IMG/VR virus record: IMGVR_UViG_3300035698_007281 | Coordinates: 1 to 64,000 of that record | DNA length: 64,000 nt | Source: a virus | Strand: one strand, 5' to 3' | In this document: in pieces, positions 1-64,000 of the stretch | Position numbering within the stretch: position 1 is the stretch's first letter | Layout of the letters: each line of letters starts with the position of its first letter | Notes under the pieces: generated by a model | What the model was told of the DNA's origin: nothing | What the model saw: only the letters and a program-made list of their open reading frames with translations | Databases searched by the model: none | Made by a program: the position numbers and the translations under genes

Positions 1-4
1 CCTA

Positions 5-1378
5 ATGGCTTATGCTGACTTCGTCATTACGAAAGGATCGGCGGCTTCCGATGTGAATGGCGGTGGTCCCAATCTCGGGGTCAATGATGGTCCCGTTGAC
101 GCTAGCAATGACTGCACTTCCGATGGAGCCGGTACTTCCATTACAGACAATAACGCTGGAGGCTGGGCAACTGCATCGGTAGACGATTGGATCTGCTTCG
201 ACACGGCGGGGACCAAGGACTTCGCCCGCATCACGAACATCACAGGAGAAGTGCTGACTGTCACGCCTGCGGTTGCATTGGGCGCTGCTAATAAGAACGT
301 CAACGTCGGCGGGGCGTGGTCTACGTGGCAGCATGGGATAGAGGATACGATTACGACCGGATTTGTGAATAGCGCCGCCGATCCCCCGCGAATCAACATC
401 AAGTACAGCGCAACGGCGTGGTCGGATAATTCGATCATGCCGCCCGCTATGTCAGTCGATATTCCCTTGATGATCGAGGGGTACGAAACAACCTTTGGTG
501 ACGGATGCCCCAACGGGAATCGACCCAAGAACGTCGCAACGACCTCTAATTGTATCGTTATCTCGTCCGTTGGGTCCGCTCGATACCTAACAGTTAAGAA
601 TCTGTATATCGAGAGAACCAGCGGGAACGGTATCTACCTATACGGCCCGGACTACCTCAACTTCTCCAACATCTATATCAAGGTCAGCACGGGGACGGGC
701 GTACACGGTCAAGGGCGGACCGGCAATTATTGGGAGGGTTGCTATGTCGAAAAGAGTGGGGATGGGCCATGTTGGACGCTGATTTATGGCGGACAATTTG
801 CGTGCGTCGATTGTGTCGCGAAGGGCGGAACGAACGGTTGGGTTGTGGATGCGGGCGAAGATTTGTCGTTGATCGGATGCATTGGGTACGGTCAATCGGG
901 CGACATCGTTTACTACAACAACTTTGCGGGCATTGTCAAGAATTGCGTCTTTCACGGGTCCACTGGTGGAAGCGGTATTCGTTACGTGGACAACACAGCG
1001 GGAGTTGTGTCAAACTGCATATTCTACGATAACAACCAATATGGGATCGAATGCGACGGCCCAGGAAACCTCGTCCTACGCAACAACGCATACGGAGCGA
1101 ACGGAGTAGCGGCTACCAAGAACGCGCCTAGCGCGGTTGGGACAGCGACTCTGACCGGCGACCCGTTTACTAATGCAGCGAGCGGTGACTTCTCTCTGAA
1201 CGATACAGCGGGCGCGGGGGCAGCTTGTCGAGCGGCTGGTTTCCCTGGTGCGTTGATTCATGGCGGCACGGGCTTCCTCGACATCGGTGCATTGCAACAT
1301 GAAGATGCTGGTGGCGGTGGTGGGGGTGGTAATGGATTTACTGGCATAGGTTCAAAACTCCTCGGGAGAACTGGCTAA
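5..1378 (+). CDS. Right-handed beta-helix protein, probable tail spike/adsorption protein
   Basis: A 457-residue protein. From about residue 190 to 370 it is a run of short Asn/Gly/Cys-rich strands (such as YLTVKNLYIERTSGNGIYL and IVKNCVFHGSTGGSGIRYV), the pattern of right-handed parallel beta-helix proteins of the pectate-lyase fold. The C-terminus has a poly-Gly linker and a short basic tail. Such folds in phages usually belong to spikes or depolymerases that bind or cut surface polysaccharide; no catalytic residues can be assigned here. The ATG at 5 overlaps an upstream TAA (3-5), so it continues an operon from the left. It is followed by a TAATG overlap with the next gene. Fold call fairly sure, function inferred. 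Confidence 0.65.
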   Translation: MAYADFVITKGSAASDVNGGGPNLGVNDGPVDASNDCTSDGAGTSITDNNAGGWATASVDDWICFDTAGTKDFARITNITGEVLTVTPAVALGAANKNVNVGGAWSTWQHGIEDTITTGFVNSAADPPRINIKYSATAWSDNSIMPPAMSVDIPLMIEGYETTFGDGCPNGNRPKNVATTSNCIVISSVGSARYLTVKNLYIERTSGNGIYLYGPDYLNFSNIYIKVSTGTGVHGQGRTGNYWEGCYVEKSGDGPCWTLIYGGQFACVDCVAKGGTNGWVVDAGEDLSLIGCIGYGQSGDIVYYNNFAGIVKNCVFHGSTGGSGIRYVDNTAGVVSNCIFYDNNQYGIECDGPGNLVLRNNAYGANGVAATKNAPSAVGTATLTGDPFTNAASGDFSLNDTAGAGAACRAAGFPGALIHGGTGFLDIGALQHEDAGGGGGGGNGFTGIGSKLLGRTG

Positions 1379-4300
1379 TGTGGACGAAACCAGGACGAGC
1401 GGAAGGTGGGAGGTTCACTACCACGAACTCCGATGGCGCTCTTGTCGCCGCCGACGCTACCCCCACCGGGGTTGTGTTTTTCGATGGCGTCTCCGATACA
1501 TCCACGGTCACAATTACCAGTGACGCCGTTGGGAAGTACGCCTGGGCCGTCACCGTCTCTGATGTCGCCATCCCTGGAACAAGGGCCGAGATTGAACTCA
1601 GAGCCACCATTGTTTCCATCTCGACCGCCGATGTGATCGAGATCGGCCGGGTGGTTCCGGCGGATCGGTGGAACTCCTCAATGAGCGACACCGACGCCTG
1701 GGATGTAAACGTTACCCACATCTCTGACTTCCTTCAGTCCGCCGGGGATGTGGTCTCCGATGCTCTAGGAGCCTGGGCCGCCGCCTCGGCCGGGGCCGCG
1801 CCCACCAGTGATGCCAACGCGGTCGCCGTCTGGGCCAGCGCTTCCAGGACCATCACCACACCCGCCTCAGACTTCATGGCCACCGGATTCAGTGTTCACT
1901 CGGCCGCCGATGTTTGGACGGCGGGGTCCAGGGAACTCAGTACTCCCGCCAATTACAAGGCAACTGGATTTTCGACCCACGCCGCCGCCGACGTGTGGAC
2001 TTCGGGAACGCGAACCCTGACGACCCCGGCCTCCGACTTCATGGCCACCGGATTTGTCTTGGCCAGCAAGATGCCCCCGGCGTGGTCGGATCTCAACATT
2101 GTGGACGGGGTGATCGACGCCAACACAGTACAGATCTCCTCGGACGCCGGGGCGGCCGATGCCCTGGAGTCTCAGTACGACACGACCGGCCTTAACGGCC
2201 CGACCTACCCCGCCCCCCAGTCTCAGATCACCGGGATCGCCAACGTAGGCGCGGCCTCCAATGTTCCGGTCATCGCGGCCCCGAACGGGTTTGTGATCAC
2301 CACGGGAACGGGCGAGGTCAATGACGAAGACGCGACCAAGTCGCCGGACGGAACCCTCCACCAGATCAGCGATGATGGCGGGACTTTGGATGTCTACTAT
2401 CTGATCGACATCGAGGGCGATGGCGTCCCGGTTTCCGTCACGTTCCTGGGCCGGGCCAACGGCCTGAACGATGACCTGACCATCTGGGTCAACACGGGGA
2501 CGATTGCCTCGCCGACGTGGGAACAACGGGACACCTTGACCGGGATCCCCCAGTCAGTCAATACCCCCAAAACTGTCACCGTGTACACTACCGATGGCAT
2601 GACCGGGGCTGACGCCGGGAAGGTCGCCCTCCGATTCTACGGGACCGGGTTGAACTCGGCCACCTTGTCCATCGATCACATGTTCGGGAGTAAGACGAGC
2701 AAAGCGGACAACACCGGCTACCAACTAGGAGCGATCTGGATTGACGAGGACTCCGGCAACACAAACACGGTCGCGGACGTGGACGGAACTGCAAGGAACC
2801 CTTGCACCTGGGTGGCCGGGCAAACCCTGAACGGATCTCTCGGTTTCAACAAGTTCCGTATCGCCAACGGGAACACAATCGTCCCGTCGGATTCCCTGAC
2901 GAACTTCACCTTGGAGGGGCAAAACTGGACCCTCCAGTTGAACGGTCAGGTCATCACAGGCCTCCACACCCAGGGCGCGAACGTCTTCGGCACGGCCACG
3001 GCCACGGATGAACCTGGGTGGCATGATTGCAGTTTTGGCGTGGGTACTTATCCCCCTGGCGAGTGGAGGGATTGTGGGTTCGGTGTCAGTGACGGCCTAT
3101 TCACTGGAGGCCAGGACGGCAACTACACTTTCATCAACCCCGTTTCCCTGGTCCCCGATCCGGGGACTCCGGACTTCACCTGGGCCGGGCGGGGAACAAC
3201 TGGCATCAACTACCGGGGAGGTCATGGTGGGTTCGCGGGAACGTTGTCTTCGGATTGCACCGTTACCGTGGAAACGGATGGCGGGGGTGGCCAGACATTC
3301 AACACCAACGGGGCGAGCGTGGAACTTCGGGGGATCTTCCGAGAGGCTACGTTCAATTGTTCCGGTGCGGGTACGATCCAACAGGTCGGTGTTTGTGGAC
3401 CGATCACCATCACCGGCACGGCCACCACGGCGGTCAAACTTTACGGAGTCTCCTCCGAGGTGACCGACACCAGTACCGGGACCGCCGTATCCGATTACAC
3501 CGTCTCCCGATCCAACGTTCAGAGCGATGTTTGGACCAACACGGATCGGACCTTGACGACTCCCCTCAGTGATTTCCACGCCGTTCCGTCGGATACCTGG
3601 GCCGCCTCCTCCAGGACCTTGACCACAGAGGCCAGCGACTACTGGGTCCCGCCGTCTGATGTCTGGGCCGCCAGTGGACGCGCTTTGTCCACCCCCTCCG
3701 ACTACTACGGGATCCAGGGATCGGACGCCACAATCGCCGGTGTGTGGGCCTATGTTTCCCGGACCCTGACGACCCCGGCCAGTGACTTCAAGGCCACCGG
3801 GTTCAGCGTTCACTCGGCCGCTGATGTTTGGTCTTCGGGAACACGAACCCTGACCACACCGGCCAGTGACTTCAAGGCCACGGTCCCGACCTCGGACGCC
3901 AACGCGGTCGCCGTCTGGGCCAGCGCTTCCAGGACCTTGACGACCCCGGTCTCGGACTTCCACGCCCCGGCCTCCGATGTCTGGGCCGCCAGTGGCCGGT
4001 TGATTGAGAACCCGTCCAGCGATTACATGGCCACCGGGTTCAGTGTTCACTCGGCCGCCGATGTTTGGACGGCGGGGTCCAGAGCGTTGAGTGTCCCCTC
4101 CGACTACTATGGGGCATCGTCTGACGCCAACGCCACCGCCGTCTGGGTAAGTGGGACTCGGACCCTGACGACCCCGGCCTCCGACTTCATGTCCACCGGG
4201 TTCTCGACCCACGCGGCCTCTGATGTCTGGGCCTCCACCACCAGATCCTTGACGACCCCGGCCTCCGATTTCCAAGCCACGGTCCCGACCTCCGACGCCA

Positions 4301-4506
4301 TCGCCCAGGCCGTTCTGATCACCTCGGTCAGCGATGTCGTTGGCAGCCTGACCCCCCACAGTCTGGGCGTCTTGGTCCTGGGTGGTCTGGAGTCGTCCAG
4401 GAGTGGCCTGACGTGGACGATCTACCAAACGGACGGGGTCACCCCTCTGTTCACCAAGACCCTCACCAGTGATTCCACCGCCGTCCCGGTCACGGGGGTG
4501 ACTTAA
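1378..4506 (+). CDS. Large repeat-built structural protein, probable tail fibre or baseplate-associated protein
   Basis: A 1042-residue protein with at least ten imperfect repeats of the type SxDVWxxGxRxLTTPASDFxATGF, in two blocks (about residues 140-230 and 720-980). They flank a central beta-rich, Thr/Gly/Asp-rich region. The repeats are close at DNA level too (GACGACCCCGGCCTCCGAC recurs), so unequal recombination could vary their number. The N-terminus (GVVFFDGVSDTSTVTI) looks like an Ig-like or BppU-like module. Position between the spike and connector genes suggests a fibre or other exposed tail protein. No enzymatic motif is seen. It starts at a TAATG overlap with the previous stop and ends at another. 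Confidence 0.55.
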   Translation: MWTKPGRAEGGRFTTTNSDGALVAADATPTGVVFFDGVSDTSTVTITSDAVGKYAWAVTVSDVAIPGTRAEIELRATIVSISTADVIEIGRVVPADRWNSSMSDTDAWDVNVTHISDFLQSAGDVVSDALGAWAAASAGAAPTSDANAVAVWASASRTITTPASDFMATGFSVHSAADVWTAGSRELSTPANYKATGFSTHAAADVWTSGTRTLTTPASDFMATGFVLASKMPPAWSDLNIVDGVIDANTVQISSDAGAADALESQYDTTGLNGPTYPAPQSQITGIANVGAASNVPVIAAPNGFVITTGTGEVNDEDATKSPDGTLHQISDDGGTLDVYYLIDIEGDGVPVSVTFLGRANGLNDDLTIWVNTGTIASPTWEQRDTLTGIPQSVNTPKTVTVYTTDGMTGADAGKVALRFYGTGLNSATLSIDHMFGSKTSKADNTGYQLGAIWIDEDSGNTNTVADVDGTARNPCTWVAGQTLNGSLGFNKFRIANGNTIVPSDSLTNFTLEGQNWTLQLNGQVITGLHTQGANVFGTATATDEPGWHDCSFGVGTYPPGEWRDCGFGVSDGLFTGGQDGNYTFINPVSLVPDPGTPDFTWAGRGTTGINYRGGHGGFAGTLSSDCTVTVETDGGGGQTFNTNGASVELRGIFREATFNCSGAGTIQQVGVCGPITITGTATTAVKLYGVSSEVTDTSTGTAVSDYTVSRSNVQSDVWTNTDRTLTTPLSDFHAVPSDTWAASSRTLTTEASDYWVPPSDVWAASGRALSTPSDYYGIQGSDATIAGVWAYVSRTLTTPASDFKATGFSVHSAADVWSSGTRTLTTPASDFKATVPTSDANAVAVWASASRTLTTPVSDFHAPASDVWAASGRLIENPSSDYMATGFSVHSAADVWTAGSRALSVPSDYYGASSDANATAVWVSGTRTLTTPASDFMSTGFSTHAASDVWASTTRSLTTPASDFQATVPTSDAIAQAVLITSVSDVVGSLTPHSLGVLVLGGLESSRSGLTWTIYQTDGVTPLFTKTLTSDSTAVPVTGVT

Positions 4507-4757
4507 TGTCTTACCTCGGTGGACCTATTGGGTGGATCATTCTTCCTCTGGGTGGGTTCACCATACCGTCTCATGTTGTTCCTACCATGTCCATCGGGAT
4601 GACCGTGGGACGGTGGGCCACAGCGGGATCGGCGAAGCGGTGTCCCACGTCTGGATCGTCCAGACGTGGGGGTACGACAGGCACGGCCGGGCGCGGGGGT
4701 ACGTCCGGAAGCGTGGGCCGGAAGGGCTTTACAGTGACCGTTTCGGTCGAGGAGTAG
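4506..4757 (+). CDS. Small Gly/Ser/Arg-rich protein, unknown
   Basis: 83 residues: a hydrophobic N-terminus (YLGGPIGWIILPLGGF) then a low-complexity Gly/Thr/Ser/Arg part. It begins at a TAATG overlap with the preceding stop and ends three bases before the next start. This spacing, rather than any homology, is the argument that it is a gene. It could be a small linker or chaperone of the neighbouring fibre. Confidence 0.4.
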   Translation: MSYLGGPIGWIILPLGGFTIPSHVVPTMSIGMTVGRWATAGSAKRCPTSGSSRRGGTTGTAGRGGTSGSVGRKGFTVTVSVEE

Positions 4758-4760
4758 ATC

Positions 4761-5123
4761 ATGAGTGTGGATTTGCAGATCAAGAAAGGTGACACGCGGG
4801 ACTGGTCATTCACTCTGAGTGACTCCAGCGGAGACGCCGTGGATCTCACGAGCGCCAGGGTGTGGTTCCGCTTGAAAGCCTCGGAGTGGGCCTCCTCCAC
4901 CTACTTCGACCGGGACACAGGTGGATCCGGGAATGACTCGGACATCACGGTTGGTACACCGGCCTCGGATGGTGGGGTGACCATCACACCTTCGGCCTCG
5001 GACTGGACCGAGATCAGCGACAATTACGGTATCTACGTCGGGGAGTTCAAGGTCTCCGACGCGAACCAGGACGTGTTCTTCACGAAGGATGTGACGGTTG
5101 ACATCCAGGAGGCGTTGTTCTAA
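4761..5123 (+). CDS. BppU N-terminal-like beta-sandwich structural protein
   Basis: 120 residues. The opening (LQIKKGDTRDWSFTLSDSSG) followed by VDLTSARVWFRLK, a Thr/Gly middle and a final strand ending in DVTVDIQEALF resembles the N-terminal domain of baseplate upper proteins (BppU/DUF2479 type), which docks receptor-binding modules. A stand-alone copy in a row of fibre and connector genes fits a small adaptor. RBS-like GAGGAG lies before the ATG. Stop and next start overlap as TAATG. Family assignment is from pattern only. Confidence 0.45.
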   Translation: MSVDLQIKKGDTRDWSFTLSDSSGDAVDLTSARVWFRLKASEWASSTYFDRDTGGSGNDSDITVGTPASDGGVTITPSASDWTEISDNYGIYVGEFKVSDANQDVFFTKDVTVDIQEALF

Positions 5124-5989
5124 TGGCCCTAGACTCAACCAAAACTCTGGCCCAACTCGCGGAGGTGAAACGATACCTCCAGATCCCGGAGTCCGACACT
5201 TCCGACGACCGCCTGATCGACGAACTGATCACCGTGGCCTCCCAGGTGATCCGGAACGATGTGGGATGTGACATCGTCCAGGCCACCTACACCAACGAGG
5301 CCCACGATGGGGATGGTGGGTGTCATCTCTTCCTGGACAACTGGCCCCTGGTCGGGGTGGACAATCTATCGGTGGGCTTCGCGGCCTCATGCACGGTCAC
5401 GTACACAGGTACAGGCACACACGCGACTGTGGAGGTCCGGAGCGACCGTGTACGCCTCCGACACGCCGAGGTCGGTGTCTGGACCGCCACCGAGTTCCTC
5501 TTCTCGTCCTACGCAACCCTGACCCTCCTGGCCGCCGCTATCGAGGCCGTCAGTGGATGGGGGACCAGCGTGGTCTCCGGATACGGGAACTATCCGGTGA
5601 CCGAGGTCCTGGCCAGACCGGCCAGAAGCGCCTTGAACCGGGCCGTGGATTTTGAAGTCCCTGACGAGTGTGAGACCGAGTACGAGATCTTCAACTCACC
5701 GAAGGCGGTCGTCTTTTCATCCTATGGGTTCACCGGGGGGACCAAGAACGTCTTCGTCACTTACACGGCCGGGTACTTGCGGAGCGAGATCCCTGAACCC
5801 CTTCGGTCGGCGTGTTCGGAACTCACCGCCCTGGTCTTCCGCCAAGCCAAGCGGGATATGACGATGTTGGAGGAGGATATCGGCGACTACCGGTACAAGG
5901 CCGTGGCGTCCGTCAAGGCCGTCTACGAGACTTCGATGTTGCCCCTGAAGACTCAACCCTATTCCCGGCCCATGATTTACGGAGCGTGA
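5123..5989 (+). CDS. Head-tail connector protein (gp6-like)
   Basis: 288 residues. The N-terminal helix pair (QLAEVKRYLQIPESDTSDDR with LIDELITVASQVIRNDVG) is the usual signature of phage gp6-like head-tail connectors, which form the ring below the portal. The protein is longer than the usual 100-200 residues, with a beta-rich insertion at about residues 60-180. The C-terminal half (AGYLRSEIPEPLRSACSELT and ALVFRQAKRD) returns to the connector-family helical pattern. It directly precedes the closure, gp10 and tail-terminator genes, the canonical HK97-like order. Confidence 0.7.
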   Translation: MALDSTKTLAQLAEVKRYLQIPESDTSDDRLIDELITVASQVIRNDVGCDIVQATYTNEAHDGDGGCHLFLDNWPLVGVDNLSVGFAASCTVTYTGTGTHATVEVRSDRVRLRHAEVGVWTATEFLFSSYATLTLLAAAIEAVSGWGTSVVSGYGNYPVTEVLARPARSALNRAVDFEVPDECETEYEIFNSPKAVVFSSYGFTGGTKNVFVTYTAGYLRSEIPEPLRSACSELTALVFRQAKRDMTMLEEDIGDYRYKAVASVKAVYETSMLPLKTQPYSRPMIYGA

Positions 5990-5992
5990 TCC

Positions 5993-6343
5993 ATGAGCGT
6001 CCGATCTCTATGCAACAAGACGGCTACGGTGAACTCGAAGACCCGGTCCGTCCGGAACGAGTACGGTGGTTGGGTTGAGACCGACACCGCCAAGTTCACG
6101 GATATGCCGATTCGGATTGCGCCCATTAAGGGTGATGAACACCGCCTATACAACATGGAACGGACTGTGGTGACCAACAAAGGTTTCGTTCCTCTCGACG
6201 GGACCGACTACTCCACGATTTCTAGGGATGATGAAATTGTGGTTGACGGGATCACCTACGAGATCCACGTCGTGCGAAACATCGACTTGATGGGGTCCCA
6301 CTTGGAGATCATGCTCCGACAGGTGGATCCCGAGGTGACTTGA
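5993..6343 (+). CDS. Head closure / head-tail adaptor protein
   Basis: 116 residues, mostly beta, with the shape of phage head-tail joining proteins: an N-terminal CNKTATV strand, a central IRIAPIKGDEH, then DEIVVDGITYEIHVVRNID and a terminal strand LEIMLRQV. Such proteins (SPP1 gp16/HK97 adaptor type) plug the connector and receive the tail. Size and position, between a gp6-like connector and a gp10-like protein, agree. Start has GGAGCG just upstream and follows the previous stop by three bases. Confidence 0.65.
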   Translation: MSVRSLCNKTATVNSKTRSVRNEYGGWVETDTAKFTDMPIRIAPIKGDEHRLYNMERTVVTNKGFVPLDGTDYSTISRDDEIVVDGITYEIHVVRNIDLMGSHLEIMLRQVDPEVT

Positions 6344-6344
6344 T

Positions 6345-6791
6345 ATGCCTTATGTGTGGTACGGAAAAAAGGTGAAATGGGAGATCCTCGATTGGACCAG
6401 GAAACGTTTGATTGAGGCGGCTTTCCTGTATGAACAGACCATCAAACTCTCCATGAAGAAGGGAGGCCGGACAGAATCCGGCTTTGCGCGGCCCCGCCGG
6501 GGGACTAAACGAACCATGGAGGATCCCCTTTCCGGGAAGAAGGTCGGGAAGATTAACTCCCACCGGTCCAAGCCGGGAGAGGTTCCTCGTGTCCAGACAG
6601 GCCGTCTTCGGCGGTCGATCACAACGTGGTTTCACCCTAAACTCCCGATTGCTAGGGTGGGAACTAATGTGAAGTATGCGAAACCCTTGGAACTGGGAAC
6701 CCGGCGAATGAAACCCAGGCCCTTCATGCGTCCGGCTCTGATGAAAGTGAAAGGTAAGATCGTGGCCATGTTTGCCAAGGGAAAAAAGTAA
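6345..6791 (+). CDS. HK97 gp10-like tail component / tail-completion protein
   Basis: 148 residues, strongly basic. The core has PGEVPRVQTGRLRRSITTW, then ARVGTNVKYAKPLELGTRRM and PRPFMRPAL, the motif order (P-x-x-x-TG-L-R-x-S-I, Y-A-x-x-x-E-x-G, R-P-F-x-x-P-A) of the HK97 gp10 family. These proteins sit at the head-tail junction or act in tail completion. It follows the closure gene by one base and precedes the tail-terminator-like gene. Confidence 0.8.
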   Translation: MPYVWYGKKVKWEILDWTRKRLIEAAFLYEQTIKLSMKKGGRTESGFARPRRGTKRTMEDPLSGKKVGKINSHRSKPGEVPRVQTGRLRRSITTWFHPKLPIARVGTNVKYAKPLELGTRRMKPRPFMRPALMKVKGKIVAMFAKGKK

Positions 6792-6831
6792 AGTTTGGAT
6801 CTCCCCAGGCCGATTACTTGGATAGGAAAAC

Positions 6832-7239
6832 ATGCTTCAACAGATACTGAAGATCATCCCGGCAACGATCAACGCCGACAGTGACTTGTCGGCCACACTG
6901 TCGTCTGATGTCTACTTCGACGAGGTTCCCCCGGACGGAACGGTGGGGATGCCCTATATCACGTATCACGTTGTGGGTGGGCCTTCCCCGATGATGGTGT
7001 TCGACCCGAACACGTCGTGGGATGAAGTCCTGGTCCAGGTCTCGATCTTCGAGGATACGCTACACAATCCGGCGGCCATCGAGATCATCGCCAGTGATGT
7101 TGATCTTCTCTTCCACCGCCAGATTTTGTCGTTTGATGGCGCAACCCACGTCGGTTGTGTCCGTTCAGGTGGGACCGGCCCGACCCGCCTGGATGATTGT
7201 TGGCAACGGACCATTGATTACACCATCGAACTTCTCTAG
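6832..7239 (+). CDS. Tail terminator-like protein (DUF3168-type position and pattern)
   Basis: 135 residues. The features DVYFDEVPPDGTVGMPYITY, then VQVSIFEDTLHNPAAIEIIASDV and a final strand WQRTIDYTIELL, match tail-terminator proteins of the gpU/DUF3168 class: short helix, strand with P-Y-I-x-Y, and a helix with A/I spacing between strands. The protein would cap the tail tube before joining to the head. It lies between gp10-like and tail-tube genes, as expected. There is a 40-bp gap before it without other features. Confidence 0.65.
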   Translation: MLQQILKIIPATINADSDLSATLSSDVYFDEVPPDGTVGMPYITYHVVGGPSPMMVFDPNTSWDEVLVQVSIFEDTLHNPAAIEIIASDVDLLFHRQILSFDGATHVGCVRSGGTGPTRLDDCWQRTIDYTIELL

Positions 7240-7251
7240 GAGGCGTGCAAA

Positions 7252-7632
7252 ATGGCGGCAGTAAAAGGCTATACCGGACAGGTTGACCTCGGATTGGTTG
7301 TGGACTCGGATGTGGCCTACGCCACACACTCGTGGTCACTGAACCTCTCCGCTGAAACCAACGACATTACCGACTTCACCACCACCGGGTGGCGGAAGTT
7401 CCTGGCCGGACTCAAAGGCTGGGACGGCAGCGTGGAACTCTACGTGGATTCGACCAATATGATCCAGCCCTCCGATGTCGGGAGCGAGGTCACCGGCCGG
7501 TTCTACTTTAACGCCACCAACGGCCTGTCCGGCCTGTGTTTGATCACCGGCTGGAACCCGTCGGTCGGCGTCGAGGGCGTCGAGACCCAGACCCTGAACA
7601 TCCAGGGATCGTCGGATCTGACGTACTTCTAA
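7252..7632 (+). CDS. Major tail tube-like protein, short paralogue
   Basis: 126 residues. The core pattern HSWSLNLSAETNDITDFTTT, GWRKFLAGLKGWDGSVELY, then a terminal TGWNPSVGVEGVETQTLNIQ, is typical of small phage tail tube proteins that stack as hexamer rings. RBS TAGGAGG precedes the ATG. The next gene is a longer paralogue sharing the DFxTTGWRxFxAGLKGWxGS block, so one may be the tube and the other a tube variant or tip/adaptor subunit. Confidence 0.65.
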   Translation: MAAVKGYTGQVDLGLVVDSDVAYATHSWSLNLSAETNDITDFTTTGWRKFLAGLKGWDGSVELYVDSTNMIQPSDVGSEVTGRFYFNATNGLSGLCLITGWNPSVGVEGVETQTLNIQGSSDLTYF

Positions 7633-7666
7633 ACCACTCTGGCCCCTTGACACAGGAGGTGGTCAC

Positions 7667-8296
7667 ATGACCGCGCTCAAAGGATATGTAGGGGCGTTCT
7701 ATATTGTCAGTGATGCGTCGGTCTACTCCGACATCTCGGCCGAAGCAGTAGGTACGGGAACGGGAGCGGCCACCGACTTCGCACTGGTGAACGAGAACGT
7801 CGAGGACGACCCCGATCTCCTGACCGTGGCGGTCAGTGGGGTCAGCCAACAAAGGGGCGCGGACTTCACGTTCTCGCCCGACGGCCGGATCGTATTCTCC
7901 ACGGCCCCAACCAGTGACTATCTCGTGACGGCGGACTACCGGTATTACCCCAACATGATTCAGGCCGGTGGGTTCTACAGTTGGGCCTTCGAGGTTTCCT
8001 CCGAGACCCTTGACGACACCGACTTCTCCACCACCGGATGGCGGTCGTTCTGCGCCGGTCTCAAGGGTTGGACTGGGTCGGCCGAGAGGCATTGGTCCAC
8101 CCTGGTCACGTCGGACTTCATAACCATGGTCGGCAGTAAGACCATCGTCAAGTTCTTCCTGGACGAGGGCAACGTGAAGTACTACACCGGCTGGGCGCAG
8201 GTCACGGGTGTGAACCCGTCCACCTCCGTCGAGGCCTTGGTCGAAGAACCCCTGACGCTACAGGGGACGGAGTTGATGCGAGGCGTCGGGACGTAA
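7667..8296 (+). CDS. Major tail tube-like protein, long paralogue with inserted beta-sandwich
   Basis: 209 residues. The N-terminal 20 residues and the last 120 align with the preceding tube-like protein (DFSTTGWRSFCAGLKGWTGS against DFTTTGWRKFLAGLKGWDGS, and GVNPSTSVEALVEEPLTLQG against GWNPSVGVEGVETQTLNIQG). Between them, at about residues 25-95, is an extra module, VAVSGVSQQRGADFTFSP followed by GRIVFSTAPTSDYLVTADY. That resembles the beta-sandwich element found in many phage structural proteins. Strong RBS ACAGGAGG. Which copy forms the tube cannot be decided from sequence. Confidence 0.65.
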   Translation: MTALKGYVGAFYIVSDASVYSDISAEAVGTGTGAATDFALVNENVEDDPDLLTVAVSGVSQQRGADFTFSPDGRIVFSTAPTSDYLVTADYRYYPNMIQAGGFYSWAFEVSSETLDDTDFSTTGWRSFCAGLKGWTGSAERHWSTLVTSDFITMVGSKTIVKFFLDEGNVKYYTGWAQVTGVNPSTSVEALVEEPLTLQGTELMRGVGT

Positions 8297-8329
8297 CCCT
8301 GGACCTCCCAACCTTAGGAGAGGATGACG

Positions 8330-8845
8330 ATGTCGAAGACAAGCAACAACCTGGACGAGGCCCTCGGCCGTGAACTGGAAGTGGAACTCGGTGGGAACGT
8401 GTACAAGATGAGTCCCTTGACTATGGGGGACTGGAAGGACTTCCGGGGCCATGTCCGGGGTCAGCGGATCAGGGCTGCCTTGGAGGGAGTCGGTGATACC
8501 CTGGACGCCGAAGACAAGAGATCCATTGTGGTCCAGTTGTCGTCGGCGGTGATCACTGAGTTCGAGCAGGCGCAAGAGTTCCTCACTCCGGAGGGGATCT
8601 CGTACATGTTGTGGAGATCCATCCGCCGGAACCATCCGGAGGTGACATGGTCCCAGATCGAAGAGGTCGTGGCCGACGAGGATCTCGACAAGTTGATGGC
8701 CCTCCAGGAGGGCCTGAACGTGGATCTCGAAGAGGACGGTGATGAGGCGGACCCTCCGGAGGGGGAGACACCTTCCGGTGGGACTATTGCGTCTCCCTCC
8801 TCCAGTGGCACTACAAGTTCTCCCTCCAAGACATCCTCGACCTGA
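8330..8845 (+). CDS. Tail assembly chaperone, short (gpG-like) product
   Basis: 171 residues, helical and acidic (LDEALGRELEVELGGNVYKM, then WKDFRGHVRGQRIRAA). The position between tail tube and tape-measure genes, and an open frame in -1 phase running from its C-terminal region to 9006, identify it as the upstream half of a G/GT chaperone pair that coats the tape measure during tail assembly. The in-frame ATG at 8330 is preferred over 8324 because AGGAG (8316-8320) is nine bases away. The last 20 codons are Ser/Thr/Pro-rich, as expected of a read-through segment. Confidence 0.75.
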   Translation: MSKTSNNLDEALGRELEVELGGNVYKMSPLTMGDWKDFRGHVRGQRIRAALEGVGDTLDAEDKRSIVVQLSSAVITEFEQAQEFLTPEGISYMLWRSIRRNHPEVTWSQIEEVVADEDLDKLMALQEGLNVDLEEDGDEADPPEGETPSGGTIASPSSSGTTSSPSKTSST

Positions 8846-9006
8846 CTCCGTCCCAGTTCAGGATCAGGTTGGGTGATGTGTTCGAGATTCTCTCACACAT
8901 GAACTCGCCCGACGGCAAAGGCCGAATCGTGAAGGAGGACCGGCGGAAGATCGCGGCCAAGATCGCGGACAAAGGAATCAGACCCCCGGTGTTCATTCCA
9001 GGCTAG
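8330..9006 (+). CDS. Tail assembly chaperone, -1 frameshift (gpGT-like) product
   Basis: Predicted fusion of about 225 residues made when a fraction of ribosomes shift to the -1 frame within 8746-8778. The downstream frame is closed by TGA at 8740 and 8743, opens after them and continues as WDYCVSLLQWHYKFSLQDIL then DLTPSQFRIRLGDVFEILSH to TAG at 9004-9006. This is a protein-like segment with no start of its own. The G-rich GGGGGAG at 8761-8767 is the likely slip site. Known for many long-tailed phages; here inferred from frames and context. Confidence 0.65.
8759..8767 (+). other. Candidate -1 programmed frameshift site
   Basis: In the G frame the codons are GAG GGG GAG. A one-base backward slip over GGGGGAG lets the GGG-decoding tRNA re-pair perfectly in the -1 frame. 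It lies between the last -1-frame stop (8743-8745) and the first clearly protein-like -1-frame residues (8779 on). It is not the canonical X-XXY-YYZ heptamer, since the second codon slips GAG to GGA, so the exact slip position is uncertain. Confidence 0.45.
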
Positions 9007-9018
9007 TAGGAGTTTCCC

Positions 9019-11730
9019 ATGGCGTCGAAGTTGACCGAGTTGTATGTTCAGTTCTCGACCAAAGGACTGGCCCGTGTCCAGGGCGCGATGGGCAAACTTC
9101 ACGCCAACATGAAGACCATCAGCGCGGGGGCCGATCAGATTGGGCGACACACCAAGAGGGCGCTTATGGCCGTTGGTGGGTTCGCGGCCTTGGCCATCCG
9201 TGAGGCGGCTAAGTTCGAGGCCCAGTTGGCCGAAGTCAACACCATGTTGGACAAGGGGTCGATGCACCACCTCGCCAATTACGAGAAGGGCCTTCGTCGG
9301 TTGGCCACCACCTACGGCGAGTCCACCCAGACCCTGGCCAAGGGTCTGTACGACATTCTCTCGGCCTCGGTCGAACCGGGTAAGGCTATGCAAGTCCTGG
9401 AGGTCTCAACCAGAGCGGCCGCCGGTGGACTGACCGACACTGGTGTGGCGGCCGACGCCATCACCACCATCCTCAACGCCTACGGCATGAACGCGGCCGA
9501 GGCCGGGGACATCTCCGACAAACTCTTCGCCACCGTCAAGCGGGGTAAGATCACGTTCGGCCAGTTGGCCTCCTCCATCGGTAAGGTTGCGGCCACCGGC
9601 AACATGGCGGGTCTTAGCTTGGAGGAACTCTTGGCCTCGGTCAGTACCATCACACGCGCGGGCATCTCGGCCGATCAGGCGATGACGGCCATCCAGGGAA
9701 CTCTTCGTTCGTTCTTGAAACCCGCCACCGAGGCCAAGAAGGTCTTCAAGGAATTGTATGGACGAGAGATGAATGTTGCCACCCTGAGGGCCGAAGGCCT
9801 ACAGAAGATACTCCTCGGACTGAAGGACGCCACCGCGCAGCAAGTGGCGGCCATGTTTCCGAACATTAGAGGGTTGAAGGGCGTAGCGGCGGCCATGGGT
9901 GACGCGGCCGGGCTGGCCACGGATCTCACCATGCAAATGAACGCCGGAGGGATGGCCACCGACGCCTTCCGTAAACGGCAACAGACATTGTCCTTCCAGT
10001 TAAACCGAGTGAAACAGGGCTTCTTTGAGATCCTCCGGGCCGTGGGTAAAGCGTTGATGCCGGAGATGAGAGAGTTCTCAGACTGGATGTTGAGCCTCAC
10101 GCGCGCCATCGCCAGGAATGCGGACAAGATCGCGGCTTGGATCAAGAAGATCGTCATGGTCGGGATCAAGGTCTTGGCCGTGGTTGGGACCATCAAACTG
10201 ATCACCGCCGCCCTGGGTGTGTTGAATTCCGTCATGCAGGGATCTCCGATTGGAATCATCCTCCGGATCGCCGCCGCCGTTGCGATCTCGATGGGGGCGT
10301 GGAGCGCGTTCGACGGGATCATGGGAGACGTAAAGAAGGGAATGGATGGGTTCATTGAGTCATCCAGAACTCTGACCGACATCATGGAAGACCAGCGGGA
10401 GGCGATGGAGTCGGGACAGGCCGAGTCCCGTGGAATGGTGGATGAGTTGGAGTCCATCATCAACAGCGAGGACCGGTCCTACACCGCGCACGCGAGGGTG
10501 TCCGAGATCATTTCAGAACTCTCGATGAAGTATCCCAAGTTGGCTAGTATCTTAAGCCGGTTGACGGGGGACCAGGAGGCGCAGACGAACGCCGTCAAGG
10601 ACTACAGCAAGGCCCTCGTGGAACAACAACGGCAAGAAGCCCAGGCCCTTCGGAAGAAGGAACTGGGTCAGGCCCAGGATCAGTACACAAAAGTCCAACG
10701 GCGTCGAGGTTCTATTGACAAGGACATCGAGAAGTTCACAGCGATGGAGGTCAAGCGGCGGGCCGCAAGGACTTTGTACGCCGGGAGGGTTGCGAAACAA
10801 TCTACCTTTGGGACCAATATGGGGGATGCTTGGTCGGCCGTGGGTGGAGAGTCCGAGACCGGGAAGTACAGGAAGGCCAAGAAGGACCACATCTACGCCA
10901 AACAAAGGTTGAAGGAACTCCATGAGGAGAAGAAGAAACTTGGGAGACAAGCGGGGGAATCCCAGGGCGTCTTCGACAAGTACAACAAACAGGACGCGAT
11001 GGAGCGTGAGGCCGAGAAGTCCCGCGCGAAACGCAAGAAGGATCTGGCCACTAGGGTCTCCAAAGATACTACACGCGAGGAAGCCGAGGCAGCCAAGAAA
11101 CTCGCGGACGAGCGTGGGAAGAACAACCTAAAGGCGAACGTTGCCCTTGTCAAGTCTGAATGGAATGGTGTCGAAGACAAACACAAACGGGAACTCGGTC
11201 TGATGAAGGTCCGCCACTTCGAGGAGAAGAAGTCCGCCGAGAAGTTGAACGTGGACATGGGCATCATCAAGAAGCGTCAGGCCGTCGAGATCGCCAACCT
11301 TGAAGCGAGGACGGCCGAGGAGAACGCCAAGAAAGCGGAGCGCCTGGCGGATCACAAACAAGGTAAGTCCCGATCCTGGCGTCAGGATCTGACCAGTGGC
11401 ATCATGAAGGGTCTCCCGGAAGACATGCGCCGGAAGCTGGAGGCTGATGACTGGTGGGGGAAAATGTATGATCGGATGAGTGAAGAGGAACGAGCCAATC
11501 CGGAGATTGCGGCGGCGGCCAAGGAAGTCTACCACAGTATGGTCGAGGGGGCGGCTCCTGGTGGATCGTTCCAGGGACTGGGGGCGGTCTCGAAACAGGC
11601 GCAACAACAGGCCTTCAAACAAGACTCTACGATGGTCAAACTTTATGGACTGGCGAAGGAACAGATGGAGTTGTTCCGGAAGTGGGACAAGGAAAAGGCC
11701 GACAAGGCCGTGGCCAAACTTGGCCCCTGA
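9019..11730 (+). CDS. Tail tape measure protein
   Basis: 903 residues. The N-terminal third carries the TP901-type tape-measure core (KFEAQLAEVNTMLDKG, TTYGESTQTLAKGLYDILSA, GVAADAITTILNAYG, LASSIGKVAATGNMAGLSL). A hydrophobic segment at about residues 375-435 follows (IVMVGIKVLAVVGTIKLITA). The rest is long charged coiled coil rich in Lys/Glu/Arg. Such proteins set tail length and pass into the cell during DNA entry. By the usual 0.15 nm per residue the tail would be about 135 nm. RBS TAGGAG precedes the ATG; it follows the chaperone frame by 12 bases. No lysozyme or peptidase motif is seen. Confidence 0.9.
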   Translation: MASKLTELYVQFSTKGLARVQGAMGKLHANMKTISAGADQIGRHTKRALMAVGGFAALAIREAAKFEAQLAEVNTMLDKGSMHHLANYEKGLRRLATTYGESTQTLAKGLYDILSASVEPGKAMQVLEVSTRAAAGGLTDTGVAADAITTILNAYGMNAAEAGDISDKLFATVKRGKITFGQLASSIGKVAATGNMAGLSLEELLASVSTITRAGISADQAMTAIQGTLRSFLKPATEAKKVFKELYGREMNVATLRAEGLQKILLGLKDATAQQVAAMFPNIRGLKGVAAAMGDAAGLATDLTMQMNAGGMATDAFRKRQQTLSFQLNRVKQGFFEILRAVGKALMPEMREFSDWMLSLTRAIARNADKIAAWIKKIVMVGIKVLAVVGTIKLITAALGVLNSVMQGSPIGIILRIAAAVAISMGAWSAFDGIMGDVKKGMDGFIESSRTLTDIMEDQREAMESGQAESRGMVDELESIINSEDRSYTAHARVSEIISELSMKYPKLASILSRLTGDQEAQTNAVKDYSKALVEQQRQEAQALRKKELGQAQDQYTKVQRRRGSIDKDIEKFTAMEVKRRAARTLYAGRVAKQSTFGTNMGDAWSAVGGESETGKYRKAKKDHIYAKQRLKELHEEKKKLGRQAGESQGVFDKYNKQDAMEREAEKSRAKRKKDLATRVSKDTTREEAEAAKKLADERGKNNLKANVALVKSEWNGVEDKHKRELGLMKVRHFEEKKSAEKLNVDMGIIKKRQAVEIANLEARTAEENAKKAERLADHKQGKSRSWRQDLTSGIMKGLPEDMRRKLEADDWWGKMYDRMSEEERANPEIAAAAKEVYHSMVEGAAPGGSFQGLGAVSKQAQQQAFKQDSTMVKLYGLAKEQMELFRKWDKEKADKAVAKLGP

Positions 11731-11742
11731 GGAGAGTGACTT

Positions 11743-12513
11743 ATGGCAGCAGTTCTGAGTGATGCAACCAAACTATGGGACGGGTACTCCGAGGGACACA
11801 CCACCTCGGCCCAGACGATCACCGAAACGTATCGGTGCGCGTGGAGTGATCGGACTGCTATACGTTCGTCGTTCATGGGATCGTTCCACTCGGAGTTCGT
11901 TTACGATGTCTGCACTGATGTAAAGGTCAGGCCCCTGGGAGATCCGAACACGGTCGCGGGCGGTCCCAAACAAGCACTCCTCACATGCACCTACAAACCG
12001 GCGACCTTCGTGACACCGGAGGAGCGGCCGGTTGATACGGATTGGGCCAACTGGACTGAGAACTGGCAAAGCGGCGGCGAGGCCCTCCAGATGGGTAAGG
12101 GATTCAAGTGGTCCACCGCCCCGAAATCTGACCTGTCGAAGACCGGGGTCCAGGCCGTTCGGGTGTTCCCCAACGCGGCCCTCTCGATCACCGGCAAAGT
12201 GAACACCGTCTCGAAGGCTGATATCCTCTCAACCATCGGAAAAGTCAATTCGACGGCCGTGACCATCAAAGGGTACGAGTACCCCATTGGGAAACTTCTT
12301 TTTGAGGGTGCGGATCTCAACGAACAACAGCAAGCCGACGCCTCCGACGCGGCCTACAATGTGACCCTGAAGTTCTCCTACAAACACGTCTCCATCTGGA
12401 ACCAGATCTGGAGGCCGGACACCTCAAAGTGGGACGGGATCGAGGATCAGGCCGGGAACCCGATGTATTCCGAGGCGGACTTCACAGCGACCCTAGATCC
12501 TTCGACGTGGTAA
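11743..12513 (+). CDS. Minor tail protein candidate, unknown family
   Basis: 256 residues, soluble, beta-rich, with no signal peptide or motif I recognise. Segments such as TETYRCAWSDRTAIRSSFMG and AAYNVTLKFSYKHVSIWNQI suggest a structural protein. It is directly downstream of the tape measure (12 bases, GGAGAG RBS), where distal-tail or baseplate hub proteins are normally encoded. Assignment rests on position only. Confidence 0.5.
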   Translation: MAAVLSDATKLWDGYSEGHTTSAQTITETYRCAWSDRTAIRSSFMGSFHSEFVYDVCTDVKVRPLGDPNTVAGGPKQALLTCTYKPATFVTPEERPVDTDWANWTENWQSGGEALQMGKGFKWSTAPKSDLSKTGVQAVRVFPNAALSITGKVNTVSKADILSTIGKVNSTAVTIKGYEYPIGKLLFEGADLNEQQQADASDAAYNVTLKFSYKHVSIWNQIWRPDTSKWDGIEDQAGNPMYSEADFTATLDPSTW

Positions 12514-12517
12514 ACCA

Positions 12518-13690
12518 ATGCCGACTCAACCAAAAAGATTGGCGGACTGGAAGTCAGGGGATCCCCTCTCGGCCGCGAGGCTGAACGAGGTCCAGCATAT
12601 TCTCCGGAGTATCCTCCGGGTATCGGCCCCCCTCCAACTACAAAGTCTCACGGGGGGCCTGTACCTGACCATGGACGAGGCCGGTGGGGGTTGGTTTGGT
12701 GAGGTTGTCGCGTCGGATCTGGTATCCACGTCGGACTACTCCGACGCGCGGTACTTCGTCAAGCCGGTGGATGCGGCCACCGATGGATCCGGCGATGATG
12801 CCATGGTTGCGGTATTCGACGCCGTCTTCCCGGCGGCGGCCGACTCTGATACCATCACGGCCACCAATATCCGAGAACTGGGGAAGGACACACATGGCCT
12901 GACCACTGGGGACAAGGTCTGGATCTTCGATGTCCCCCGCACGGGTAACGATGCACTCAACGACCATTTCTTCCTCAAGGACGTTCCCGCCGGGCGGAAG
13001 TTCGCATTGGCAAAACAGAACTGGTCCACCAGTATCTACCCCTCGGCGGGCCAGTGCCGGGTGATCCCGATGACTGATGAACAGATCCCTCCGGTCAATT
13101 CCGACGGAGAGATCACCGCCTTCATCTTCGGGCCAAGTGATACGAACAGCAGATCCTGGGGAACGCCCAACGTTGTCTCCGGGATGGTCGTGTCTTACAC
13201 CATGGACGCCAACGGGAAGGCCTGGATCGATTATCCCCCATCGGCCGTCCAGGACGGTGTGGCGGCTCGATCCCTGGAGATGTGGAACGGCCCCTCCGAT
13301 TCGATGCCCTCCGGGTGGGTGTTCTGTAATGGCCTCCTTGGGACGCCTGATATGCGGGGGCGTGTACCCGTGGGCGTGTGGAGTGACACGGGGGGAATCC
13401 CCGCCGGTCTGGCGGCCAGTGACTCGGTTGGGGAGACCGGAGATTACGCCGCGCCGATGGAGGTTGGTGGGACGCCGTTCATGAAGAACGTCTATGTGGA
13501 ACATGATCCCCACGGCCACACAACCACAACTTGTATTGCCAGCCAACAGGCCTTGGATTTTACATTCGTGTATACAATCAACGCGGCGACCGTGGCGGCC
13601 CATTCGGACTGGTACGATTTCCGGCAACCCTACACTGTGGTCGGGTTCATGATGAGATCTGATAACTCGATCACCTGGACAGGAGAGTAG
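12518..13690 (+). CDS. Tail protein with C-terminal collar domain
   Basis: 390 residues. Near residue 265 the sequence DSMPSGWVFCNGLLGTPDMR-GRVPVG matches the phage tail-collar domain signature (P-x-GW-x-x-C-x-G then TPD-x-RGR-x-P-V-G) seen in short tail fibres and collar proteins. The N-terminal half has an oligomeric-fibre look (SAARLNEVQHILRSILRVSA). The end, PYTVVGFMMRSDNSIT, is the strand pattern that usually closes collar domains. Likely part of the adsorption apparatus. Confidence 0.7.
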   Translation: MPTQPKRLADWKSGDPLSAARLNEVQHILRSILRVSAPLQLQSLTGGLYLTMDEAGGGWFGEVVASDLVSTSDYSDARYFVKPVDAATDGSGDDAMVAVFDAVFPAAADSDTITATNIRELGKDTHGLTTGDKVWIFDVPRTGNDALNDHFFLKDVPAGRKFALAKQNWSTSIYPSAGQCRVIPMTDEQIPPVNSDGEITAFIFGPSDTNSRSWGTPNVVSGMVVSYTMDANGKAWIDYPPSAVQDGVAARSLEMWNGPSDSMPSGWVFCNGLLGTPDMRGRVPVGVWSDTGGIPAGLAASDSVGETGDYAAPMEVGGTPFMKNVYVEHDPHGHTTTTCIASQQALDFTFVYTINAATVAAHSDWYDFRQPYTVVGFMMRSDNSITWTGE

Positions 13691-13694
13691 AACC

Positions 13695-14246
13695 TTGGGA
13701 GAGGAAAAATTCAACATCGAGAACGCGGCGGCCTTCGTCAACTGTTTCCCACGGGGCCACTGTGACCCGACGATCCCCGTGTGGTTGATCCAGGCGGGCC
13801 TCTCGGCCAAACGATTCATGACGTACTCGAAGCGGGAGTACCCCATCGAGACGTGTTACAATCTCGCCATCAAGGCGGCCATTGAGAATCCGGTCCTGAA
13901 GGATGTGGGTTGGTTCATCTTCAGCGACAACGATATGATCCTCGGCGAGGAACTTCAACCCTGGTTCTCGGCCGAGGGTGACGTGGTGGGGGTGACTTAC
14001 GATATGGGGGATCTCAACCGAACCTGGGGGAGGTCGGATTCGTTTCATTCTGGACTCTGGCGGGCGAGGCGGGATGTCCTCGAAAGGGTTCACGCGCCGT
14101 GGTTCGATACGGTCTTGACTGACGATGGGTGTGACATCGACAAATGTTGTTGTGAGTATTTCGCCCGGAAGGTTCGCGCCTACGGGTATACAATCACCCG
14201 CGCCGGTTGGGCCGGTCACGGGGTTTCAACAGGTCAGCAAACCTGA
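13695..14246 (+). CDS. Glycosyltransferase-like protein (GT-A type)
   Basis: 183 residues. VGWFIFSDNDMILGEEL contains a DxD-type acidic motif at the end of a strand, as in metal-dependent GT-A glycosyltransferases. YPIETCYNLAIKAAIENPVL upstream and GLWRARRDVLERV downstream fit the GT2 layout, but the protein is shorter than usual. The start is taken as TTG at 13695 because AGGAG sits nine bases upstream and no ATG is near. Within the late operon it could modify a virion or cell-surface glycan. Confidence 0.5.
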   Translation: MGEEKFNIENAAAFVNCFPRGHCDPTIPVWLIQAGLSAKRFMTYSKREYPIETCYNLAIKAAIENPVLKDVGWFIFSDNDMILGEELQPWFSAEGDVVGVTYDMGDLNRTWGRSDSFHSGLWRARRDVLERVHAPWFDTVLTDDGCDIDKCCCEYFARKVRAYGYTITRAGWAGHGVSTGQQT

Positions 14247-14262
14247 CCAAGGAGATGACGCC

Positions 14263-15003
14263 ATGAAGAAGCTGACGATCCTCGCCGTTGTTCTCACAAT
14301 CCCGTTGATCGCGTTATTTGCATGTTCGGACGCCTACCCTTTCAGGCCCGTCGCGGATCAACAGGTCGTCCTGGCCTCTGAGGGGGTCCCTGTGGAACTC
14401 GCCAAGGCCGAGGCGGCCGTGGAGGGGGAGGTGTCCTTGGCGCTCGTTAAAGAGGCCAAGGAGGCCTCCAAGGCGGTCGGGAAATACGTCCGGGGCGGGG
14501 GCGACTCGAAAAACGTATGGAAGCCCAGCGAGGCCACCAAACAAGTGGCGGGCCTAGTCGTGACGGATCTCCGGAAGGCCATGGAGTTGGAGGAGGGTCC
14601 GGAGGCCTCGGCGGCCCTGGCGGCCGCGCACGAGAAGGCGGCCCAGGTCCAGGCCTGGGTGGGTTTCCCGGAGATCCCCCTAGTTCCCCTCGACCCGATC
14701 AACAAGGAAGCATTCCTCCGGGTCCAGGCCCAACCGGTCATCCCCACCGCCTCCGACCGGGTCAATGCCGGGATTGACGAGGGAATGGCCTGGGCTGATA
14801 TAGCGGCCCTGATCGCGTCCGGCTTTGGCGCGGGTGGGGCGGCCGTCGGCCTAATCTACCTCCGCAACCGGAAGCAAGTCCGGGCGGCCCAGGAAGTCCT
14901 GAAGAATGGCGTGAAGCCTCTGACCGATGAACAAGCCGACCGCCTCCTGACTCAACTGGAGGAGCGGGCGAAGGAGACAGACAATGAACCTACGAAGGCC
15001 TAA
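14263..15003 (+). CDS. Membrane-anchored lipoprotein-like protein, possible lysis-related
   Basis: 246 residues. An N-terminal signal (MKKLTILAVVLTIPLIALFAC) ends in a Cys that could be a lipoprotein site. A long Ala/Glu-rich helical region follows, then a second hydrophobic segment near residues 190-215 (IAALIASGFGAGGAAVGLIY) before a charged tail. AAGGAG precedes ATG 14263. Two membrane anchors around a helical spacer recall spanin- or holin-associated proteins, but no family is recognised. The end overlaps the next gene by 20 bases. Confidence 0.5.
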   Translation: MKKLTILAVVLTIPLIALFACSDAYPFRPVADQQVVLASEGVPVELAKAEAAVEGEVSLALVKEAKEASKAVGKYVRGGGDSKNVWKPSEATKQVAGLVVTDLRKAMELEEGPEASAALAAAHEKAAQVQAWVGFPEIPLVPLDPINKEAFLRVQAQPVIPTASDRVNAGIDEGMAWADIAALIASGFGAGGAAVGLIYLRNRKQVRAAQEVLKNGVKPLTDEQADRLLTQLEERAKETDNEPTKA

Positions 15004-15736
15004 ACTTTTCATTCTCGCCTTGACCGCCGTAGTGGTTCTGGGGTGCGCCGATACTGGCGCACCCCAGACCGTTGTGGTCCACGTTCCTCCCCGACAGGTC
15101 CAGGTCACCGAGTGGCCGGATCAATCGGGGGTCGTGCCTGTGTGGTGCGCTTTCCAGATCAAGGACGCCTGGGCATCCCCTATTTTTCGTGGGTCCGGGA
15201 CCGTTGTCCGGAAAGAGGGGGGTAAATGGTGGATTCTGACCTGTGAACACGTCATTTCATTCCAATCCCTGAAGTGGGTAGGGGTGACCGGTGTGAAGAT
15301 CTACTTGGGGAACGGGAAGCGGCTCTGTACGGTATTCCGTAGGGATCCCCTGTCAGACCTTGCAGTCCTGGAGATCGTTGATCCTGGGGCATCCTGGCGG
15401 CCCTACCGGGTATCCACGGAGGCCTTGGCCATGGGCCAGAAGGTCTTCTCCCTGGGGGTTGGTCTGGTTCCGCCCCTGGGGGAGGGAGATCCGCCGGTCT
15501 ATGCCACCCACACCCAACCGGGCCACGTATCCTCGGCAACGGTGGATCCACAGATCCCCACCAATTGTTCGATCAAGGGCGGCTTCTCCGGCGGCCCCCT
15601 CCTGAACACCAGGGGAGAACTGATCGGGGTCAACCGCGCGGCCAATGGGCCTGGGTATTCCTACCACATCCCGATCACCCAGGCCATGATCGTCGAGGAG
15701 GTCTGGACTACGCCAGCGCGACCTTCCGGCCCGTGA
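14984..15736 (+). CDS. Trypsin-like serine protease, lipoprotein
   Basis: 250 residues. Lipoprotein signal ends VVVLGC at residue 21. The chymotrypsin-fold catalytic triad is visible as His89 (ILTCEHVIS), Asp125 (DPLSDLAVLE) and Ser202 (KGGFSGGPLLN), in the order and spacing of HtrA/Deg-type proteases. There is no PDZ domain after the catalytic domain. It would act outside the cytoplasmic membrane. It overlaps the upstream lipoprotein gene by 20 bases and runs tail-to-tail into the sigma-like gene by 29 bases. Such a protease is uncommon in a phage late operon. Confidence 0.8.
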   Translation: MNLRRPKLFILALTAVVVLGCADTGAPQTVVVHVPPRQVQVTEWPDQSGVVPVWCAFQIKDAWASPIFRGSGTVVRKEGGKWWILTCEHVISFQSLKWVGVTGVKIYLGNGKRLCTVFRRDPLSDLAVLEIVDPGASWRPYRVSTEALAMGQKVFSLGVGLVPPLGEGDPPVYATHTQPGHVSSATVDPQIPTNCSIKGGFSGGPLLNTRGELIGVNRAANGPGYSYHIPITQAMIVEEVWTTPARPSGP

Positions 15737-16253
15737 TCTTCTCCCGGATCTCGTTGAGGATCTTGTTCTGGCGGTAGCGGGGGATTCCCAGGAACTCGAA
15801 GACCCGTTTCCGCTTTGTGACGGGGTTGGTCTTGTTCGGGATGATCAGGCCCTCGGCTCCGTTTGCCATGGCCTCGGCGAAGGCCAAGGCGTCCTTCGAC
15901 GGGGCGTTGATGAACAGGGCGCTGATCTTGGGGGTGGTAGCGTCAGCGGCGGTCAACCCATCCACGTCGTATTCGTATATGGTGCGGACCCGTTTCCTCA
16001 TGGCCTTGTCGAGGAGTTTGGAGAAGCATTGGCCCAGGCGGGTGTGAAAGGGGGTCATGAACGAACTACGGGCCGGGTCGAAGTCTTCGACCAGTTTGAT
16101 GTATACGATCATCCCCTCCTGGACGATGTCATCGTACTGGATCGCGCCGGGTTTGGGCATTCTCGCCCAGCAGTAGTTGGCCTGTTTGTGGACGAGTTTC
16201 ATGTACGACTCACGGTGTTCCTCGGTTCCGGGTTTGGCGGTGGTCTGGGTCAC
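15708..16253 (-). CDS. Sigma-70 region 2-like transcription factor
   Basis: 181 residues from a GTG at 16253 with AAAGGA eight bases upstream. The segment YDDIVQEGMIVYIKLVEDFD then PARSSFMTPFHTRLGQCFSK follows the sigma70 region 2 pattern (D-D-x-x-Q-E-G-x-x-x-x-x-A-x-x-x-FDP). The C-terminus (RVFEFLGIPRYRQNKILNEI) could be a region 4-like helix-turn-helix. It may switch host RNA polymerase to late genes, as alternative sigma factors do in other phages; no cognate late promoter was identified. It has its own promoter copy at 16389-16417. Confidence 0.6.
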   Translation of the reverse strand: MTQTTAKPGTEEHRESYMKLVHKQANYCWARMPKPGAIQYDDIVQEGMIVYIKLVEDFDPARSSFMTPFHTRLGQCFSKLLDKAMRKRVRTIYEYDVDGLTAADATTPKISALFINAPSKDALAFAEAMANGAEGLIIPNKTNPVTKRKRVFEFLGIPRYRQNKILNEIREKITGRKVALA

Positions 16254-16388
16254 GGGGCGTTCCTTTGGGTGGTAGACAAACAAGAAGCCGGGAACGAATG
16301 GGAAAGGGACGGGAACCCACTCGTTCGACCGGCTTCAAGTTCTGTTTGTCTTGTCGTGATCACTGTGTTGTCCCTTGTGCGTCGGTTC

Positions 16389-16417
16389 AGTATATCGGGC
16401 GGCGGTGAGGTACGCAA
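16389..16417 (-). promoter_or_regulatory. Sigma70 promoter, diverged copy of the reiterated cassette
   Basis: Minus-strand TTGCGT (16417-16412), 17-bp spacer, TATACT (16394-16389). The T-rich block just upstream (AACTTTCTTGATTTTC) is shared with the other copies. The leader reaches the GTG of the sigma-like gene after about 130 bases. Nothing else is seen in 16254-16440. Confidence 0.6.
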
Positions 16418-16440
16418 GAAGAAAATCAAGAAAGTTTCTC

Positions 16441-16635
16441 TCAGGCCGGTAGGGCCGTCTGGTCGGAGGTGTCGAAGTCGTAGGAACCTTCGGGGGTTTT
16501 GATCTGGACGATCAGGATACCGGCCACGTTGAATGGGTGGATCTCCCGGATCTCGTCCAGGTGGAGGGCCGCCTCCCCGTTCAGGCGGCGGAAGGTGTTG
16601 ATGGCCTTCAGGGCTTTGGCGATTGAGTATCTCAT
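16441..16635 (-). CDS. Small protein, unknown
   Basis: 64 residues, N-terminal amphipathic helix (IAKALKAINTFRRLNGEAAL) then a beta part (VAGILIVQIKTPEGSYDF). ATG 16635 has AAAGGGA nine bases upstream. It is the second gene of a two-gene unit after 16955-16659, driven by the promoter at 17003-17031. No family recognised. Confidence 0.55.
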   Translation of the reverse strand: MRYSIAKALKAINTFRRLNGEAALHLDEIREIHPFNVAGILIVQIKTPEGSYDFDTSDQTALPA

Positions 16636-16658
16636 GTTGAGTCCCTTTCTGGTTGGGT

Positions 16659-16955
16659 TTACTGGGCGAGGAGGAACATCGAGATATTGGCCATCTGCGC
16701 GGCGTTCGTCACGGTGTACTGGTCGATGACCTGGAGGCCTTCCTGGAGGCAAACGTGGGGGAGTCCACCGTTGATCTCACCGATGGTGAGGGTGGCGGTC
16801 CGGCCACCAACGAGTAGGCGGCCGATGGAGTAGCGGCTCTGGGGGTAGGCGAAGGCCTCAAACCCGTGGCGGTCGGCGGCGACTTCCATATCCTGGCCCA
16901 GGGTGATGAAGGCTTCGTGAACGTTCTTGATGATGATGTGGTTCGGGTTGGTCAT
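16659..16955 (-). CDS. Small early-type protein, unknown
   Basis: 98 residues, mixed alpha/beta (NHIIIKNVHEAFITLGQDME; TATLTIGEINGGLPHVCLQE). First gene after a strong promoter cassette, with AAGGGA before ATG. No family recognised. Small size, strong promoter and clustering are typical of early host-takeover genes, which is inference. Confidence 0.6.
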   Translation of the reverse strand: MTNPNHIIIKNVHEAFITLGQDMEVAADRHGFEAFAYPQSRYSIGRLLVGGRTATLTIGEINGGLPHVCLQEGLQVIDQYTVTNAAQMANISMFLLAQ

Positions 16956-17002
16956 GGTTGTGTCCCTTGGTCTCGTGTTCGGTTGTTTGCTTCACTGAGG
17001 GT

Positions 17003-17031
17003 ATTATCGGATGAACCGCCCAGGATGTCAA
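17003..17031 (-). promoter_or_regulatory. Sigma70 promoter cassette
   Basis: TTGACA (17031-17026), 17-bp spacer, GATAAT (17008-17003), then the shared initial transcribed sequence GTGAAGCAAACAACCGAACA. Immediately upstream the end of the 17064 gene overlaps a hairpin, GGGTTGA-TTT-TCAACCC, followed after GAAAAG by TTTTTT. That could terminate the preceding transcript. Confidence 0.85.
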
Positions 17032-17063
17032 GGACAATCTCAAAAAACTTTTCGGGTTGAAAA

Positions 17064-17306
17064 TCAACCCCCCTGGTAGATCTGGTAATCCTCACAGAGG
17101 ATCTCAATCAGCCGGGCCTTATCCCCCTCGGCCACGGACACCTGGACCTCCCCCACTTGATCGGCGGGGATCACACGATCCTCCCCCGTCTCAGGATCCC
17201 CCCACTCGCCGGAGAGGGTAACCTCCTCGGTCTCGGTGTCGTAGTCCGCCGAGAAGGACGTGGGGAACCGTCCACCCGTTTGGCAATCAACAAGACATTC
17301 GATCAT
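17064..17306 (-). CDS. Small acidic protein, unknown
   Basis: 80 residues, very acidic, beta-rich (DYDTETEEVTLSGEWGDPET; VGEVQVSVAEGDKARLIEIL). ATG 17306 overlaps the upstream stop as ATGA and has GGAGGT close by, so it is translationally coupled. No family recognised. Confidence 0.6.
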   Translation of the reverse strand: MIECLVDCQTGGRFPTSFSADYDTETEEVTLSGEWGDPETGEDRVIPADQVGEVQVSVAEGDKARLIEILCEDYQIYQGG

Positions 17307-17476
17307 GATGACCTCCCCCCTTCCTTGCAATGCCTCACCAACGCCATGTCCGCGCCCACCACACCTTTCAGCGTGTGGTGGAGTCGCTCCAGTTCGGAGT
17401 AGAATCTTCCGCGAAACCACTGGATGCCCTCCATCCAATGTGGCTTTCCAGAGAGTAGTTGTCCGGGATCTTCCAT
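17303..17476 (-). CDS. Small protein, unknown
   Basis: 57 residues (MEDPGQLLSGKPHWMEGIQW onward), with a helical RFYSELERLHHTLKGVVGAD. ATG 17476 is preceded by AAAGGA. A GC-rich hairpin lies at 17491-17513, between it and the upstream gene. The stop overlaps the next start as ATGA. Unknown function. Confidence 0.5.
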   Translation of the reverse strand: MEDPGQLLSGKPHWMEGIQWFRGRFYSELERLHHTLKGVVGADMALVRHCKEGGRSS

Positions 17477-17490
17477 GGTGTTCCTTTCGT

Positions 17491-17513
17491 CCCCTCCCCC
17501 GGCGTGGGGGGGG
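17491..17513 (-). repeat. Intergenic GC-rich hairpin (reiterated element)
   Basis: On the minus strand a C8 run and GGGGGAGGGG can pair around a short GCC loop just upstream of the RBS of the 57-residue gene. Similar C-run/GGGGGAGGGG elements occur at 18396-18422, 40426-40450, 41067-41093, 43087-43113 and 43825-43848. Confidence 0.5.
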
Positions 17514-17526
17514 TTGGTAGGTCGGC

Positions 17527-17943
17527 CTAGTAATCGATGAGGGCGGCGGCGGCGTTCACGTCGCCCTTGGCGGCGGCGGCCTTGACGGCGGCGTGTTCCT
17601 TGGCCATCCGGTTGTTGCGGTCGGCGGCCTCGACACACAGGGCCAGGAACTTCTTCACGGCGGTGGTGCGGGTTTGACAGACGAAGACCTTCCGGCCGTA
17701 CTCGTTACGGTAGACGTTTTTGTTCTTCCCGGCCAACCGGTCACTGGCGGCTTGGAACTTGACATCGTCCAGGGCCAACTCCGGGCCGACCAGATAGTGT
17801 GTGGGGGATTGGCGGTAGGGGCTTCTCATGATGCAGGGGCGAGTCCCGGTCCCGAAGCATCCGTAGAACTCCGGGCCGAGGAGGCCTTGTCCCTTACTGA
17901 AGCGGGCGGGGAGTTTGGTTTTGATCTGGTCGATGATGGTCAT
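17527..17943 (-). CDS. Early-type protein, unknown
   Basis: 138 residues, basic N-terminal half with several Cys (YGCFGTGTRPCIMRSPYRQS) and an alanine-rich helical C-terminus (AAVKAAAAKGDVNAAAALID). First gene after the promoter at 17991-18019, with AAGGGA before ATG. No family recognised. Confidence 0.6.
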   Translation of the reverse strand: MTIIDQIKTKLPARFSKGQGLLGPEFYGCFGTGTRPCIMRSPYRQSPTHYLVGPELALDDVKFQAASDRLAGKNKNVYRNEYGRKVFVCQTRTTAVKKFLALCVEAADRNNRMAKEHAAVKAAAAKGDVNAAAALIDY

Positions 17944-17990
17944 GTCTGTGTCCCTTGTTCTCGTGTTCGGTTGTTTGCTTCACTGAGGGT

Positions 17991-18019
17991 ATTATCGGCG
18001 AGGGTGGTTCGTTTGTCAA
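17991..18019 (-). promoter_or_regulatory. Sigma70 promoter cassette
   Basis: TTGACA (18019-18014), 17-bp spacer, GATAAT (17996-17991), then ACCCTCAGTGAAGCAAACAA, the same leader as the copy at 17003. The upstream T-rich block (CTGATTTTCCCC) is also shared. Confidence 0.85.
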
Positions 18020-18045
18020 GGGGAAAATCAGATTTATTTTTGGGT

Positions 18046-18387
18046 TTAGATTTCCTTGGCCGAGGTGATCGTGGTCCTCACCTTGGGAAACGTAACCGGC
18101 CCGGCGTTGGGTTGGGTTGTAACGGAGTCGGTCAGGAGGATCTCCTCCAGGACAATGACCCAACCACCGTTGTCCATCTTCATGATCACCCACTTGGTGT
18201 CCAGGGGCCAGGAACCCTTGGCGGCCGCGCGGGCCAGGGCGGCCTTGGCGGCCCCGGTGTTCTTGTAACGTTTCCCAGCGGTCGGGAAGATCTGGCCTTC
18301 GACCTTCGCCCAGAACCTGAAGGCCTCGACCCTCATCAACGTTTCGTTGGAGGTTGTGATCGTGAGGAGTTCGTTGGGGGTGTTCAT
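18046..18387 (-). CDS. Early-type protein, unknown
   Basis: 113 residues, beta-rich (ELLTITTSNETLMRVEAFRF; TKWVIMKMDNGGWVIVLEEI). The RBS GGGGAGGAG lies inside the 3' arm of a GC-rich hairpin (18396-18422), so its translation may be structure-controlled. Second gene after 19107-18436. No family recognised. Confidence 0.6.
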   Translation of the reverse strand: MNTPNELLTITTSNETLMRVEAFRFWAKVEGQIFPTAGKRYKNTGAAKAALARAAAKGSWPLDTKWVIMKMDNGGWVIVLEEILLTDSVTTQPNAGPVTFPKVRTTITSAKEI

Positions 18388-18395
18388 GATGGTCT

Positions 18396-18422
18396 CCTCC
18401 CCGCCCCCCAGAGGGGGAGGGG
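18396..18422 (-). repeat. Intergenic GC-rich hairpin sequestering an RBS
   Basis: Minus strand CCCCTCCCCC pairs with GGGGGGCGGGGAGG across a TCT loop. The Shine-Dalgarno of the 18387 gene (GGGGAGGAG) is part of the 3' arm. It lies between two genes of one operon. Confidence 0.5.
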
Positions 18423-18435
18423 TTGGTGGTGTTGG

Positions 18436-19107
18436 TTAGATGGCGATGACGCCTCGGGTGATCACCTCGTCGCCGAACCCGAACGCCACCTGAGTCCCGT
18501 TGACGGGCGGGAGGACCAGGGCTTCGGCCTGGGAGATCTCAACGTCCTTCCCGTCGAAGACCCGGCGGGTCGTGGTGATCTGGTAGCGGCGGCAACCTTC
18601 GATCTTCTCCTCGGTGATTCCCATCAGAACACCTTCGACAAAACACGTCGGGCGGGACAGGCCGAAGTCGTAGGACCGGACTCGCATCCCGGCCCGGAGG
18701 ATCTGGAACTGTTCCTTGTCGTCGATGATCGCGGCGATGGTCCCGGCGGCCGTGGCGTCGTCCTTCTCGGTCGGAGTCAGGGCCTTGTGGAGGCCGCCCT
18801 CGTCCTCTTCGCCATCGCGGAGGTACTTGGCCAGGGCGATGATCGTCGGGTTGTCCGAGGAGTCCTCAGGGAAGTCGATGGTGGAGGAGAACAACGTCGT
18901 GAGGTCGAACTCTTCCGCGACGGTCCGGGCGTGGATCTCGGTGATGATCTCGGCAATGGCGGCCTTGTACTCTCGTCGGTTGCGGATCGTCTTGGTCTTC
19001 GTGGCGTCGAGGAGGTCGGTGTCGAGGCGGTAGGTCAACTGGATCTCTTCGTTGGTGATGATCCCGATGAACATTCTCAGGGCTGGGTTGGTGTTCTTGT
19101 TGTTCAT
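18436..19107 (-). CDS. Early-type acidic protein, unknown
   Basis: 223 residues from ATG 19107 (AAAGG RBS). N-terminal helices (REYKAAIAEIITEIHARTVA), an acidic middle (AKYLRDGEEDEGGLHKALT) and a beta-rich C-terminus (RRYQITTTRRVFDGKDVEIS). First gene after the promoter at 19162-19190. No family recognised. Confidence 0.6.
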   Translation of the reverse strand: MNNKNTNPALRMFIGIITNEEIQLTYRLDTDLLDATKTKTIRNRREYKAAIAEIITEIHARTVAEEFDLTTLFSSTIDFPEDSSDNPTIIALAKYLRDGEEDEGGLHKALTPTEKDDATAAGTIAAIIDDKEQFQILRAGMRVRSYDFGLSRPTCFVEGVLMGITEEKIEGCRRYQITTTRRVFDGKDVEISQAEALVLPPVNGTQVAFGFGDEVITRGVIAI

Positions 19108-19161
19108 GGTCAGGCCTTTCGGTTGGGTGTTTCGTGTTCGGTTGTTTGCTTCACTGAGAGT

Positions 19162-19190
19162 ATTATCGGGTGGGCCAACCAAGATGCCAA
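19162..19190 (-). promoter_or_regulatory. Sigma70 promoter cassette
   Basis: TTGGCA (19190-19185), 17-bp spacer, GATAAT (19167-19162), leader ACTCTCAGTGAAGCAAACAA. The -35 differs by one base from the other copies. Confidence 0.8.
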
Positions 19191-19225
19191 GAGGAAAATA
19201 AGAAAAACTTCGGCCCATAGAAATG

Positions 19226-20695
19226 CTACGCCTTGAAGTCTCTGATGAAGTCGAGGATCTTACTGGCGGTCTGGCCCAGGTCCATGGCCCGGTCAAGGCG
19301 CTTCTCGTCGATAGTGCCTCGGCATAGGAGGTCCAGATAGAGACAGGGCTTCTCCTGGCCGAGTCTCCAGATCCGCCCCTCGGCCTGGGTGCGCACGGGA
19401 GCGCCGTGTGTTCCGTTGCCGAAGAAGACAATGGCGGTGGCGACTTGAAGATTTAGACCTTCCCCTCCGGACTTGGGGTGGGTGATCAGGAACCGGCATT
19501 CCGGGTCATTACGGAACCGGTCGATCTCGTTTTGTTTGTGCTTGACCTCGGAGCGGAGGGCGGCGAACTGTTCCGGCTTGAAGATCTCCTCGATCATCCG
19601 GGCCTCTTCCTGGTAGGAGTGGAAGATGATGATCTTGGCGTCCGGCCTGAACTCCTTGACCACGCCTCGGAGGAGTTCGATCTTCGGGTTCTTCCCGGCG
19701 GTCCGGACCACGGACTTGTCGGGTAGGATCAGGAACCCGGCGGCAACCTGGGCCAACTTGTTCCCGGTCTGGAGGATCTCCTGAGGGCCGAGTTCCCCCT
19801 TGTCGGTGACGATGAACTCCCCGTCGATGATCCGGCGGGTCCAGTCCTTCTGTTCTTTGGTCATGTCACAGCGGCGGGTCTCGTAGGTCTTGGGAGGTAG
19901 GTCGAAGCATTCCTCGCGGTCGTATCGGAGAGTGATCGGGGCGAGGGCTTCGAGGAACTCCTCCTGATCGCCAGCCTTCAGGACAGCGTTCCCGAAGAAG
20001 TCCACGTCGAACCAATCCTCCAGGAAGTTCTTCCGCGACTTCGAGAACACCCGGCCGGAGTTCAGGGTGTCGTATTGCGACCAGAGATCCGCCTCCGAGG
20101 TGGAGTAGGGTGTCCCCGACATGGCGATCACCTTCCGGGCCTCTCGGGACAACTCACGGCACATCCGGGTGGAGAGGGCCTTCGAGTCCTGGAGGCGGTG
20201 GCACTCATCGAGGATCAACCCGTCGAACCCGGCTTTCTCGATCACATCATAGGCGACGTGGAAGGGGCGTTTCCTTCCCTTCTTCCTCTTCCCCACGTAC
20301 CGGCCGAAGAGGGAGCGGAGGCCTTCGTAGTTGATGACGCAGACCTGGGCCTTGGACTCAGCCAGGAGTTTCCGGCGCTTCTCCGAGGTTCCTTGGAGGA
20401 GGGTGTATGACAGGTCGGTGTGTTCCTCGATCTGTTCCCCCCATCCTTCGATCACGGTGTTCGGACAGACGACAAGAAGTCTCTCGTATTTCCACACCTC
20501 CATGGTATAGAGGGCGGCCAGGGATTTCCCCGTCCCCACGTCGTGCCACAACATGATCCGGCGGTCCTCGTTCTCGGCGGCCCACACCAGGGTGATCCCC
20601 TGGTGGAGTTTGGGCTTGGTCTTGAACCGATCCGGTCCGAGGATGAAGTCCACATCTTCCTGAGTCAGGCTTTTGACATCATCCGGTGTCGCCAT
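19226..20695 (-). CDS. SNF2/superfamily 2 DNA helicase-translocase
   Basis: 489 residues. SF2 motifs in order: I HDVGTGKSLAA (Lys57), Ia VVCPNTVIEGW, II DECH (163-166), III MSGTPYS, IV KIIIFHSYQEE, V SGGEGLNLQ, VI QAEGRIWRLGQ. The QxxGRxxRxGQ form and TSxxGGxGLNL-like motif V are typical of SNF2-family enzymes, which translocate on double-stranded DNA. Start at ATG 20695 is preferred (GGAG six bases upstream). It overlaps the DnaB-like gene by 17 bases and is the last gene of the replication operon. Similar proteins in phages act in replication restart or recombination; role here inferred. Confidence 0.85.
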   Translation of the reverse strand: MATPDDVKSLTQEDVDFILGPDRFKTKPKLHQGITLVWAAENEDRRIMLWHDVGTGKSLAALYTMEVWKYERLLVVCPNTVIEGWGEQIEEHTDLSYTLLQGTSEKRRKLLAESKAQVCVINYEGLRSLFGRYVGKRKKGRKRPFHVAYDVIEKAGFDGLILDECHRLQDSKALSTRMCRELSREARKVIAMSGTPYSTSEADLWSQYDTLNSGRVFSKSRKNFLEDWFDVDFFGNAVLKAGDQEEFLEALAPITLRYDREECFDLPPKTYETRRCDMTKEQKDWTRRIIDGEFIVTDKGELGPQEILQTGNKLAQVAAGFLILPDKSVVRTAGKNPKIELLRGVVKEFRPDAKIIIFHSYQEEARMIEEIFKPEQFAALRSEVKHKQNEIDRFRNDPECRFLITHPKSGGEGLNLQVATAIVFFGNGTHGAPVRTQAEGRIWRLGQEKPCLYLDLLCRGTIDEKRLDRAMDLGQTASKILDFIRDFKA

Positions 20696-22076
20696 GGGCA
20701 TCTCCATGAGATTCAATCTCGTCGGTGATCTCGTCCTTCATCCAGGAGGCCATGGCGAACCGGCCCACATCGAAGCATGGGGAGAACATGACGTGTCCCC
20801 CCTGCCGGTCACCACGGGAGGCCAAGACGTTGAAGGCGGCCATCCCGTTCTTCACATCGTCCTTGGAGCGGCCGATTGCAAACATCAGGTCACAATTTCC
20901 CACCTTCCGGCGATCTTCACTCACGTCCTTCTGAGAGACCCGGCGTTTCTCCAGCGCCGAGGTGGTGACCTGGGAGACGGTGGCCACTACGATCTGGAGG
21001 CGGTCGGCAAGGCCCTTGGCCCAGATGTAGGCGCGGTTGAGTTGGTGGCGGTAGTCCTGCGCCAGGGGGGTGAGGTCCATGATGTCGATGTAGTCGATCA
21101 GGAGGACATCCGGCGTCCACCCCTCGTGGGCTTCGAGGTAGTGGATGTATCGTTCGATCTCCGCGCAGGTACACTGGCCCATGGCGTACTTCTTCAGCCG
21201 GAGAGATCCACCGAGGCGGTCGATAGTCCGACGCGCCTTCAGGATCGCGGTGATCCCCTCCTGGGTGTAGATGCTTTCAAGGGCGATCTCCCGTTGTTCG
21301 GGTTCCCCGTTGCGGACGGCCCAGTAGTCGATGATCTCACCGATGTGTTTTGTCGCCCTCATGGTGAGGGCCATATCGTACCGGGCCTCCAGGGTATGGA
21401 CAGGAACCTCATGGGAGATCTGGAGGACGTTCCTCCCACGGGACAGGCCGTCGATCCCCAGGGAGGACAACCAGAAAGTCTTCCCGGCTTTGTAGCCTCC
21501 CAGAGTGACGATCAGTTCCCCCCGGCGGAACCCGTCCACCAGTTTGTCCATGGCGGGGATCCCGGTGGAGATGATCACCTCGGAGGTCTCAGGGCGGCCG
21601 ACGTTCTTGGTGTCTTTGGTGTAGTTGATCCCATCGTCGGTCAGGACCGATCCGGATCTCAGGGCCTCGTACATCATGTTGTCGTACTCATCCAACTTCC
21701 CGTCCTGTAGGAGATCCGACGCGCCCAGGTGGGCCTCCTCACGCACACGAGCGCGGATGAAGTCACCCAGGCGGTTGATCACATAGGCGCGGTTGGGTTG
21801 ATGGATCTCCCCCAACCTCTGGGCATAGAGGACATGCTCGTCCACGTCATCTTCGGGGAGGGAGGCGCAAAATCGGAAGAGTTCGTCCTGGAAGTGATCC
21901 TTGGGGGCCTTCTCGGAGACCTCGTAAAACCCATAACAGATCCCCAGGAGATTGTCGGCCAGTCGAGAGGTTAGGTGTTTGGGTTCGAGTTGGCCGTGGA
22001 TCTGTTTGATGAACTCGGTATCGGTGATGGCCAGCCGGAGGATTGAATCTTGGAGATGTTGGTTTAGTTGAATCAT
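20679..22076 (-). CDS. DnaB-like replicative DNA helicase
   Basis: 465 residues. N-terminal helical domain (about 1-130), then a RecA-fold motor: Walker A GGYKAGKT (193-200), LQISHEVPVHTLEARYDMAL, Walker B DVLLIDYIDIMDL, and VVATVSQVTTSALEKRRVSQ with QDYRHQLNRAYIWAKGLADR before it, as in DnaB/RadA-type ATPases. It would unwind the fork as a hexamer, with the adjacent primase. Its ATG overlaps the primase stop as ATGA (22073-22076), so both are made together. Confidence 0.85.
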   Translation of the reverse strand: MIQLNQHLQDSILRLAITDTEFIKQIHGQLEPKHLTSRLADNLLGICYGFYEVSEKAPKDHFQDELFRFCASLPEDDVDEHVLYAQRLGEIHQPNRAYVINRLGDFIRARVREEAHLGASDLLQDGKLDEYDNMMYEALRSGSVLTDDGINYTKDTKNVGRPETSEVIISTGIPAMDKLVDGFRRGELIVTLGGYKAGKTFWLSSLGIDGLSRGRNVLQISHEVPVHTLEARYDMALTMRATKHIGEIIDYWAVRNGEPEQREIALESIYTQEGITAILKARRTIDRLGGSLRLKKYAMGQCTCAEIERYIHYLEAHEGWTPDVLLIDYIDIMDLTPLAQDYRHQLNRAYIWAKGLADRLQIVVATVSQVTTSALEKRRVSQKDVSEDRRKVGNCDLMFAIGRSKDDVKNGMAAFNVLASRGDRQGGHVMFSPCFDVGRFAMASWMKDEITDEIESHGDAHGDTG

Positions 22077-23017
22077 ATCCACCTTATCGGAAGTTCACGG
22101 ATCACGTCCCCACCCAGACTGTCGGGGTCTTCCCCCTCGGGTAGGCGGGCAACACCCACTCGGCCCATTATAGGAGCGAGGGAGTAGGCAGCACTCAAAG
22201 ATTTGTCCCAGGAATCAGAATCCCAACAAATGACCACCTCATCGATCAGAGGATCGGTAACGAGTTGGCGGCGTTGGGCGAGGGTTAGGGCATGGGTGAA
22301 TGACCCCACGGCGTTCCACTCCATCCTCCAGACATCGAAGGCCCCTTCCACCACGTAGATCGGCTCCCTCCGTTCGATGACCGGCGACCAGTAGAGGAAC
22401 TCTCCGACCGGGCCTTCGGAGAGGTATTTGGCCTTCTTGCGGCCAGTGGTGTCCCGGCCTTGGAAGGCGACGACCTTCCCCTGGTAGTCGTGGACGGGGA
22501 TGATCAGGCGGTGGCCGTGCTTCCCGTTCCGGCCTGGGTAGTGGGTCTCGTAGAGGCGGCAGTGGTCCTGGGTGAAGTCTCGATCCCTGATGAACCTCCG
22601 GATCTCTGGGTAGACCTCCCACACGTCCTCGTCTACGGGAAGGCCTGGGAGGTCGATCTCTGGGTGAACGGCCGTCTGGAGCGATTCTCCGGACCCACGG
22701 AGGCGTTCTCGCACACGGGCGGCCAGGGGAAGATCCTCGTCGGCGGTTTCGGTTCGGCCCAGGTAGGATTCGTACTGGGTCCAGGTCAGACCCACCATCA
22801 TCTTCAGGAGGGTGAAGAGAGGCCCGACTCGCTTACAACGGAAACAGTGGAACCGGAGGGTGGAATAGAAGATTCCACAACGTTCCTTTGAGTCCCGGCG
22901 GCCGGATGTCCTTCCCGTACAGAAAGGGCAATTGACGTTGACGGCCTTCTCGGTGATCTCTGTGAAGGGGATGGACAGGGTCCGGAGTAACGGTACTAGG
23001 TCTCGCCTTGTGGCCAT
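22073..23017 (-). CDS. DnaG-type DNA primase
   Basis: 314 residues. N-terminal zinc-binding part with Cys30/Cys33 (NCPFC) and Cys58/Cys61 (FHCFRC), the CHC2-like pattern. Toprim-type region with VVEGAFDVWRM, VVICWDSDSWDKS and RLPEGEDPDSLGG carries the acidic metal ligands. The fold order matches short phage primases that lack the C-terminal helicase-binding domain. It is coupled to the DnaB-like gene downstream by ATGA and overlaps the small upstream gene by 22 bases. Confidence 0.85.
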   Translation of the reverse strand: MATRRDLVPLLRTLSIPFTEITEKAVNVNCPFCTGRTSGRRDSKERCGIFYSTLRFHCFRCKRVGPLFTLLKMMVGLTWTQYESYLGRTETADEDLPLAARVRERLRGSGESLQTAVHPEIDLPGLPVDEDVWEVYPEIRRFIRDRDFTQDHCRLYETHYPGRNGKHGHRLIIPVHDYQGKVVAFQGRDTTGRKKAKYLSEGPVGEFLYWSPVIERREPIYVVEGAFDVWRMEWNAVGSFTHALTLAQRRQLVTDPLIDEVVICWDSDSWDKSLSAAYSLAPIMGRVGVARLPEGEDPDSLGGDVIRELPIRWI

Positions 23018-23202
23018 GTGAAAATCGGTCTCCGTCGCGTGGTCTTCACCCAGTTGGTCAGGTATCGCCCGGTCCCCCGACAGGCGAACCGTAGCGCCTT
23101 AGTGTATCCGTGGCGGTAGGTACGACCCGTTTTTGTCGCGCCAACCACCCGGCGACAGACCGGGCAGCGACCCGACCCGTTCTTATACGTTCGTTTGCTC
23201 AT
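22996..23202 (-). CDS. Small basic zinc-finger-like protein
   Basis: 68 residues, very basic, with a CPVCRRVVGATKTGRTYRHG knuckle and one further Cys (FACRG). It overlaps the primase start by 22 bases and follows the HAD gene by two bases. It may bind nucleic acid; no family recognised. Confidence 0.5.
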   Translation of the reverse strand: MSKRTYKNGSGRCPVCRRVVGATKTGRTYRHGYTKALRFACRGTGRYLTNWVKTTRRRPIFTWPQGET

Positions 23203-23204
23203 GG

Positions 23205-23720
23205 CTAGAGAATGATCCCCAGGTGACGTTCGGTGATATCGGCCCAGTTGTTCCGGAAGGGTTCGGTGGGGACGCCTGTCCGCCGGGCGGCCTCGTAGAT
23301 CCTGGTGGTGAGGACCGGGATCTGGAATTCCTGACCGGAGGTGAAGTCGTCAACGAACAAGCGGAACGTCTTCGGTGTTCTGCAACCACGGATCTCATCC
23401 GCCCCGATGACGGCCATCTTGTGTTCGGCGGCTTCGACCACGATGATTTCATCAAAGGTGAAACCATGGAAATTCAACCAGTCCAGGGTGGCCTCCCCTT
23501 CCATATCCCAGGGGCGGGCCGTTAGGATGAAGATCTTCCACCCGGCGTTCTCGAACTCGTCCAAAGCTTCTTTGGCGAGTGGGAGCGGTTGGTCGGTGAT
23601 CGTGTTCTTAAACGCCTCCTGGGGGTTGATTATCCCATTGGACGAAAACTCCCGGATCCGCTTCCAGTGGTTGTTCAGGGTGGAGTCAACATCGACGAAG
23701 AGAAGTTGTTGTTCAGACAT
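23205..23720 (-). CDS. HAD-superfamily phosphatase-like protein
   Basis: 171 residues from ATG 23720. HAD motif I FVDVDSTLN, motif II IFILTARPWD and a late acidic pair FVDDFTSG are in the right order. The small helical cap (ALDEFENAGW) and length fit phage HAD phosphatases such as polynucleotide 3'-phosphatase domains or nucleotidases. No kinase domain is attached. GGAG lies ten bases upstream. Substrate unknown. Confidence 0.65.
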   Translation of the reverse strand: MSEQQLLFVDVDSTLNNHWKRIREFSSNGIINPQEAFKNTITDQPLPLAKEALDEFENAGWKIFILTARPWDMEGEATLDWLNFHGFTFDEIIVVEAAEHKMAVIGADEIRGCRTPKTFRLFVDDFTSGQEFQIPVLTTRIYEAARRTGVPTEPFRNNWADITERHLGIIL

Positions 23721-24801
23721 TCGGTTTGATCTCCAGGTTGGTGGCGAGCGCCTCGAAGCATTCACGGAACAAGGTTTCCTTGTTGAGCCAATGCGTATAC
23801 ATGGGGCAAATTGCCTCGATGATCGGCCTCGACTCTTCGAGGAACGTTACAAGGGCGGGGTAAGACGGGTTGTAGAACGGAGGTTTGTCCCCGGCTCGGG
23901 GGTTCCCTGTGGAGAAGTCCGGTTGCACTTCCAGGAATACGGGAGCGCCGTTGCCCCGGAAGATCACGTCCACGCCCTGGAAGTTGAGGCCCAGGACATG
24001 GACGGCCCGGACGATTTCGGCCTCGTTGGCCAAACACCATTTCTGACAGTGTTGTTGGAATATGAGGAACGAGTGGCCCATGTCGGGGGTGAACTTGCCG
24101 GTGATGGCCACCCAGTCGGGGGCAATACACAGACGGGCGTAGGCGGTGACAACCTTGTCCCCGGCCACGATGATCCGGAGTGATTGCCTGTATCCCAGGT
24201 GTTCGGTCTCGATGAACTCTTGGACCACGATCTTCCGACCGAGGCCCGGACCCCATCGACGCTCGATATCGCCCGTGTCCGGTCCCCATCGACGCTCGAT
24301 ATCGCCCGTGTCCGGTCCCTTGAGATTCTCGATAGCGTCCCGGTATTCGTCGCCGGTCTGGCATAGGTATGAATGCTCCCCAGAGACTGAGTTGTTGAAC
24401 CGTACCAGGAGGGGGAGTCCGGTCGGGCCTTCCTCTTCGACGTACCTCCAGTTGGAGATCGGCACATCCTTATCGGCCCAACGCTTCCAGGCCACGTCCT
24501 TGGAATGAACGTTGGGGAACCCGTTAGGGTCGTTGATGGATGGCGCAACCCCATCCAGTTCCAACGCCAGGGCGCGGGCCTTGGTGAACTCTTCGGTGTT
24601 GGTTCGTTCGGCGTGGAGTTTCCAGTAGATGACCGAGACCCCGGCGACGGTCTCCGAGGGGTGTTCGTTCAGGGTGGACACCAGATCGTCGATGCCATAT
24701 TCGGTCACCGGCCCGAAGCAGTTCTCGAACTCGGCCTTCTCGTAAGGCCATCGCCATCGGTTCGGGTTGCGGGGGTCGGTGAAGACAACTATGGATCTCA
24801 T
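23713..24801 (-). CDS. ATP-grasp-like ligase
   Basis: 362 residues. KIVVQEFIETEHLGYRQSLR, then RIIVAGDKVVTAYARLC, and GLNFQGVDVIFRGNGAPVFL with EVQPDFS at the end follow the ATP-grasp C-terminal pattern (R-x-x-V, G-x-D, E-x-Q/N-P), in which carboxylates are ligated to amines or thiols. An 11-residue unit (GPDTGDIERRW) is exactly repeated at about residues 162-183 because of a 33-bp tandem duplication. It lies in an island with an aminotransferase and glycosyltransferases. Substrate unknown. Confidence 0.6.
   Translation of the reverse strand: MRSIVVFTDPRNPNRWRWPYEKAEFENCFGPVTEYGIDDLVSTLNEHPSETVAGVSVIYWKLHAERTNTEEFTKARALALELDGVAPSINDPNGFPNVHSKDVAWKRWADKDVPISNWRYVEEEGPTGLPLLVRFNNSVSGEHSYLCQTGDEYRDAIENLKGPDTGDIERRWGPDTGDIERRWGPGLGRKIVVQEFIETEHLGYRQSLRIIVAGDKVVTAYARLCIAPDWVAITGKFTPDMGHSFLIFQQHCQKWCLANEAEIVRAVHVLGLNFQGVDVIFRGNGAPVFLEVQPDFSTGNPRAGDKPPFYNPSYPALVTFLEESRPIIEAICPMYTHWLNKETLFRECFEALATNLEIKPNV
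24251..24316. repeat. 33-bp perfect tandem duplication
   Basis: Two identical 33-bp units, 24251-24283 and 24284-24316, inside the ATP-grasp gene. The length is a multiple of three, so the frame is kept and eleven residues are duplicated. Looks recent, since the copies are identical. Confidence 0.9.
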
Positions 24802-25712
24802 CAGTAGTTTCCTTTTGAAAGATCTCGAACAAAATCTCCATGGTCCTCATCTCTCCCGGACCACAGAAACACCTGATACCCGCGCTTGCCCCGATACAGT
24901 CCCCACTTTCCGGCGAACCGTTCAGACAACATCCCACAGGGGAAAGTGATGACCGGCCCCTCCCCCATTATCGACATGGGAAAATCTGACACGGCGTCTA
25001 TTATGTTTTTGCGGCGGGTTAGAATTTCCAGCCGGTGTTCCTTGAGGTCGAACTCCATCAACCTGGACCGCAGTTGAGCGAAGAGTTGAATGGCCGAAGT
25101 GTGGGGTGTCTCGTTACACTGGGCGAAGTTGATGCGGTCCCGTAGGGACAGTTCAGATCCGGCGAGCGCCGTTTGTTTGAACAGGTTCCGGAGAACCTTC
25201 TTGACCACGATGACCGATAGGCCGGGGGCAACGCCCAGGGCTTTCCCGGTCACGGTCACCCACACAGAGGCGTTGTCCGGAATCGGGTAGAACGGGAAGG
25301 CGGACACCATGTCATAGAACTTGGTTTGCCCTGGGGCGGCCGACCGGTTGTTCGTGGGGCGGGACTCGGCGGTCTCGTATGAACAAAAACAATTGAGGAT
25401 CTTTTGGTGGTGTCGGTAACCAACGGACGCCCAGAAAGTGCAGAGGCGGCGAAGGCGGTTAATGAATTCACCATCGTCATCTGGATCCGTGGCGAAACTC
25501 CCGCCCCAAGAGGCCAGGACGTTCTCGATGGCCAGAGTTCCGGATCCAGTAACGAAAAGAATTTCAAAGGTGTCCGGGATCTCGAACTTCTGACGGAAGA
25601 GTTTGGTTGTCACCCGGAGGAGGTTCTGGAAGTTGACGCTCCGGTGGTGGGTGTTTCCGTAATTGGTTGTTTGTATTTCACTAGGTCCGAACATGATTCC
25701 ATCGGTCTCCAT
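24801..25712 (-). CDS. PLP-dependent aminotransferase (fold-type I, class V-like)
   Basis: About 303 residues. MFGPSEIQTTNYGNTHHRSV, then FVTGSGTLAIENVLAS and VTVTGKALGVAPGLSVIVVK resemble the 2-aminoethylphosphonate-pyruvate/serine-glyoxylate aminotransferase group: N-terminal GP motif, the G-S-G-T phosphate-binding loop, and the Lys in TGKALG at the PLP position. The start is uncertain: ATG 25712 or ATG 25694, the latter beginning right at MFGPSEI as in the family. It overlaps the upstream glycosyltransferase gene. Likely supplies an amino-sugar or amino acid moiety, by context. Confidence 0.6.
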   Translation of the reverse strand: METDGIMFGPSEIQTTNYGNTHHRSVNFQNLLRVTTKLFRQKFEIPDTFEILFVTGSGTLAIENVLASWGGSFATDPDDDGEFINRLRRLCTFWASVGYRHHQKILNCFCSYETAESRPTNNRSAAPGQTKFYDMVSAFPFYPIPDNASVWVTVTGKALGVAPGLSVIVVKKVLRNLFKQTALAGSELSLRDRINFAQCNETPHTSAIQLFAQLRSRLMEFDLKEHRLEILTRRKNIIDAVSDFPMSIMGEGPVITFPCGMLSERFAGKWGLYRGKRGYQVFLWSGRDEDHGDFVRDLSKGNY

Positions 25713-26667
25713 TTGTGACACGAACACAAAGGGCTTCCAACTCCTCCCCGTACCGGGAGGGATCGGCCTTGTCCATTATAGTCTGGCGAACGACCGTTCG
25801 ATCCATTTTTTCGGTGGCCATCAAGGCCTTATACATCATCTCCACGTTGTCGCACACGAACCCGTTGTGGAATGGTTTGATCCTGGAGATGATTCCTCCG
25901 TTGTTGGAACACACCACGGGGGTCCCCCTCAACATAGCCTCCTTGGGTGCGCCTGGATCGGCATCACACACGGTCGCGGTATGTAGGAAGACCTTCGCTC
26001 GTCCGAAGACTTTATCCCGTCCTTCTTGGCCCAGTTCCCCACAGTACTGGAAGGCGGAGAACGTTTCCAGATCGGCCAAGTATTGTTTGTCCCTCACAGG
26101 CCCGTAGACCTTGAACTCCATCTCCAATTCGGAACACACAGCGGCGGCGACGTGAATTCCTTTCATCGGATGGATAGGCCCTACGAAGAGGGCATACTTC
26201 CCCCCCTTGCCGAGAGGAACCAGTTCGGGATCTTCAGTCAAGGGGTTCATTAGAACGGGGTGGTCCGGGCATCCCCAGAACTCGGCGAACTCCTTGGAGA
26301 CGTACACCCGATTCTGGACGGTGTCGTGGGGGTATCGTTTGAAGGGGTCGCCACACATCAGGCCGATGACCTTCCCACTGATCAGGCCCTGGGCGGTGAT
26401 GTGGAAGGCGGCCCGGTCGATGATCGCGTCGTACTGGTCGGCGGCCTTGGCGATCATGGCGACCAGTTCCTTCTCGGCCCCCATCTCGGCCACGGAGGAG
26501 GTGACCAAGTTGGTGGCCGGGCAGGTAGATCCGGGCGCGGCGTAGAGGTCCACCTCGTGTCCTCGTTTCATCAATTCAAGGACCATGGTGTTGGCCACCC
26601 GTTCCCCTCCACCATAACCGGTGGGGGGAACGGGATTCTCCGGGGTGACTACGAGGGCCAGTTTCAT
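25681..26667 (-). CDS. Glycosyltransferase, GT4 (GT-B fold)
   Basis: 328 residues. N-terminal PPTGYGGGERVANTMVLELM is the acceptor-domain loop of GT4 enzymes. KYALFVGPIHPMKGIHVAAA starts the nucleotide-sugar domain, and VCDADPGAPKEAMLRGTPVV with CSNNGG carries the E-A-x-x-x-G-x-P-V motif. Cytoplasmic, would transfer a sugar from a nucleotide donor. It ends inside the aminotransferase gene (about 30-base overlap) and begins in an ATGA overlap with the preceding gene. Confidence 0.8.
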   Translation of the reverse strand: MKLALVVTPENPVPPTGYGGGERVANTMVLELMKRGHEVDLYAAPGSTCPATNLVTSSVAEMGAEKELVAMIAKAADQYDAIIDRAAFHITAQGLISGKVIGLMCGDPFKRYPHDTVQNRVYVSKEFAEFWGCPDHPVLMNPLTEDPELVPLGKGGKYALFVGPIHPMKGIHVAAAVCSELEMEFKVYGPVRDKQYLADLETFSAFQYCGELGQEGRDKVFGRAKVFLHTATVCDADPGAPKEAMLRGTPVVCSNNGGIISRIKPFHNGFVCDNVEMMYKALMATEKMDRTVVRQTIMDKADPSRYGEELEALCVRVTNGDRWNHVRT

Positions 26668-26936
26668 TTCTCGGTCCTCAGGATGGAGAGATCGGTCCCA
26701 TGGTCCACCACCACGGCCTTGGTCCCCTCGGGGAGGATGTTCTTCAGCCGGGACATCCAGGCCCCCCTCATGAACTCGGCCGCCTTGTCCGGTAACGTAA
26801 CCACGAGAATGTCACCGGGTTGGAGTTCCAATTTGGAGATCCCGATCTCGAAGGAGTAGATCTTGACCTCCGGCGGGGGCTTGATCGGTGGTAGTGGTTT
26901 CGGTAGGGGGACGTTGGGTTTCAGATCTTCAGTCAT
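26664..26936 (-). CDS. Small protein with Pro-rich N-terminus, unknown
   Basis: 90 residues. A Pro/Lys-rich start (KPNVPLPKPLPPIKPPPEVK) leads to LQPGDILVVTLPDKAAEFM and EGTKAVVVDHGTDLSILR. The L-x-P-G-D-x-L-V-V ... V-V-V-D-x-G-x-D-L pattern recurs in small phage proteins of unknown role. ATG 26936 overlaps the deacetylase stop by eight bases; an in-frame GTG at 26945 is an alternative. Confidence 0.5.
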   Translation of the reverse strand: MTEDLKPNVPLPKPLPPIKPPPEVKIYSFEIGISKLELQPGDILVVTLPDKAAEFMRGAWMSRLKNILPEGTKAVVVDHGTDLSILRTEK

Positions 26937-27669
26937 CGTCACCACGCCCGATCAGGTCGGCGGGCGAGACACAGTCGATGTATCCACCTTCGACCATCTC
27001 GCCCACGAAGCCGATCTCCTGTTGGAATTGTTCCCAGGTGATGTCCTGGCCGGATCCGTGGTGGTGCGCTACGTTGTGGTAGCAGATCACGGCGAGGCGG
27101 CCCAGGTCGGCGGCCCACTGGACCACGTCCATGGTACGCTCCGGGTGGCGAACATCGGCGGCGGCGGTGATGCCGATGATCTTCTCGGCGTAGTTGGCCG
27201 GGTAGAGGCGCTTCCCGCCGAGGATCGTCCAGTTCCCGAACTTCTCCGGGAGCGGCGTTCCCACGGTCATCCGGATCCACCTGAAGTGGTCAACGTACTC
27301 TCGGAGGTGATCCGGCCCCCCGACGTTGGGAGTCCCGAACGGAACAAGGAGGAAGTCTCCGTCGTATCCCCAGGAGTTGACCGCATCACGGCCCTCGATG
27401 ACATCCTCGATCACACCTTCCGGGCCGGAAGGTGTGATGTCCTTCTCGGGTTGCCCACCCAACCAAGCGTGGGCGGCCCCGTGGGAGGCTATGGTGTGGC
27501 CGTTGTCGGACATGTCGGAGAGATCCTCGTGGTCGAGGAAGCCGGGAGTCCCGACCTTGTCAGTGACCACACCGAAGGTGGCTTGGAGTTCGCGGTCCGC
27601 CAGGGCCTTGGCGGCGGCCAGATGGATGGCGGTCCCATCGTCAAATGTGAATAGTACTTGGCCTTTCAT
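26929..27669 (-). CDS. Polysaccharide deacetylase-like protein (NodB/CE4 fold)
   Basis: 246 residues from ATG 27669 (AAGGAG upstream). VLFTFDDGTAIHL is motif 1 of CE4 deacetylases and TIASHGAAHAWLG is the H-x-x-x-H metal motif 2; LVPFGTPN occupies motif 3 and AVICYHNVAHHHG lies near motif 5. Such enzymes remove N-acetyl groups from chitin-, peptidoglycan- or capsule-type sugars. No signal peptide, so it would act in the cytoplasm on a precursor or be released at lysis. Confidence 0.75.
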   Translation of the reverse strand: MKGQVLFTFDDGTAIHLAAAKALADRELQATFGVVTDKVGTPGFLDHEDLSDMSDNGHTIASHGAAHAWLGGQPEKDITPSGPEGVIEDVIEGRDAVNSWGYDGDFLLVPFGTPNVGGPDHLREYVDHFRWIRMTVGTPLPEKFGNWTILGGKRLYPANYAEKIIGITAAADVRHPERTMDVVQWAADLGRLAVICYHNVAHHHGSGQDITWEQFQQEIGFVGEMVEGGYIDCVSPADLIGRGDDD

Positions 27670-27671
27670 GA

Positions 27672-28604
27672 TTACAAGAAACTCCTTGTCTCGAAGTAGT
27701 GGTTGACGGCCATGACGACCTCGCCGGTCTCGGCGTCCCAACCCCACTCGTATACCTTGTGGGGAGTGGCGAACCAGTTGGTCTCCGCGTATCGCATGAC
27801 ATTTTTTTCACCTCCCCAGACAAGGTGTGGACACCCGCACTGGGAGGCGAGGTGGAGGGTCCCCGTGGATCCGCCGATGGCCAGGACGTTCTCGCAGGAG
27901 AACAAGTGGATCAGATCGTCCACGGTCGTTTTGCCGAGGCGGTTGTCACATCCGTCGGGGATGGCCTCATCCCAGGACTTACGGGTCTGGCCCACGAAGA
28001 TGACGTTGTGACCGGCTTTAATCAGGGCCTCGGCCAGTTCGATCCAGTCCTCCTGGTCCCAGTTCCGGAAGTCCGACAGGGCGCGGTCACGAATACAGAG
28101 GACGGCGGTCGGCTTCTCATCGGCCGGGGCCGTCGAAGGAACCCGGAGGAGGCCGGGCATCCCTGCGCCGTAGTGGGGATCGTTGAGGGGTTGAAGGCGG
28201 GCCAAGGTGAATACGTCGGCGTTGTCCTTGGTCTCCTCACGGATGTCGGCGACCATTTGCTGGGTCCACGTATTCAACTCTTCCATGTGGTCCTTGAAGT
28301 CCCGCCAGCCGAGACACTCGGACTCATGGTTCCCCAGGCCATCACATTGGCGAACCTCGTTGGCGAAGGGGTAGAGGAGGTTTTTCCCCTCGGCCCCGTT
28401 TTGGGTGTAGATGATGACCTTGTCGTAGGGCTTCCGGAGGGACAGGGCGCGGATGATCGGCCCCCAGGTCAGGATCTCCCAACCGAACTCGCCGATGTAG
28501 GGACCGGCCACAAGGGTCCGATCTTCCATAAGCGGCCTCTCATCCTCGGGAACCGAAGGTGGGTTGGTTGGCGGCGGTGGTGCTGGTGTTTGTTTCTCGG
28601 TCAC
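27672..28604 (-). CDS. GT9-like (heptosyltransferase-type) glycosyltransferase
   Basis: 310 residues. After a Pro-rich N-terminus, LVAGPYIGEFGWEILTWGPI opens an acceptor domain. The C-terminal half has IFVGQTRKSWDEAIP and ENVLAIGGSTGTLHLASQCG then CPHLVWGG, the pattern of GT-B enzymes of the heptosyltransferase group (G-x-x-T/S-G-x-x-H-L-A). Substrate unknown. Ends two bases before the deacetylase start and overlaps the Rad50-C gene by four bases. Confidence 0.6.
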   Translation of the reverse strand: MTEKQTPAPPPPTNPPSVPEDERPLMEDRTLVAGPYIGEFGWEILTWGPIIRALSLRKPYDKVIIYTQNGAEGKNLLYPFANEVRQCDGLGNHESECLGWRDFKDHMEELNTWTQQMVADIREETKDNADVFTLARLQPLNDPHYGAGMPGLLRVPSTAPADEKPTAVLCIRDRALSDFRNWDQEDWIELAEALIKAGHNVIFVGQTRKSWDEAIPDGCDNRLGKTTVDDLIHLFSCENVLAIGGSTGTLHLASQCGCPHLVWGGEKNVMRYAETNWFATPHKVYEWGWDAETGEVVMAVNHYFETRSFL

Positions 28605-29215
28605 GTCTTGATCTCCTTGACGGTTGAGACCCCGTCTTCCTGGGTCACTTCATAGGCCCGTTCGGCCTGTTCAATTATAGCCATCGAGTGGGACACTAGG
28701 ACGATTTGAATCCCTAAAGATTTCGCCAGGGCCACGAGCATCTGGCCGAAGCGTACCTGAAGATCCTTCGACAGGAACTTGGCGGGTTCGTCCAGGACGA
28801 ATACCGGTTCCGGGCGCGGGTCGGTCAGCGCCCACAGGGCGAAGCGGAGGGCCAGGGAGCATATGTCCAGGACGCCTCCTCCGAGTTCATCACGGGGTGA
28901 ATACCGGGAGTCCCCTTTGGTGACCCAGGGGGTGGCGGAACTTGCCCCTCTTGAGATGGCATATTCCAACTCGAACCCGTACTCCTCCCCGTACACGTCG
29001 GCGAGGGCTTGCCCGACCACACCTTCGATGAAGGTTTTCGCTTGCCCTTGGGTGGCCATGAGGACCTCGTTGGTCACCTGGATTGAGTCGGCCAGGGTGG
29101 CTTCGGCCTCGGTGAGGCGTTCGATTTTCAACGAGGTTCGGTCGGCCCAGGCTTGGTTGGCCTGAACGGCCACTGTCAACTGGGCGAGGGCTTCCTTGTG
29201 GTCTTCGAGGTTCAT
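28601..29215 (-). CDS. C-terminal half of a split SbcC/Rad50-type ATPase
   Basis: 204 residues. N-terminal coiled coil (about 1-60), then RYSPRDELGGGVLDICSLAL (signature-motif region), Walker B VFVLDEP (Asp142, Glu143) and the H-loop IQIVLVSHS. This is the C-terminal ABC-ATPase lobe of SMC/Rad50 proteins, without any Walker A. The Walker A lobe and zinc hook are encoded separately at 30499-31557, with the Mre11/SbcD gene between. The two chains would have to associate to make ATP sites. ATGA-type overlap with the coiled-coil gene upstream. Confidence 0.8.
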   Translation of the reverse strand: MNLEDHKEALAQLTVAVQANQAWADRTSLKIERLTEAEATLADSIQVTNEVLMATQGQAKTFIEGVVGQALADVYGEEYGFELEYAISRGASSATPWVTKGDSRYSPRDELGGGVLDICSLALRFALWALTDPRPEPVFVLDEPAKFLSKDLQVRFGQMLVALAKSLGIQIVLVSHSMAIIEQAERAYEVTQEDGVSTVKEIKT

Positions 29216-29463
29216 TTGAGGCCCTTCAACATTTCCCCCAACTTGTCCATCAGGTCGTTGAGTTTGTCTTTCTGGTCTTCCAGTTGGTCCTCCAGTTCGT
29301 CGATCCGTTTCTCCCCGGTGGCGACCGTGTCGATTCGGAACTCCTCTTTGAGTCTGGCCATGAGGGTCCGGCGGGATCCTTCCAGTTCGGCCTTGCGCCG
29401 GGTAGCGTCGGCCACGGCCTCCTTGGCGGTCTGGATATTCCTGAGGGCTTGGTCCGGTGTCAT
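29212..29463 (-). CDS. Small coiled-coil protein of the Mre11/Rad50-type locus
   Basis: 83 residues, almost entirely heptad-like charged helix (KRIDELEDQLEDQKDKLNDL). It overlaps the SbcD stop (ATGA, 29460-29463) and the Rad50-C start. It may represent the returning coiled-coil arm that would join the hook to the C-terminal ATPase lobe in an intact Rad50. No family recognised. Confidence 0.6.
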   Translation of the reverse strand: MTPDQALRNIQTAKEAVADATRRKAELEGSRRTLMARLKEEFRIDTVATGEKRIDELEDQLEDQKDKLNDLMDKLGEMLKGLK

Positions 29464-30383
29464 GCGCTCACCTCTTCCATGGCGGTCCGGATCGTGTCGC
29501 GGACTCGGGTTGGGGTTTCATGTGTTGAATAATACGTCTCCAAGTTTTGTGTGAAGTCGATTCCCGATTCCCCTCGGGCCTTGAGGAGATCCGCCAGGGC
29601 CTCGAAGTCGAAGTCTGTCTCGCGTTTCTCCACTCCCTTGGCGGTCAGGTCAAACACCTCCTCGGACGGTGGGAACCCCAGAGAAACGTCTTCGGGTTCA
29701 TTGGCCTCAGTGTCGAAGATGACGACCTTCGGGTCGTGGGCCAGTTCCCGGTCGGCGGTGGTTTTGCGGATCAGGGTTCCGGGGTTGATCACCCATTGGG
29801 ATCCGACCTTCGCGGTGAATGGATAGTGATAGTCCCCCAGGCAGTACAGGTCAAACTGGGGATGTTTCTTGACGAACTCCCTGGGGCCGGTCAGGCCTTG
29901 CCCTGGGTACAGTTCCCGGTTGCCCACCATGACGTGGGCCACGAGGACCAGGAGGCGATCCTTCGGAGGGCGGCGGACCTTCGGGATCTCTTGGCCGAAG
30001 TCGGCTCCGTAGAGAACACAGTCCCCAAACCCCTCTCCCTTGTGGTTGATGATTTTGACGGCCCCGGCGGCCTCCATGATTCGGAGGGCGGATTTACGAC
30101 GGGAGGCTTCGGTATGGTAGGCGAGGTCGTGTTGGCCATGGATGGCGTACACGGGAGGGTGAACCTTTCGGAGTTCCCTGATCATCTCCACCACGAGTTC
30201 CCCGGAAGGGTTCGGAGAGTCAAACCAATCACCCACCTGGATCAGGGCGTCACAGTTGGCCCGGTCGGCGGCGGCCAGGGCGGCCCGGAGTTTCGCCATC
30301 GAAACTTCCAGGAAGTCCTCCTCGACCCGGTGGCGGGGAGGGCGGACTCTAAAGTGAGTATCTCCGAGGATACACAGTTTCAT
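29460..30383 (-). CDS. Mre11/SbcD-type DNA exonuclease subunit
   Basis: 307 residues. Calcineurin-type phosphoesterase motifs: ILGDTHFR, IQVGDWFDSP, AIHGQHDLAYH (variant of GNHD), LLVLVAHVMVG, and YCLGDYHYPF. Together they coordinate two metals for 3'-5' exo/endonuclease activity. A C-terminal Rad50-binding tail is present. In the operon it lies between the two Rad50 half-genes, so the complex is M-R like but with a two-chain ATPase. AAGGAA precedes ATG. Role: double-strand-end processing in phage recombination. Confidence 0.85.
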   Translation of the reverse strand: MKLCILGDTHFRVRPPRHRVEEDFLEVSMAKLRAALAAADRANCDALIQVGDWFDSPNPSGELVVEMIRELRKVHPPVYAIHGQHDLAYHTEASRRKSALRIMEAAGAVKIINHKGEGFGDCVLYGADFGQEIPKVRRPPKDRLLVLVAHVMVGNRELYPGQGLTGPREFVKKHPQFDLYCLGDYHYPFTAKVGSQWVINPGTLIRKTTADRELAHDPKVVIFDTEANEPEDVSLGFPPSEEVFDLTAKGVEKRETDFDFEALADLLKARGESGIDFTQNLETYYSTHETPTRVRDTIRTAMEEVSA

Positions 30384-30406
30384 CTGTTAGGTTCCTTGTA
30401 ATAGTA

Positions 30407-30492
30407 GGTCCGGGCGCTCGTGCCTCATCTAAGGCCGATCACGGACAGCGAGGCGGAAAGAAGACCAAAACACCTCCCGGCACGCCCGGACC
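30407..30492 (-). other. Structured leader element between rad50-N and sbcD-like genes
   Basis: GGTCCGGGCG (30407-30416) and CGCCCGGACC (30483-30492) form a perfect 10-bp stem, extended by TGCC/GGCA after a four-base bulge and closing a branched loop of about 58 bases. It lies in the only sizeable gap (115 bases) within this operon, just before the sbcD-like RBS. It could be a processing or translation-control structure. It lacks a T-arm and other tRNA features. Confidence 0.55.
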
Positions 30493-30498
30493 AAACCT

Positions 30499-31557
30499 TC
30501 ATTCGTCAGTCAGGAGGTGGCCACACACGGGACAGACTCGGATCTCCGCTCGTAATTCAGTATAGCGTTCTGTCGCTCGATGGAGTTTGTTTTCCATCTC
30601 GGCCAACGTCTTTTCGATCTCGTCGAGATCCAACACGGTATCCCTCAGGTCAGACAGTTCCCGGAGGATGTGGTCGCACTTGGCGGCGTTGGTTCGGATG
30701 TGGCCTTCCATGGCGGTGAGGTCTGGCATCTCTGGGATGTCATCCAGGTCGGCTTGGTTCCCGGCTAGGCCGGTTAGGACGAACCTCAGAGTCCCTGTAA
30801 GGCGTCTTGTTGCTTCAACGTCTCTCTGGGCCTCTTCGGCCTTGGAGATCATCTCGGCGGCGTTTGGAGGTATTCCCAGGCCCTTCAGATCCTGATTGGC
30901 CCGGTCGATGTTGTCGAGAAGAGTCCCCAGGGCCAGGAACTCCTGGCGGGCGCTCTTGTGGGCCGTTTTGAGGGTCTCAGCGGTCTTGACGGCCTGTCGG
31001 TAGGCTTCGACGCCTTCGAGGGCCTGGAGGGCCTCCTGGGCCTCCAGAGACTCCCCCTGGGTGGCTTTCAGGTCGGTCCGCGTGGTCCGGAGGTTGGAGG
31101 CGAGGCGATTGGCGACAGCGCGGGCCTTTTCCAGATGGAGCGCATCGTTGATCGTGTTGGCGATCTGAGAGGGTGGGGCCAGGACCAGGAAGTGGGGGTC
31201 CAGTTGATGCGCGAGGTTCAGATCTCCCAGGGGTAGGGCGGCCTGTACCGGTGTCGGCACGTCGGCCCCCATGGCCTCCAAGATCTCGGTGTTCAAGGTG
31301 TACCGGTTCTTGGTCTTCGTCCTGGATCTCTCGATCACGTCCCCGTCGGTGGTTTCGACCGTGACAGTGGCTTCCTTCTCTCCGGTCCGGATCATTCCGG
31401 TCCCACGCGGTCGGTTCTCGGTGATCCACCGAAGGCCCCGGAGGATAGCGGTCTTCCCGACATTCGATGAACCGACCAGGACGGTGACCCCAGGGCCGAG
31501 ATCCACCTCGGAGGAGTCGTGGGACTGGAAGTTGTCGAGGGTGATGGATTTGATCAT
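30499..31557 (-). CDS. N-terminal half of a split SbcC/Rad50-type ATPase with zinc hook
   Basis: 352 residues. MIKSITLDNFQSHDSSEVDL then TVLVGSSNVGKTAILRGLRW gives a Walker A of the SMC type (Lys35). A long coiled coil from about 165 to 335 follows, and the protein ends six residues after a CPVC hook (Cys342, Cys345). An intact Rad50 would continue through a returning coil to the Walker B lobe; here the chain stops and that lobe is at 28601-29215. Its start overlaps the RuvC-like stop as ATGA. No frameshift was found that would join the halves. Confidence 0.85.
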   Translation of the reverse strand: MIKSITLDNFQSHDSSEVDLGPGVTVLVGSSNVGKTAILRGLRWITENRPRGTGMIRTGEKEATVTVETTDGDVIERSRTKTKNRYTLNTEILEAMGADVPTPVQAALPLGDLNLAHQLDPHFLVLAPPSQIANTINDALHLEKARAVANRLASNLRTTRTDLKATQGESLEAQEALQALEGVEAYRQAVKTAETLKTAHKSARQEFLALGTLLDNIDRANQDLKGLGIPPNAAEMISKAEEAQRDVEATRRLTGTLRFVLTGLAGNQADLDDIPEMPDLTAMEGHIRTNAAKCDHILRELSDLRDTVLDLDEIEKTLAEMENKLHRATERYTELRAEIRVCPVCGHLLTDE

Positions 31558-32063
31558 CCTCGTGTCCTCCGAGAGTACTCGGCCAGGAGGAGGGCCTCGG
31601 CAATGTTGTCATCCTTGACCCGACACCGGGGTGTCCGTAGGAGGGAGATGTCCGGGAAGAGTTTCCCGGCGGCGAGGATTGACCGGGCCTTCTGATCGGT
31701 TCCGGGGATGTCGCGGAGGATCACCTTCTTCCACGTCCGGGGGTGGACGATGGCGTGGGAGATCTTGAGGGAGGCTAGGATGGCGACCCAGATCCCGTAC
31801 CCATACCCGATCTGAAAACAGGACGACCGTCCCTGGCCGGGCATGGCCTGTTGTTTCTCGACCACGGCCATGACCTCACAGGGTGCGTCGGCCATTCTCT
31901 GGATCATCTCCACCATGGCGGGGATGTCGTACTCGGGGCGGTTCTTGTCGGTGACCAGGGTGGGAGTCAGTTCCCAACTATAGAGGGATCCTCCCCGGCG
32001 TTGGTTGTCCCAGATTCGAGCGACTGCGCCCTTCTTGCCGGGGTCGATTCCGATGTGGATCAT
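31554..32063 (-). CDS. RuvC-like Holliday-junction resolvase/nuclease
   Basis: 169 residues of RNase H fold. MIHIGIDPGKKGAVARIWDN supplies Asp7, AVVEKQQAMPG supplies Glu69, and RVKDDNIAEALLLAEYSRR supplies the final Asp pair (151-152), the acidic triad order of RuvC. Length and motifs fit phage RuvC-like resolvases that debranch DNA before packaging. Start and stop both overlap neighbours as ATGA. Confidence 0.75.
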   Translation of the reverse strand: MIHIGIDPGKKGAVARIWDNQRRGGSLYSWELTPTLVTDKNRPEYDIPAMVEMIQRMADAPCEVMAVVEKQQAMPGQGRSSCFQIGYGYGIWVAILASLKISHAIVHPRTWKKVILRDIPGTDQKARSILAAGKLFPDISLLRTPRCRVKDDNIAEALLLAEYSRRTRG

Positions 32064-32272
32064 GGATTAGTTCCTTTGTAGATTCCGAGGTTGAGGCGGT
32101 AGTCGATCCAATACTCATGATAGGTGAACGGGCTGGGTATCGGCCAGGGTTGCCCGAACTTGTCCTTCTCCCAGGTGGACGGTTTCTTTGTTGGGACACA
32201 AAAAACTGACGCCCCCTCGTTGACGTTGTACCATCTACCATCCGCCGGGCCGCCTCTCAATAAGATCCTCAT
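32060..32272 (-). CDS. Small protein, unknown
   Basis: 70 residues. The start RILLRGGPADGRWYNVNEG followed by TYHEYWIDYRLNLGIY resembles small phage proteins with an N-terminal L-R-G-G-P-A-D-G motif of unknown function. ATG 32272 overlaps the stop of the tiny membrane-peptide gene upstream (ATGA) and the end overlaps the RuvC-like start (ATGA). Confidence 0.6.
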   Translation of the reverse strand: MRILLRGGPADGRWYNVNEGASVFCVPTKKPSTWEKDKFGQPWPIPSPFTYHEYWIDYRLNLGIYKGTNP

Positions 32273-32361
32273 GGGAAGGCGAACCACCCAACCACAAATG
32301 ATCCGATCATCAGTAGGAGTCCGATCACTAGAAGGGTGACGGTTGCGGTCTTCTGTTTCAT
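32269..32361 (-). CDS. 30-residue single-pass membrane peptide
   Basis: MKQKTATVTLLVIGLLLMIG followed by SFVVGWFAFP: one predicted transmembrane helix with a basic N-terminus. ATG 32361 overlaps the RecA-like stop (ATGA) and has GAGG five bases upstream; its TGA overlaps the next ATG. Double coupling and a clean hydrophobic profile support a real gene despite its size. Function unknown. Confidence 0.6.
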   Translation of the reverse strand: MKQKTATVTLLVIGLLLMIGSFVVGWFAFP

Positions 32362-33572
32362 CGTTGCCTCGGCTTTCGTTCCGGGGGTTCGTGGACCACG
32401 TTCCAGATCCGGACCACCTCCTGACGGACTTCCTCTTCGAGGCTGTTCTTCTCAATCCCGGCGATGGCGGCTCCCATTCCCTGGCCCAGGGCGAGATCTC
32501 CCCAGGAGAACCACGATCCGGCTTTGACGAACTTGGAGTCGTCAACGGCGTCATCGTTTTCCTTCAACCATTCGAGGTTGGACCGGACATCGTCCACACC
32601 GTAGTCGAACACAACGAAGAAAAATCCCTCGCGGTGAGGGGGCGCAATCTTGTTTTTGACCACAGAGAACTTGACCTTGATCCCGATCAACTTCTCGTGT
32701 TTGTTCTTGATGTCTCCGGTCTTGTCACGGGCCAGGAAGATCCGGGTGGAGGCGTACTGTTGCATAGCCTTCCCGCCGGAAGTCGTCCATTTTGGCCCGA
32801 AGATCACACCGACGTTGTCGCGGATGTGGTCCACGGCGACCACGGTCAGGTCGTGGGTGGCGATGGGCTTCAGCCATTTCCGGAACCCGGCCGACATCCG
32901 CTTGGCGCGGACCGTGTTGTAGGAGGCCCCCTCCAGGGCTTCGTCGGTCTCGTCACAGGACGGGAGCGCCGTAAATGTATCGACCGACATGACCACAGGC
33001 TGGGGCATCCTGGGGAGGCCCTTCTTCTTGCCCCACACACCGTCAATCAGATCCACGGCCCCGGAGATCTCGTCGTCGAATACTTCCTCGATAGAGGCGG
33101 GGTTCCGGTAGAGGTATCCCTCGGCGTATCTCTGGGCGTCCTTCATTGTCTTGTCGGGGCCGTCGAGTTGGACATCCTCCTTCACCCAGTCTCCCACGTC
33201 CAGGCCGAATAGTTCGGCGCGGTCGAAGTCCGGGGTGAATTCGGCGTCCTCCTCGATGGCGGTTCCACCGGCTCGTTGGGCGGATCCCATTATCTCCTTT
33301 GAGATCACGCTCTTGGCGGTGGAGTTGTTCCCGATGATCTGGGTGACCCGGCCGGACCCAACGCCTCCAGGGTAGCGGCCGGAGATGGCGAGGTCCAGGA
33401 TGGTCGATCCCGTCGAAAGGAAGAACCGGACCGGCGGAAGGTTCTCACGGACCAGATCTTCCGAAACCGAATCCACCTCACTCGGCGGTTGGGGGGGCCG
33501 TCTCTGTTTGGGTTTCTCGGCGTCGGCGGCGGCGTTTGCTTTCGTTAGGTCGCTCATTGTGTTGGTCTCCAT
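32358..33572 (-). CDS. RecA/UvsX-like recombinase
   Basis: 404 residues. GRYPGGVGSGRVTQIIGNNS then TAKS gives the P-loop at 81-88, with Ala in place of the last Gly of the usual GxxxxGKS. VVMSVDTFTALPS is Walker B, TVVAVDHIRDNVG a sensor-type strand, and FGPKWTTSGGKAMQQYASTR matches the L2/GGxAxxxYAS region of RecA/UvsX. It would form filaments for strand exchange. ATG 33572 has AGGAAAG; ATG 33557 is possible. If 33572 is used it overlaps the upstream gene by 95 bases. Confidence 0.8.
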   Translation of the reverse strand: METNTMSDLTKANAAADAEKPKQRRPPQPPSEVDSVSEDLVRENLPPVRFFLSTGSTILDLAISGRYPGGVGSGRVTQIIGNNSTAKSVISKEIMGSAQRAGGTAIEEDAEFTPDFDRAELFGLDVGDWVKEDVQLDGPDKTMKDAQRYAEGYLYRNPASIEEVFDDEISGAVDLIDGVWGKKKGLPRMPQPVVMSVDTFTALPSCDETDEALEGASYNTVRAKRMSAGFRKWLKPIATHDLTVVAVDHIRDNVGVIFGPKWTTSGGKAMQQYASTRIFLARDKTGDIKNKHEKLIGIKVKFSVVKNKIAPPHREGFFFVVFDYGVDDVRSNLEWLKENDDAVDDSKFVKAGSWFSWGDLALGQGMGAAIAGIEKNSLEEEVRQEVVRIWNVVHEPPERKPRQR

Positions 33573-34035
33573 CTTTCCTGTCCACGGTATCCTCGGCCCC
33601 AGTCATTTCCTTCTGGACCACTTCACCGAAGTAATTTCGCGTGTAGAGTTCGACTTCGAGTTTGAGCATACTCCGGCGATGCTCGTAAGAGTTGGCGACC
33701 ACGGCGGCCCGGTCAGCGTCCCGGTCGGCGTCGATGGACTTCTCGGCCGCCGTGCTGACCCGTTCGTCACAGGTTACCGCCGCGCCGACGGCCGCCTCGG
33801 TCGTCTTCTCCAGACCGAATTTCTCGGGGTTCCGCCTGACCTCGGTGGCCGTGGCGGCCCGGATCTCCTCCAAACGGATCTTGGCCCGTTTGGATCCGGC
33901 CTTGAGTTCGGCCGTGAGTTCCCCGGCTCTGGCGGCTAGGTCCGGTTGCCACTTGGCGTCCTCATGGAGACCAGTGGGATGGATCATCAACTTCTTCCGG
34001 AGGTCGGCGTATTCTTCTTGGGATTCCGTGTTCAT
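33478..34035 (-). CDS. Helical protein upstream of the recombinase, unknown
   Basis: 185 residues, helical and charged (ARAGELTAELKAGSKRAKIR; YEHRRSMLKLEVELYTRNYF), ending in a basic Arg run (SKRRRRRRETQ). It overlaps the recombinase start by up to 95 bases and its own ATG overlaps the previous stop (ATGA). Position suggests a recombination accessory protein such as a mediator, but no family is recognised. Confidence 0.55.
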   Translation of the reverse strand: MNTESQEEYADLRKKLMIHPTGLHEDAKWQPDLAARAGELTAELKAGSKRAKIRLEEIRAATATEVRRNPEKFGLEKTTEAAVGAAVTCDERVSTAAEKSIDADRDADRAAVVANSYEHRRSMLKLEVELYTRNYFGEVVQKEMTGAEDTVDRKDGDQHNERPNESKRRRRRRETQTETAPPTAE

Positions 34036-34319
34036 GGCATCATCGGCTTTTCGGCCGGTCCTTTTTTGCCCTCGGCGACGGAACCTTGGTCGAAGTCCGG
34101 GGTGGGCATCACGGGTTCTGCGTTGGTGATGCCAACCCGGCCGATGTCAAACCAACGACCATCCTCACACTTGCCGTTCTCACCCACCTGGGGTTGTAGT
34201 ACAACCTGGATGCAACCAAAGAGATCGAAGCTGATGGATGTCACCACACCAACGACTCCAGTCACTTTGTCCCGGCCCAACATGCCGAGAACCTTCAGGT
34301 GTTTTTTCATTGCTTTCAT
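34032..34319 (-). CDS. Small conserved phage protein, unknown role
   Basis: 95 residues. VLGMLGRDKVTGVVGVVTSI then SFDLFGCIQVVLQPQ and DGRWFDIGRV match a widespread small phage protein pattern (L-G-x-x-V-x-D-x-V-T-G-x-x-G-V-V ... D-L-x-G-C-I-Q ... W-F/Y-D). Its function is not known to me. The C-terminus is Pro/Glu-rich. Strong AAAGGAA RBS. Confidence 0.65.
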   Translation of the reverse strand: MKAMKKHLKVLGMLGRDKVTGVVGVVTSISFDLFGCIQVVLQPQVGENGKCEDGRWFDIGRVGITNAEPVMPTPDFDQGSVAEGKKGPAEKPMMP

Positions 34320-34371
34320 GGGGTGTTCCTTTCCGAACGATGTTTGTACTTGGTGAACGGTTCAACGGAGG

Positions 34372-35754
34372 TTAGTACGGCATCTCCTCATCGTCGTCCT
34401 TGCCCTTGCCCCGGCCGTTGTCGTCCTTGGCCCGGCGTCCCGCCCGACGGCGGCGAATCTCGGCGACCTCGTCGTCCTCGTCGTCTTTGGTATCGTCCCG
34501 GCTCCGGCGGCGGGGTTCGTCGTCCTTCTTGGGATCGTCGTCCGAATCCCGGCGGCTCCGGCGTCTCGGCTCCTCGGCGGGAGGATCATCGTCGGGATCC
34601 CGACGGCTCCGGCGGCGGGGTTCTTCCTTGGGGTCATCGCCATCATCCCGGTCCCGTTTGGGATTGGTGTTATCAAAGTGGTCGCCCACCTCGTCCTTGA
34701 CACCCTCCCGGCGGCGGGGTTCCTCGGCCGGAGGATCATCGTCGTCCCGGCTTCGGGACCGGCTCCGGCGGCGTGTGTCGTCGCCCTCGTCGGCCTCGTC
34801 CCGGCCCCGGCGGCTGGACCGGCTACGGCGGCGGGGTTCTTCCTCGTCGTCTCGGTTCCGGCGGCGTGTGTCGTCGCCCTCGTCGTCATCGTCGGCCTCG
34901 GTCATCGTACCCATCGCGGCCCTGATGGTGTCGTAGTCCTCGAACTGGAGGACATCGTAGTAATGAGGGACGGCGTCCATCCACTCATCCGGGACCGGGT
35001 CTCTGTCGGTCAGCCCGTAGCCGGAGTACTCGATCTCGTGCCACTCCTTCCCCTCCCGCTCGAACTCGAAGATATACCCATCATCGGGGTCCAGAGGATC
35101 TTTGCCCTTGCGGTCACCCGAAGGTTTGATGAACTTCACCAGACCCTTGTCGTGGATCGTGGGGGCCATCAGGAAGACTTTGACGCCCTCGTCCTCGGTG
35201 TCCCTGTCGGTGGCGTCAACGACCCAGGTCAGGAACTTGACGGGTCCCGGTTCGTTCCATTTGCCGGAGGAAGCGCGGTACTTGCGCAACTCCTGCCACA
35301 TCTGGTTCCGGACCTTCTCCCCCACCTTGTCCTTCTTCTTCTTGTAGACCGACAGGAGTTTCTCGTGGTGTTCGCACATCGGACACCGGCCGTCCTCGAT
35401 CTTCGGCGGAATGGGGAGTTGCTGCTTGGCCAGATACGCCCGCATCTCCTTCGGGCATAGGAAGGCGTCTCCGTTGCCTCCCACATCACGGTGGCCGTAG
35501 AGGCCCAGGCCGACGAGGTTGGGATCATCGGGATGCGGTTCCAGGACGTGGATGGAATGGAGTTTGGCGGCCCCGTCCTTCCCGGATGCGGTTTGGTACA
35601 TTGTGATCCCGGCCTTGGTCAACTCGGCTTCCGATTTCAGGAAACCGGCGCGGTCGTCGAACGTCCCTTTGTCGTCTCGGTTCCGTGTGACATTCTCGGC
35701 GCGTTCTCCTGCGCCTCGGCCTCGGCTTCGTCTGCTGTTTCGGTCTAGTGCCAT
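34372..35754 (-). CDS. Single-stranded DNA-binding protein candidate with very long charged tail
   Basis: 460 residues. The N-terminal 290 have a zinc-type GRCPMCEHHEKLL followed by a Lys-rich helix (VYKKKKDKVGEKVRNQMWQE) and beta segments (PVKFLTWVVDATDR; DGYIFEFEREGKEWHEIEYS), as in gp32-like phage SSBs. From about residue 290 it is pure Asp/Glu/Arg/Ser repeats (EEPRRRSRRDPDDDPPA and variants), ending in the acidic tip DDDEEMPY. Acidic C-terminal tips of SSBs recruit partners. ATG 35754 is preferred over 35760 by AGGAG spacing. It lies beside clamp-loader and recombination genes. Confidence 0.65.
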   Translation of the reverse strand: MALDRNSRRSRGRGAGERAENVTRNRDDKGTFDDRAGFLKSEAELTKAGITMYQTASGKDGAAKLHSIHVLEPHPDDPNLVGLGLYGHRDVGGNGDAFLCPKEMRAYLAKQQLPIPPKIEDGRCPMCEHHEKLLSVYKKKKDKVGEKVRNQMWQELRKYRASSGKWNEPGPVKFLTWVVDATDRDTEDEGVKVFLMAPTIHDKGLVKFIKPSGDRKGKDPLDPDDGYIFEFEREGKEWHEIEYSGYGLTDRDPVPDEWMDAVPHYYDVLQFEDYDTIRAAMGTMTEADDDDEGDDTRRRNRDDEEEPRRRSRSSRRGRDEADEGDDTRRRSRSRSRDDDDPPAEEPRRREGVKDEVGDHFDNTNPKRDRDDGDDPKEEPRRRSRRDPDDDPPAEEPRRRSRRDSDDDPKKDDEPRRRSRDDTKDDEDDEVAEIRRRRAGRRAKDDNGRGKGKDDDEEMPY

Positions 35755-35788
35755 CTTCATCTGCTCCTTGGTTTGGGTTCCGTGTTGG

Positions 35789-36721
35789 TTAGCGGTTGTA
35801 CGCGGTGAACATCATCGCCAGGAGTTTCGGTTCCCCGGCGTCATACGTGTTTTCCGACAGATCCAAGATCATGTCGGCGAACTTCCCGCCCTCGGCGTCC
35901 GACTTGGATCTCTTCAGGCATCCGGCGAAGTATCCCATGAGGCATCTCCGGACCCGTTCCGGATCGTGGTCTTCTAACGCATTATAGATCTTCACAAGAC
36001 CATTCCACGATTTTGTTCGTTCAACCATCTTCCGGCACAACTCAATCATCTCCGAAGCGCCGTTGAGATGCCTTTTGACGATGTTGAGGGCGTCCAATGG
36101 TTCCATCCCGATGGTCTGTTCCAGGAGGACCAACGCTTGGCGTGGGCATCCCTCACAGGCCCGGACGATAGCGGCGATCACATCATCCCCAGGGTCAGGG
36201 ATCCTATCGGAGTCCTGGACCAGTACATCGTCGATCAGGTCGAAGAGATCGTCCTTCTTCAGGGGTGCGACTTCAACTAATTCGGCCCGGCCTCGGATGG
36301 TGGGTTTGAGTTTCTTGGGTTCGGTCGAACACAGGAAATAGTAACAGTGGGGCGGGATGTCCTCCAGGGTCTTCAGGAGACAGTTCTGCGCCTCGCTTGT
36401 CAACATGTGCGCCTCGTCCAAGAGGACCACCCGGTTCCCTCCTCCGAGGGGAGTGTGTCGGGCGAACTTGTCCAACTCTCTGGCGGTGGCCACTCCACGT
36501 TCATTGGCGGCGTTGATCTCGATGATGTTGGACGGGTCGTTGGTTAGAGACAGTCCCATGATACGGGCGAGGGTGGTCTTCCCACATCCGGAGGCCCCGT
36601 AGAAGAGGTAGACGTGGGCGCGGTTGTCTGGGTTGTCCAGGGCGCGTTGGAGTTGGGCCTTGGCGGCCTTGTTCCCGAAGACCTTGTTGAGAGTGGTGGG
36701 CCTCACATCCTGATAGAGCAT
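35789..36721 (-). CDS. Clamp loader AAA+ ATPase (DnaX/RFC-like)
   Basis: 310 residues. VYLFYGASGCGKTTLARIMG (Walker A, 42-49), NRVVLLDEAHMLTSEAQNCL (Walker B), then LLKTLEDIPPHCYYFLCSTE (sensor 1), and a collar-like C-terminal helical domain. The S-R-C box found in DnaX/RFC is changed to GRAELVE. It would load the DnaN-like clamp encoded at 48251-49294. ATG 36721 has AAAGGA; further upstream codons lack a suitable RBS. Confidence 0.85.
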   Translation of the reverse strand: MLYQDVRPTTLNKVFGNKAAKAQLQRALDNPDNRAHVYLFYGASGCGKTTLARIMGLSLTNDPSNIIEINAANERGVATARELDKFARHTPLGGGNRVVLLDEAHMLTSEAQNCLLKTLEDIPPHCYYFLCSTEPKKLKPTIRGRAELVEVAPLKKDDLFDLIDDVLVQDSDRIPDPGDDVIAAIVRACEGCPRQALVLLEQTIGMEPLDALNIVKRHLNGASEMIELCRKMVERTKSWNGLVKIYNALEDHDPERVRRCLMGYFAGCLKRSKSDAEGGKFADMILDLSENTYDAGEPKLLAMMFTAYNR

Positions 36722-36737
36722 AGAGTATTTTTCCTTT

Positions 36738-37286
36738 TTAGAAGTCGTCGTCGTAGTCAGGCTGGACGACTTCGCCTTCCAGTATATCCCCACCGCTGGG
36801 GGTAGCCACTGTTTTTCCTGGAAGGCCTGGGAGACCCCCGGATCCATCTGGCGCGGGCATCACAGGGAAGACCACCTGGACCTGACCACTACCTCCCCCG
36901 GAGTCCTGTTGGGCCTGGGCCAATTGCGCCTCGATTTCCTTCAACCGGATCTCCTTCTCGTCGGGGGACATCTCGTCGGGGATCAGTTTTTTGAAGACCG
37001 GGTTGAAGATGTAGCGGAGGTACATGTCGAGGCGCTCGTTGTTTGGTTCCCTCAGGAGGGCGGCCAGACCGGCGGCGAAGTCGGCCCCACCTTCATCGGC
37101 CTGGAGGGCGATGGCCCTGACGATCTCGGCGGCGTAGGCCTTCCGAGAACCCTCTCGGGCATTGGTGGGAGGCCCCTTCTCGGACCCCGGCCGATGGTCC
37201 GGGAACTCCCTGTAATGCACACCCAGGGTGGCCGGACCATTGGCCAAGAATCCACACTCCAGACAGTTGAAGTTTCGCTTCTTCAT
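36738..37286 (-). CDS. Zinc-finger-bearing protein, unknown
   Basis: 182 residues. A C2H2-like N-terminus (FNCLECGFLANGPATLGVHY followed by REFPDHR) resembles a single zinc finger. A helical middle (LDMYLRYIFNPVFKKLIPDE) and a Gly/Pro-rich acidic tail ending DYDDDF follow. ATG 37286 overlaps the DUF932 stop as ATGA. It lies between DUF932 and the clamp loader. No family recognised. Confidence 0.55.
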   Translation of the reverse strand: MKKRNFNCLECGFLANGPATLGVHYREFPDHRPGSEKGPPTNAREGSRKAYAAEIVRAIALQADEGGADFAAGLAALLREPNNERLDMYLRYIFNPVFKKLIPDEMSPDEKEIRLKEIEAQLAQAQQDSGGGSGQVQVVFPVMPAPDGSGGLPGLPGKTVATPSGGDILEGEVVQPDYDDDF

Positions 37287-38263
37287 CGGGCCTTCACCAT
37301 TTCCTTGGCGGCCCGGAAGGCGGTGGCCCGGAGTTTCGCACCGGACCCGAACCACGAATACGACAGGCGCTTGCCCGGATCCCGCCCGGCGAATTTGACG
37401 TGATCGACGTATTCGGTGGCGGCATTGTAGGCGGCCCAGAGAGTTCCTCGGGTTCCGTCCAGGGCGTTCCCCTTGCCGGTCTCGAAGAGTTCACCCATCT
37501 TGGCGCGGACGTTGGCCTTCGACTTGTAGGTGGCCTGTTTCTCCGGATCGTCTGGGATGATCTTCTCGAAGTACTCGGCGGCCGTGGAGGTGGTCAGGCC
37601 GAAGTCCCGCATCATCGAGTAACAACCTCCGGTAGTCTGGAAGGCCTTGGTGGCAATCCCCAGGATCTCGGCGGCGTTGGAGAACTGCCACGCGGTGTTC
37701 CCGGTGTGCCAGACACAGGCCTTGACACCGGCCGTCTGTACGGCGATGTTCAGGGTGTTCTGGCAGACGATCCGGATCGGGGTGAAGAAGATCCGGGCGG
37801 CCTCGGTCCCGTCGTGACAGTTGGAGATGGCGAGGTACTGCGCCACGCGGTCCTGGGACGTCACCTCGATCTCCCCAGGGAGTTTGGCCAGAATCCACAC
37901 CCGGCGGCCGTTGTGAAGGACACCGCCGGCGTGGTAGATGGCCTTCGACTCCCCGACGATCTTGTCCATCACGTCGAAGAGTTCGGAGGTCTGGATCGGG
38001 ACGTACTTTCCCTTGACCAACCCCAAGACGTTCTCACCGGTCGGCTTGTCGGTTCGCACCACGGCCCACCAGTTGGGGACCGGGATGGCGGCGTCACCCA
38101 GGCGGACCTGTTGTTTCTCGACCTCGAAACCCAGACCGGCGTTCTCGGCCAGGAACTCTCGGGTCATGGCCCCGTCGTGGGCTTGGCCCATTCCATGCCA
38201 AGGTGGGTTCCCTGAGTAAGCGATACTGGCGCGGCCGTTGATGACTTCGATCTCGTCTGACAT
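37283..38263 (-). CDS. DUF932 family protein
   Basis: 326 residues. PPWHGMGQAHDGAMTREFLA, KYVPIQTSELFDVMDKIVGE, RVWILAKLPGEIEVTSQDRV, and IRIVCQNTLNIAVQ match the phage/plasmid DUF932 family (W-H-G-x-G ... Y-x-x-x-Q-x-x-E-x-F ... R-V-V-C-x-N-T). Its biochemical function is unknown. It is often found near replication genes in phages and plasmids. First gene of the long replication operon, with AAGGAG RBS and promoter at 38298-38326. Confidence 0.85.
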   Translation of the reverse strand: MSDEIEVINGRASIAYSGNPPWHGMGQAHDGAMTREFLAENAGLGFEVEKQQVRLGDAAIPVPNWWAVVRTDKPTGENVLGLVKGKYVPIQTSELFDVMDKIVGESKAIYHAGGVLHNGRRVWILAKLPGEIEVTSQDRVAQYLAISNCHDGTEAARIFFTPIRIVCQNTLNIAVQTAGVKACVWHTGNTAWQFSNAAEILGIATKAFQTTGGCYSMMRDFGLTTSTAAEYFEKIIPDDPEKQATYKSKANVRAKMGELFETGKGNALDGTRGTLWAAYNAATEYVDHVKFAGRDPGKRLSYSWFGSGAKLRATAFRAAKEMVKAR

Positions 38264-38297
38264 TTTGTGTTCTCCTTGTGGGTTCGTGTTGCTTTAG

Positions 38298-38326
38298 TTT
38301 ATCTTCCAGGGTAGGGATCAGGTGAA
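38298..38326 (-). promoter_or_regulatory. Degenerate promoter cassette before the replication operon
   Basis: TTCACC (38326-38321), 17-bp spacer, GATAAA (38303-38298), then a leader with AAAGCAACACGAACCC resembling that of the other cassettes. Weaker match; the -35 overlaps the end of the upstream gene. It would drive the operon that runs to 19.2 kb. Confidence 0.5.
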
Positions 38327-38764
38327 GGTAATACCGATTTTTTTTGCGGCGGCCTCGTATCGCTTCCGAAGGCTGGCCCAGTTTTCGGCCAGGGGGCTTC
38401 GGTGGTAGTTGACCCACAAGTCGGCGGCCTTCACGGCCATGGCGTCCGGGTCGCCCATCAGGCGGTCGATGTAATCCAGGTAGATCTCCCCCTCTCGGCG
38501 AGACAGGTGATCCACCACCCGGCGGACATCGGGGCCGAGGGCGGCTTCCACATCGTCCAGGGTGGCCCCGGTGTCCTCGACCGTGTCGTGGACCAGGGCG
38601 GCCTGTTCCTGGAGTTCGTTGGGGTCTGCCAGGGCCATCAGAACTTTGAGGGGGTGGAGGATCTCTGGTAGTCCGGCTTTGTCCTTCCGGCCCCGGTGAG
38701 CCTCGGTGGCGAAGGCCAGGGCGGCGTCCAGGTGGGTCGGCCTCGGGAGGTCTTCGTATTTCAT
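38318..38764 (-). CDS. HD-domain hydrolase, SpoT/Mesh1-like
   Basis: 148 residues. LAFATEAHRGRKDKAGLPEI then LHPLKVLMAL, and EQAALVHDTVEDTGATLDDV carry the H...HD...D pattern of (p)ppGpp hydrolase-type HD domains (H-x-G-x-x-R-K-x ... P-x-x-x-H-P-x-x-V ... H-D-x-V-E-D-T). No synthetase or TGS domain. It could lower alarmone or act on another nucleotide. GAGGAA precedes ATG 38764, whose first bases overlap the upstream stop (ATGA). Confidence 0.75.
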   Translation of the reverse strand: MKYEDLPRPTHLDAALAFATEAHRGRKDKAGLPEILHPLKVLMALADPNELQEQAALVHDTVEDTGATLDDVEAALGPDVRRVVDHLSRREGEIYLDYIDRLMGDPDAMAVKAADLWVNYHRSPLAENWASLRKRYEAAAKKIGITFT

Positions 38765-38925
38765 GGTGAGTTCCTCAGGTCTCGGACCGCGCTCCAAATG
38801 AGGGCGACTCCGGCGATGATCATGGTCAGGAGGATGTGTTCGTTCTTCATCACCTCCTCGTGGGTGGAGGCGATAATCACGCCCCCACCCAGGAGAAGGA
38901 GAATCACTCTGGCGGTCCGGTTCAT
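38761..38925 (-). CDS. Small two-helix membrane protein
   Basis: 54 residues with two hydrophobic segments (ARVILLLLGGGVIIAS and HILLTMIIAGVALIWSAV) separated by a charged loop. ATG 38925 lies two bases from the previous stop and its TGA overlaps the HD-gene ATG. Holin-like topology, but position in an early operon argues for another role. Unknown. Confidence 0.6.
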   Translation of the reverse strand: MNRTARVILLLLGGGVIIASTHEEVMKNEHILLTMIIAGVALIWSAVRDLRNSP

Positions 38926-38926
38926 G

Positions 38927-39115
38927 TCACTTCGCCTTTCCGGCCTGGACGTTCAGGGCGGCGGCCAGGGCCTTGGCCTCGGCGGCGTCCAGGTAGTCCA
39001 CGGCCACTTCGGTGTCGGGACTGTCGTCGCGGTAGTGGCGAGTGACGGACAGGCGGATTCCCAGGCCCAGTTCGTTCCGGGTTTCGATGGTGTGGTAGGC
39101 GAGGCGGATTTTCAT
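38927..39115 (-). CDS. Small protein, unknown
   Basis: 62 residues, one beta sheet (KIRLAYHTIETRNELGLGIR) and an alanine-rich helix (YLDAAEAKALAAALNVQAGK). AAGGAG RBS region precedes ATG 39115. Part of the 39393-38318 operon. No family recognised. Confidence 0.55.
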   Translation of the reverse strand: MKIRLAYHTIETRNELGLGIRLSVTRHYRDDSPDTEVAVDYLDAAEAKALAAALNVQAGKAK

Positions 39116-39153
39116 GGTGGTCTCCTTGCAGCGGGTTAGGGGTTGGGGGTTGG

Positions 39154-39393
39154 TTACTCCGACGCCTTCTCGTCCCGGATCTCCTGGGCGGCCTGGATCA
39201 ACTTCCGGCCGATCAGTTCAGCATCGTCCACCGACAGGGCCGAGACGGATTCGATGCTTCCGGCGGTCAGCGCCAACAACTGGACGGTGAGGCCTTCGCC
39301 GAGAACGTCGGCTTCGGTGTAGCGGGAAACCTCGATGGCGTCGGAGTCATCCAGGCCTAGTCTGATCAGGGTCTTTTTCGTTCGGGTCTTCAT
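39154..39393 (-). CDS. Small early-type protein, unknown
   Basis: 79 residues (RTKKTLIRLGLDDSDAIEVS; SVDDAELIGRKLIQAAQEIR). ATG 39393 has AAGGAA eight bases upstream. An in-frame GTG at 39435, the predicted first transcribed base of the promoter at 39443-39471, could give a 93-residue leaderless form. No family recognised. Confidence 0.6.
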   Translation of the reverse strand: MKTRTKKTLIRLGLDDSDAIEVSRYTEADVLGEGLTVQLLALTAGSIESVSALSVDDAELIGRKLIQAAQEIRDEKASE

Positions 39394-39442
39394 GGTCTCG
39401 GTTCCTTGGTTGGGGGTTCGTGTTGTTTGCTTCACTGAACAC

Positions 39443-39471
39443 AGTATCGGTCAGGCCCAACCATTTGTCAA
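39443..39471 (-). promoter_or_regulatory. Sigma70 promoter cassette
   Basis: TTGACA (39471-39466), 17-bp spacer, GATACT (39448-39443), leader with GTGAAGCAAACAACACGAAC. The upstream T-rich block overlaps the end of the 39468-39848 gene. Confidence 0.8.
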
Positions 39472-39848
39472 GAGGAAAAACAAAATAATTTCGAGGCCTC
39501 CAGAATGGAGTCGATCCGTTGGGCCAAGTAGGACCGGCCGTTTGGGAGAAGTTCTTCCCGGAGGATGGCCAGGGTCTCCGGGTCACCGTGGGCCATTCGG
39601 TCACAACGCTCCTTGGCCCAGGCGTCGGAGTCGGCGGCGATGACCAGGGCGTTGGCCTTGGACCGGTACTGGATCGCCTCGGCCAAGGAGGCCACGCTGG
39701 GGGCCTCTGGGGACTCTCCGTTGAGGGTGGCGGCCGCCTGGGCCATTTGGAGGACTTCGGCGATCTGGGGGCCGTTCAGGCCCAGTTCCTTGGCGGCGTG
39801 GGCCAGGAGTCTCTGGCCCATGATGTCGAGGTTGTCGGGGGTGATCAT
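39468..39848 (-). CDS. Protein of unknown function
   Basis: 126 residues, largely helical (MGQRLLAHAAKELGLNGPQI; RSYLAQRIDSILEASKLF). ATG 39848 follows the previous stop closely, with GGGGGTG upstream; a GTG at 39854 is the alternative. The last gene of the 40707-39468 unit; its 3' end overlaps the next promoter. No family recognised. Confidence 0.55.
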   Translation of the reverse strand: MITPDNLDIMGQRLLAHAAKELGLNGPQIAEVLQMAQAAATLNGESPEAPSVASLAEAIQYRSKANALVIAADSDAWAKERCDRMAHGDPETLAILREELLPNGRSYLAQRIDSILEASKLFCFSS

Positions 39849-39850
39849 GT

Positions 39851-40159
39851 TCACACCCCCCAGGCCGAGACGGCCCAGGACGAGTCCGCTTCCAGGTTCA
39901 CGCCCATGGCCTTGATCTTCTCGACGGCGGCCTGGAGGTTGGCTTGGAGGGGGGTGGAGTAGTTACCCGACTCCCCGGCCAGGATCGAGGAACCGATGGT
40001 CACACACACGGCCCATTCGTAGATGCCTTCCCAGACCAGGATGGGGTGGTCGTATTCGGCCTCGGTGATCCTGGGTGGGTCTTCGTCCGGGAACAACTCG
40101 ACTACGGCGTCCCGGAGGATGATGAGGGCTTTGATCTTCTTGACGTTGTCGGTGATCAT
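39851..40159 (-). CDS. Protein of unknown function
   Basis: 102 residues (NVKKIKALIILRDAVVELFP; EGIYEWAVCVTIGSSILAGE). AAAGGGA precedes ATG 40159. No signal peptide or motif seen. Third gene of its operon. Confidence 0.55.
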   Translation of the reverse strand: MITDNVKKIKALIILRDAVVELFPDEDPPRITEAEYDHPILVWEGIYEWAVCVTIGSSILAGESGNYSTPLQANLQAAVEKIKAMGVNLEADSSWAVSAWGV

Positions 40160-40174
40160 GGTGTGTCCCTTTCG

Positions 40175-40411
40175 TTACCGGTAGGAGGGGTCGTCGTAGT
40201 ACAGATCCGTGATGTTGTTGCAGCGGTCCCAGGTGATCCCGTGGTTGGTGACCTGTCCGCCTCTGGCGAGGCCGCCCCGGCGGGGGGTCCATCCCTGGGC
40301 TTCCTTCAGTTCGATGTAGGCGTCCTTGGCGTCTACCATCGTGACCTCTTCCGGGCCGATGCCCTTGGCCTTCAGTTTCTCACAGACCATCGTGTTCGTG
40401 ATGCGTTTCAT
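40175..40411 (-). CDS. Small protein, unknown
   Basis: 78 residues, helical N-terminus (MKRITNTMVCEKLKAKGIGP) and a basic, Gly-rich C-terminal half. The RBS AAGGGA lies just after a GC-rich hairpin (40426-40450). No family recognised. Confidence 0.5.
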   Translation of the reverse strand: MKRITNTMVCEKLKAKGIGPEEVTMVDAKDAYIELKEAQGWTPRRGGLARGGQVTNHGITWDRCNNITDLYYDDPSYR

Positions 40412-40425
40412 GATTGTGTCCCTTC

Positions 40426-40450
40426 CCTCCCCCCCCCGGAGGGGGAGGGG
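40426..40450 (-). repeat. Intergenic GC-rich hairpin (reiterated element)
   Basis: Minus-strand CCCCTCCCCC, TCC loop, GGGGGGGGGAGG. Sits between the 80-residue and 78-residue genes, directly before the RBS. Same family as the elements at 18396 and 41067. Confidence 0.5.
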
Positions 40451-40464
40451 TTGGTGGTGGTTGG

Positions 40465-40707
40465 TTAGGCGGCGATTGCCTTAGCAAGATATTTGAAGTA
40501 GTGCATCACGTTCCCGTTCATGTAGTCGATCTTGACGATGGTCGTCTTGATCTTCTTCTGTTCGTTGGCGGGGGCGCTGATCATGGCGTCGATCAGGATG
40601 GCGACCGGCATGATGTTGAGGCCGGAGGGGCCTTCGATTTCCATCAGGGCCTCGGTGTCGATGTTCTTCTCGGCAACAAACGTTTTGATCCAGGTTTTGA
40701 AGTTCAT
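40465..40707 (-). CDS. Small early-type protein, possible dual start
   Basis: 80 residues from ATG 40707 (MNFKTWIKTFVAEKNIDTEA onward; AAAGG RBS). An in-frame ATG at 40758, which opens MSNTNTTKQSTQPKGLT, lies exactly where transcription should begin, six bases after the -10. That could give a 97-residue leaderless product. No family recognised. Confidence 0.6.
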   Translation of the reverse strand: MNFKTWIKTFVAEKNIDTEALMEIEGPSGLNIMPVAILIDAMISAPANEQKKIKTTIVKIDYMNGNVMHYFKYLAKAIAA

Positions 40708-40764
40708 GGTGAGGCCTTTCGGTTGGGTGCTTTGCTTGGTTGTGTTCGTGTTGCTCATGTAGGT

Positions 40765-40793
40765 ATAGTACACCACACCCAACCTTTTGTCAA
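40765..40793 (-). promoter_or_regulatory. Sigma70 promoter cassette, leaderless subclass
   Basis: TTGACA (40793-40788), 17-bp spacer, TACTAT (40770-40765), then ACCTAC and ATGAGC. The expected start of transcription is the A of that ATG. Confidence 0.75.
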
Positions 40794-40801
40794 GGGGAAA
40801 A

Positions 40802-41056
40802 TCAAAATAATTTCGCGGCCCATTTATCGAGGATCGAGCGTAGGGCGATTGACTGGTCGGCCTCGACCGACAGGCCGAAGATGTGGCCGGTTCGGGCGAC
40901 GTATTCGGTGGCGTCGGCCTGGAAAATCTGACCCCGGAACGCGAAGGCCAGGATCTCCCGATCCTCGACAATGGTGGCCACTGGATTTTTGATCTCGGAC
41001 CTCAGGGCCTCGACGGCGTCGGCCCCTGCCTTCAGTAGTTGTTCGGTCAGGTTCAT
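40802..41056 (-). CDS. Small protein, unknown
   Basis: 84 residues, amphipathic helix first (LTEQLLKAGADAVEALRSEI) then a beta part (REILAFAFRGQIFQADATEY). The RBS GGGGAGGAG is inside a GC-rich hairpin (41067-41093). No family recognised. Confidence 0.55.
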   Translation of the reverse strand: MNLTEQLLKAGADAVEALRSEIKNPVATIVEDREILAFAFRGQIFQADATEYVARTGHIFGLSVEADQSIALRSILDKWAAKLF

Positions 41057-41066
41057 CGGAGGGTCT

Positions 41067-41093
41067 CCTCCCCGCCCCCCGGAGGGGGAGGGG
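41067..41093 (-). repeat. Intergenic GC-rich hairpin sequestering an RBS
   Basis: Minus-strand CCCCTCCCCC, TCC loop, GGGGGGCGGGGAGG. The 3' arm includes the Shine-Dalgarno of the 41056 gene. Nearly identical to the element at 18396-18422. Confidence 0.5.
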
Positions 41094-41105
41094 TTGGCTT
41101 GGGGT

Positions 41106-41372
41106 TTAGGCGGTCAAGGCGGCCCTGGTCCTATCCTCGTAGGCCTGGACCTCCGAGTCCAGGAACTTCGGGTCGGCCTGTTCCACGGTGGCCCTGTAGA
41201 TCGCGTAGGCTTCCTTGGCCAGGACTTCCAGTTCCTTGACCGTCTTCCGGCGGTAGTTGGTGGTGGTCTCGATGGCGGCAGCCTTGCCGACAACACCACA
41301 TCTCGACATCTGGATCTGGGTGATGAGGTCTGTCTTCCGGCTTCTCTCGGCGATGTTGTTTCCAAATGCCAT
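41106..41372 (-). CDS. Small early-type protein, unknown
   Basis: 88 residues, helical (RRKTVKELEVLAKEAYAIYR; QAYEDRTRAALTA). ATG 41372 with AAAGGGA. First gene after the promoter at 41427-41455. No family recognised. Confidence 0.6.
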   Translation of the reverse strand: MAFGNNIAERSRKTDLITQIQMSRCGVVGKAAAIETTTNYRRKTVKELEVLAKEAYAIYRATVEQADPKFLDSEVQAYEDRTRAALTA

Positions 41373-41426
41373 GTCTGTCCCTTTCGTCTCGTGGTTACGT
41401 GTTCGGTTGTTTACTTCACTGAGAGT

Positions 41427-41455
41427 ATTATCGGCGAGGGTGGTTCGTTTGTCAA
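41427..41455 (-). promoter_or_regulatory. Sigma70 promoter cassette
   Basis: TTGACA (41455-41450), 17-bp spacer, GATAAT (41432-41427), leader ACTCTCAGTGAAGTAAACAA. Upstream block AAAGTTTTTCTGATTTT is intact. Confidence 0.85.
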
Positions 41456-41481
41456 GGATAAAATCAGAAAAACTTTCCGGC

Positions 41482-41745
41482 CTAGAACTCCAAGGCCTGG
41501 AGGCCCAGTTCGTCGGCCGACATCCCGACGGTATCGAGTTGCGGCTTCCCGCCCCAGTACACGTCCGACATCTGGCCACGGCCCTGGGCCATCCGGACGA
41601 TCACGTCGGTGACCTGGACGGTGGGATCCTCGTTGAACTTCGAGGAGGACAGGTAACGGATCAAGTCGTCGTGATTCTCGCGGTTGGCTTCCAACATCTC
41701 AGTGAGGCGGACGACCTGGGCTTCCAGTTTCTTGATGTGGTTCAT
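41482..41745 (-). CDS. Small coiled-coil protein, unknown
   Basis: 87 residues, N-terminal coiled coil (HIKKLEAQVVRLTEMLEANR) and a C-terminal mixed part (RGQMSDVYWGGKPQLDTVGM). ATG 41745 with AAAGG. It lies downstream of an unusually long, structured leader (41781-42050). No family recognised. Confidence 0.6.
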   Translation of the reverse strand: MNHIKKLEAQVVRLTEMLEANRENHDDLIRYLSSSKFNEDPTVQVTDVIVRMAQGRGQMSDVYWGGKPQLDTVGMSADELGLQALEF

Positions 41746-41780
41746 GGTGAGGCCTTTCCGGTTGGGGTTGGTTTCGGTTG

Positions 41781-42050
41781 TCATCGACGAGCGGTGATAT
41801 TGTCCCGTGTCGGGTCTTGTCCGGCGGGCCGCCTGGGCGGTTCTTATCACTATCCGTTTGGACCGGCGCGACGTTGTTATCGCGTCACCTTCGCCGATGG
41901 TTTGTGACACACCGCCGGGCGTCTCTCTGAGACTACCTCTGCCTTTCGCGGACAGAACTCCGGATGGGTGAGAACCTGGGTCTTCTCGGCTGTCTACTGG
42001 CCTTGCCCTTGCGGTCACCTTCCCGGCGGTGTGTCGTATTCGGTTGTCAA
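41781..42050 (-). ncRNA. Candidate structured non-coding RNA or leader insertion
   Basis: Unlike the other cassettes, which have 35-60-nt leaders, this one has about 320 nt. On the minus strand GACACACCGCCGGG (42035-42022) pairs perfectly with CCCGGCGGTGTGTC (41919-41906), a 14-bp stem. It encloses three hairpins: GAGAA/TTCTC near 41987-41970, TCTGTC/GGCAGA near 41956-41938, and GTCTC/GAGAC near 41933-41921. Downstream, GTGATA (41850-41845) pairs with TATCAC (41798-41793), enclosing CCCG-ACA-CGGG. The insertion is bracketed by copies of GACAACCGAA (42048 and 41782). No convincing coding frame was found in it. Confidence 0.6.
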
Positions 42051-42070
42051 TACGTCATTCATCTACAAAC

Positions 42071-42099
42071 ATTATCGGCCAAGGTGGATCATTTGTCAA
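42071..42099 (-). promoter_or_regulatory. Sigma70 promoter cassette driving the structured leader
   Basis: TTGACA (42099-42094), 17-bp spacer, GATAAT (42076-42071). The following bases (GTTTGTAGATGAATGACGTA) do not match the common GTGAAGCAA leader; similarity returns at ACAACCGAATACGA, after which the structured segment begins. Confidence 0.85.
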
Positions 42100-42181
42100 G
42101 AGGAAAATAAGAAAAACTTCGGCCCATAGAAAAGGCCCCCCGGTTGGCGGCCGGAAGGCCTGGGGCGCTGAGTTGGTTTTC

Positions 42182-42571
42182 TCAATCGTCCGAGATCTCC
42201 AGGGTGAGTTGGAGTTCGTCCAGGAGGGCCTGGGTCAGGGGGTCGAGGAACGCCCCGTTGAGATCTTCGGCGGCCATGGCGGACTCCAAACCATCGTTGG
42301 ACGGGACCCCGTTGTATCGGTAGTGGACGCCCTCGGGGAGATCCTGTTCCCCGTCGGTCGGCCAGTCGTCGAAGTCGGTTGGGTCGGCGTCGTGCATGAT
42401 CTCGTCAATCACGCACTCGTAGGCCTCCTCCCAGGTCGAGGCCCGGACGATCCCCAGGACCCCCAGGGGTTCCCGGTAGATCCACAGGGGGCCGAACCCC
42501 GCGTCCCAGATCCGGATGGGGGAACCGAAGCGCGTCTTCGCTCCGCTGAGACTCTGGTCGTCGGCGATCAC
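42182..42571 (-). CDS. Acidic protein, unknown
   Basis: 129 residues, acidic (VIDEIMHDADPTDFDDWPTD), with an N-terminal strand-rich segment (RIWDAGFGPLWIYREPLGVL). Its start overlaps the membrane-protein stop upstream (ATGA). No family recognised; could be a small inhibitor-type early protein, which is speculation. Confidence 0.55.
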   Translation of the reverse strand: MIADDQSLSGAKTRFGSPIRIWDAGFGPLWIYREPLGVLGIVRASTWEEAYECVIDEIMHDADPTDFDDWPTDGEQDLPEGVHYRYNGVPSNDGLESAMAAEDLNGAFLDPLTQALLDELQLTLEISDD

Positions 42572-42843
42572 TTGGACACCTCCTCGGCGCGTTCGGCCTG
42601 GGAGTCGTACACGGCCACGTCACCCAGGAACATCCGGGCGGTCGAGATGAAGAACCACGACATCCCGATGGTCTCGATCACGTCCCAGGTGGTCAACCAC
42701 TCGGGGACACAATCAGCGATGGCGGCGATGACCATGATGACCAGGGCCAGGACACCGATCCCGCCCAGGACTCCGGCGATCATACCCATGATCATCCGGT
42801 CGTTCCGGCTTTCCTTGTTGATGCTGATCTCGATTCGCTTCAT
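42568..42843 (-). CDS. Small membrane protein with two helices
   Basis: 91 residues: a basic N-terminus, a hydrophobic segment MIAGVLGGIGVLALVIMVIA and a second at about 60-75 (GMSWFFISTARMFLG). AAAGGGA region precedes ATG 42843. Function unknown. Confidence 0.6.
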   Translation of the reverse strand: MKRIEISINKESRNDRMIMGMIAGVLGGIGVLALVIMVIAAIADCVPEWLTTWDVIETIGMSWFFISTARMFLGDVAVYDSQAERAEEVSK

Positions 42844-42865
42844 GCTGCACGTCCCTTTCCGGGGG

Positions 42866-43036
42866 TTAGATATTCGAGTCGGCCAGGATGGCCTTCTCTT
42901 CGGTGGTGAGGGCGAGGTCCAGGTCGCGGCCCTTGCACTCGGGGCAACCGTTGATCCGTGCGTTCTGGACGGCCTTCAGGTTCTGGAAGGTTCGGCCACA
43001 GGCCAGGCATTCGTAGCGGGCGGTCTTTTGAGTCAT
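42866..43036 (-). CDS. Zinc-ribbon mini-protein
   Basis: 56 residues with YECLACGRTFQN and INGCPECKGRD, two CxxC knuckles spaced as in zinc ribbons. ATG 43036 with AAGGAA. Possibly a nucleic-acid- or protein-binding adaptor; no family name can be given. Confidence 0.6.
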   Translation of the reverse strand: MTQKTARYECLACGRTFQNLKAVQNARINGCPECKGRDLDLALTTEEKAILADSNI

Positions 43037-43086
43037 GATTTTTTCCTTGGAAAATCTTTGTGCGACACTTGGTTCGTGCGACAATT

Positions 43087-43113
43087 CCCCGCCCCCCTCC
43101 AAGGAGGGCGGGG
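43087..43113 (-). repeat. Intergenic GC-rich hairpin
   Basis: CCCCGCC and CTCC on the plus strand pair with GGAGGGCGGGG around AA: an 11-bp stem with a three-base bulge, between the 153-residue and zinc-ribbon genes. No T-run follows on the minus strand. Confidence 0.5.
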
Positions 43114-43126
43114 TCCGGCGGTTGAT

Positions 43127-43588
43127 TCAACCGTTGGCCAGATCCTCCAGGGAGGTCAGGGTCGTCCGGCGGTAGCCACAGGCCTCCATGGATCGGGCGG
43201 TCCGTTCGGCCTCTTCCAGGCCCTGGCGGGTGACGGCGGCTTCGGGAGCGCCCTGGTCGTGGTCGGCCCCACAGACGATGTAGGCGTCCTTGACGGCCAC
43301 GGCCCGGCCGCCGAAGACCAGGAGGGCCACGAGGCGGTCCAGGTCTTCGATGTGGCGGCCGGGCGGGGCGATGGCGAACCGGGCGAGAACCTTACCCGGC
43401 CCGGCGGACATTCGGACCCGAACCTCGAACATCACGCCGGTGTTCCGGATCTCGTGGAGATCTGAGTAACCGGTCCCATTGTCATCGGGGCGGATGATGC
43501 TGATGTCGGTGGAGGCCTTGGCGACGGCGGCCAGGAGGGTGTTCCAGGCGGTGGCTTTGATGGTCTGGATCATTTCTTCGGTGGTCAT
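43127..43588 (-). CDS. Protein of unknown function
   Basis: 153 residues from ATG 43588. N-terminal helix (MTTEEMIQTIKATAWNTLLA), central beta (GVMFEVRVRMSAGPGKVLAR) and a helical C-terminus. AAGGGACAAG precedes the start. Second gene after the promoter at 43762-43790. No family recognised. Confidence 0.55.
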   Translation of the reverse strand: MTTEEMIQTIKATAWNTLLAAVAKASTDISIIRPDDNGTGYSDLHEIRNTGVMFEVRVRMSAGPGKVLARFAIAPPGRHIEDLDRLVALLVFGGRAVAVKDAYIVCGADHDQGAPEAAVTRQGLEEAERTARSMEACGYRRTTLTSLEDLANG

Positions 43589-43599
43589 GGTCTTGTCCC

Positions 43600-43755
43600 T
43601 TAGGCGGCCTTGTGGGCCTTGTACCAGATCGCGGCGAGTTCTCGGATGCCCGTGCATCCGGGAAGATTCGTGCTTTGGTTCTCTCGGAGAAACTTGTAGA
43701 GGTCGGCTTCGTGCCTTGCCTTGCTCGTCATCGCTTTGTTCTGTTCGTTGCTCAT
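43600..43755 (-). CDS. Small basic protein, probably from a leaderless mRNA
   Basis: 51 residues (MSNEQNKAMTSKARHEADLY onward, ending WYKAHKAA). ATG 43755 is six bases after the -10 hexamer, at the expected transcription start, and has no Shine-Dalgarno. Short enough to be missed by length cut-offs. Helical; unknown function. Confidence 0.55.
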   Translation of the reverse strand: MSNEQNKAMTSKARHEADLYKFLRENQSTNLPGCTGIRELAAIWYKAHKAA

Positions 43756-43761
43756 GTATGT

Positions 43762-43790
43762 ATAATACGCTCGCCACAAACAAAAGTCAA
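43762..43790 (-). promoter_or_regulatory. Sigma70 promoter cassette, leaderless subclass
   Basis: TTGACT (43790-43785), 17-bp spacer, TATTAT (43767-43762), then ACATAC and ATGAGC. Upstream block GAAAGTTTTTCTGATTTTC is intact. Confidence 0.75.
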
Positions 43791-43824
43791 CAAGAAAATC
43801 AGAAAAACTTTCCGGGCGAAAAAT

Positions 43825-43848
43825 CCCCCTCCCCGGAGGGAGGAGGAT
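43825..43848 (-). repeat. GC-rich hairpin after the 139-residue gene
   Basis: CCTCC-CTCC pairs with GGAG-GGAGG on either strand at 43827-43848. On the minus strand GGATTTTTCGCC follows, so it could act as a terminator before the next promoter cassette (43762). Confidence 0.45.
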
Positions 43849-43860
43849 CCCGGCGGCTTC

Positions 43861-44280
43861 TTACGGCCCGGCCGGTCCGGCGCGGTAACCGGCGGCCTTG
43901 ATCCGAAGGTAGTTCCGGCCGGTCCGTTCCATGATGGCGGGGACGGTGGCGGTGAAGTGGATGATCGCGGCCTTGACCCGGTCGAAGTCTCTGGTTCGGA
44001 TGATGGCGTCGATGGGATTCCGCCAGTCGATCTTGTTCTCGACCATCTCGAAGGCGGCGGTCAGTTGGACCTGGGTGTACTCTCGGAGGGAGGCCTTGAT
44101 CTCCTTGGAGGTCATCGGGAGATCCCGGTCATCGGCCGAGAGGTCACGGGCCATCACACTGAACGTTCCGAAGACGGTCTGGACTCTGGCGAGTCTGGGC
44201 GACACCATCTCGATGATCCGGCCGAAGGCTTCTTGGTTGTACGTGGCGAGGAAGAATTTCACTCGGCCGTTGATCTTCAT
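43861..44280 (-). CDS. Protein of unknown function
   Basis: 139 residues from ATG 44280 (KINGRVKFFLATYNQEAFGR; TSKEIKASLREYTQVQLTAA). AAGGAA nine bases upstream. An in-frame GTG at the predicted transcription start would add 14 residues (VKHKPERGTSTRNQ). Single gene after the promoter at 44333-44361. A C/G-rich hairpin lies at 43825-43848 just past its stop. Confidence 0.55.
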   Translation of the reverse strand: MKINGRVKFFLATYNQEAFGRIIEMVSPRLARVQTVFGTFSVMARDLSADDRDLPMTSKEIKASLREYTQVQLTAAFEMVENKIDWRNPIDAIIRTRDFDRVKAAIIHFTATVPAIMERTGRNYLRIKAAGYRAGPAGP

Positions 44281-44332
44281 GGTCTGGTTCCTTGTTGAGG
44301 TTCCGCGTTCGGGTTTGTGCTTCACTGAGAGT

Positions 44333-44361
44333 ATTATCGGCGAGGGCGGATCATTTGTCAA
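44333..44361 (-). promoter_or_regulatory. Sigma70 promoter cassette
   Basis: TTGACA (44361-44356), 17-bp spacer, GATAAT (44338-44333), leader ACTCTCAGTGAAGCACAAAC. Upstream block GAAAGTTTTTCTGATTTT intact. Confidence 0.85.
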
Positions 44362-44393
44362 GGGGAAAATCAGAAAAACTTTCGGGCCTGTTT

Positions 44394-44570
44394 TTACATG
44401 GTCCCGATGAAGTAGCCGTCCTCGTCGAACACCTCGATGGTGGCGGTCTTCCCGGAGGGCGACCCCTTGACGCGGTAGTCCCAGTCCGGGTCCTCGATGT
44501 TCAGGCACTCACCGTGGTTCTCGGCCTTGGCGGTGGGGAAGACGGTGGGGGGTTCTTCATTGAGTTTCAT
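44394..44570 (-). CDS. Small acidic protein, unknown
   Basis: 58 residues, acidic (MKLNEEPPTVFPTAKAENHG; TATIEVFDEDGYFIGTM). ATG 44570 with AAGGAA eight bases upstream and sensible spacing from the previous stop. Second gene after the promoter at 44998-45026. No family recognised. Confidence 0.5.
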   Translation of the reverse strand: MKLNEEPPTVFPTAKAENHGECLNIEDPDWDYRVKGSPSGKTATIEVFDEDGYFIGTM

Positions 44571-44593
44571 GGCCTTGGTTCCTTATCTAGGGG

Positions 44594-44956
44594 TTACAGG
44601 TTCTCTACGTGGGTGATGAACTCCTCGGCCGTGTCGAGGCCGAAGTGATTGTTGACCGTCCAGATGTGGAGGCGCTTCACGAAGTCTACCACCTTGGCCC
44701 GGTCGTGACTGGCCAGGAACTTCTGGACCTTGCCAACCAAGTCCACCTTCGTCTTGGTGATGGCCAGGGCAACCTTGGCGGCCGGGCGAAGGGCCTTGGC
44801 CACGCACTCGGACCCCAGGACTCTCTGGGCGTTGGTGTCAAGGTTCTCGACGTGGTGATGCCAACGGATCTTGGTCCCACAGGCATCACAGAAACCCTGG
44901 CCGCCGTCTTCTACGCCAAGGAGTCGTTCGTTTGTCTTGGTCTCGTTAGTGTTCAT
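44594..44956 (-). CDS. Zinc-binding protein, unknown
   Basis: 120 residues. GFCDACGTKIRWHHHVENLD and RVLGSECVAK contain a probable zinc site (CxxCG, His cluster, later Cys). The C-terminal half is helical (VDLVGKVQKFLASHDRAKVV). AAGGAA before ATG. First gene after the promoter at 44998-45026. Confidence 0.6.
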   Translation of the reverse strand: MNTNETKTNERLLGVEDGGQGFCDACGTKIRWHHHVENLDTNAQRVLGSECVAKALRPAAKVALAITKTKVDLVGKVQKFLASHDRAKVVDFVKRLHIWTVNNHFGLDTAEEFITHVENL

Positions 44957-44997
44957 GGCCTTGGTTCCTTGTTGGGGGTTCGTGCTTCACTGAAAGC

Positions 44998-45026
44998 ATT
45001 ATCGGCCAGGGGTAACCATTTGTCAA
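44998..45026 (-). promoter_or_regulatory. Sigma70 promoter cassette
   Basis: TTGACA (45026-45021), 17-bp spacer, GATAAT (45003-44998), leader GCTTTCAGTGAAGCACGAAC. Upstream block GAAAGTTTTTCTGGTTTTC. Confidence 0.85.
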
Positions 45027-45085
45027 GAGGAAAACCAGAAAAACTTTCCGAGAAAGAAATGATGGGACACTTGGTATTGTGGGCG

Positions 45086-45841
45086 CTACCCTCCGAACAT
45101 CCTCTTGATACGCTGGGGGATGTAATCGGTCCAGAGAACGTCGAGGATCAACTTGGACGGTGAAACCCAACCACCATCCCCCCAACGTTCCTCGACCTCG
45201 TCCAACATGAACTTGATCAACTGGTCCTCAGAGTAGTTGGTCCTCTCGGCACGGAGGGTGATCCAATCACCGGCCCCGGCGAAGGCCGAGTACTGGGAAC
45301 CTGTTTCTTTGAGGTTGTACCTCTTCCGGCCCAGGAATCTTTTGGCGTATGAGTCAGCGATGTGTTGGGTGAGTTTCGGGTTGGGGTCGTTGAATTTTGG
45401 TTTGCCCCACCAGGGAATGACTTTTGGATTCTGGTGCAACTTACGAAGGCGTCTGATGAACCCGATCAGGTTCTTGTAGGCGTTGTTCCTTCCTTGGAAC
45501 AAATGGAGGCCAGCATCACACGCCTCGAAGTATTTGGCCATGGCGGCCTTGATTGCCCCCACGCCCATCTCTTCCACGATTTTGGCCAAGAGGTTTTTCT
45601 GTTCGATGATCTCGTCATCGGAGACCCTGTTGTTCTTGGGATCCTGGATTGATTCGACCAGGATGAAGTCGGACTTGTTCCAGGCATCAACCACGACCTC
45701 GACTCGTTTGGGGATGTCCATGTTTGAGACCTCCCTCTCTCGTTTCGTTTCCCCTGGGTGGAGGATCGTGACGGTTAGAGGTTCGCCTTGGACAAATCGT
45801 TGGTGTTGTTCCTTGGACAGTTTCACTGTGAGGTTGGCCAT
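45086..45841 (-). CDS. Protein of unknown function, possible replication or regulatory protein
   Basis: 251 residues from ATG 45841 (GGAG six bases upstream). N-terminal KLSKEQHQRFVQGEPLTVTI and a long helical middle (IVEEMGVGAIKAAMAKYFEA; FIRRLRKLHQNPKVIPWWGK). It is the first minus-strand gene next to the divergent non-coding region, the usual place for an initiator or master regulator. No HTH or catalytic motif could be identified. Confidence 0.55.
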   Translation of the reverse strand: MANLTVKLSKEQHQRFVQGEPLTVTILHPGETKREREVSNMDIPKRVEVVVDAWNKSDFILVESIQDPKNNRVSDDEIIEQKNLLAKIVEEMGVGAIKAAMAKYFEACDAGLHLFQGRNNAYKNLIGFIRRLRKLHQNPKVIPWWGKPKFNDPNPKLTQHIADSYAKRFLGRKRYNLKETGSQYSAFAGAGDWITLRAERTNYSEDQLIKFMLDEVEERWGDGGWVSPSKLILDVLWTDYIPQRIKRMFGG

Positions 45842-46178
45842 TCTGTTCTCCGTTCTTCTTGGCCCAGTATAGCGACCGGGGTTGATATTCGGCGCGCAAC
45901 TACTAACGCTCGTCGGGGGCTTGCGCCCCCTTCTCACGCTGGGTGTCGTTTTTTGATTCTCGTGGGTTCTCTCCCCCTAAAGGGGGAGAGAACTAAGGGG
46001 GTTAAGGGCCTCAGTTTGGTAAGGGTGTGGAGATCCTCTGAATAATCAGAACCCACGAAAAAATTGGATTGAGAAAAATTACATACCCCTTGATGAGATT
46101 CTCTGAGGAAACTTTGAGGGGACCCTGACCCTGGTCGGTATAGTGTGCTGGCACCCAAACCGAAGGAGATCCACCAAC
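45842..46178. promoter_or_regulatory. Divergent non-coding region with nested inverted repeats; origin/control candidate
   Basis: 337 bases without a gene between divergent operons. It holds: a perfect 12-bp hairpin GTTCTCTCCCCC-taaa-GGGGGAGAGAAC (45966-45993), with no T-run on either strand; an outer inverted repeat CGTGGGTTCT (45961-45970) and AGAACCCACG (46048-46057); GGGGGCTTGCGCCCCC near 45914-45929; and an AT-rich stretch at 46040-46085. Outward -10-like hexamers are CTATAC near 45868 (minus) and TATAGT near 46140 (plus), with poor -35 boxes. Confidence 0.6.
45966..45993. repeat. Perfect 12-bp inverted repeat (hairpin)
   Basis: GTTCTCTCCCCC / GGGGGAGAGAAC around TAAA in the divergent intergenic region. 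No adjacent U-tract, so not an obvious terminator; it could be extruded as a cruciform or bind a dimeric protein. Confidence 0.75.
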
Positions 46179-47183
46179 ATGACCAAGAAGAAGTCCAAGA
46201 CAACGGCGGATTCAATGACCCCCACCGATGTGGCCGACATGGCCGACATCAAGAAGCAGTACTCGAAGGATTGCGGCCTGTTCGGTGAGGATCCGGACAT
46301 GACCGTCGCTGAGTGTAAGGGGTGCAAGGTCGAGGACCACGTCATGTGGGTCCTCTGCCAGAAGTCCCACGCCCTCAAGAAGGGTGAGGCCCCTGAGGCC
46401 CCCCAGGAGGCACCGGAACCCCCGGCCGCCCCTGAGGTCGTTGAGAAGGTCGAAGACGCCCCTGAGGCCGTCCAGGCCGTCGAGGAGATCCCCGAGGGGG
46501 TCACTCCTCCGGTCGATGAGATCCCTGAGAACCAGTGGCGCAATAGGACCACCGGGGAAATTATCTTCTTCCCTGAGAATGTGGCGGTTAACGTGGATAA
46601 TTGGGAGAGGATCGAAGGCGCCCTTGAGGAGGCCGAGGTGGACCAGACCGATGGCGGGGACCAGATGTCCGATCAGGAAATGCGGCTCAACCAAAACAAC
46701 GCCATCAGTGGGAGTGGTGGGACTCCGGCCGAGGATGATCCAGGTACTGCCGTCGCGGCCGCCGAGGATGCCCCGTCCAGTGAGTCCCACCCCACCGATG
46801 GCGTGGCCAGTGCCGATGACAAGACCGAGGCGGTCTCGGAGATCCCGGACGCCGGGACGGGTGACCGAGGAGAGGACGCCCCCGACGAGGCCGCCTCGCC
46901 CCCCCGGCCCAAGAAGCTGAAGCCCAAGAAGCCCAGGCCCGCCGGGAAGGAAACTCTCCGGGGGATGGTGGCCGATATCATCTACGCCCTGGGTGACGGC
47001 CTCCACACGGCCCAGGAGGTCACCAAACGTACCATGGAGGCCTATGGGGACAAGATCGCCTCCAGGGCCTCCCTGGAGAAAACGGTGGGGTACGGTATCG
47101 GGTTCGGGAAGGCGTTCGGGATCCTCATCCCCGAGGGCCGGATCACGTTCCGTCTGAAGGTCGGCATCAGCCGGGAAGGGTAG
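46179..47183 (+). CDS. Protein with Cys cluster, acidic linker and C-terminal winged-helix-like domain
   Basis: 334 residues. An N-terminal Cys set (DCGLFGEDPDMTVAECKGCK and WVLCQKS) may bind a metal. Residues about 80-240 are Pro/Glu/Ala-rich and disordered. The C-terminal 70 (TLRGMVADIIYALGDGLHTA, QEVTKRTMEAYGDKIASRAS, then VGYGIGFGKAFGILI) look like a winged helix. It is the first plus-strand gene after the divergent region, with GAAGGAG ten bases from ATG 46179. Possible transcription regulator or initiator; no family recognised. Confidence 0.55.
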   Translation: MTKKKSKTTADSMTPTDVADMADIKKQYSKDCGLFGEDPDMTVAECKGCKVEDHVMWVLCQKSHALKKGEAPEAPQEAPEPPAAPEVVEKVEDAPEAVQAVEEIPEGVTPPVDEIPENQWRNRTTGEIIFFPENVAVNVDNWERIEGALEEAEVDQTDGGDQMSDQEMRLNQNNAISGSGGTPAEDDPGTAVAAAEDAPSSESHPTDGVASADDKTEAVSEIPDAGTGDRGEDAPDEAASPPRPKKLKPKKPRPAGKETLRGMVADIIYALGDGLHTAQEVTKRTMEAYGDKIASRASLEKTVGYGIGFGKAFGILIPEGRITFRLKVGISREG

Positions 47184-47186
47184 ATC

Positions 47187-47771
47187 ATGCGTTGTATCAT
47201 CGGAGCGTTCGGCAACAAGGACATTCTCAACCTCGGTTGGTTCCTGGGTATGCTCGACCGGGTCAAGGCCGAGGGGTTGGTGGGCCAGTATCGGCGCTAT
47301 GCCATGACGCCGTACTGTACCGTCTTGGGTGTGTTCGAGACCAAGTTGAAAGGGCGACAACCTCCCACGGCCGAGGCCGGTGTGGTGGCCGCTGGTAGTT
47401 TCACCAATGCCGAGTCCCTGGGTCTCCGTGGAGGAGAGCGCCCGCTGGATCTTCTCTCCCGTTTCATGGGCCGGACAACTATCGATGATGTGGCGTTGTC
47501 GTGCCGCCTGATCGAGACCACGCCGGTTGAGGGGGTGGCCTTGGTAGTCGTTGGGAATGAACCCGAGAACCCGAGAACCTTCCTCGTCAGAACGTCGAGC
47601 GACCCCTCTATGTTTTTCTGGCGACATGCCCCGAGTGGGTCGATTTACTTCGCCTCTCGGAACGAGCATATTCAACCGTGCGTGTCTTGGGGAACGGCCC
47701 CAGTTGAACTACAACCCGACCACGTCCTGGATCTCAGAACGGGTGGGGTCGCCACAATCACAGGAGTGTAG
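47187..47771 (+). CDS. Possible class II glutamine amidotransferase-like protein
   Basis: 194 residues. MRCIIGAFGNKD at the N-terminus, EGVALVVVGN, TFLVRTSSDPSMFF and SGSIYFASRNEHIQ resemble the strands of class II (Ntn-type) amidotransferase domains, and the length is right. However the Cys is residue 3, not 2, so it would not be N-terminal after Met removal; activity is doubtful. It lies between the wHTH protein and a QueD-like protein. Low-confidence fold call. Confidence 0.35.
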   Translation: MRCIIGAFGNKDILNLGWFLGMLDRVKAEGLVGQYRRYAMTPYCTVLGVFETKLKGRQPPTAEAGVVAAGSFTNAESLGLRGGERPLDLLSRFMGRTTIDDVALSCRLIETTPVEGVALVVVGNEPENPRTFLVRTSSDPSMFFWRHAPSGSIYFASRNEHIQPCVSWGTAPVELQPDHVLDLRTGGVATITGV

Positions 47772-47774
47772 AAC

Positions 47775-48206
47775 ATGGCCTCATCGTCTGTCACCAAGTC
47801 GTTCGTGATGAATTTCATTCACCGCCTATTGTCGTCCGGTTTTACCGATCCGGAACGGATACTCCACGGGCACACCGCCGAGGTGGAGATCACTTTCACT
47901 GGCCGTTTGCAGGCCGGGCGTGTCGTGGGTGATGAAGACGTGGGGGAACTTATAAATCCGATTATGGAGGGTTTGAAGAACATCACGATTTTGAATGGTA
48001 CGGCGGATCAGGATCTCATCACCAACTTGGTCAAAATCGCTACCGTCCAGATGTTCTCGTTCGATGGAGAACCAACCCCCTGTAATATCGCCGCCGAGAT
48101 CGGGGCGGTCCTCAACCGGGTCTCGAAGACTGGGTCCCGTTCGTGGGCCGTGTCGAATGTCACGCTCTGGATCGAGGAAGAGATGTTTTCTTGGGATGTT
48201 GGGTAG
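47775..48206 (+). CDS. QueD/6-pyruvoyltetrahydropterin synthase-like protein
   Basis: 143 residues. MNFIHRLLSS (His16) followed by ERILHGHTAEVEITFTG (His31, His33) reproduces the three zinc-ligand His of the QueD/PTPS family, and RVVGDEDVGELINPIM fits the following V-x-D-x-x-x-L helix. The catalytic Cys usually just before the HGH motif is absent (DPERILHGH). It could act in 7-deazaguanine synthesis for DNA modification, as in other phages, but no other gene of that pathway is in the window. Confidence 0.5.
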   Translation: MASSSVTKSFVMNFIHRLLSSGFTDPERILHGHTAEVEITFTGRLQAGRVVGDEDVGELINPIMEGLKNITILNGTADQDLITNLVKIATVQMFSFDGEPTPCNIAAEIGAVLNRVSKTGSRSWAVSNVTLWIEEEMFSWDVG

Positions 48207-48250
48207 GCCCCTGGCCCGCCCGCTATACTGAACCACAAGGAGATTTACCG

Positions 48251-49294
48251 ATGAATAGACAAACTCTCGTTGACGCCATGGCCCAGGTGTTCCCCGCTGT
48301 GGCGTCCAACCCGACCGCCGAGGAGTGCGTTGACTTCCTCTTCACCGGCAACAAGATACGGGCCAGTGACGGCCAGATCCTGATCGAGGCCACTCTACCT
48401 GAGGACGCCGGTCTGGGGTGTCGTGTTCCGGCCGACGGGTTCTTCAAGTACATCCGGGCCATCCATGACGAGGAGATCAAATTCGACCTCGACGAGACGA
48501 CCCTTACGGTCAAGGCCGGGCGGAAGAAGTACAAGACCTCCGTGGCCATGGATCCGAAACAACTCTCGAAGCTGACCCTCGAAAACATCGATTGGAAGCC
48601 GGTCCCCGCTGGCCTGATCGAGGGGATCCGCCGGGTTCGGTTCGCCGCCGCCAAGACCACCTCCCAAGGTGCGCTTTGTGGGGTGCGTGTCGAGGACAAC
48701 CACGTCATGGCCGCGAACGCTTTCCGGATCGCGGTCTTCACGATGGACGATGCCGTGATGGAGGACGGTGGATTCAACGTGACCCAGGAACTCGCCTCCC
48801 AGTTGGTTCGGTATGAGTGTGAGATCACCGAGTGGGCCTGGAAGTCCGGGGTGTTGTACTTCCGAACACCGACCCTGGTCATCGCCGCCCTGGCCCTCTT
48901 CGGGCAGTACCCCGACGTGATGAAGTGGGTCGAGGACACCGAGGATCTCTCCATCGAGGTCAACCTCCCCGAGGAGACCCGTGAGTCCCTCCGGCGACTC
49001 CAGGCCCTCCAGAAGGAAGAGGCGACCTTGGACCAGGAGGTGTTGGTCTCGTTCGCCGAGGGCGAGATGACCCTGACCTCCGAAGGCCGCGACGGATCCT
49101 ACCGCGTGGACGAGAAGTTCGATGTCCCGGCCGAGGTCGCCCCCATGAAGTTCAAGATCCATCCGGGGTTCTTCTCCGACATCCTCGGCGAGTCCCAGGT
49201 TGTCAAGGTTGTCAAGGTGGCTGAGAACGGCCAGTTCGCCCGGTTCGAGTCCGAAGGGTTTGTGTACCTTTCGGCCACCGAACGTGTGGGATGA
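48251..49294 (+). CDS. DNA polymerase sliding clamp (DnaN-like)
   Basis: 347 residues from ATG 48251 (CAAGGAG upstream, TATACT -10 at 48224-48229). PADGFFKYIRAIHDEEIKFD, TLTVKAGRKKYKT, HVMAANAFRIAVFTMDD and FKIHPGFFSDILGESQVVKV follow the repeated domain pattern of bacterial beta clamps. Length fits three domains. It would tether the split polymerase and be loaded by the clamp loader at 35789-36721. Followed by a strong terminator. Confidence 0.7.
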   Translation: MNRQTLVDAMAQVFPAVASNPTAEECVDFLFTGNKIRASDGQILIEATLPEDAGLGCRVPADGFFKYIRAIHDEEIKFDLDETTLTVKAGRKKYKTSVAMDPKQLSKLTLENIDWKPVPAGLIEGIRRVRFAAAKTTSQGALCGVRVEDNHVMAANAFRIAVFTMDDAVMEDGGFNVTQELASQLVRYECEITEWAWKSGVLYFRTPTLVIAALALFGQYPDVMKWVEDTEDLSIEVNLPEETRESLRRLQALQKEEATLDQEVLVSFAEGEMTLTSEGRDGSYRVDEKFDVPAEVAPMKFKIHPGFFSDILGESQVVKVVKVAENGQFARFESEGFVYLSATERVG

Positions 49295-49342
49295 TCGCTA
49301 CAATGTCTTGGTTGTCGTTTCGTGTGTTGTGTCTCCTCGTGG

Positions 49343-49380
49343 ACCCCGGTCCGGTGACCCTAATCACCGGGCCGGGGTTT
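49343..49380 (+). terminator. Intrinsic terminator after the clamp gene
   Basis: CCCCGGTCCGGTGA pairs with TCACCGGGCCGGGG (one mismatch in 14 bp) around CCCTAA, followed by TTT and GGATAAAC. The T-run is short, but stem strength and position between genes support it. It would set apart the polymerase genes downstream unless read through. Confidence 0.7.
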
Positions 49381-49389
49381 GGATAAACA

Positions 49390-50628
49390 ATGGGAATTAA
49401 AAACTCATTCTTCTTCACGCCGGAAGAACTGTCGAAGACGGTCATCAAGAAGGCCGCCCGCCGGACCCCCACTCGTGGGTGTCAGGATTGTGGCCTGGAT
49501 CGCCTGTGTCGATCCGGTAGGATGGATCCCGCCGGTGGTGGTGACTTGGGGATCGCGGTGGTCATGGGATTCCCAGGCGATGAGGAGGGCCGTATCGACC
49601 GGCCGATGGTGGGCCGCCAGGGCGCTTTCCTCCGGAAGCATTTCCGGAAGGTGGGGATCAGCCTGGATGACGACTGCCTGAAGGTCCACGTCCTCCAGTG
49701 CCGGACCCCGAAGGACCGGCTTCCGGAGGGGGAGGAGTTGATGTGTTGCCGGTCGAGAGTGACCAAACAACTCCGTGAGTTCAAACCGGATCTGATCTTC
49801 GCCTTCGGGACTCCTGCCATCTCCGAGATCCTGAGGGACGCCCCCTTCAGCGCCAACGCCTCCAACATGCACGGCCGGGTCGTCCCGTCCCACCTGTGGG
49901 GGTGTCCGGTGGTGTGTGGGTTTGCCCCCTCGTTTTACCTGTCCGAGAGGCAACGGGGAGAGAAGACCGGGAAGTTCGACGCCCGGATGACCGAGGCCAT
50001 GAGGTTGGGCCTGACCGCCCTCGCCGGTCCTCCCCTGGTGGATACACGCCTCGACCCTGTCGGGTTCGAGATGGTCGAAGACTTGGCCGGGGTGGAGCGC
50101 CTCCTGAACCGCCTGACCGCCGAGAAGAAGCCCACGGCCTTCGACTGGGAGACAAACGGCCTCGACTCATTTCAACCTGATGCCAAACTCCTCCTGGCCT
50201 CCCTGGCCAACGTTGAGGAGACCGCCTGGGTGATCCCCCTGGAACACCGCCAAGCGCGATGGTCCCCCGAGGATCTGGTCCAGGTTAAGGAGTACCTGAA
50301 AAACTGGTTGGCCGGGCCGACGCCGAAGATCATACAGAATTGGCAATTTGAGGAGGTGTGGTCTGTCGTCAAACTGGGGACGACCATCAAGAACGTGGTG
50401 GCCGATACGATGGTCCGCGCCCACATCCTGGACAACCGATCTGGTGTGACCAAACAGGAGTTCATGGAGTTTGTCCGGTACGGGGAATCAGGACACAAAG
50501 GATCCGTGGATCGGGCCGCCCTACACCACGAGTACCTCGACACGGTGGCCCGATATGGTGCGCTTGACGTGAGGTACGACCTCCGGATATATTACGATCA
50601 ACTCGCCGAACTACCTATGGAGTTTTGA
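49390..50628 (+). CDS. Uracil-DNA glycosylase-like domain fused to 3'-5' exonuclease (N-terminal half of split family A polymerase)
   Basis: 412 residues. Residues about 25-200 match family 4-type UDG: CQDCGLDRLC, VVMGFPGDEEGRIDRPMVGR, VHVLQCRTPKDRLPEGEELM with CC, and KPDLIFAFGTPAI; the Cys set suggests an Fe-S cluster. Residues 240-412 carry DnaQ-type exonuclease motifs of PolA: FDWETNGLDSF (Exo I), QNWQFEEVW (Exo II), YGALDVRYDLRIYY (Exo III). SPO1-type phages have a UDG domain on the polymerase itself. Here the chain stops at ELPMEF, exactly where the polymerase domain should begin; that domain is at 52910-54274. Confidence 0.8.
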   Translation: MGIKNSFFFTPEELSKTVIKKAARRTPTRGCQDCGLDRLCRSGRMDPAGGGDLGIAVVMGFPGDEEGRIDRPMVGRQGAFLRKHFRKVGISLDDDCLKVHVLQCRTPKDRLPEGEELMCCRSRVTKQLREFKPDLIFAFGTPAISEILRDAPFSANASNMHGRVVPSHLWGCPVVCGFAPSFYLSERQRGEKTGKFDARMTEAMRLGLTALAGPPLVDTRLDPVGFEMVEDLAGVERLLNRLTAEKKPTAFDWETNGLDSFQPDAKLLLASLANVEETAWVIPLEHRQARWSPEDLVQVKEYLKNWLAGPTPKIIQNWQFEEVWSVVKLGTTIKNVVADTMVRAHILDNRSGVTKQEFMEFVRYGESGHKGSVDRAALHHEYLDTVARYGALDVRYDLRIYYDQLAELPMEF

Positions 50629-50630
50629 TA

Positions 50631-52910
50631 ATGCCTATTCTTGTTGGTGATTGCATCGAAGTCCTCGCTACCCTACCCTCCGGCCACTTCCACACCTGCA
50701 TCACGTCCCCGCCCTACTGGGGCCTGCGTGACTACGGAACGGCTGAGTGGGAGGGCGGGGACGCGGAGTGCGATCACAGAAGCCCGGCGCAGGAGGCGAG
50801 TGACCGAACAGCCCTCAGAGTGATGCGGCTATGCCCCAAGTGCGGCGCTCGCAAAACCGACAAGCAACTCGGCCTCGAACCCACCCCCGCCGAGTACGTC
50901 GCCAAGATGGTCGCCGTGTTCCGCGAGGTCCGGCGCGTGCTGCGGGACGACGCAAGTCTTTGGCTTAACCTTGGCTCATCTTACGCTTCTGGTGATATAC
51001 ATCCCAGCCAGTCTCCCCTGCTTCGGCGTGCTTCTGCATGTGACACCGATGGCACAGCACGGCAAGGTTCTCAATGCGATTGTCTCGCCGGTCACGGTTC
51101 CGATGATGAACATCCAACCGGGACTCAGACCCGTCGTGACTGCAACACTCGCACCGACCAACCTTCTCCGCGAGAGCATTCAGGCCCCGCTTCGTCAAGC
51201 CGCGATTCGGCTGCGTCGAGTGAAAGCGAGCCACCTGCTCCCGCTTCTCTTGACGGCGTTCCTTCGTCCACCATGCGGCAATCTTCTTGCCAACCTTCGG
51301 ACGCTTCCGACCTCGGAGCCAAGGCTTTGGCTTCCCGGCTGTCGCCTCAGACATCTTGCGGCAACAATCCTTGGTCCGCTCATATGGGCGACTGCACGCC
51401 CGGCACGTCTTCGATGTCGCCGCCATTGGCTGTCCGCACTCAGGGCAAGGAATCTTTCTTCTCGGCATGTGGTCGCTCCGACTGTCAAGGAATAGGACGG
51501 TGTGGCTTCTGTTGGTGTAGTTTAGCAATCCCATCCCTTGCAGTCAAGCAAAAAGACTTGGTTCCGATACCGTGGCTGGTCGCCCTTGCCCTCCAGGCAG
51601 ACGGCTGGTATCTCCGCCAGGAAATCATCTGGTCGAAGCCCAACCCCATGCCGGAGTCCGTCACCGACCGCTGCACCAAGGCACACGAGAGCATCTTCCT
51701 GCTCACGAAGAAGCCAAGGTACTACTACGACCAGGACGCGATTCGGGAGCCACACCAGGACGCACATCGGGAAGCCAACCGCCCGACTCGGCGAGCCAAC
51801 TTGAAAAAGGCCGTTGCTGATGGATGCCCTACATACCACACCGAAGATCACCAGCCGTCCATGGATCTCCCTATGGCCGGGCACGCCAATGGCCGCAACA
51901 AACGCTCCGTCTGGACCGTCAGCACCAGGCCGTTCAGCGGATGGTCTGAAACCTACCATCTGGCCCGTGTGGAACCGGGTGACGCTTCCGGTGGCACGAA
52001 TCGCATAGAGTCTCCAGGTTGCCCAGTGCATGATCGTCAGGATCGTCAAGATGGTGGACGTTCAGGCGATCATCCGACCCACACTGGCAGCAGTGGAACT
52101 GATCCCGTTCAAGAGCAGCCTGCCGCGCCGTCGAGTGCTTCCACGCCCCGCGCGAGTTTGCATCCTCCCGATGATTCGGGTTCGCAGGCCCCTGGCAGTT
52201 CTCAGCCTGCCAAGCCCCGTAGCAATCGAACCCGCAAAACGGGCCACGCTCCTGCGACCACTTCGCCATGTACGCCTTCCGGTGAAACACCTGGCCGCAC
52301 TGACGGCACGTCAGGGTCACCCGATCCCGCTGGGCCTGGTGAGAGCACGCCCGAGAGCAGAACTTGGCCGGATGAGATGGCCGCTGATTCACTGGATCAA
52401 ACGCCGCACCACACTGTTCGCAAGTCGTCATTGCCAATATCTCCTAAATGCACCTGTGTATTCTACCACAAGATAACCAAGAAAACAAGCCACTTCGCCA
52501 CCTTCCCGCCCAAACTCATCGAGCCCTGCGTACTCGCCGGAACCTCCGCCAAGGGATGCTGCCCGGAATGCGGGGCGCCGTGGGAGAGAGTGGTAGAACG
52601 CAAGGCCATGGTCATCGACCGCAGCTCTCGCACGCACAGCAGGGGCCAGACCAGGAGCAGCGGAACGATGGTCGAGCCCCCGAGCAGCACCACGACCGGC
52701 TGGGAACCCGCCTGCCAGCACGACCAGCCACCCGAACCCTGCCGCGTCCTAGACCCCTTCGGCGGGGCAGGAACCACCGGCATGGTCGCCGCGCAGCACG
52801 GGAGGGACTACACCCTAATCGAACTCAACCCGGAGTACGCCGCCATTGCCGAGGACCGGGTTGGCAAGGCCGAGTGGTCCTATGAGAAACGAAGGAAGAG
52901 GTTTTTTTGA
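50631..52910 (+). CDS. DNA methyltransferase (class beta, N4C/N6A type) with two in-frame insertions
   Basis: 759 residues. TSPPYWGLRDYG (motif IV, residue 25), KDLVPIPWLVALALQADGWY, GRNKRSVWTVSTRPFSGW, HFATFPPKLIEPCVLAGT and DPFGGAGTTGMVAAQ (motif I, about 708) give the permuted class beta order. Two stretches, about 118-304 and 441-619, break the family at variable loops. They are Ser/Pro/Arg-rich with no family similarity, because each is the antisense of an HNH endonuclease gene. Lengths keep the frame open. Overlaps the polymerase start as TGATG. Whether the inserted segments are translated, or the enzyme is active, is unknown. Confidence 0.8.
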   Translation: MPILVGDCIEVLATLPSGHFHTCITSPPYWGLRDYGTAEWEGGDAECDHRSPAQEASDRTALRVMRLCPKCGARKTDKQLGLEPTPAEYVAKMVAVFREVRRVLRDDASLWLNLGSSYASGDIHPSQSPLLRRASACDTDGTARQGSQCDCLAGHGSDDEHPTGTQTRRDCNTRTDQPSPREHSGPASSSRDSAASSESEPPAPASLDGVPSSTMRQSSCQPSDASDLGAKALASRLSPQTSCGNNPWSAHMGDCTPGTSSMSPPLAVRTQGKESFFSACGRSDCQGIGRCGFCWCSLAIPSLAVKQKDLVPIPWLVALALQADGWYLRQEIIWSKPNPMPESVTDRCTKAHESIFLLTKKPRYYYDQDAIREPHQDAHREANRPTRRANLKKAVADGCPTYHTEDHQPSMDLPMAGHANGRNKRSVWTVSTRPFSGWSETYHLARVEPGDASGGTNRIESPGCPVHDRQDRQDGGRSGDHPTHTGSSGTDPVQEQPAAPSSASTPRASLHPPDDSGSQAPGSSQPAKPRSNRTRKTGHAPATTSPCTPSGETPGRTDGTSGSPDPAGPGESTPESRTWPDEMAADSLDQTPHHTVRKSSLPISPKCTCVFYHKITKKTSHFATFPPKLIEPCVLAGTSAKGCCPECGAPWERVVERKAMVIDRSSRTHSRGQTRSSGTMVEPPSSTTTGWEPACQHDQPPEPCRVLDPFGGAGTTGMVAAQHGRDYTLIELNPEYAAIAEDRVGKAEWSYEKRRKRFF
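50965..51468 (-). CDS. HNH endonuclease 1, antisense inside the methyltransferase gene
   Basis: 167 residues. Zinc knuckle KIPCPECGQPMAATSKTCRA at the N-terminus, a basic DNA-binding middle (KPWLRGRKRPKVGKKIAAWW) and an HNH core CECC, LDVHHRNRDRRDNRIENLAV, LCHRCHMQKH. ATG 51468 has GGAG seven bases upstream and its own promoter at 51519-51547. The last codons read over the conserved LNLGSSYA codons of the methyltransferase. Typical of free-standing homing endonucleases. Confidence 0.85.
   Translation of the reverse strand: MPRRKIPCPECGQPMAATSKTCRACSRPYERTKDCCRKMSEATAGKPKPWLRGRKRPKVGKKIAAWWTKERRQEKREQVARFHSTQPNRGLTKRGLNALAEKVGRCECCSHDGSESRLDVHHRNRDRRDNRIENLAVLCHRCHMQKHAEAGETGWDVYHQKRKMSQG
51519..51547 (-). 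promoter_or_regulatory. Antisense sigma70 promoter of HNH gene 1
   Basis: TTGACT (51547-51542), 17-bp spacer, TAAACT (51524-51519) on the minus strand, within the inserted segment. Transcript would start about 45 bases before ATG 51468. Confidence 0.6.
51934..52431 (-). CDS. HNH endonuclease 2, antisense inside the methyltransferase gene
   Basis: 165 residues. Three zinc knuckles (TTCEQCGAAF, LTCRQCGQVF, FCGFDCYGAW) and an HNH core CCQCGSDDRLNVHHLDDPDD followed by LETLCDSCHRKRH. ATG 52431 has AGGAG nine bases upstream and a promoter at 52461-52489. The final codons overlap the methyltransferase FSGWSE codons. It is not a close copy of HNH 1, so two separate insertions are likely. Confidence 0.85.
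   Translation of the reverse strand: MTTCEQCGAAFDPVNQRPSHPAKFCSRACSHQAQRDRVTLTCRQCGQVFHRKAYMAKWSQERGPFCGFDCYGAWQAENCQGPANPNHREDANSRGAWKHSTARQAALERDQFHCCQCGSDDRLNVHHLDDPDDHALGNLETLCDSCHRKRHPVPHGPDGRFQTIR
52461..52489 (-). promoter_or_regulatory. Antisense sigma70 promoter of HNH gene 2
   Basis: TTGTTT (52489-52484), 17-bp spacer, TAGAAT (52466-52461) on the minus strand, in an AT-rich patch at the edge of the second inserted segment. Confidence 0.6.
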
Positions 52911-54274
52911 TGTCCAGTAAAGGCCTCGACATGATGGACGCGGACGCCCTCTTCCATGAGGCCATTCCGGTTTTTGCCCAGATGAAGATCCGGGGTGTCC
53001 AACTGAACCTCGGCAAACTGAACGAACTGGACGCCGACGTTCTCGATGAACTTGATGAGGTTCGCCGTGCGATGTCCGGCCCTGAGGCCAAACGGTTCCT
53101 GAAGAAGTACGGCCGGGACTTCGACTCCGGCAAGGACGCCGACAAGCGGAAACTCTTCCTCGGCCTCTTGGGGTTGAAGGCCTTCCGAACTACAAACGAG
53201 AAGGGGAACATCGATACACCGGGCGACTGTTCAGTTGACGCTGAATCGATCCGCCATCTGATGACCCAGGTCAGTGAGAACTCGTCAACCTACCGACTCC
53301 TGGAGGCTTGCATCGACGAGGCCCACCTGATCAAGTTGAGGGGGTACGTTAAGAACTTCCGGAAGATGGCCGACCCAAACGGTCGCCTTCATCCATCGTT
53401 TCTCCTCCATATCGTGTCGTCCTTCAGATCCTCCAGCGCTGATCCCAACTGGCAGAACATCCCGGTGAGGAACCCGGTACTGGCCAGGATCCGCCGGACC
53501 ATCGTTCCGACCTACGACTACTTCATGGAGATGGATTTCTCCGGGGCCGAGGTGCGTGGGTATGGTGTCCACACACTTGACGCCACACTGATCGACAACA
53601 TCCGAAACAAGGTTGACTTCCACCGCAAGTATGCCGGGCTTTTGTACGAGAAGCCTGAGGATGAGATCACTGGGGAGGAGCGATTTCAAGGGAAGAATCA
53701 ATTCATCTTCCCGGAGTTTTATGGGTCGTACCATAAGTCCATTGCCAAGAAGAATCCCCAGTGGAGGGCGAGGGCCGTCGAGAAGGCCGAGAAGATTTTG
53801 TGGGATGACATGCCCGACGTTAAGCGTTGGCAGGAGGACACGGCCGAGGATTACTACAAGGACGGTTACATCGACTACCTCACCGGCTTCCGGATCAAGT
53901 ATGGGAAGCGCGGGTTCCTGACCTTCAACCAGATCTGTAACCTCCCCAACCAGGGGTTCGCCTTCCACCGCCTCCTTCGGATCCTGATCAATGTTGAGAA
54001 TGAGATGAGACGCCGGAACATGAAGTCCTGGATCTGTGGCCAGATCCATGACTCGGTTGTGGTTGACGTTGTCAAGGAAGAGGCCCACGATCTGATGGCG
54101 ATCTTCGAGACCCACGTCCGGAAACCGTGTTGGGGTTTCGACGATGTGGTCCCGTGGGAGGCGGAATACAAACTGGGGAAGAACTTCGTTGATTCGATAG
54201 AGGTGGAGACTGGTGTGGATCTCGATGATCTGGATCTGCGCCTCATAGAGAAGATGGGAAAGGCCCTATCATGA
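52910..54274 (+). CDS. Family A DNA polymerase, polymerase domain only (C-terminal half of split polymerase)
   Basis: 454 residues. Begins in the connector helix (ALFHEAIPVFAQMKIRGVQL). Carries motif A MEMDFSGAEVRGYG, a motif B-type region around FQGKNQFIFPEFYGS, and motif C ICGQIHDSVVVDV, with DPNWQNIPVRN before motif A. These are the palm/fingers elements of PolA enzymes. No exonuclease domain is present; it is encoded upstream with a UDG domain at 49390-50628. ATG 52910 overlaps the methyltransferase stop (TGATG). Confidence 0.9.
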   Translation: MSSKGLDMMDADALFHEAIPVFAQMKIRGVQLNLGKLNELDADVLDELDEVRRAMSGPEAKRFLKKYGRDFDSGKDADKRKLFLGLLGLKAFRTTNEKGNIDTPGDCSVDAESIRHLMTQVSENSSTYRLLEACIDEAHLIKLRGYVKNFRKMADPNGRLHPSFLLHIVSSFRSSSADPNWQNIPVRNPVLARIRRTIVPTYDYFMEMDFSGAEVRGYGVHTLDATLIDNIRNKVDFHRKYAGLLYEKPEDEITGEERFQGKNQFIFPEFYGSYHKSIAKKNPQWRARAVEKAEKILWDDMPDVKRWQEDTAEDYYKDGYIDYLTGFRIKYGKRGFLTFNQICNLPNQGFAFHRLLRILINVENEMRRRNMKSWICGQIHDSVVVDVVKEEAHDLMAIFETHVRKPCWGFDDVVPWEAEYKLGKNFVDSIEVETGVDLDDLDLRLIEKMGKALS

Positions 54275-54528
54275 AATGCCCCTACTGTGGATCCCATGAT
54301 GCCGTGTGGATGTACCGAGAATGTTCAATCGGGTTCGTCCCTGAGATCCCCGATCCCCACTTCCACTACACCTGTCCTGATTGTGGTGGGAACTGGGCCA
54401 CGCCTCTGTTCCCGAGGCCGGGTGAGGAGAAAACCAACCGGCTTCAAACCGCCCTTAAGATCGTGGTGGTGGCCACGGTTGCCTTGGCGACGCTTGGTGT
54501 GGCCGCTATCCTCGGCGGGAGGTTCTGA
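54271..54528 (+). CDS. Zinc-ribbon protein with C-terminal membrane helix
   Basis: 85 residues. MKCPYCGSHDAVWMY and YTCPDCGGNW form a zinc ribbon. VVVATVALATLGVAAILGG near the end is a single membrane segment. ATG 54271 overlaps the polymerase stop (ATGA) and its stop overlaps the next ATG (TGATG). Function unknown. Confidence 0.65.
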   Translation: MKCPYCGSHDAVWMYRECSIGFVPEIPDPHFHYTCPDCGGNWATPLFPRPGEEKTNRLQTALKIVVVATVALATLGVAAILGGRF

Positions 54529-54701
54529 TGGAGTACCCAACATGCCCTGATTGTGGGTTTGAGGACCAGGACTGGTGGGACGGCCTCGGCAACAAGGGCG
54601 ACGGTGATTCCTGGAAATACGACTGTCCTGGGTGTGGGAATAGGTTGAAGGTCACCCTGTCACTATCCCCTGAGTTTGATACTGTACTTGTCGAAGGATG
54701 A
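54528..54701 (+). CDS. Small zinc-ribbon protein
   Basis: 57 residues. TCPDCGFEDQDWWDGLGNKG then YDCPGCGNRLKVTLSL gives two CxxC knuckles. Coupled to the preceding gene by TGATG. Acidic tail. Unknown role. Confidence 0.6.
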   Translation: MEYPTCPDCGFEDQDWWDGLGNKGDGDSWKYDCPGCGNRLKVTLSLSPEFDTVLVEG

Positions 54702-54708
54702 TTGAAAC

Positions 54709-55551
54709 ATGAGATACGCCGTCTGTATTCCAACGTGTGGCCGGACCGAGGTTCTTGAACGGACCCTCACCGCCGTCCTGGCCCAGAGGCCCGCCCCCGG
54801 TGCTGTGTGGTTGGTGGACAACAATGAGGATCCCACCTACCTGGACGCCATCCAACTCCCCGCCGGTGTGGGGAAGACCTCGGTGAGAAGTGGTGTCCCC
54901 CAATCAGATCCGGCCGGTTCAAATTGCGGTCTCCAACTTGCCGCCCAGTTCGGGTACGAGTACCTGATCAAATGGGATGACGACCTGATCCCCCTCCCTG
55001 GTTGTTTCAAGGCCCTGGTGGCCCCTCTGGAGTCCTACGACTCCGTGGTCGCCGTTGGAGGCCTTTACCCCTCTCCGGAGAACCAAGGGCGATTGTCGGC
55101 CCTTGTGGATGGCCAACTGAAGATCCCCGACGAACGGCCCAACCACCTCCAGTTCTTTCCCTGGGAGGGTAGACGCCGAAGGTTCGTCGTCCACCACCTC
55201 TACTCGTCCTTCGCCTACCGGGTGTCGAGGGCGCTCCTGGTGGGTGGTTTCTGTGAGGACTACTCCCTGGTGGCCCACCGCCACGAGACCGACTTCACGA
55301 TGCGCCTGGACGCTGTGGGCGACCTGATGGTCGATACCAATGCCACAGCCATCCACCTCGTTGAAGCCGGAGGGACGAGGAGGTTCTCTCAGATGGAGCG
55401 CCATGGGATGGTGAACCTGGACGAGGAGATCTTCCGCCGCCGGATGGTGAGGATGGATCTCCTGTGGAACCTGGACATTGAGACGGTCAACGCCGCCCCC
55501 TCCGACCCGAGGCACATGGTGGCCGTGGGTGGTATAGGCCCTTGCCGGTGA
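54709..55551 (+). CDS. Glycosyltransferase, GT2 family
   Basis: 280 residues. MRYAVCIPTCGRTEVLERTL is the GT2 nucleotide-sugar strand-helix; GSNCGLQLAAQFGYEYLIKW then DDDLIPL carries the metal-binding acidic cluster; LVGGFCEDYSLVAHRHETDF has the ED-type catalytic region. Cytosolic, no membrane helix. Free-standing in a replication/polymerase region, so it may glycosylate DNA, a surface sugar or a protein; undetermined. Confidence 0.75.
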   Translation: MRYAVCIPTCGRTEVLERTLTAVLAQRPAPGAVWLVDNNEDPTYLDAIQLPAGVGKTSVRSGVPQSDPAGSNCGLQLAAQFGYEYLIKWDDDLIPLPGCFKALVAPLESYDSVVAVGGLYPSPENQGRLSALVDGQLKIPDERPNHLQFFPWEGRRRRFVVHHLYSSFAYRVSRALLVGGFCEDYSLVAHRHETDFTMRLDAVGDLMVDTNATAIHLVEAGGTRRFSQMERHGMVNLDEEIFRRRMVRMDLLWNLDIETVNAAPSDPRHMVAVGGIGPCR

Positions 55552-55634
55552 AAGTCTGAGGTGAACCTCCTGGGGTTTCGCTATACTGTGGCGTGGCCGG
55601 GATGATCTGGCCGGTACTTGTAAGGGATCTCTTG

Positions 55635-56189
55635 ATGACGAAACACAAGGCCAGGAATTGTAAAGAATGTTTGGTTTCTTATACACCAACGACGGGCAAT
55701 CAAAAGTACTGTGTCGATTGTGGGGAAGAGGCCCAGAAGGTCAAGTCCAAGGAGTGGCACGCCGAATCTTACGCCAACCTGACCCCCAAGGAGAGAGAAG
55801 CCCGGTTGGCCTACTGCAGGGAGTACGATGCCAAACGAAAGGCCAACATGACCCCCAAGGAGAGAGAAGCCCAGAAGGTTAAGAGGCGGAAAACAAATAG
55901 GGCTGCAAGAAGCAAGACCCTCCGGTTCGATATCCTTGAACGTGACAACTTCACCTGTCAATACTGTGGATGGCAACCCGGCCACGGAGGGGGCCGCCGC
56001 CTCGAAGTGGACCATCGGGATCCCCTGGCCGGTAAGAAGAGGCGATACTCCAAGGACGATCTCGTGACGGCGTGTAGTGAATGCAACGGCGGGAAGTCCG
56101 ATAAGTTCCTGACTCCCAGAGAGTGTTGTGGGTTGTCGTTCACCCGAGGCCGGGACTTCATCACGCATCGGGCCGAGGCCCACACATAG
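55635..56189 (+). CDS. HNH endonuclease 3, free-standing
   Basis: 184 residues from ATG 55635. N-terminal zinc site ARNCKECLVSYTPTTGNQKY with CVDC, a Lys/Arg-rich linker containing two NxTPKEREAxxxxxR repeats, and an HNH core FTCQYCGWQPG, RRLEVDHRDPLAG, LVTACSECNGGKSDK. A TATACT -10 element lies at 55582-55587. It is in an intergenic position and does not interrupt a gene. Resembles mobile homing endonucleases of phages. Confidence 0.8.
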   Translation: MTKHKARNCKECLVSYTPTTGNQKYCVDCGEEAQKVKSKEWHAESYANLTPKEREARLAYCREYDAKRKANMTPKEREAQKVKRRKTNRAARSKTLRFDILERDNFTCQYCGWQPGHGGGRRLEVDHRDPLAGKKRRYSKDDLVTACSECNGGKSDKFLTPRECCGLSFTRGRDFITHRAEAHT

Positions 56190-56237
56190 AAAAACTTCGA
56201 TGAACCCCCTGAGGCTTTGCTATATTAAGGAAAAACA

Positions 56238-56363
56238 ATGGCCCTGATCCTGATGGCTATACTATCACTGAAGCCGGTGGCCTGGACCGAAGGCGATAAG
56301 ACGTTCCTGGTCTACCATACTGACATCCCCCGGCTGGTCGAACTGAAGGAGACTCAACAATGA
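56238..56363 (+). CDS. Small hydrophobic-start peptide, unknown
   Basis: 41 residues (MALILMAILSLKPVAWTEGD onward, ending LVELKETQQ). Preceded by a TATATT -10 and AAGGAAAA. Its last 34 bases lie in a 41-bp direct repeat that recurs at 57749-57789. The N-terminus resembles that of the next tiny ORF (M-x-LIL-x-x-I-x-SLKP). Unknown. Confidence 0.4.
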   Translation: MALILMAILSLKPVAWTEGDKTFLVYHTDIPRLVELKETQQ

Positions 56364-56370
56364 ACCTGAT
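56330..56370 (+). repeat. 41-bp direct repeat, left copy
   Basis: Identical to 57749-57789 (begins CCGGCTGGTCGAACTGAAGG). It contains an RBS (AAGGAG) and the start codon with the first codons (ATG AAC CTG AT) of the gene at 57779. The two copies bracket a 1.4-kb segment. Confidence 0.9.
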
Positions 56371-56434
56371 TCTCTGGATGATATTCTCACTGAAGCCGCA
56401 GCCCGCGAGGCGAAGGGAGAACTCACATGACTGA
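56360..56434 (+). CDS. Tiny ORF at duplicated start site, possibly vestigial
   Basis: 24 residues (MNLILWMIFSLKPQPARRRE onward). Its RBS and first codons are the left copy of the 41-bp repeat, so it may be the truncated start of the gene now at 57779, split by the inserted cassette. Alternatively it is a duplicate of the 56238 peptide start. Confidence 0.3.
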   Translation: MNLILWMIFSLKPQPARRRENSHD

Positions 56435-57167
56435 CCAGACACCCCCGGCGAGCAACTGCCCGAAGTGCGGGGCGGGGAGACGAAAGCTCGATAAACACGA
56501 GAAGGAGAACCGCCGCCTCCACCGGCAACTATCCCAGGCCCAGGCCGAGATCGAGCGGATGCGTGTCGCGATTGAGATACAGCGGGACGCGATTGAGATA
56601 CGCAATGGCGACCTGGGCACGGCCCAGGCCCGCATCGCCGAACTGGAGGCCGAGCTAGCCCCTCGCCAGGTCGAGTGCCAGCACGCGGCAGGCGTGACGC
56701 ACGACGCCACTGGTATCCCGTGCGTGTGGTGCGAGGTGGAGAGTCTGGAAGCTGACGCGAAATCCCGCGACGTGATCGAGAAGGCCCAGGCCGAACGAGC
56801 GAAGAGGTTGATGGCCAAACTCGCCACGGCCCGGCGGGATGCGTTGGCCGTCTACATCCAGGAGCAGAGGGCATGGAGCGAGCGAACCTTTGGGCCTGGA
56901 ATGCGGACGATTGGTTTGACTCGACACATCCGGAAGGAGTTAATCGAAATCGCAGCAGACCCGCACGACGTGACCGAATGGATTGACGTTGTGATTCTGG
57001 CACTGGATGGGGCGTGGCGATGCGGTAAGACGCCTAAAGAAGTCGCCCTTGCTATGCTGGCAAAACAGGCAGTGAACTTCGCCCGTGAGTGGCCGCCGCC
57101 TGGGCCAGACGACGAACCCAGCGAGCATGTCCGCGACCTCGTGGGGAAGGAGCGCACTGATGATTGA
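56427..57167 (+). CDS. DUF550/MazG-like nucleotide pyrophosphohydrolase with N-terminal coiled coil
   Basis: 246 residues. N-terminal zinc-like ASNCPKCGAGRRK and a coiled coil (ENRRLHRQLSQAQAEIERMR). The C-terminal 95 (RTFGPGMRTIGLTRHIRKEL, IEIAADPHDVTEWIDVVILA, LDGAWRCGKTPKEVALAMLA) match the DUF550 dATP/dGTP pyrophosphohydrolase group of the MazG-like superfamily (E-x-x-E and E-x-x-D metal ligands). It would cleave dNTPs. It lies in the direct-repeat-flanked cassette and uses codons unlike its neighbours (more GCG and CGC). Confidence 0.7.
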   Translation: MTDQTPPASNCPKCGAGRRKLDKHEKENRRLHRQLSQAQAEIERMRVAIEIQRDAIEIRNGDLGTAQARIAELEAELAPRQVECQHAAGVTHDATGIPCVWCEVESLEADAKSRDVIEKAQAERAKRLMAKLATARRDALAVYIQEQRAWSERTFGPGMRTIGLTRHIRKELIEIAADPHDVTEWIDVVILALDGAWRCGKTPKEVALAMLAKQAVNFAREWPPPGPDDEPSEHVRDLVGKERTDD

Positions 57168-57282
57168 GGCGCTACTCGTAGGCATAATACTCCAGATCTT
57201 CACCGTTGCTGTCTGCTTGACTGGTATCGCGAAGCCGTTGTCCCGTATCGCCGACGCGCTTGAGCGGAAGGAGAAGCCATGA
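57160..57282 (+). CDS. Single-pass membrane peptide
   Basis: 40 residues: MIEALLVGIILQIFTVAVCL is a membrane helix, then a basic amphipathic tail (GIAKPLSRIADALERKEKP). AAGGAG precedes ATG 57160 and it overlaps both neighbours by 8 and 4 bases. Unknown. Confidence 0.55.
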   Translation: MIEALLVGIILQIFTVAVCLTGIAKPLSRIADALERKEKP

Positions 57283-57668
57283 CCCCCGACCAGGTACAGG
57301 CCCGCTGGGACCGACAGACCGACGCCGAGAACAACGCCGACGTGGCCTTGAGGGTGATGGGGTGGCGAACGCGAGAGGTATTCGGGACCGTACTCGGATG
57401 GGAGTCTCCGCTAGGCGTCAAGCAGACGTACCCATCTCACTACACCACCGACCACAACCACGCCCACGAGGCCCTGGCGACGTTCTCTGGGGAAGGCTGG
57501 ATGTGGTTCGTGTCACAGGGCGGCTGTAGCATCCACCGTGGCATTGAGCTATCGCCGGGTGACTGGGATGAGGATTGGGTGGTCCGGGCAAAACTCGCCG
57601 TCACCCCCGCCGCGATCTCCCTCGCCTGCCTCATGGCGATGGAGTGTGAGGAGAACGCCGATTACTGA
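57279..57668 (+). CDS. Protein resembling small phage ABA-sandwich proteins
   Basis: 129 residues. YPSHYTTDHNHAHEALATFS then GWMWFVSQGGCSIHRGIELS follows the pattern of small phage proteins with a Y-S/T-T-D-x-x-A-A-x-E-v motif; the C-terminal CLMAMECEENADY matches their R-A-x-C-x-A-A-L-x-A type tail. Coupled to the upstream gene by ATGA. Role unknown. Confidence 0.5.
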   Translation: MTPDQVQARWDRQTDAENNADVALRVMGWRTREVFGTVLGWESPLGVKQTYPSHYTTDHNHAHEALATFSGEGWMWFVSQGGCSIHRGIELSPGDWDEDWVVRAKLAVTPAAISLACLMAMECEENADY

Positions 57669-57748
57669 ACACCCGATACTGTTTTCCGCCCCGAATGACG
57701 AGCCCGGCGTGTGGCACAACGCGATCCCCGCCTACACCACCACCTGGT

Positions 57749-57789
57749 CCGGCTGGTCGAACTGAAGGAGACTCAACAATGAACCTGAT
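57749..57789 (+). repeat. 41-bp direct repeat, right copy
   Basis: Identical to 56330-56370. Provides the RBS and start codon of the gene at 57779. See the left copy. Confidence 0.9.
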
Positions 57790-58183
57790 CTGGAAACGAT
57801 TCCGAACTGCCCGCCGGGTACTCGCCATCCTGGCCGTCGTATACATCCTGACCCTGATCGTCATGTCGGCCGGGTGTCATCCCGACCAGGGAATGACCTG
57901 GATCTCGGTCCGGGTGTCCGAGAACCCGGTACTGGTCAGGAAGACCATGGACGCCGACCGGGTGATCTTCAGCGCCGAGTACGCTGGGAGGATCGTGTCC
58001 ATGACAATGATGGGTGACGAACGCGCCGCCCTCTTCGCCGCCTCGGTCAAACCGGGAGACTGGGTGGTCGTCCGGGTGTACACCTCGGATCTAGGCAAGG
58101 GCAAGACCGAGTTTAACGCCTACGGGTTCCGCCGGATGATGCCCTCGGAGACTCAACCCACCACCCAGGAGACCGAACAATGA
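57779..58183 (+). CDS. Membrane-anchored or lipoprotein-like small protein
   Basis: 134 residues. ARRVLAILAVVYILTLIVMS then AGCHPDQG suggests a signal with a possible lipoprotein Cys. The rest is beta-rich (TWISVRVSENPVLVRKTMDA; GRIVSMTMMGDERAALFAAS). Its start lies in the right 41-bp repeat. Coupled to the next gene (ATGA). Unknown. Confidence 0.55.
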   Translation: MNLIWKRFRTARRVLAILAVVYILTLIVMSAGCHPDQGMTWISVRVSENPVLVRKTMDADRVIFSAEYAGRIVSMTMMGDERAALFAASVKPGDWVVVRVYTSDLGKGKTEFNAYGFRRMMPSETQPTTQETEQ

Positions 58184-58392
58184 ACCCCATTATGAAGAGA
58201 CGCCTGGAGCGGTACAAGACGAACCACCCGATCACAAACAAACCGATCAAGCCCACGGCCGACCTGTCCGAGGTTCAGTTGTTGGGCCTACTCCTGAAGG
58301 AGGCCCGATTCACCAATGCCCTGATCACGGCCTACATCGCCCTGTTCCTCCTCAGTGCCGCCGCTATGGCCGCCTGGGTGGCCTGGAGTTGA
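58180..58392 (+). CDS. Small membrane protein
   Basis: 70 residues, basic N-terminus (MKRRLERYKTNHPITNKPIK) and a C-terminal membrane helix (ALITAYIALFLLSAAAMAAW). Overlaps the preceding stop as ATGA. Tail-anchored topology; unknown function. Confidence 0.6.
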   Translation: MNPIMKRRLERYKTNHPITNKPIKPTADLSEVQLLGLLLKEARFTNALITAYIALFLLSAAAMAAWVAWS

Positions 58393-58396
58393 ACCA

Positions 58397-58714
58397 ATGC
58401 CCTATGTGACCGGAGACGGTGTTGAGATCACCATCGGCCTCACGGTGTGGTTCCACACCACCTCTTGGACGGGCAAGGATCTGAGGCAAGGGCGAGTCAT
58501 GGAGATTGGCCAACCTCACTGGGCCAAGGAACCGATGGCCAAGGTCTCCAACTCCGGAGAAGCCGGGTTCCCGTCCTGGTGCGACATGGAGTGGATCTTC
58601 TTTGACAAGGACAAGACAACGAACTGGTACGATGAACTCCCGTTCGAGGACTTCGAGGAGATCCAACCCAACGACACGTTGATCGCTAATTCGTTTTTTC
58701 GTATCTTCCCCTGA
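58397..58714 (+). CDS. Protein of unknown function
   Basis: 105 residues from ATG 58397. DGVEITIGLTVWFHTTSWTG and the acidic, aromatic C-terminus (NWYDELPFEDFEEIQPN). No motif recognised. It follows the previous stop by four bases. Confidence 0.5.
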   Translation: MPYVTGDGVEITIGLTVWFHTTSWTGKDLRQGRVMEIGQPHWAKEPMAKVSNSGEAGFPSWCDMEWIFFDKDKTTNWYDELPFEDFEEIQPNDTLIANSFFRIFP

Positions 58715-58729
58715 GAGGTTTACTGGACA

Positions 58730-59008
58730 ATGAACGACAAGGATCTGATCAAGAAGTTGGCCCTATGCTTGCGGGAACTGACCGGAAGCTACAAGGACGC
58801 TGTGTCAGTGGGAACGGGTGGCCTGATGGATCTCCTGGTGTGTGGGGAGGATGTCAAGACCGCCTTCCACCTGATCAAGGAAGCCGAAGCCAATGAACCC
58901 GACGAGGTTCTCACAAGTTGTCCGAAATGTGCGAGTTGGAGTTGGGTGAGGAAAGATCGCCCCCGGCCATGTGATTCTACCTACTGCCTGAGGGCCAACT
59001 CTAAATGA
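58730..59008 (+). CDS. Small protein upstream of terminase, with Cys knuckle
   Basis: 92 residues: helical start (DLIKKLALCLRELTGSYKDA), then SCPKCASWSWVRKDRPRPCD and YCLRANSK, a possible zinc site. Its stop overlaps the terminase ATG (ATGA). A small terminase subunit is expected about here, but the sequence lacks a clear HTH, so this is not claimed. Confidence 0.5.
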   Translation: MNDKDLIKKLALCLRELTGSYKDAVSVGTGGLMDLLVCGEDVKTAFHLIKEAEANEPDEVLTSCPKCASWSWVRKDRPRPCDSTYCLRANSK

Positions 59009-60339
59009 ACACCATCGAGATACCCTACACGCCCCACGCCCAACAAATGAAGGCCCACCAAGCCAAGGAACCGTACATCCTCTTCGGGGGTGCGGTAGGG
59101 GGAGGGAAGTCGGTGTGTCTGGTCAATGATGCCCTATACCGATCCATGTGGTGGTCAGGGAACCGGGTGGGTATATATCGTTGGGAGTACGCCTCATTCA
59201 TGAAGACCACCTTCAAGACCCTGGAGGAATGGGTCTTCGGTGTCCCCGGCCTCGTCACCTACCACAACGAACAGAAGAAGGTGATCCGCCTGTGTAACGG
59301 GTCAGAGATCTTTTATGGGGGCCTGAAGCCCTCCTCCATGGTATCAGGAGATCCCCTGTCCGTGGTCAAGTCCCTGGAACTGTCCACAGCGTATCTCGAC
59401 GAGGTCACCGACTTCCCCGAGAACGTGTATTCATTTCTCCCGGCCCGTGTCGGCCGTGTTAAGTGCATGAACTCCCGAACGGGCATCAGAGAGTTTCCTC
59501 CTGCAAGGATACTTGCGTCTTGCAACCCAGCCCTGGGGTGGGTCAAACTGAAGTGGGTTGATGAACCTGTATTAAAAGACCACGTATTTATTCCCTCGAA
59601 AGTCTCCGACAACCCCTATCTGACGAAGGAGTACGAGGAGCGGTTGAGAGAAACATGGTCATCAACCCCCATGGACCTGGAGCGGTATCTTGATGGATCC
59701 TGGGACGCTGTAATCGATTACGAGGCGGTCTGCCCTGCGCCCTGGTTGACCCGTGCGACCAAGTTGTCCTATAGGCCTACCCGTGGGGATGTGGTGGCCT
59801 TCGGTGTTGATGTGGGAGCGTATGGGAACGATAAGACCGTCGTGATCAAAAGGACAGGCCGAAAAGCGGAGATCCTCTACGAGGCCTCCTGTCAGTCAAC
59901 CACCAAGACTACCGCCGACATCGAGACCCTGGCCGGTATCCACAACCCATCCATCATCGTGGTCGATTCTATCGGTGTAGGCCAGGGCGTGTACGACTCC
60001 CTGAACGATGACGGGTATCCCGTCTTTGGGTTCATCGGTGGAGCGAAGGCCCGAGACCCTCGGTTCCTGAACCTTCGTGCTGAAACCTACTGGGGCTTCC
60101 GGAACATGTTGGAGAAGGGCCTCGTGGACATCCCGGCCTCGGCGGCCCTGATCAACGACATCGGTGTGATCAAGTACACAAGGAACGCTTCGGACCGGGT
60201 CATCCAGATCGAGTCCAAGGGGGGTATCAAGAAGCGCCTGGGCAAGTCCCCTGACTACGCCGATGCCCTGATCTACGCCTACTATGGTGAAGGTTTCGAG
60301 TATGGGATCGGTGGAGTGTTCGGGGCCAGTGAAGGATGA
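59005..60339 (+). CDS. terL: Terminase large subunit
   Basis: 444 residues. ATPase: PYILFGGAVGGGKSVCLVND (Walker A, 28-36), a Walker B in LSTAYLDEVTDFPE, and coupling motif ILASCNP. Nuclease: GVDVGAYGNDKTVV (first Asp, about 272), IIVVDSIGVGQGVY (second Asp) and KSPDYADALIYAYYG (third Asp). This is the complete two-domain packaging motor that cuts and translocates DNA. It starts in an ATGA overlap. Portal follows after about 1.5 kb of small genes. Confidence 0.92.
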   Translation: MNTIEIPYTPHAQQMKAHQAKEPYILFGGAVGGGKSVCLVNDALYRSMWWSGNRVGIYRWEYASFMKTTFKTLEEWVFGVPGLVTYHNEQKKVIRLCNGSEIFYGGLKPSSMVSGDPLSVVKSLELSTAYLDEVTDFPENVYSFLPARVGRVKCMNSRTGIREFPPARILASCNPALGWVKLKWVDEPVLKDHVFIPSKVSDNPYLTKEYEERLRETWSSTPMDLERYLDGSWDAVIDYEAVCPAPWLTRATKLSYRPTRGDVVAFGVDVGAYGNDKTVVIKRTGRKAEILYEASCQSTTKTTADIETLAGIHNPSIIVVDSIGVGQGVYDSLNDDGYPVFGFIGGAKARDPRFLNLRAETYWGFRNMLEKGLVDIPASAALINDIGVIKYTRNASDRVIQIESKGGIKKRLGKSPDYADALIYAYYGEGFEYGIGGVFGASEG

Positions 60340-60360
60340 ACCTGTGAAAGGAACAGAGCG

Positions 60361-60566
60361 ATGACGAAAACCGAACTGATTGTGGCCTCCACGAGGATCT
60401 GTGTCCGGTGTGGGGGAACGGGGTGGATCTCCAGGACGTGTACCGCTACGGTGGCCCCAGGCTGATCTTCCGCCTGGGTACGTTATGCGCCCAGGCCCCC
60501 AGGCCATGCCCCTGTGTGAGGACCAACCAGGGTGAATCCGAGGGGGATGTTTTCCAGGCCGGATAA
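60361..60566 (+). pseudogene. Small zinc-finger ORF with apparent -1 frame break
   Basis: ATG 60361 (AAAGGA upstream) opens MTKTELIVASTRICVRCGGT, a CxxCGGTG knuckle as in DnaJ-type zinc sites, but the frame ends at 60465. In the -1 frame, DLQDVYRYGGPRLIFRLGTL leads to CAQAPRPCPCVRTNQ and TAA at 60564, supplying the second Cys pair. So a frameshift near the G-run at 60412-60423 seems to split one gene; it could be a mutation, a sequencing error or programmed. Confidence 0.4.
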
Positions 60567-60582
60567 TAATTTGAGATTATCC

Positions 60583-60611
60583 TTGACATCCTGAGGGCCT
60601 TGGCCGATAAT
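60583..60611 (+). promoter_or_regulatory. Plus-strand copy of the sigma70 promoter cassette
   Basis: TTGACA (60583-60588), 17-bp spacer, GATAAT (60606-60611), then GCTTAC and ATGAGC. TTTGAGATTATCCTTGACAT closely matches the minus-strand copy at 17003-17031. It is the only copy found on the plus strand. Confidence 0.85.
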
Positions 60612-60662
60612 GCTTACATGAGCATTAACGAACACAATGAAACGCCCAAAGGAACCAAGGCC

Positions 60663-60950
60663 ATGAAACTGACCGACCTCGAAACCAAGATGATCCTGAA
60701 CATCGCCCTGAACAACTTCCAGGATGACCCCAACTACGCCAACCCCGTCTGGGCCGATTGCCTCGTCTTCGAGGGTCCATTCAACGAGATCAAGGACAAC
60801 CAGATCGGCGGGATCGTTTCCAGCCTGACCAAAAAGGGGCTCGCCAGGGCCGAAGGCGAGAACCGGGACGCCATCACCTCACTGACCGAAGCCGGACAGG
60901 CCCAGGCCAAGATCCTGGTCCCCGAGTTCCGGGCCTCCCTGGCCGTCTGA
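60663..60950 (+). CDS. Small protein, winged-helix-like, possible dual start
   Basis: 95 residues from ATG 60663 (AAAGGA nine bases upstream). MKLTDLETKMILNIALNNFQ, IKDNQIGGIVSSLTKKGLAR and DAITSLTEAGQAQAKILVPE look like a winged helix-turn-helix. An in-frame ATG at 60618, at the predicted first transcribed base, would add MSINEHNETPKGTKA. Possible small regulator expressed from an early promoter. Confidence 0.6.
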   Translation: MKLTDLETKMILNIALNNFQDDPNYANPVWADCLVFEGPFNEIKDNQIGGIVSSLTKKGLARAEGENRDAITSLTEAGQAQAKILVPEFRASLAV

Positions 60951-60983
60951 ACCTCCACACTGAACCTTCAAAGGGACACAACC

Positions 60984-61268
60984 ATGACCAACTCGACCTG
61001 GACCAACTACGCCGATCCCATCACCGAGGCCTTCCCCGCCGTCCACGGGTTCAAGGTCGTCCTCCTGTGTGGTGGCCGTCGTGACGTGGTCGTCGTGTCG
61101 TCCGGGGGTATCGAGTTCGATTACGAGGCCGTTGACGTGGCCGTTGCCGCCGGTCGCCTCGGCTACCCTGGCCAGGAGGTCAAGTGGGTCGAGATGTCCT
61201 CCGTTGGGACATGGTGTCCGACTGGTCACAATGCCAACGAGGAGGGGACGGCTATCTGGGCCGACTGA
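60984..61268 (+). CDS. Small early-type protein, unknown
   Basis: 94 residues (GFKVVLLCGGRRDVVVVSSG; YPGQEVKWVEMSSVGTWCPT). AAAGGGA before ATG. Same size class and RBS style as the minus-strand early genes. Followed by a strong terminator. No family recognised. Confidence 0.55.
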   Translation: MTNSTWTNYADPITEAFPAVHGFKVVLLCGGRRDVVVVSSGGIEFDYEAVDVAVAAGRLGYPGQEVKWVEMSSVGTWCPTGHNANEEGTAIWAD

Positions 61269-61295
61269 CCCCACGCAACCAGGAAACCAAACCCG

Positions 61296-61329
61296 CCCCG
61301 ACCCCCTGTGAATAGGGGGCCGGGGTTTT
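61296..61329 (+). terminator. Intrinsic terminator
   Basis: CCCCGACCCCC pairs with GGGGGCCGGGG (one A-C mismatch) around TGTGAATA, followed by TTTT. It ends the two-gene early unit started by the promoter at 60583 and separates it from the holin-like/portal genes. Confidence 0.8.
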
Positions 61330-61444
61330 GCTTTCCAGGGGGTAAGCAAACAACCACGGGCCAACCTCAACTCGGAACCCCCTCTTGTCCGATTGGAGGG
61401 ATAGGAAGGTCCGCAACCTGGACCCTACCAAAGGAGAACCCGAC

Positions 61445-61876
61445 ATGAACTTCCAGGCCCCCTGCAAGACAATCACCGTTGAGACCTCCAACAAGGAGAC
61501 CTTTAGCTTCACCCACCTCCTGATCAAGCTGACCTCTCGGAAGTTCCTGGTGGCCGTCGGTGTGTTGGTGGGTGGCCTGATCAAGGTCTTCACACGATCC
61601 AACGACCCCGAGAACATCGATCAGGTAGTGACCCTGACCTGCGCCGTGGGGGCTGCCATCGCCCCGATTGTCTACATCCTGGCCGAGGGCAAGGCCGACC
61701 GGGAACGGGAGCAGTACCTCCAGGAACATCAGGAGGACGTGGATCTCGACCTGAGTGATGGAGACCGGGAAGCCCTGGCCGCCGAACTGGGCCTCGGTGG
61801 TATCGAGCCGCCCCCCACTTGGGGTGGTCAGATTCCGCTGGGTGATGAACTCGACAAGGAACATCCCCCGGCCTGA
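61445..61876 (+). CDS. Holin-like membrane protein
   Basis: 143 residues. Two membrane helices, FLVAVGVLVGGLIKVF and VVTLTCAVGAAIAPIVYILA, separated by a short polar loop, and a long charged C-terminal tail rich in Glu/Asp. This is the layout of several phage holins. AAAGGAG precedes ATG 61445. No endolysin gene is adjacent, so the role is inferred; a head-associated membrane protein is an alternative. Confidence 0.5.
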   Translation: MNFQAPCKTITVETSNKETFSFTHLLIKLTSRKFLVAVGVLVGGLIKVFTRSNDPENIDQVVTLTCAVGAAIAPIVYILAEGKADREREQYLQEHQEDVDLDLSDGDREALAAELGLGGIEPPPTWGGQIPLGDELDKEHPPA

Positions 61877-61906
61877 ACCCCTACACTGAAACCCCCGAGG
61901 TAATAC

Positions 61907-63589
61907 ATGACCGACCGAACCCGCCTATCGAAAAACGCTCCTGTGGCCAAACGGAGGACGCCCTCCGATCAACCCGCCGCCGCCGATGCCCGAGAGGCCC
62001 TGAGGGTGATGGATCCGCCCTCGGCTGATGAACTCGAACACATCCTCGGCAACGTCTCCGACGAGGCCCTGGCCAAGGCGTCCATGTCCGCCGCCATCGC
62101 CGTACAGGGGATGTACGAGACCGGCAAGGCCCTCAAAAACCCTGAGACCGTTGAGGACTGGATCGCCCTGTACCATGACCACGTCTGGGCCTACGCTGGG
62201 ATCTACGCCATCGCCTCGACCATCTCCCGGCTGGAAGTCCAACTCTATCAGAAGCCGAAGAAGGGTCAACTCGACGAGGACGGCCAACCGGCCGGACCGA
62301 TCCGGATCTACGACCACCCGATCCTGGACCGCCTCCAGAAACCGAACGATTCCCAAACCGGGTACGACCTCATGGAGATGTTGGTGATCTACCTGGAGAC
62401 CGCCGGTGAGGGGTACTGGGAGGTGGTGTGGGGGCGCGAGGCCAAGGTCCAGGTCACAACCGGGAAGCGGATCGTCCCGAAGACCGGCCTGAACATCCCG
62501 ACCGAACTCTACAACATCAGGCCGTCCAGGATCACACCTCGGCCCGACAAGGCCGGGAAGGGTATCAAGGAGTATGTGTACCAACTGAAAATGTATGCCA
62601 AGAAACACGAGTTCTCCAGGGATCAGGTCATCCCATTCATGTACGCCAACCCCCTCCAGGACTGGGCCGGTCAAGGTTCACTGGAGGCCGCCGTGGATGA
62701 CCTCCGTGGCGACAAACAGATGGCCCAGTGGAACAACGATTTCTTCAAGAACGGGGCGACCCCCGAGGGGATCATCCGGACTGACCAAAACATGACCGTC
62801 AACGAACTGAAGGTCATCGGCGCGCAGATCCGCCAGTTCCTCAAGGGCAAGGGGCGGAACATCCTCCTCCTGACCAAAGGCCTGGAGTGGCAAACGATCT
62901 CTCTGGATCCGAAGGACGTGGACTTCCTGGAGGGGCGCAAAGCCAAGCGCGAGGCCATCCTGGCCTGTCTGGGTGTGCCTCCCTGCAAGGTCGGCCTCCT
63001 CGATTCGGCCAAGTACGACAACTACCGCCTCCAACTCTCCGCGTTCGCCCAGGACACCGTGATCCCGAAGGTCCGGAAACTGGAGAGCGTCTTCAACTGC
63101 TACCTCGCCCCCCTGTATTCTGTCGAGAAACTCCTCCCGCCTGGGTTCGCCGGGCTGACAGCAATCCAGCAAAAGACGGCCCTGACCAGGGCCAAGGAAC
63201 TCGCCCTCGTCGATGAAACGGACAACGCCACACACTACCTGACAATTGACGTGGGTCCGATCACTCGTGAGGACGAGGACAAGCTGACTGACCGGTTGGT
63301 CAAACAGATGGAGACCGGTCTGGTCACACCGGATGAGGCCCGCGAAGTCCTGGGCCGGAAGGCGTGGAAGGGCCAGAAGGGCGGGGACAAGTTCTACATG
63401 AAGACCACCCTTACCGAGGTGGGGACGGTTCCCGCCGGAGGGGAGACCGGGCTGGAAGGCCAAAGCGACATCATGTCCAAACGCCTGGAATCCCTGGAGC
63501 ATGGTCTGACCGAGGAACTGGGCCTGATCAAGGCGGAACTGATCGAGATCATCGCCGCCGAGGTGACCAGACGGGTCCGAGAGGCCTGA
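61907..63589 (+). CDS. Portal protein (HK97-like)
   Basis: 560 residues. VWAYAGIYAIASTISRLEVQ is the portal N-terminal stem pattern; then RIYDHPILDRLQKPNDSQTG, PSRITPRPDKAG with YVYQLKMYAKKHEFSRDQVI, and LEAAVDDLRGDKQMAQWNND with FFKNGATPEGIIRTDQNM, followed by REAILACLGVPPCKVGLLDS with YRLQLSAFAQDTVIPKVRKL. These are the conserved blocks of HK97-type portals. The ring forms the DNA entry vertex. About 60 residues longer at the C-terminus, with a coiled coil. Confidence 0.9.
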   Translation: MTDRTRLSKNAPVAKRRTPSDQPAAADAREALRVMDPPSADELEHILGNVSDEALAKASMSAAIAVQGMYETGKALKNPETVEDWIALYHDHVWAYAGIYAIASTISRLEVQLYQKPKKGQLDEDGQPAGPIRIYDHPILDRLQKPNDSQTGYDLMEMLVIYLETAGEGYWEVVWGREAKVQVTTGKRIVPKTGLNIPTELYNIRPSRITPRPDKAGKGIKEYVYQLKMYAKKHEFSRDQVIPFMYANPLQDWAGQGSLEAAVDDLRGDKQMAQWNNDFFKNGATPEGIIRTDQNMTVNELKVIGAQIRQFLKGKGRNILLLTKGLEWQTISLDPKDVDFLEGRKAKREAILACLGVPPCKVGLLDSAKYDNYRLQLSAFAQDTVIPKVRKLESVFNCYLAPLYSVEKLLPPGFAGLTAIQQKTALTRAKELALVDETDNATHYLTIDVGPITREDEDKLTDRLVKQMETGLVTPDEAREVLGRKAWKGQKGGDKFYMKTTLTEVGTVPAGGETGLEGQSDIMSKRLESLEHGLTEELGLIKAELIEIIAAEVTRRVREA

Positions 63590-63608
63590 TCTCCTGGAGA
63601 GACCCCCG

Positions 63609-64000
63609 ATGGACCTTGCAACCAAGAAGATCAACGAGAAACGCCTCAGGGGAGACCTTGGGGCCATCTCGACGGTGTTGGACCAGATCCGGGAGAACAA
63701 GTACCTCACGGTGGAGGTCAAGGAGGGGGATGACACCCAAGCCGTCCTGGTCCATCCGGGTCTCCTGGCGTTCCTGGTGGACATGTATGACCGCCTGTGT
63801 GAGGCCCAGGCCACGCCGGATTGGGGGGCGTTGCGGGCTGAGTCCCGTAAGTTCAAACGAATCGCCGCCTCGGTGACAAGGGAGTTGGCTAAGATGGGGG
63901 GTGCGGAGAGGATCTCCGAGGATCTGTGGACGGAGATCAAGACCAGTATCTTCGAGGCCATCGAGGGGGGCCAGGAAGTCTGGACCGAGAACCGTGACCC
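63609..64000 (+). CDS. Protein of unknown function, truncated by window end
   Basis: 130 residues visible, no stop before 64000. Helical and charged (KKINEKRLRGDLGAISTVLD; FLVDMYDRLCEAQATPDWGA). GGAGAG lies before ATG 63609. Just downstream of portal, where a head protease, scaffold or minor head protein is expected; nothing in the visible part identifies it. Confidence 0.55.
   Translation, partial: MDLATKKINEKRLRGDLGAISTVLDQIRENKYLTVEVKEGDDTQAVLVHPGLLAFLVDMYDRLCEAQATPDWGALRAESRKFKRIAASVTRELAKMGGAERISEDLWTEIKTSIFEAIEGGQEVWTENRD

Follow-up and report, generated by a model that had tools for sequence, protein, structure and literature searches.

The window analysed here spans positions 1-64000 of a virus record of 93,511 bp and encodes a short trypsin-like protease (P0001) next to a spanin-like lipoprotein. 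The most likely function of P0001, in our view, is that of an envelope protease acting at host lysis and paired with the spanin-like protein; we give this reading a probability of about 0.45. A lysis role is possible because distant relatives of the protease lie in, or are fused to, the cell-bursting genes of other phages. Gene order places relatives of P0001 within the lysis cassettes of other phages and of prophages; for P0001 itself, a part in lysis is suggested by its fold, export signal and place in the genome. The enzyme fold and phage proteins named trypsin-like are already known; the proposed lysis role was not encountered in the open-access literature searched. As the protease is kept last in lysis cassettes despite a change of holin, and is also found in an M23-SLH fusion, a lysis role directed at envelope proteins is directly testable.

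The protease and its spanin-like partner

The open reading frame of P0001 (250 aa) begins with ATG, and GAAGGAG is found 7 nt ahead of it. Pfam Trypsin_2 covers residues 70-216 (E 1.3e-19; 71.8 bits, cut-off 27.6) and Pfam Trypsin also matches (1.7e-7). The preliminary description of this DNA had proposed a trypsin-like enzyme with a complete triad, which we confirm: His89, Asp125 and Ser202 stand in His-Asp-Ser order and are invariant in our 7-row and 50-row alignments. The oxyanion motif GFSGGP fits GxSGG, and the pattern G.SGG[PAS] occurs in three of the 277 six-frame stretches of at least 100 aa in the window.

The AlphaFold2 model of the protease (pLDDT 76, pTM 0.76) matches the protease domains of DegQ, DegP, DegS and HtrA1, with a best Foldseek E of 9e-13. 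VIA structure matching gave Z 23-25 over the matches listed (n=50); the protease domain of E. coli DegQ scored Z 24.8 with an rmsd of 2.4 over 177 aligned residues. P0001 is thus a Trypsin_2 peptidase with an HtrA-type fold and a predicted enzyme. No PDZ domain was found in Pfam at E<=1, and the chain stops 34 residues past the Trypsin_2 match. The NCBIfam model degP_htrA_DO scored 48.4 bits, below its cut-off of 416.2. The earlier label "HtrA-type" therefore holds for the fold but not for the PDZ domain, and for lack of the latter the protein is best described as an HtrA-type protease domain standing alone. It shares the fold, triad order, GxSGG motif and (as predicted) export with HtrA and DegP-DegQ-DegS, and differs from them in the missing PDZ domain, the lipoprotein-type signal and its position as a phage late gene.

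The lipoprotein signal noticed earlier was recovered as a lipobox-like sequence by motif and Kyte-Doolittle scan (Table 1), and a linker separates it from the trypsin-like domain. Read from these motifs, the protease would be exported, lipid-anchored and placed at a membrane. In E. coli, the +2 rule governs the outer-membrane sorting of lipoproteins. The residue following the lipobox cysteine is Ala in the protease and Ser in its partner, which by this rule would allow sorting to the outer membrane if the host has one.

The partner gene, described earlier as a coupled membrane lipoprotein-like gene, indeed overlaps the protease gene by 20 nt. Cys21 of its lipobox is the sole cysteine of the protein. 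The hydrophobic segment near residues 180-198 reaches a Kyte-Doolittle value of 1.90, has a net charge of -2 before and +4 after it, and is followed by a tail of about 45 residues. No other called protein of the record combines a lipobox with a second, downstream hydrophobic segment. The protein thus shows an N-terminal lipoprotein signal (by motif), a C-terminal transmembrane domain (by hydropathy) and no periplasmic cysteine, the last being given as a criterion for unimolecular spanins in excerpts of PMC6139136. The unimolecular spanin T1 gp11 likewise has an N-terminal lipobox, a C-terminal hydrophobic segment, no later cysteine and a place at the end of a gene block; the same script assigned it lipobox Cys22 and a segment from residue 107 with a value of 2.97. 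However, T1 gp11 is shorter (133 residues) and lacks the long tail past the segment, and, unlike it, the partner has no recognised holin or endolysin beside it and is followed by a protease gene. In PHROGs, the best match of the partner is a weak one to a holin family, located over the membrane segment (E 0.021). Pfam and NCBIfam gave no match, and a single-sequence fold was uninformative (pLDDT 47).

The record carries phage capsid, portal, terminase, tape measure and maturation protease families. Its first 127 bases recur as its last 127, and the genome is therefore probably complete, with a circular map of 93,384 bp. A second viral contig corresponds to window positions 5299-16652 with 100 % identity across 11,354 bp. 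Host contamination of the assembly, which the preliminary description had named as a possible refutation, is ruled out by the overlapping ends, the structural families and the identical viral contig. The protease gene closes a rightward block with tail-type genes upstream, from which we read the block as late. The end of the block is marked by a convergent gene, whose Sigma70_r2 match is weak (22.2 bits, under the Pfam cut-off of 24). A promoter scan found none, and a terminator scan found 4 against 2.7 expected.

Table 1. Positions of the protease, its partner and other features discussed in the text (window coordinates unless marked as record)
Feature	Position	Strand	Basis or remark
Probable tape measure protein, 903 aa	9019..11730	+	Assigned by size and sequence; PHROG tape measure families and Pfam PhageMin_Tail among 31 late proteins
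Tail gene	11743-12513		Close relatives in viral contigs only in the identical contig
Tail collar / tail fibre-like protein, late block	12518..13690	+	PHROG tail protein, 6.8e-6 (scanned from 12539)
183-aa protein directly 5′ of the lipoprotein pair	13695..14246	+	No PHROG match at E<=1
Partner: membrane lipoprotein with unimolecular-spanin architecture, 246 residues	14263..15003	+	Lipobox LFAC (Cys21), C-terminal hydrophobic segment
P0001: PDZ-less secreted trypsin-like protease, probably lipid-anchored	14984..15736	+	Trypsin_2, triad, AlphaFold2
Lipoprotein-type signal of P0001	14984..15046	+	Basic n-region, hydrophobic core, lipobox VLGC with Cys21
Convergent gene, end of rightward late block	15708..16253	-	Sigma70_r2, 1.2e-4
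Possible holin; membrane protein (by eye) between terminase and portal genes	61445..61876	+	PHROG phrog_297 at 0.086 only
Head maturation protease, Peptidase_S78_2/XkdF	within record 79037-80392		E 2e-17
Possible holin; 58-residue XhlA-shaped protein (by eye)	record 92860-93036		No PHROG match

No endolysin had been visible near the pair in the preliminary description, and the same applies to the whole record: among 131 proteins, no endolysin family was recognised at Pfam E<=1e-3 in the families listed. The scan covered 130 of the 136 called genes, the six omitted being 30-62 aa long, and one uncalled ORF; ORFs in uncalled gaps fell outside it, e.g. most of the DNA methyltransferase ORF 50631-52727, and 47187-47771. 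For sets of 44 and 31 proteins all 17 and all 13 Pfam families were listed and none is an endolysin, and none appears for a further 55 proteins among 25 families listed of 43. Six-frame searches of the record for DUF5675 and Peptidase_M15_4 returned nothing. Two proteins of the record are possible holins (Table 1).

Relatives of the protease and their gene neighbourhoods

A scan of viral contigs with the 7-row alignment yielded 155 matching stretches. We retained 80, including one that is identical to the window. The other 79 loci comprise 61 with a longer, HtrA-like C-terminus and 18 that are short like P0001, defined as having no more than 85 residues between the GxSGG motif and the C-terminus. 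Lack of a PDZ domain was established by Pfam for P0001 and L035 and is presumed from length for the other short relatives, several of which carry a lipobox. Identity between P0001 and the short relatives is 25-31 %, so its function could differ from theirs. Close relatives of P0001, the partner and the tail gene 11743-12513 were found in viral contigs only in the identical contig, and searching phage records with the partner gave no match at E<=1.

P0001 matched 14 of the 50,697 named phage records at E<=0.01, and we opened seven of these. Host genes are annotated around the match in two, annotation is partial and does not reach the match in one, and four carry no annotation. Long HtrA-like proteins of 393-509 aa are encoded in six of the seven, and in L006 the reading continues to 544 aa across runs of N. 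We read all seven as bacterial HtrA and rejected them as phage relatives. The earlier statement that such proteases are rarely part of tailed-phage late genes is therefore upheld in part: the opened records look like host HtrA, but the 155 matching stretches in viral contigs speak against it.

Some of the longer HtrA-like proteases form a second class of phage-encoded protease. In L062 and loci judged similar by layout (L016, L029, L038, L043, L050, L051 and L058), they carry export signals and lie among replication or metabolic genes such as T4 RNase H, SprT-like and aldehyde dehydrogenase genes. Other long proteases (L033, L055, L064) adjoin tail genes of the T4 gp9/10 type.

We analysed the neighbourhoods of 15 of the 18 short loci, leaving out L032, whose protein starts like that of L031, the cut locus L030, and L061, which looks bacterial. 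A peptidoglycan hydrolase lies within 2.5 kb of the protease, or is fused to it, in six of the 15: Amidase_3 in L014 and L031, Peptidase_M15_4 in L015 and L022, and Peptidase_M23 in L047 and, as a fusion, in L035. The distance from the protease to the M23 or M15_4 gene is 577 nt in L047, 672 nt in L015 and 981 nt in L022. DUF5675 was found within 2.5 kb in three more loci (L013, L024, L025) and farther off in L060; the searches for this family and M15_4 covered 12 of these 15 viral records as well as the one containing the window. Neither a known hydrolase nor DUF5675 occurs within 2.5 kb in the remaining six loci (L053, L060, L073, L075, L078, L084), among the families listed (25 of 50). These six loci count against the lysis reading, and so does the fact that three of the other nine rest on DUF5675, a family with no assigned function. 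Judged by eye from gene order, the 15 loci represent about seven lineages, and lysis genes are present in three.

In L014 the order is amidase, holin, one further gene (probably Rha-type) and protease. L035 encodes a single M23-SLH-Trypsin_2 protein (E 4.9e-17, 1.6e-7 and 3.5e-29), two genes 3′ of an XhlA-like gene (E 2.6e-4, under the Pfam cut-off) and directly 3′ of a small hydrophobic protein with no Pfam match. As with P0001, the trypsin-like domain is on a viral contig, but here it shares one chain with an M23 hydrolase and an S-layer homology (SLH) domain, and by eye the protein has no export signal.

The strongest case for an association with lysis is the Paenibacillus cassette. The sequence of L031 is the same as a contig of Paenibacillus jilunlii and shows the order amidase, Holin_LLH, a 36-nt gap and a secreted trypsin-like protease. 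The protease is present in four of 100 genomes searched in this genus (E<=1e-30), P. jilunlii and three others, and a search of 296 genomes of the order returned the same four carriers. All four have Amidase_3 above cut-off just 5′ of the protease and a small membrane gene between the two, which is Holin_LLH above cut-off in two genomes and Hol44-like under cut-off in the other two (E 9e-4 and 3e-3). The protease is thus retained across a change of holin type. The cassette resembles the P0001 locus in having a short secreted protease 3′ of a membrane lysis gene (a putative one in our record), and differs in the sequence of the protease (about 30 % identity for L031), its signal, which by eye has no lipobox, and the recognised amidase.

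As a control we used 130 of the 337 neighbour proteins of the loci with a long C-terminus, taken from 18 of the 40 such loci. The families listed, 25 of 79 and hence not a strict count, include one Phage_lysozyme; amidase, M23, M15 and holin families are absent from them. In one long-C-terminus locus, L059, an M15-like gene was seen by eye 3.3 kb from the protease. Such lysis genes near long relatives count against the lysis reading.

Possible functions of the pair

The preliminary description left lysis, envelope entry and exclusion open for the pair. We favour lysis, because relatives of the protease stand in lysis cassettes and the partner is spanin-like; nothing supports entry, as one would not expect a virion to contain a protein that carries a lipoprotein signal. 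In phage lysis, holin, endolysin and spanin account for the membranes and the wall. If P0001 acts at lysis, the spanin-like protein and the protease would be made late, exported and lipidated, and both would be held at the inner face of the outer membrane, provided that the host has one. Upon the action of holin and endolysin, the spanin-like protein would disrupt the membranes and the protease could cut envelope proteins, be it wall-membrane tethers, the S-layer or proteins that delay lysis, and this cleavage would speed phage release. The lack of a recognised holin or endolysin adjoining the pair, and of any recognised endolysin family in the record as scanned, counts against this reading. 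So does the origin of the best-supported cassettes, as Paenibacillus is a Gram-positive genus. A wider proposal, which we regard as tentative and rather doubtful, is that several unrelated groups of phages possess a further class of lysis protein besides holin, endolysin and spanin: a dedicated, secreted protease of the trypsin-like type that cuts the protein part of the envelope (S-layer or wall-membrane tethers) and would here be paired with a unimolecular spanin.

Among titles and abstract beginnings of the open-access literature we found no report of a phage-secreted trypsin-like protease in lysis. In the excerpts of PMC6507118, PMC10213691, PMC9671378, PMC12596118 and PMC6139136 that were available, no phage lysis enzyme is assigned to the protein layers of the envelope. 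The excerpt of PMC6139136 states that a spanin was not found in about 13 % of the genomes of one survey and calls for other routes of outer-membrane disruption, and that of PMC6507118 names pfam13365, a trypsin-like peptidase, among virulence-type genes of staphylococcal phages. Database proteins named trypsin-like or HtrA from Rhizobium phage RHph_TM3_3_14B, Rhizobium phage AF3 and uncultured Caudovirales share the trypsin-like fold and are named by fold only.

The first of these phages (L103) provides a contrary case. Next to attL, an attachment site annotated just 5′ of the gene, it encodes a trypsin-like peptidase of 236 residues whose N-terminal part contains a hydrophobic segment. An annotated lysozyme lies 2.9 kb away, followed by genes resembling Rz and Rz1. 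The protein is weakly similar to P0001 (blastp E 0.56). We found 11 related rhizobial viral loci and opened eight (L107, L109, L112-L117); by eye, a multi-span protein is encoded downstream of the protease in six of the eight, and a second membrane-anchored protein in seven. By eye, the multi-span protein resembles TolQ/MotA. The rhizobial locus has the look of a module for conversion or exclusion; phage proteases of the secreted trypsin-like kind therefore need not serve lysis.

It is accordingly conceivable, if somewhat unlikely, that P0001 serves superinfection exclusion or receptor removal, clipping receptors or incoming phage proteins and thereby protecting the cell or stopping progeny from sticking to debris. 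The rhizobial prophages, in which a weakly similar protease and a conserved pair of membrane proteins lie close to an annotated att site, are consistent with this, as is the lipoprotein format, known for exclusion from T5 Llp and phi80 Cor. However, early or lysogen expression would be expected for such a function, and the gene ends a block that its neighbours suggest to be late; the holin and amidase neighbours in Paenibacillus prophages also point to lysis. We consider it improbable that P0001 is a captured host DegS/DegP-like domain for periplasmic quality control, clearing misfolded envelope proteins and keeping the cell alive until assembly is done. The HtrA-type fold would suit this task, and of the 79 other viral loci, 61 resemble HtrA proteins in the greater length of their C-terminal part, several being surrounded by replication or metabolic genes. 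But P0001 has no PDZ domain for substrate choice or caging, carries a lipoprotein-type signal, and its gene closes the late block next to a spanin-like one. A virion or assembly protease, finally, is very improbable. The gene does lie downstream of tail genes, yet its product has an export signal and matches no head maturation protease family in Pfam or PHROGs. Virion maturation, another refutation proposed in the preliminary description, was rejected in view of the separate XkdF-type gene, which would serve head maturation.

Further features of the record

An intergenic element is repeated in the early region of the window (16962-45068), with six copies of about 112 nt and a 53-nt core present nine times. 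Read on the minus strand, the core in many cases shows TTGACA followed about 17 nt on by a GATAAT-like box (by eye), so that the element looks like a repeated early sigma-70 promoter. The early region also contains sugar-related genes on the minus strand (23205-28529), placed by sequence, of the polysaccharide deacetylase, GT9 heptosyltransferase-type and GT1 families. A 1210-residue protein (record 72974-76606) resembles Phage Mu F head morphogenesis proteins in its N-terminal part and has a long C-terminal extension; the Mu F-like family was listed for the set of 31 late proteins and was placed on this gene by eye. Two tRNA genes, Met(cat) and Glu(ttc), are located outside the window at record 82862-83207.

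Follow-up and report, generated by a model that had tools for sequence, protein, structure and literature searches.

A structured, apparently non-coding insert in an early phage leader and a sister leader carrying a tRNA T-arm

What is the extra sequence that makes one early leader of a tailed phage about 320 nt long, when the leaders of its sister promoters mostly measure ~35–60 nt? The initial annotation of this locus had pointed out the disparity, which is borne out by the coordinates, and had proposed the additional segment as a candidate new non-coding RNA. The window analysed here is a stretch of 64,000 bases, equivalent to bases 1–64000 of a virus record of 93511 bases. The full record repeats itself at its two ends, which makes a complete phage genome probable, and it harbours tailed-phage genes for a portal, TerL, a tape measure, a DNA polymerase and a UvsX-like recombinase. 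The nearest relative in the collections is 73 kb in length and shares ~32–58% protein identity in core genes; TerL identity is 50–53% in a few other contigs.

The leader under study, designated E1, extends on the minus strand from a promoter at 42099–42071 to an ATG at 41745. The promoter, TTGACA-N17-GATAAT, is near-consensus with 11/12 matches, its initial description as the strongest promoter type reflecting consensus match only, and belongs to a family of about a dozen in the genome, whose leaders mostly start with AGTGAAGCAAACAACCGAACAC or nearly so. A terminator-like hairpin at 42133–42161 on the same strand, consisting of 11 pairs (8 of them G-C) followed by a T-rich tail and likewise recognized by consensus match only, separates the E1 transcript from the preceding gene. 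At three other promoters of the family, 40793 and 43790 on the minus strand and 60583 on the plus strand, an ATG lies six bases past the −10 box in the frame of the gene, a placement that, as read from the sequence, suggests leaderless mRNAs in the phage and its host.

E1 begins with a 32-nt block, GTTTGTAGATGAATGACGTATTGACAACCGAA (42039–42070, minus strand), that ends in the first copy of GACAACCGAA. This motif occurs exactly twice in the window, at 42048–42039 and 41782–41773, and the insert is bracketed by two exact copies of TGACAACCGAA. Two domains follow the block. The first, D1 (41906–42035, minus), is closed by a perfect 14-bp stem in which 42035–42022 pairs with 41919–41906 around a 102-nt loop with three predicted hairpins; the stem starts ~36 nt past the −10 box, inside the non-coding leader. 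The second, D2 (41782–41899, minus), is a predicted fold with a closing stem of 9 bp plus 5 bp around several hairpins. Immediately 3′ of D2 lies the second TGACAACCGAA copy (41773–41783, minus), and the remainder of the leader (41746–41772, minus), which accommodates the ribosome-binding region (AACCGGAAAGGCCTCACC), resembles the leader ends at 19190 and 40793. The downstream gene (41482–41745, minus) encodes an orphan protein of 87 aa, with a codon score of 0.47 that is typical of the genes of this phage, and no Pfam match and no relative in viral contigs were found for the protein. The insert is confirmed as a real feature at this place on the minus strand, and the description of E1 in the initial annotation, including the perfect long-range stem and the flanking copies of leader sequence, proves accurate.

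Is the predicted fold more stable than chance would provide? The E1 element as a whole displays a z value of ~−5, with 0/100 shuffles equally stable. In the fold of the full leader the closing pairs of D1 and D2 have an overall probability of 0.83–1.0, the values being 0.92–1.0 for the D1 stem and 0.96–1.0 for the outer stem of D2. D1 with its stem reaches z −4.6 to −5.2, as against −0.4 for the 102-nt interior alone, and D2 reaches −3.8, as against −1.4 for its interior. The closing helices therefore exceed chance, and it is mainly from them that the excess stability of E1 stems, whereas the three hairpins highlighted at the outset, although predicted within D1, are no better than those of shuffled sequences. 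In a genome-wide fold scan based on fixed 250-nt windows, E1 shows a z value of −2.8 and is not top-ranked; its signal emerges when the scanned segment fits the stems. The top fold of the scan resides elsewhere, at 90801–91050 of the genome on the plus strand (L007 11801–12050), with a z value of −5.8.

The closing stem of D1 can also be judged by its rarity. With a stem of 14 bp or more and a loop of 20–300 nt as limits, the genome has two inverted repeats, compared to 0.075 expected from shuffles. Six unrelated phages, examined as a control and totalling 295 kb, contain four perfect inverted repeats within these limits, indicating that the shuffle null is too lenient and that the 14-bp stem of E1 is by itself not remarkable on a genome-wide scale. 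The stem is notable for its position in a leader and for a 24-bp sister in the sole similar leader. Other repeats were encountered during these surveys. In Stenotrophomonas phage Philippe (L058 20329–20436), a 15-bp inverted repeat with a 78-nt loop and a strong predicted fold is located in an unannotated stretch past the tRNA cluster and, going by the folding model, may represent an unannotated RNA. A 14-bp inverted repeat with an 81-nt loop, followed by a T run, is situated just upstream of a gene near TerL in the relative G001 (L014 10195–10303). Within the window, an 11-bp inverted repeat at 45960–46058 (77 nt), with a strong inner hairpin and T or A runs on each side, sits between divergent gene blocks and may be a two-way terminator.

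The sister stem belongs to the leader at genome position 87100 (minus strand, L007), the sole other leader with the variant 5′ block of E1, GTAGATGAA-N5-TATTGACAAYCGAA. This second leader, with its tRNA-derived content, is the chief addition to the initial annotation. The two 32-nt blocks align without gaps, the E1 block scoring 18/32 against that of E2 and at most 9 against every other leader, and there is no third copy in the genome. The E2 element (genome 86913–87042, equivalent to L007 7913–8042, minus strand, outside the window) is a perfect 24-bp inverted repeat that starts 30 nt past the −10 box and has 82 nt between its arms; no longer repeat with a loop of 20–300 nt exists in the genome. 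The insert is set between leader-motif copies ATTGACAATC and ATTGACAACC. Directly beside the closing stem, inside the repeat, lies a tRNA T-arm, GTGGGTTCGAGTCCCGC, with a TTCGANT loop. It is 14/15 identical to the tRNA-Met of the phage and matches both this tRNA and the phage tRNA-Glu, with 0/300 shuffles as good. The stacking of the T-arm on the stem points to an RNA of tRNA type. ARAGORN calls no tRNA in E2 and no gathering score is reached, the Rfam matches, to tmRNA and mascRNA, staying below threshold and spanning the T-arm. Outside this arm the predicted fold of the E2 interior is no more stable than those of shuffles (z −0.3). The gene downstream of E2 has a weak SprT-like match.

Beyond the 5′ block and the overall plan, the interiors of E1 and E2 have no common sequence. 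The T-arm is absent from E1, and no tRNA was found within the window, E1 included. As the contents are unrelated, it is the helix and the block that are kept rather than the interior sequence, which suggests that the essential part of the plan of the two elements is the closing helix.

Additional tRNA-related sequences are present in a non-coding region on the plus strand at genome 82300–83400 (L007 3300–4400), which contains tRNA-Met, tRNA-Glu and several tRNA-like pieces. These include a 139-nt tmRNA-like match of 47.7 bits (gathering score 47) that appeared in some runs only, a tRNA-like stretch at 83044–83114 that is sub-threshold and has a long acceptor stem, and, at about 82605–82735, a stretch resembling tRNA-Leu whose variable arm is oversized. 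Their resemblances indicate that they are possibly a mini-tmRNA and degenerate tRNAs.

Might the inserts then be relics, that is tRNA-derived or mobile sequence that landed in a leader and is tolerated there, functionless now? The sub-threshold pieces in the tRNA region, the T-arm of E2 and the direct copies flanking the inserts, TGACAACCGAA in E1 and ATTGACAAYC in E2, which would be the trace of insertion, all fit such an origin. Nevertheless it appears rather unlikely: perfect stems of 14 and 24 bp would decay if unused, the inserts are without common ends and hence are not copies of one mobile element, and both accompany the same special 5′ block.

A different possibility is that the insert is translated, either as an extension of the 87-aa protein or as short frames translated from the start of the transcript. 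The frame of the downstream gene does stay open across E1, a 51-codon frame is open from the ATG in the 5′ block of E2, and the three family promoters with an in-frame ATG close to the −10 box (40793, 43790 and 60583) would accord with the use of such starts. However, an open frame across the insert has a 9% chance of arising in shuffles, and the frame that starts at the 5′-block ATG of E1 ends after 15 codons. Codon scores in E1 are −0.23 or lower in every frame, the frame of the gene standing at −0.23, in contrast to 0.38 ± 0.15 in gene stretches of the phage, and the score of E2 is low too. A coding insert is thus very improbable, and the most reasonable view is that E1 codes on neither strand; the earlier statement that no frame is convincing was right in substance, even though the gene frame is open.

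An equally slight probability attaches to an element that operates at the DNA level, such as a replication origin or a recombination site whose inverted repeat acts in double strand. A perfect inverted repeat placed between direct repeats in the early region might be read in this way, yet there is no change of skew at E1, the ends of the repeats differ between E1 and E2, and E1 and E2 each sit within a transcribed leader, at a set distance from its promoter.

Several known classes of RNA and mobile element were also considered. A search of Rfam 15, which the initial annotation had recommended as a check, revealed no match to any family, with none in the window at gathering and nothing meaningful for 41600–42200 at E values up to 10. 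An antisense RNA of the C4/CI type found no support, as the duplex energies of E1 with 11 other leaders are ordinary compared to those of 300 random stretches. A retron RNA was discarded because the genome has no RVT_1 match, and a TnpB-associated RNA because the sole match to a TnpB domain, at 54540, is sub-threshold and leaves no convincing partner gene. The arms of E1 and E2 are unrelated and without common terminal inverted repeats, at variance with a mobile element of MITE type. Being structured, non-coding and without an Rfam match, the insert may fairly be called a candidate non-coding RNA, as originally proposed, whereas the evidence for a new class is thin; the interpretation offered at the outset is, in this respect, partly supported.

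The explanation preferred here, as a tentative first choice, is that E1 and E2 represent a cassette present in two of the leaders, whose long helix would loop out a small RNA domain to be released by nuclease cleavage. The transcript would start at the near-consensus promoter, pass through the fixed 5′ block GTAGATGAA..TATTGACAACCGAA and, in E1, fold into the closed domains D1 and D2 held by long helices, after which the leader would resume with the leader-motif repeat, the ordinary ribosome-binding region and the gene. E2 would follow the same plan with one domain, its 24-bp helix holding the tRNA T-arm. A host nuclease of the RNase III or RNase P type would then cut the helices, freeing a small RNA and leaving an mRNA with a processed, translatable 5′ end. 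RNase P is reported to cut C4 RNA, which is phage-derived, along with other tRNA-like RNAs (PMC11143913). In favour of release, the sole two leaders with the variant 5′ block hold the sole two repeats of at least 14 bp (loop 20–300 nt) in the genome, 30–36 nt past the −10 box; both inserts lie between copies of a leader motif; and E1 is non-coding by codon usage. On the other hand, the D1 stem, at 14 bp, is short to be cut efficiently by RNase III, inverted repeats of this length are not rare in phages, the interiors fold at chance level, and RNase P would be disfavoured by the full pairing of the E2 stem.

A further point against release is that no terminator-like site was found on the minus strand between the E1 insert and the gene, so that E1 is primarily the leader of an mRNA. 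The same observation lends weight to a reading that is nearly as likely, in which the leader acts in cis only: its 5′ stems would shield the early mRNA from 5′-end-dependent decay while the ribosome site stays open, or would respond to a factor, and no separate RNA would be produced. The ribosome-binding region of E1 is only weakly paired in the predicted fold, which fits this role, and the unrelated interiors of E1 and E2 suit a function that resides in the stems only. However, most sister leaders manage without an insert, and two large domains and a tRNA T-arm exceed the needs of a stabilizing hairpin.

Do related phages harbour comparable leaders? Relatives were traced through core genes (portal, TerL, UvsX and others), and their genomes, read for promoters and inverted repeats, contained no such promoters or leaders. 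The E1 sequence retrieved nothing relevant from phages and plasmids, and the promoter and leader patterns gave wrong-context matches only in viral contigs and genome contigs. Across these four collections no homologue of E1 emerged by sequence, by promoter/leader pattern or by downstream protein, the protein scans using short exact peptides, a format in which relatives can be missed.

Should the cassettes be excised as RNAs, a single type of phage promoter would generate both mRNA and structured RNA, and the two copies with unrelated contents would suggest that early leaders have a modular slot for RNA genes. Should the cis reading be true, E1 and E2 would offer a clear example of leader helices tuning early mRNAs. 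The T-arm on the 24-bp stem of E2 provides a concrete lead on origin. A bolder extension of the release model, and quite a long shot, is that phages have a class of early-leader RNA cassettes of which E1 and E2 would be the first two members, and in which a fixed 5′ block precedes helix-closed, partly tRNA-derived domains that would be cut free as stable RNAs acting on the translation of the host or on its tRNA-targeting defences, the rest of the transcript serving as mRNA.

How do these elements compare with known systems? The C4 RNA of phage P1 and the CI RNA of satellite P4 act through complementarity to leader sequences. Both are small and arise by processing of phage transcripts (PMC7567579, PMC11143913). 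Like them, E1 is located at the start of a phage transcript, is structured and non-coding, and is a candidate for processing by nucleases of the tRNA type; unlike them, it has no complementarity signal to leaders and no Rfam match, and it is two to three times longer. The PLE IIR transcript is by measurement the most abundant transcript of PLE, is complementary to leaders and has been suggested to play an antisense role (PMC7567579). E1 resembles it in being non-coding and flanked by inverted repeats in a phage-related element. GOLLD and ROOL are ornate phage non-coding RNAs of unknown role (PMC7567579, PMC12286853) and are several times larger than E1, which has no match among Rfam families. 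As regards tRNA and tmRNA, the T-arm of E2 is like that of the phage's own tRNAs, yet ARAGORN makes no call there and E1 is devoid of such an arm. In rRNA precursors, long helices formed by flanking inverted repeats loop out RNA domains and are then cut. The stems of E1 and E2, of 14 bp and 24 bp, differ from these helices in that cleavage is here proposed by analogy; the architecture is nonetheless alike, a long perfect helix looping out an RNA domain in each of the two leaders.
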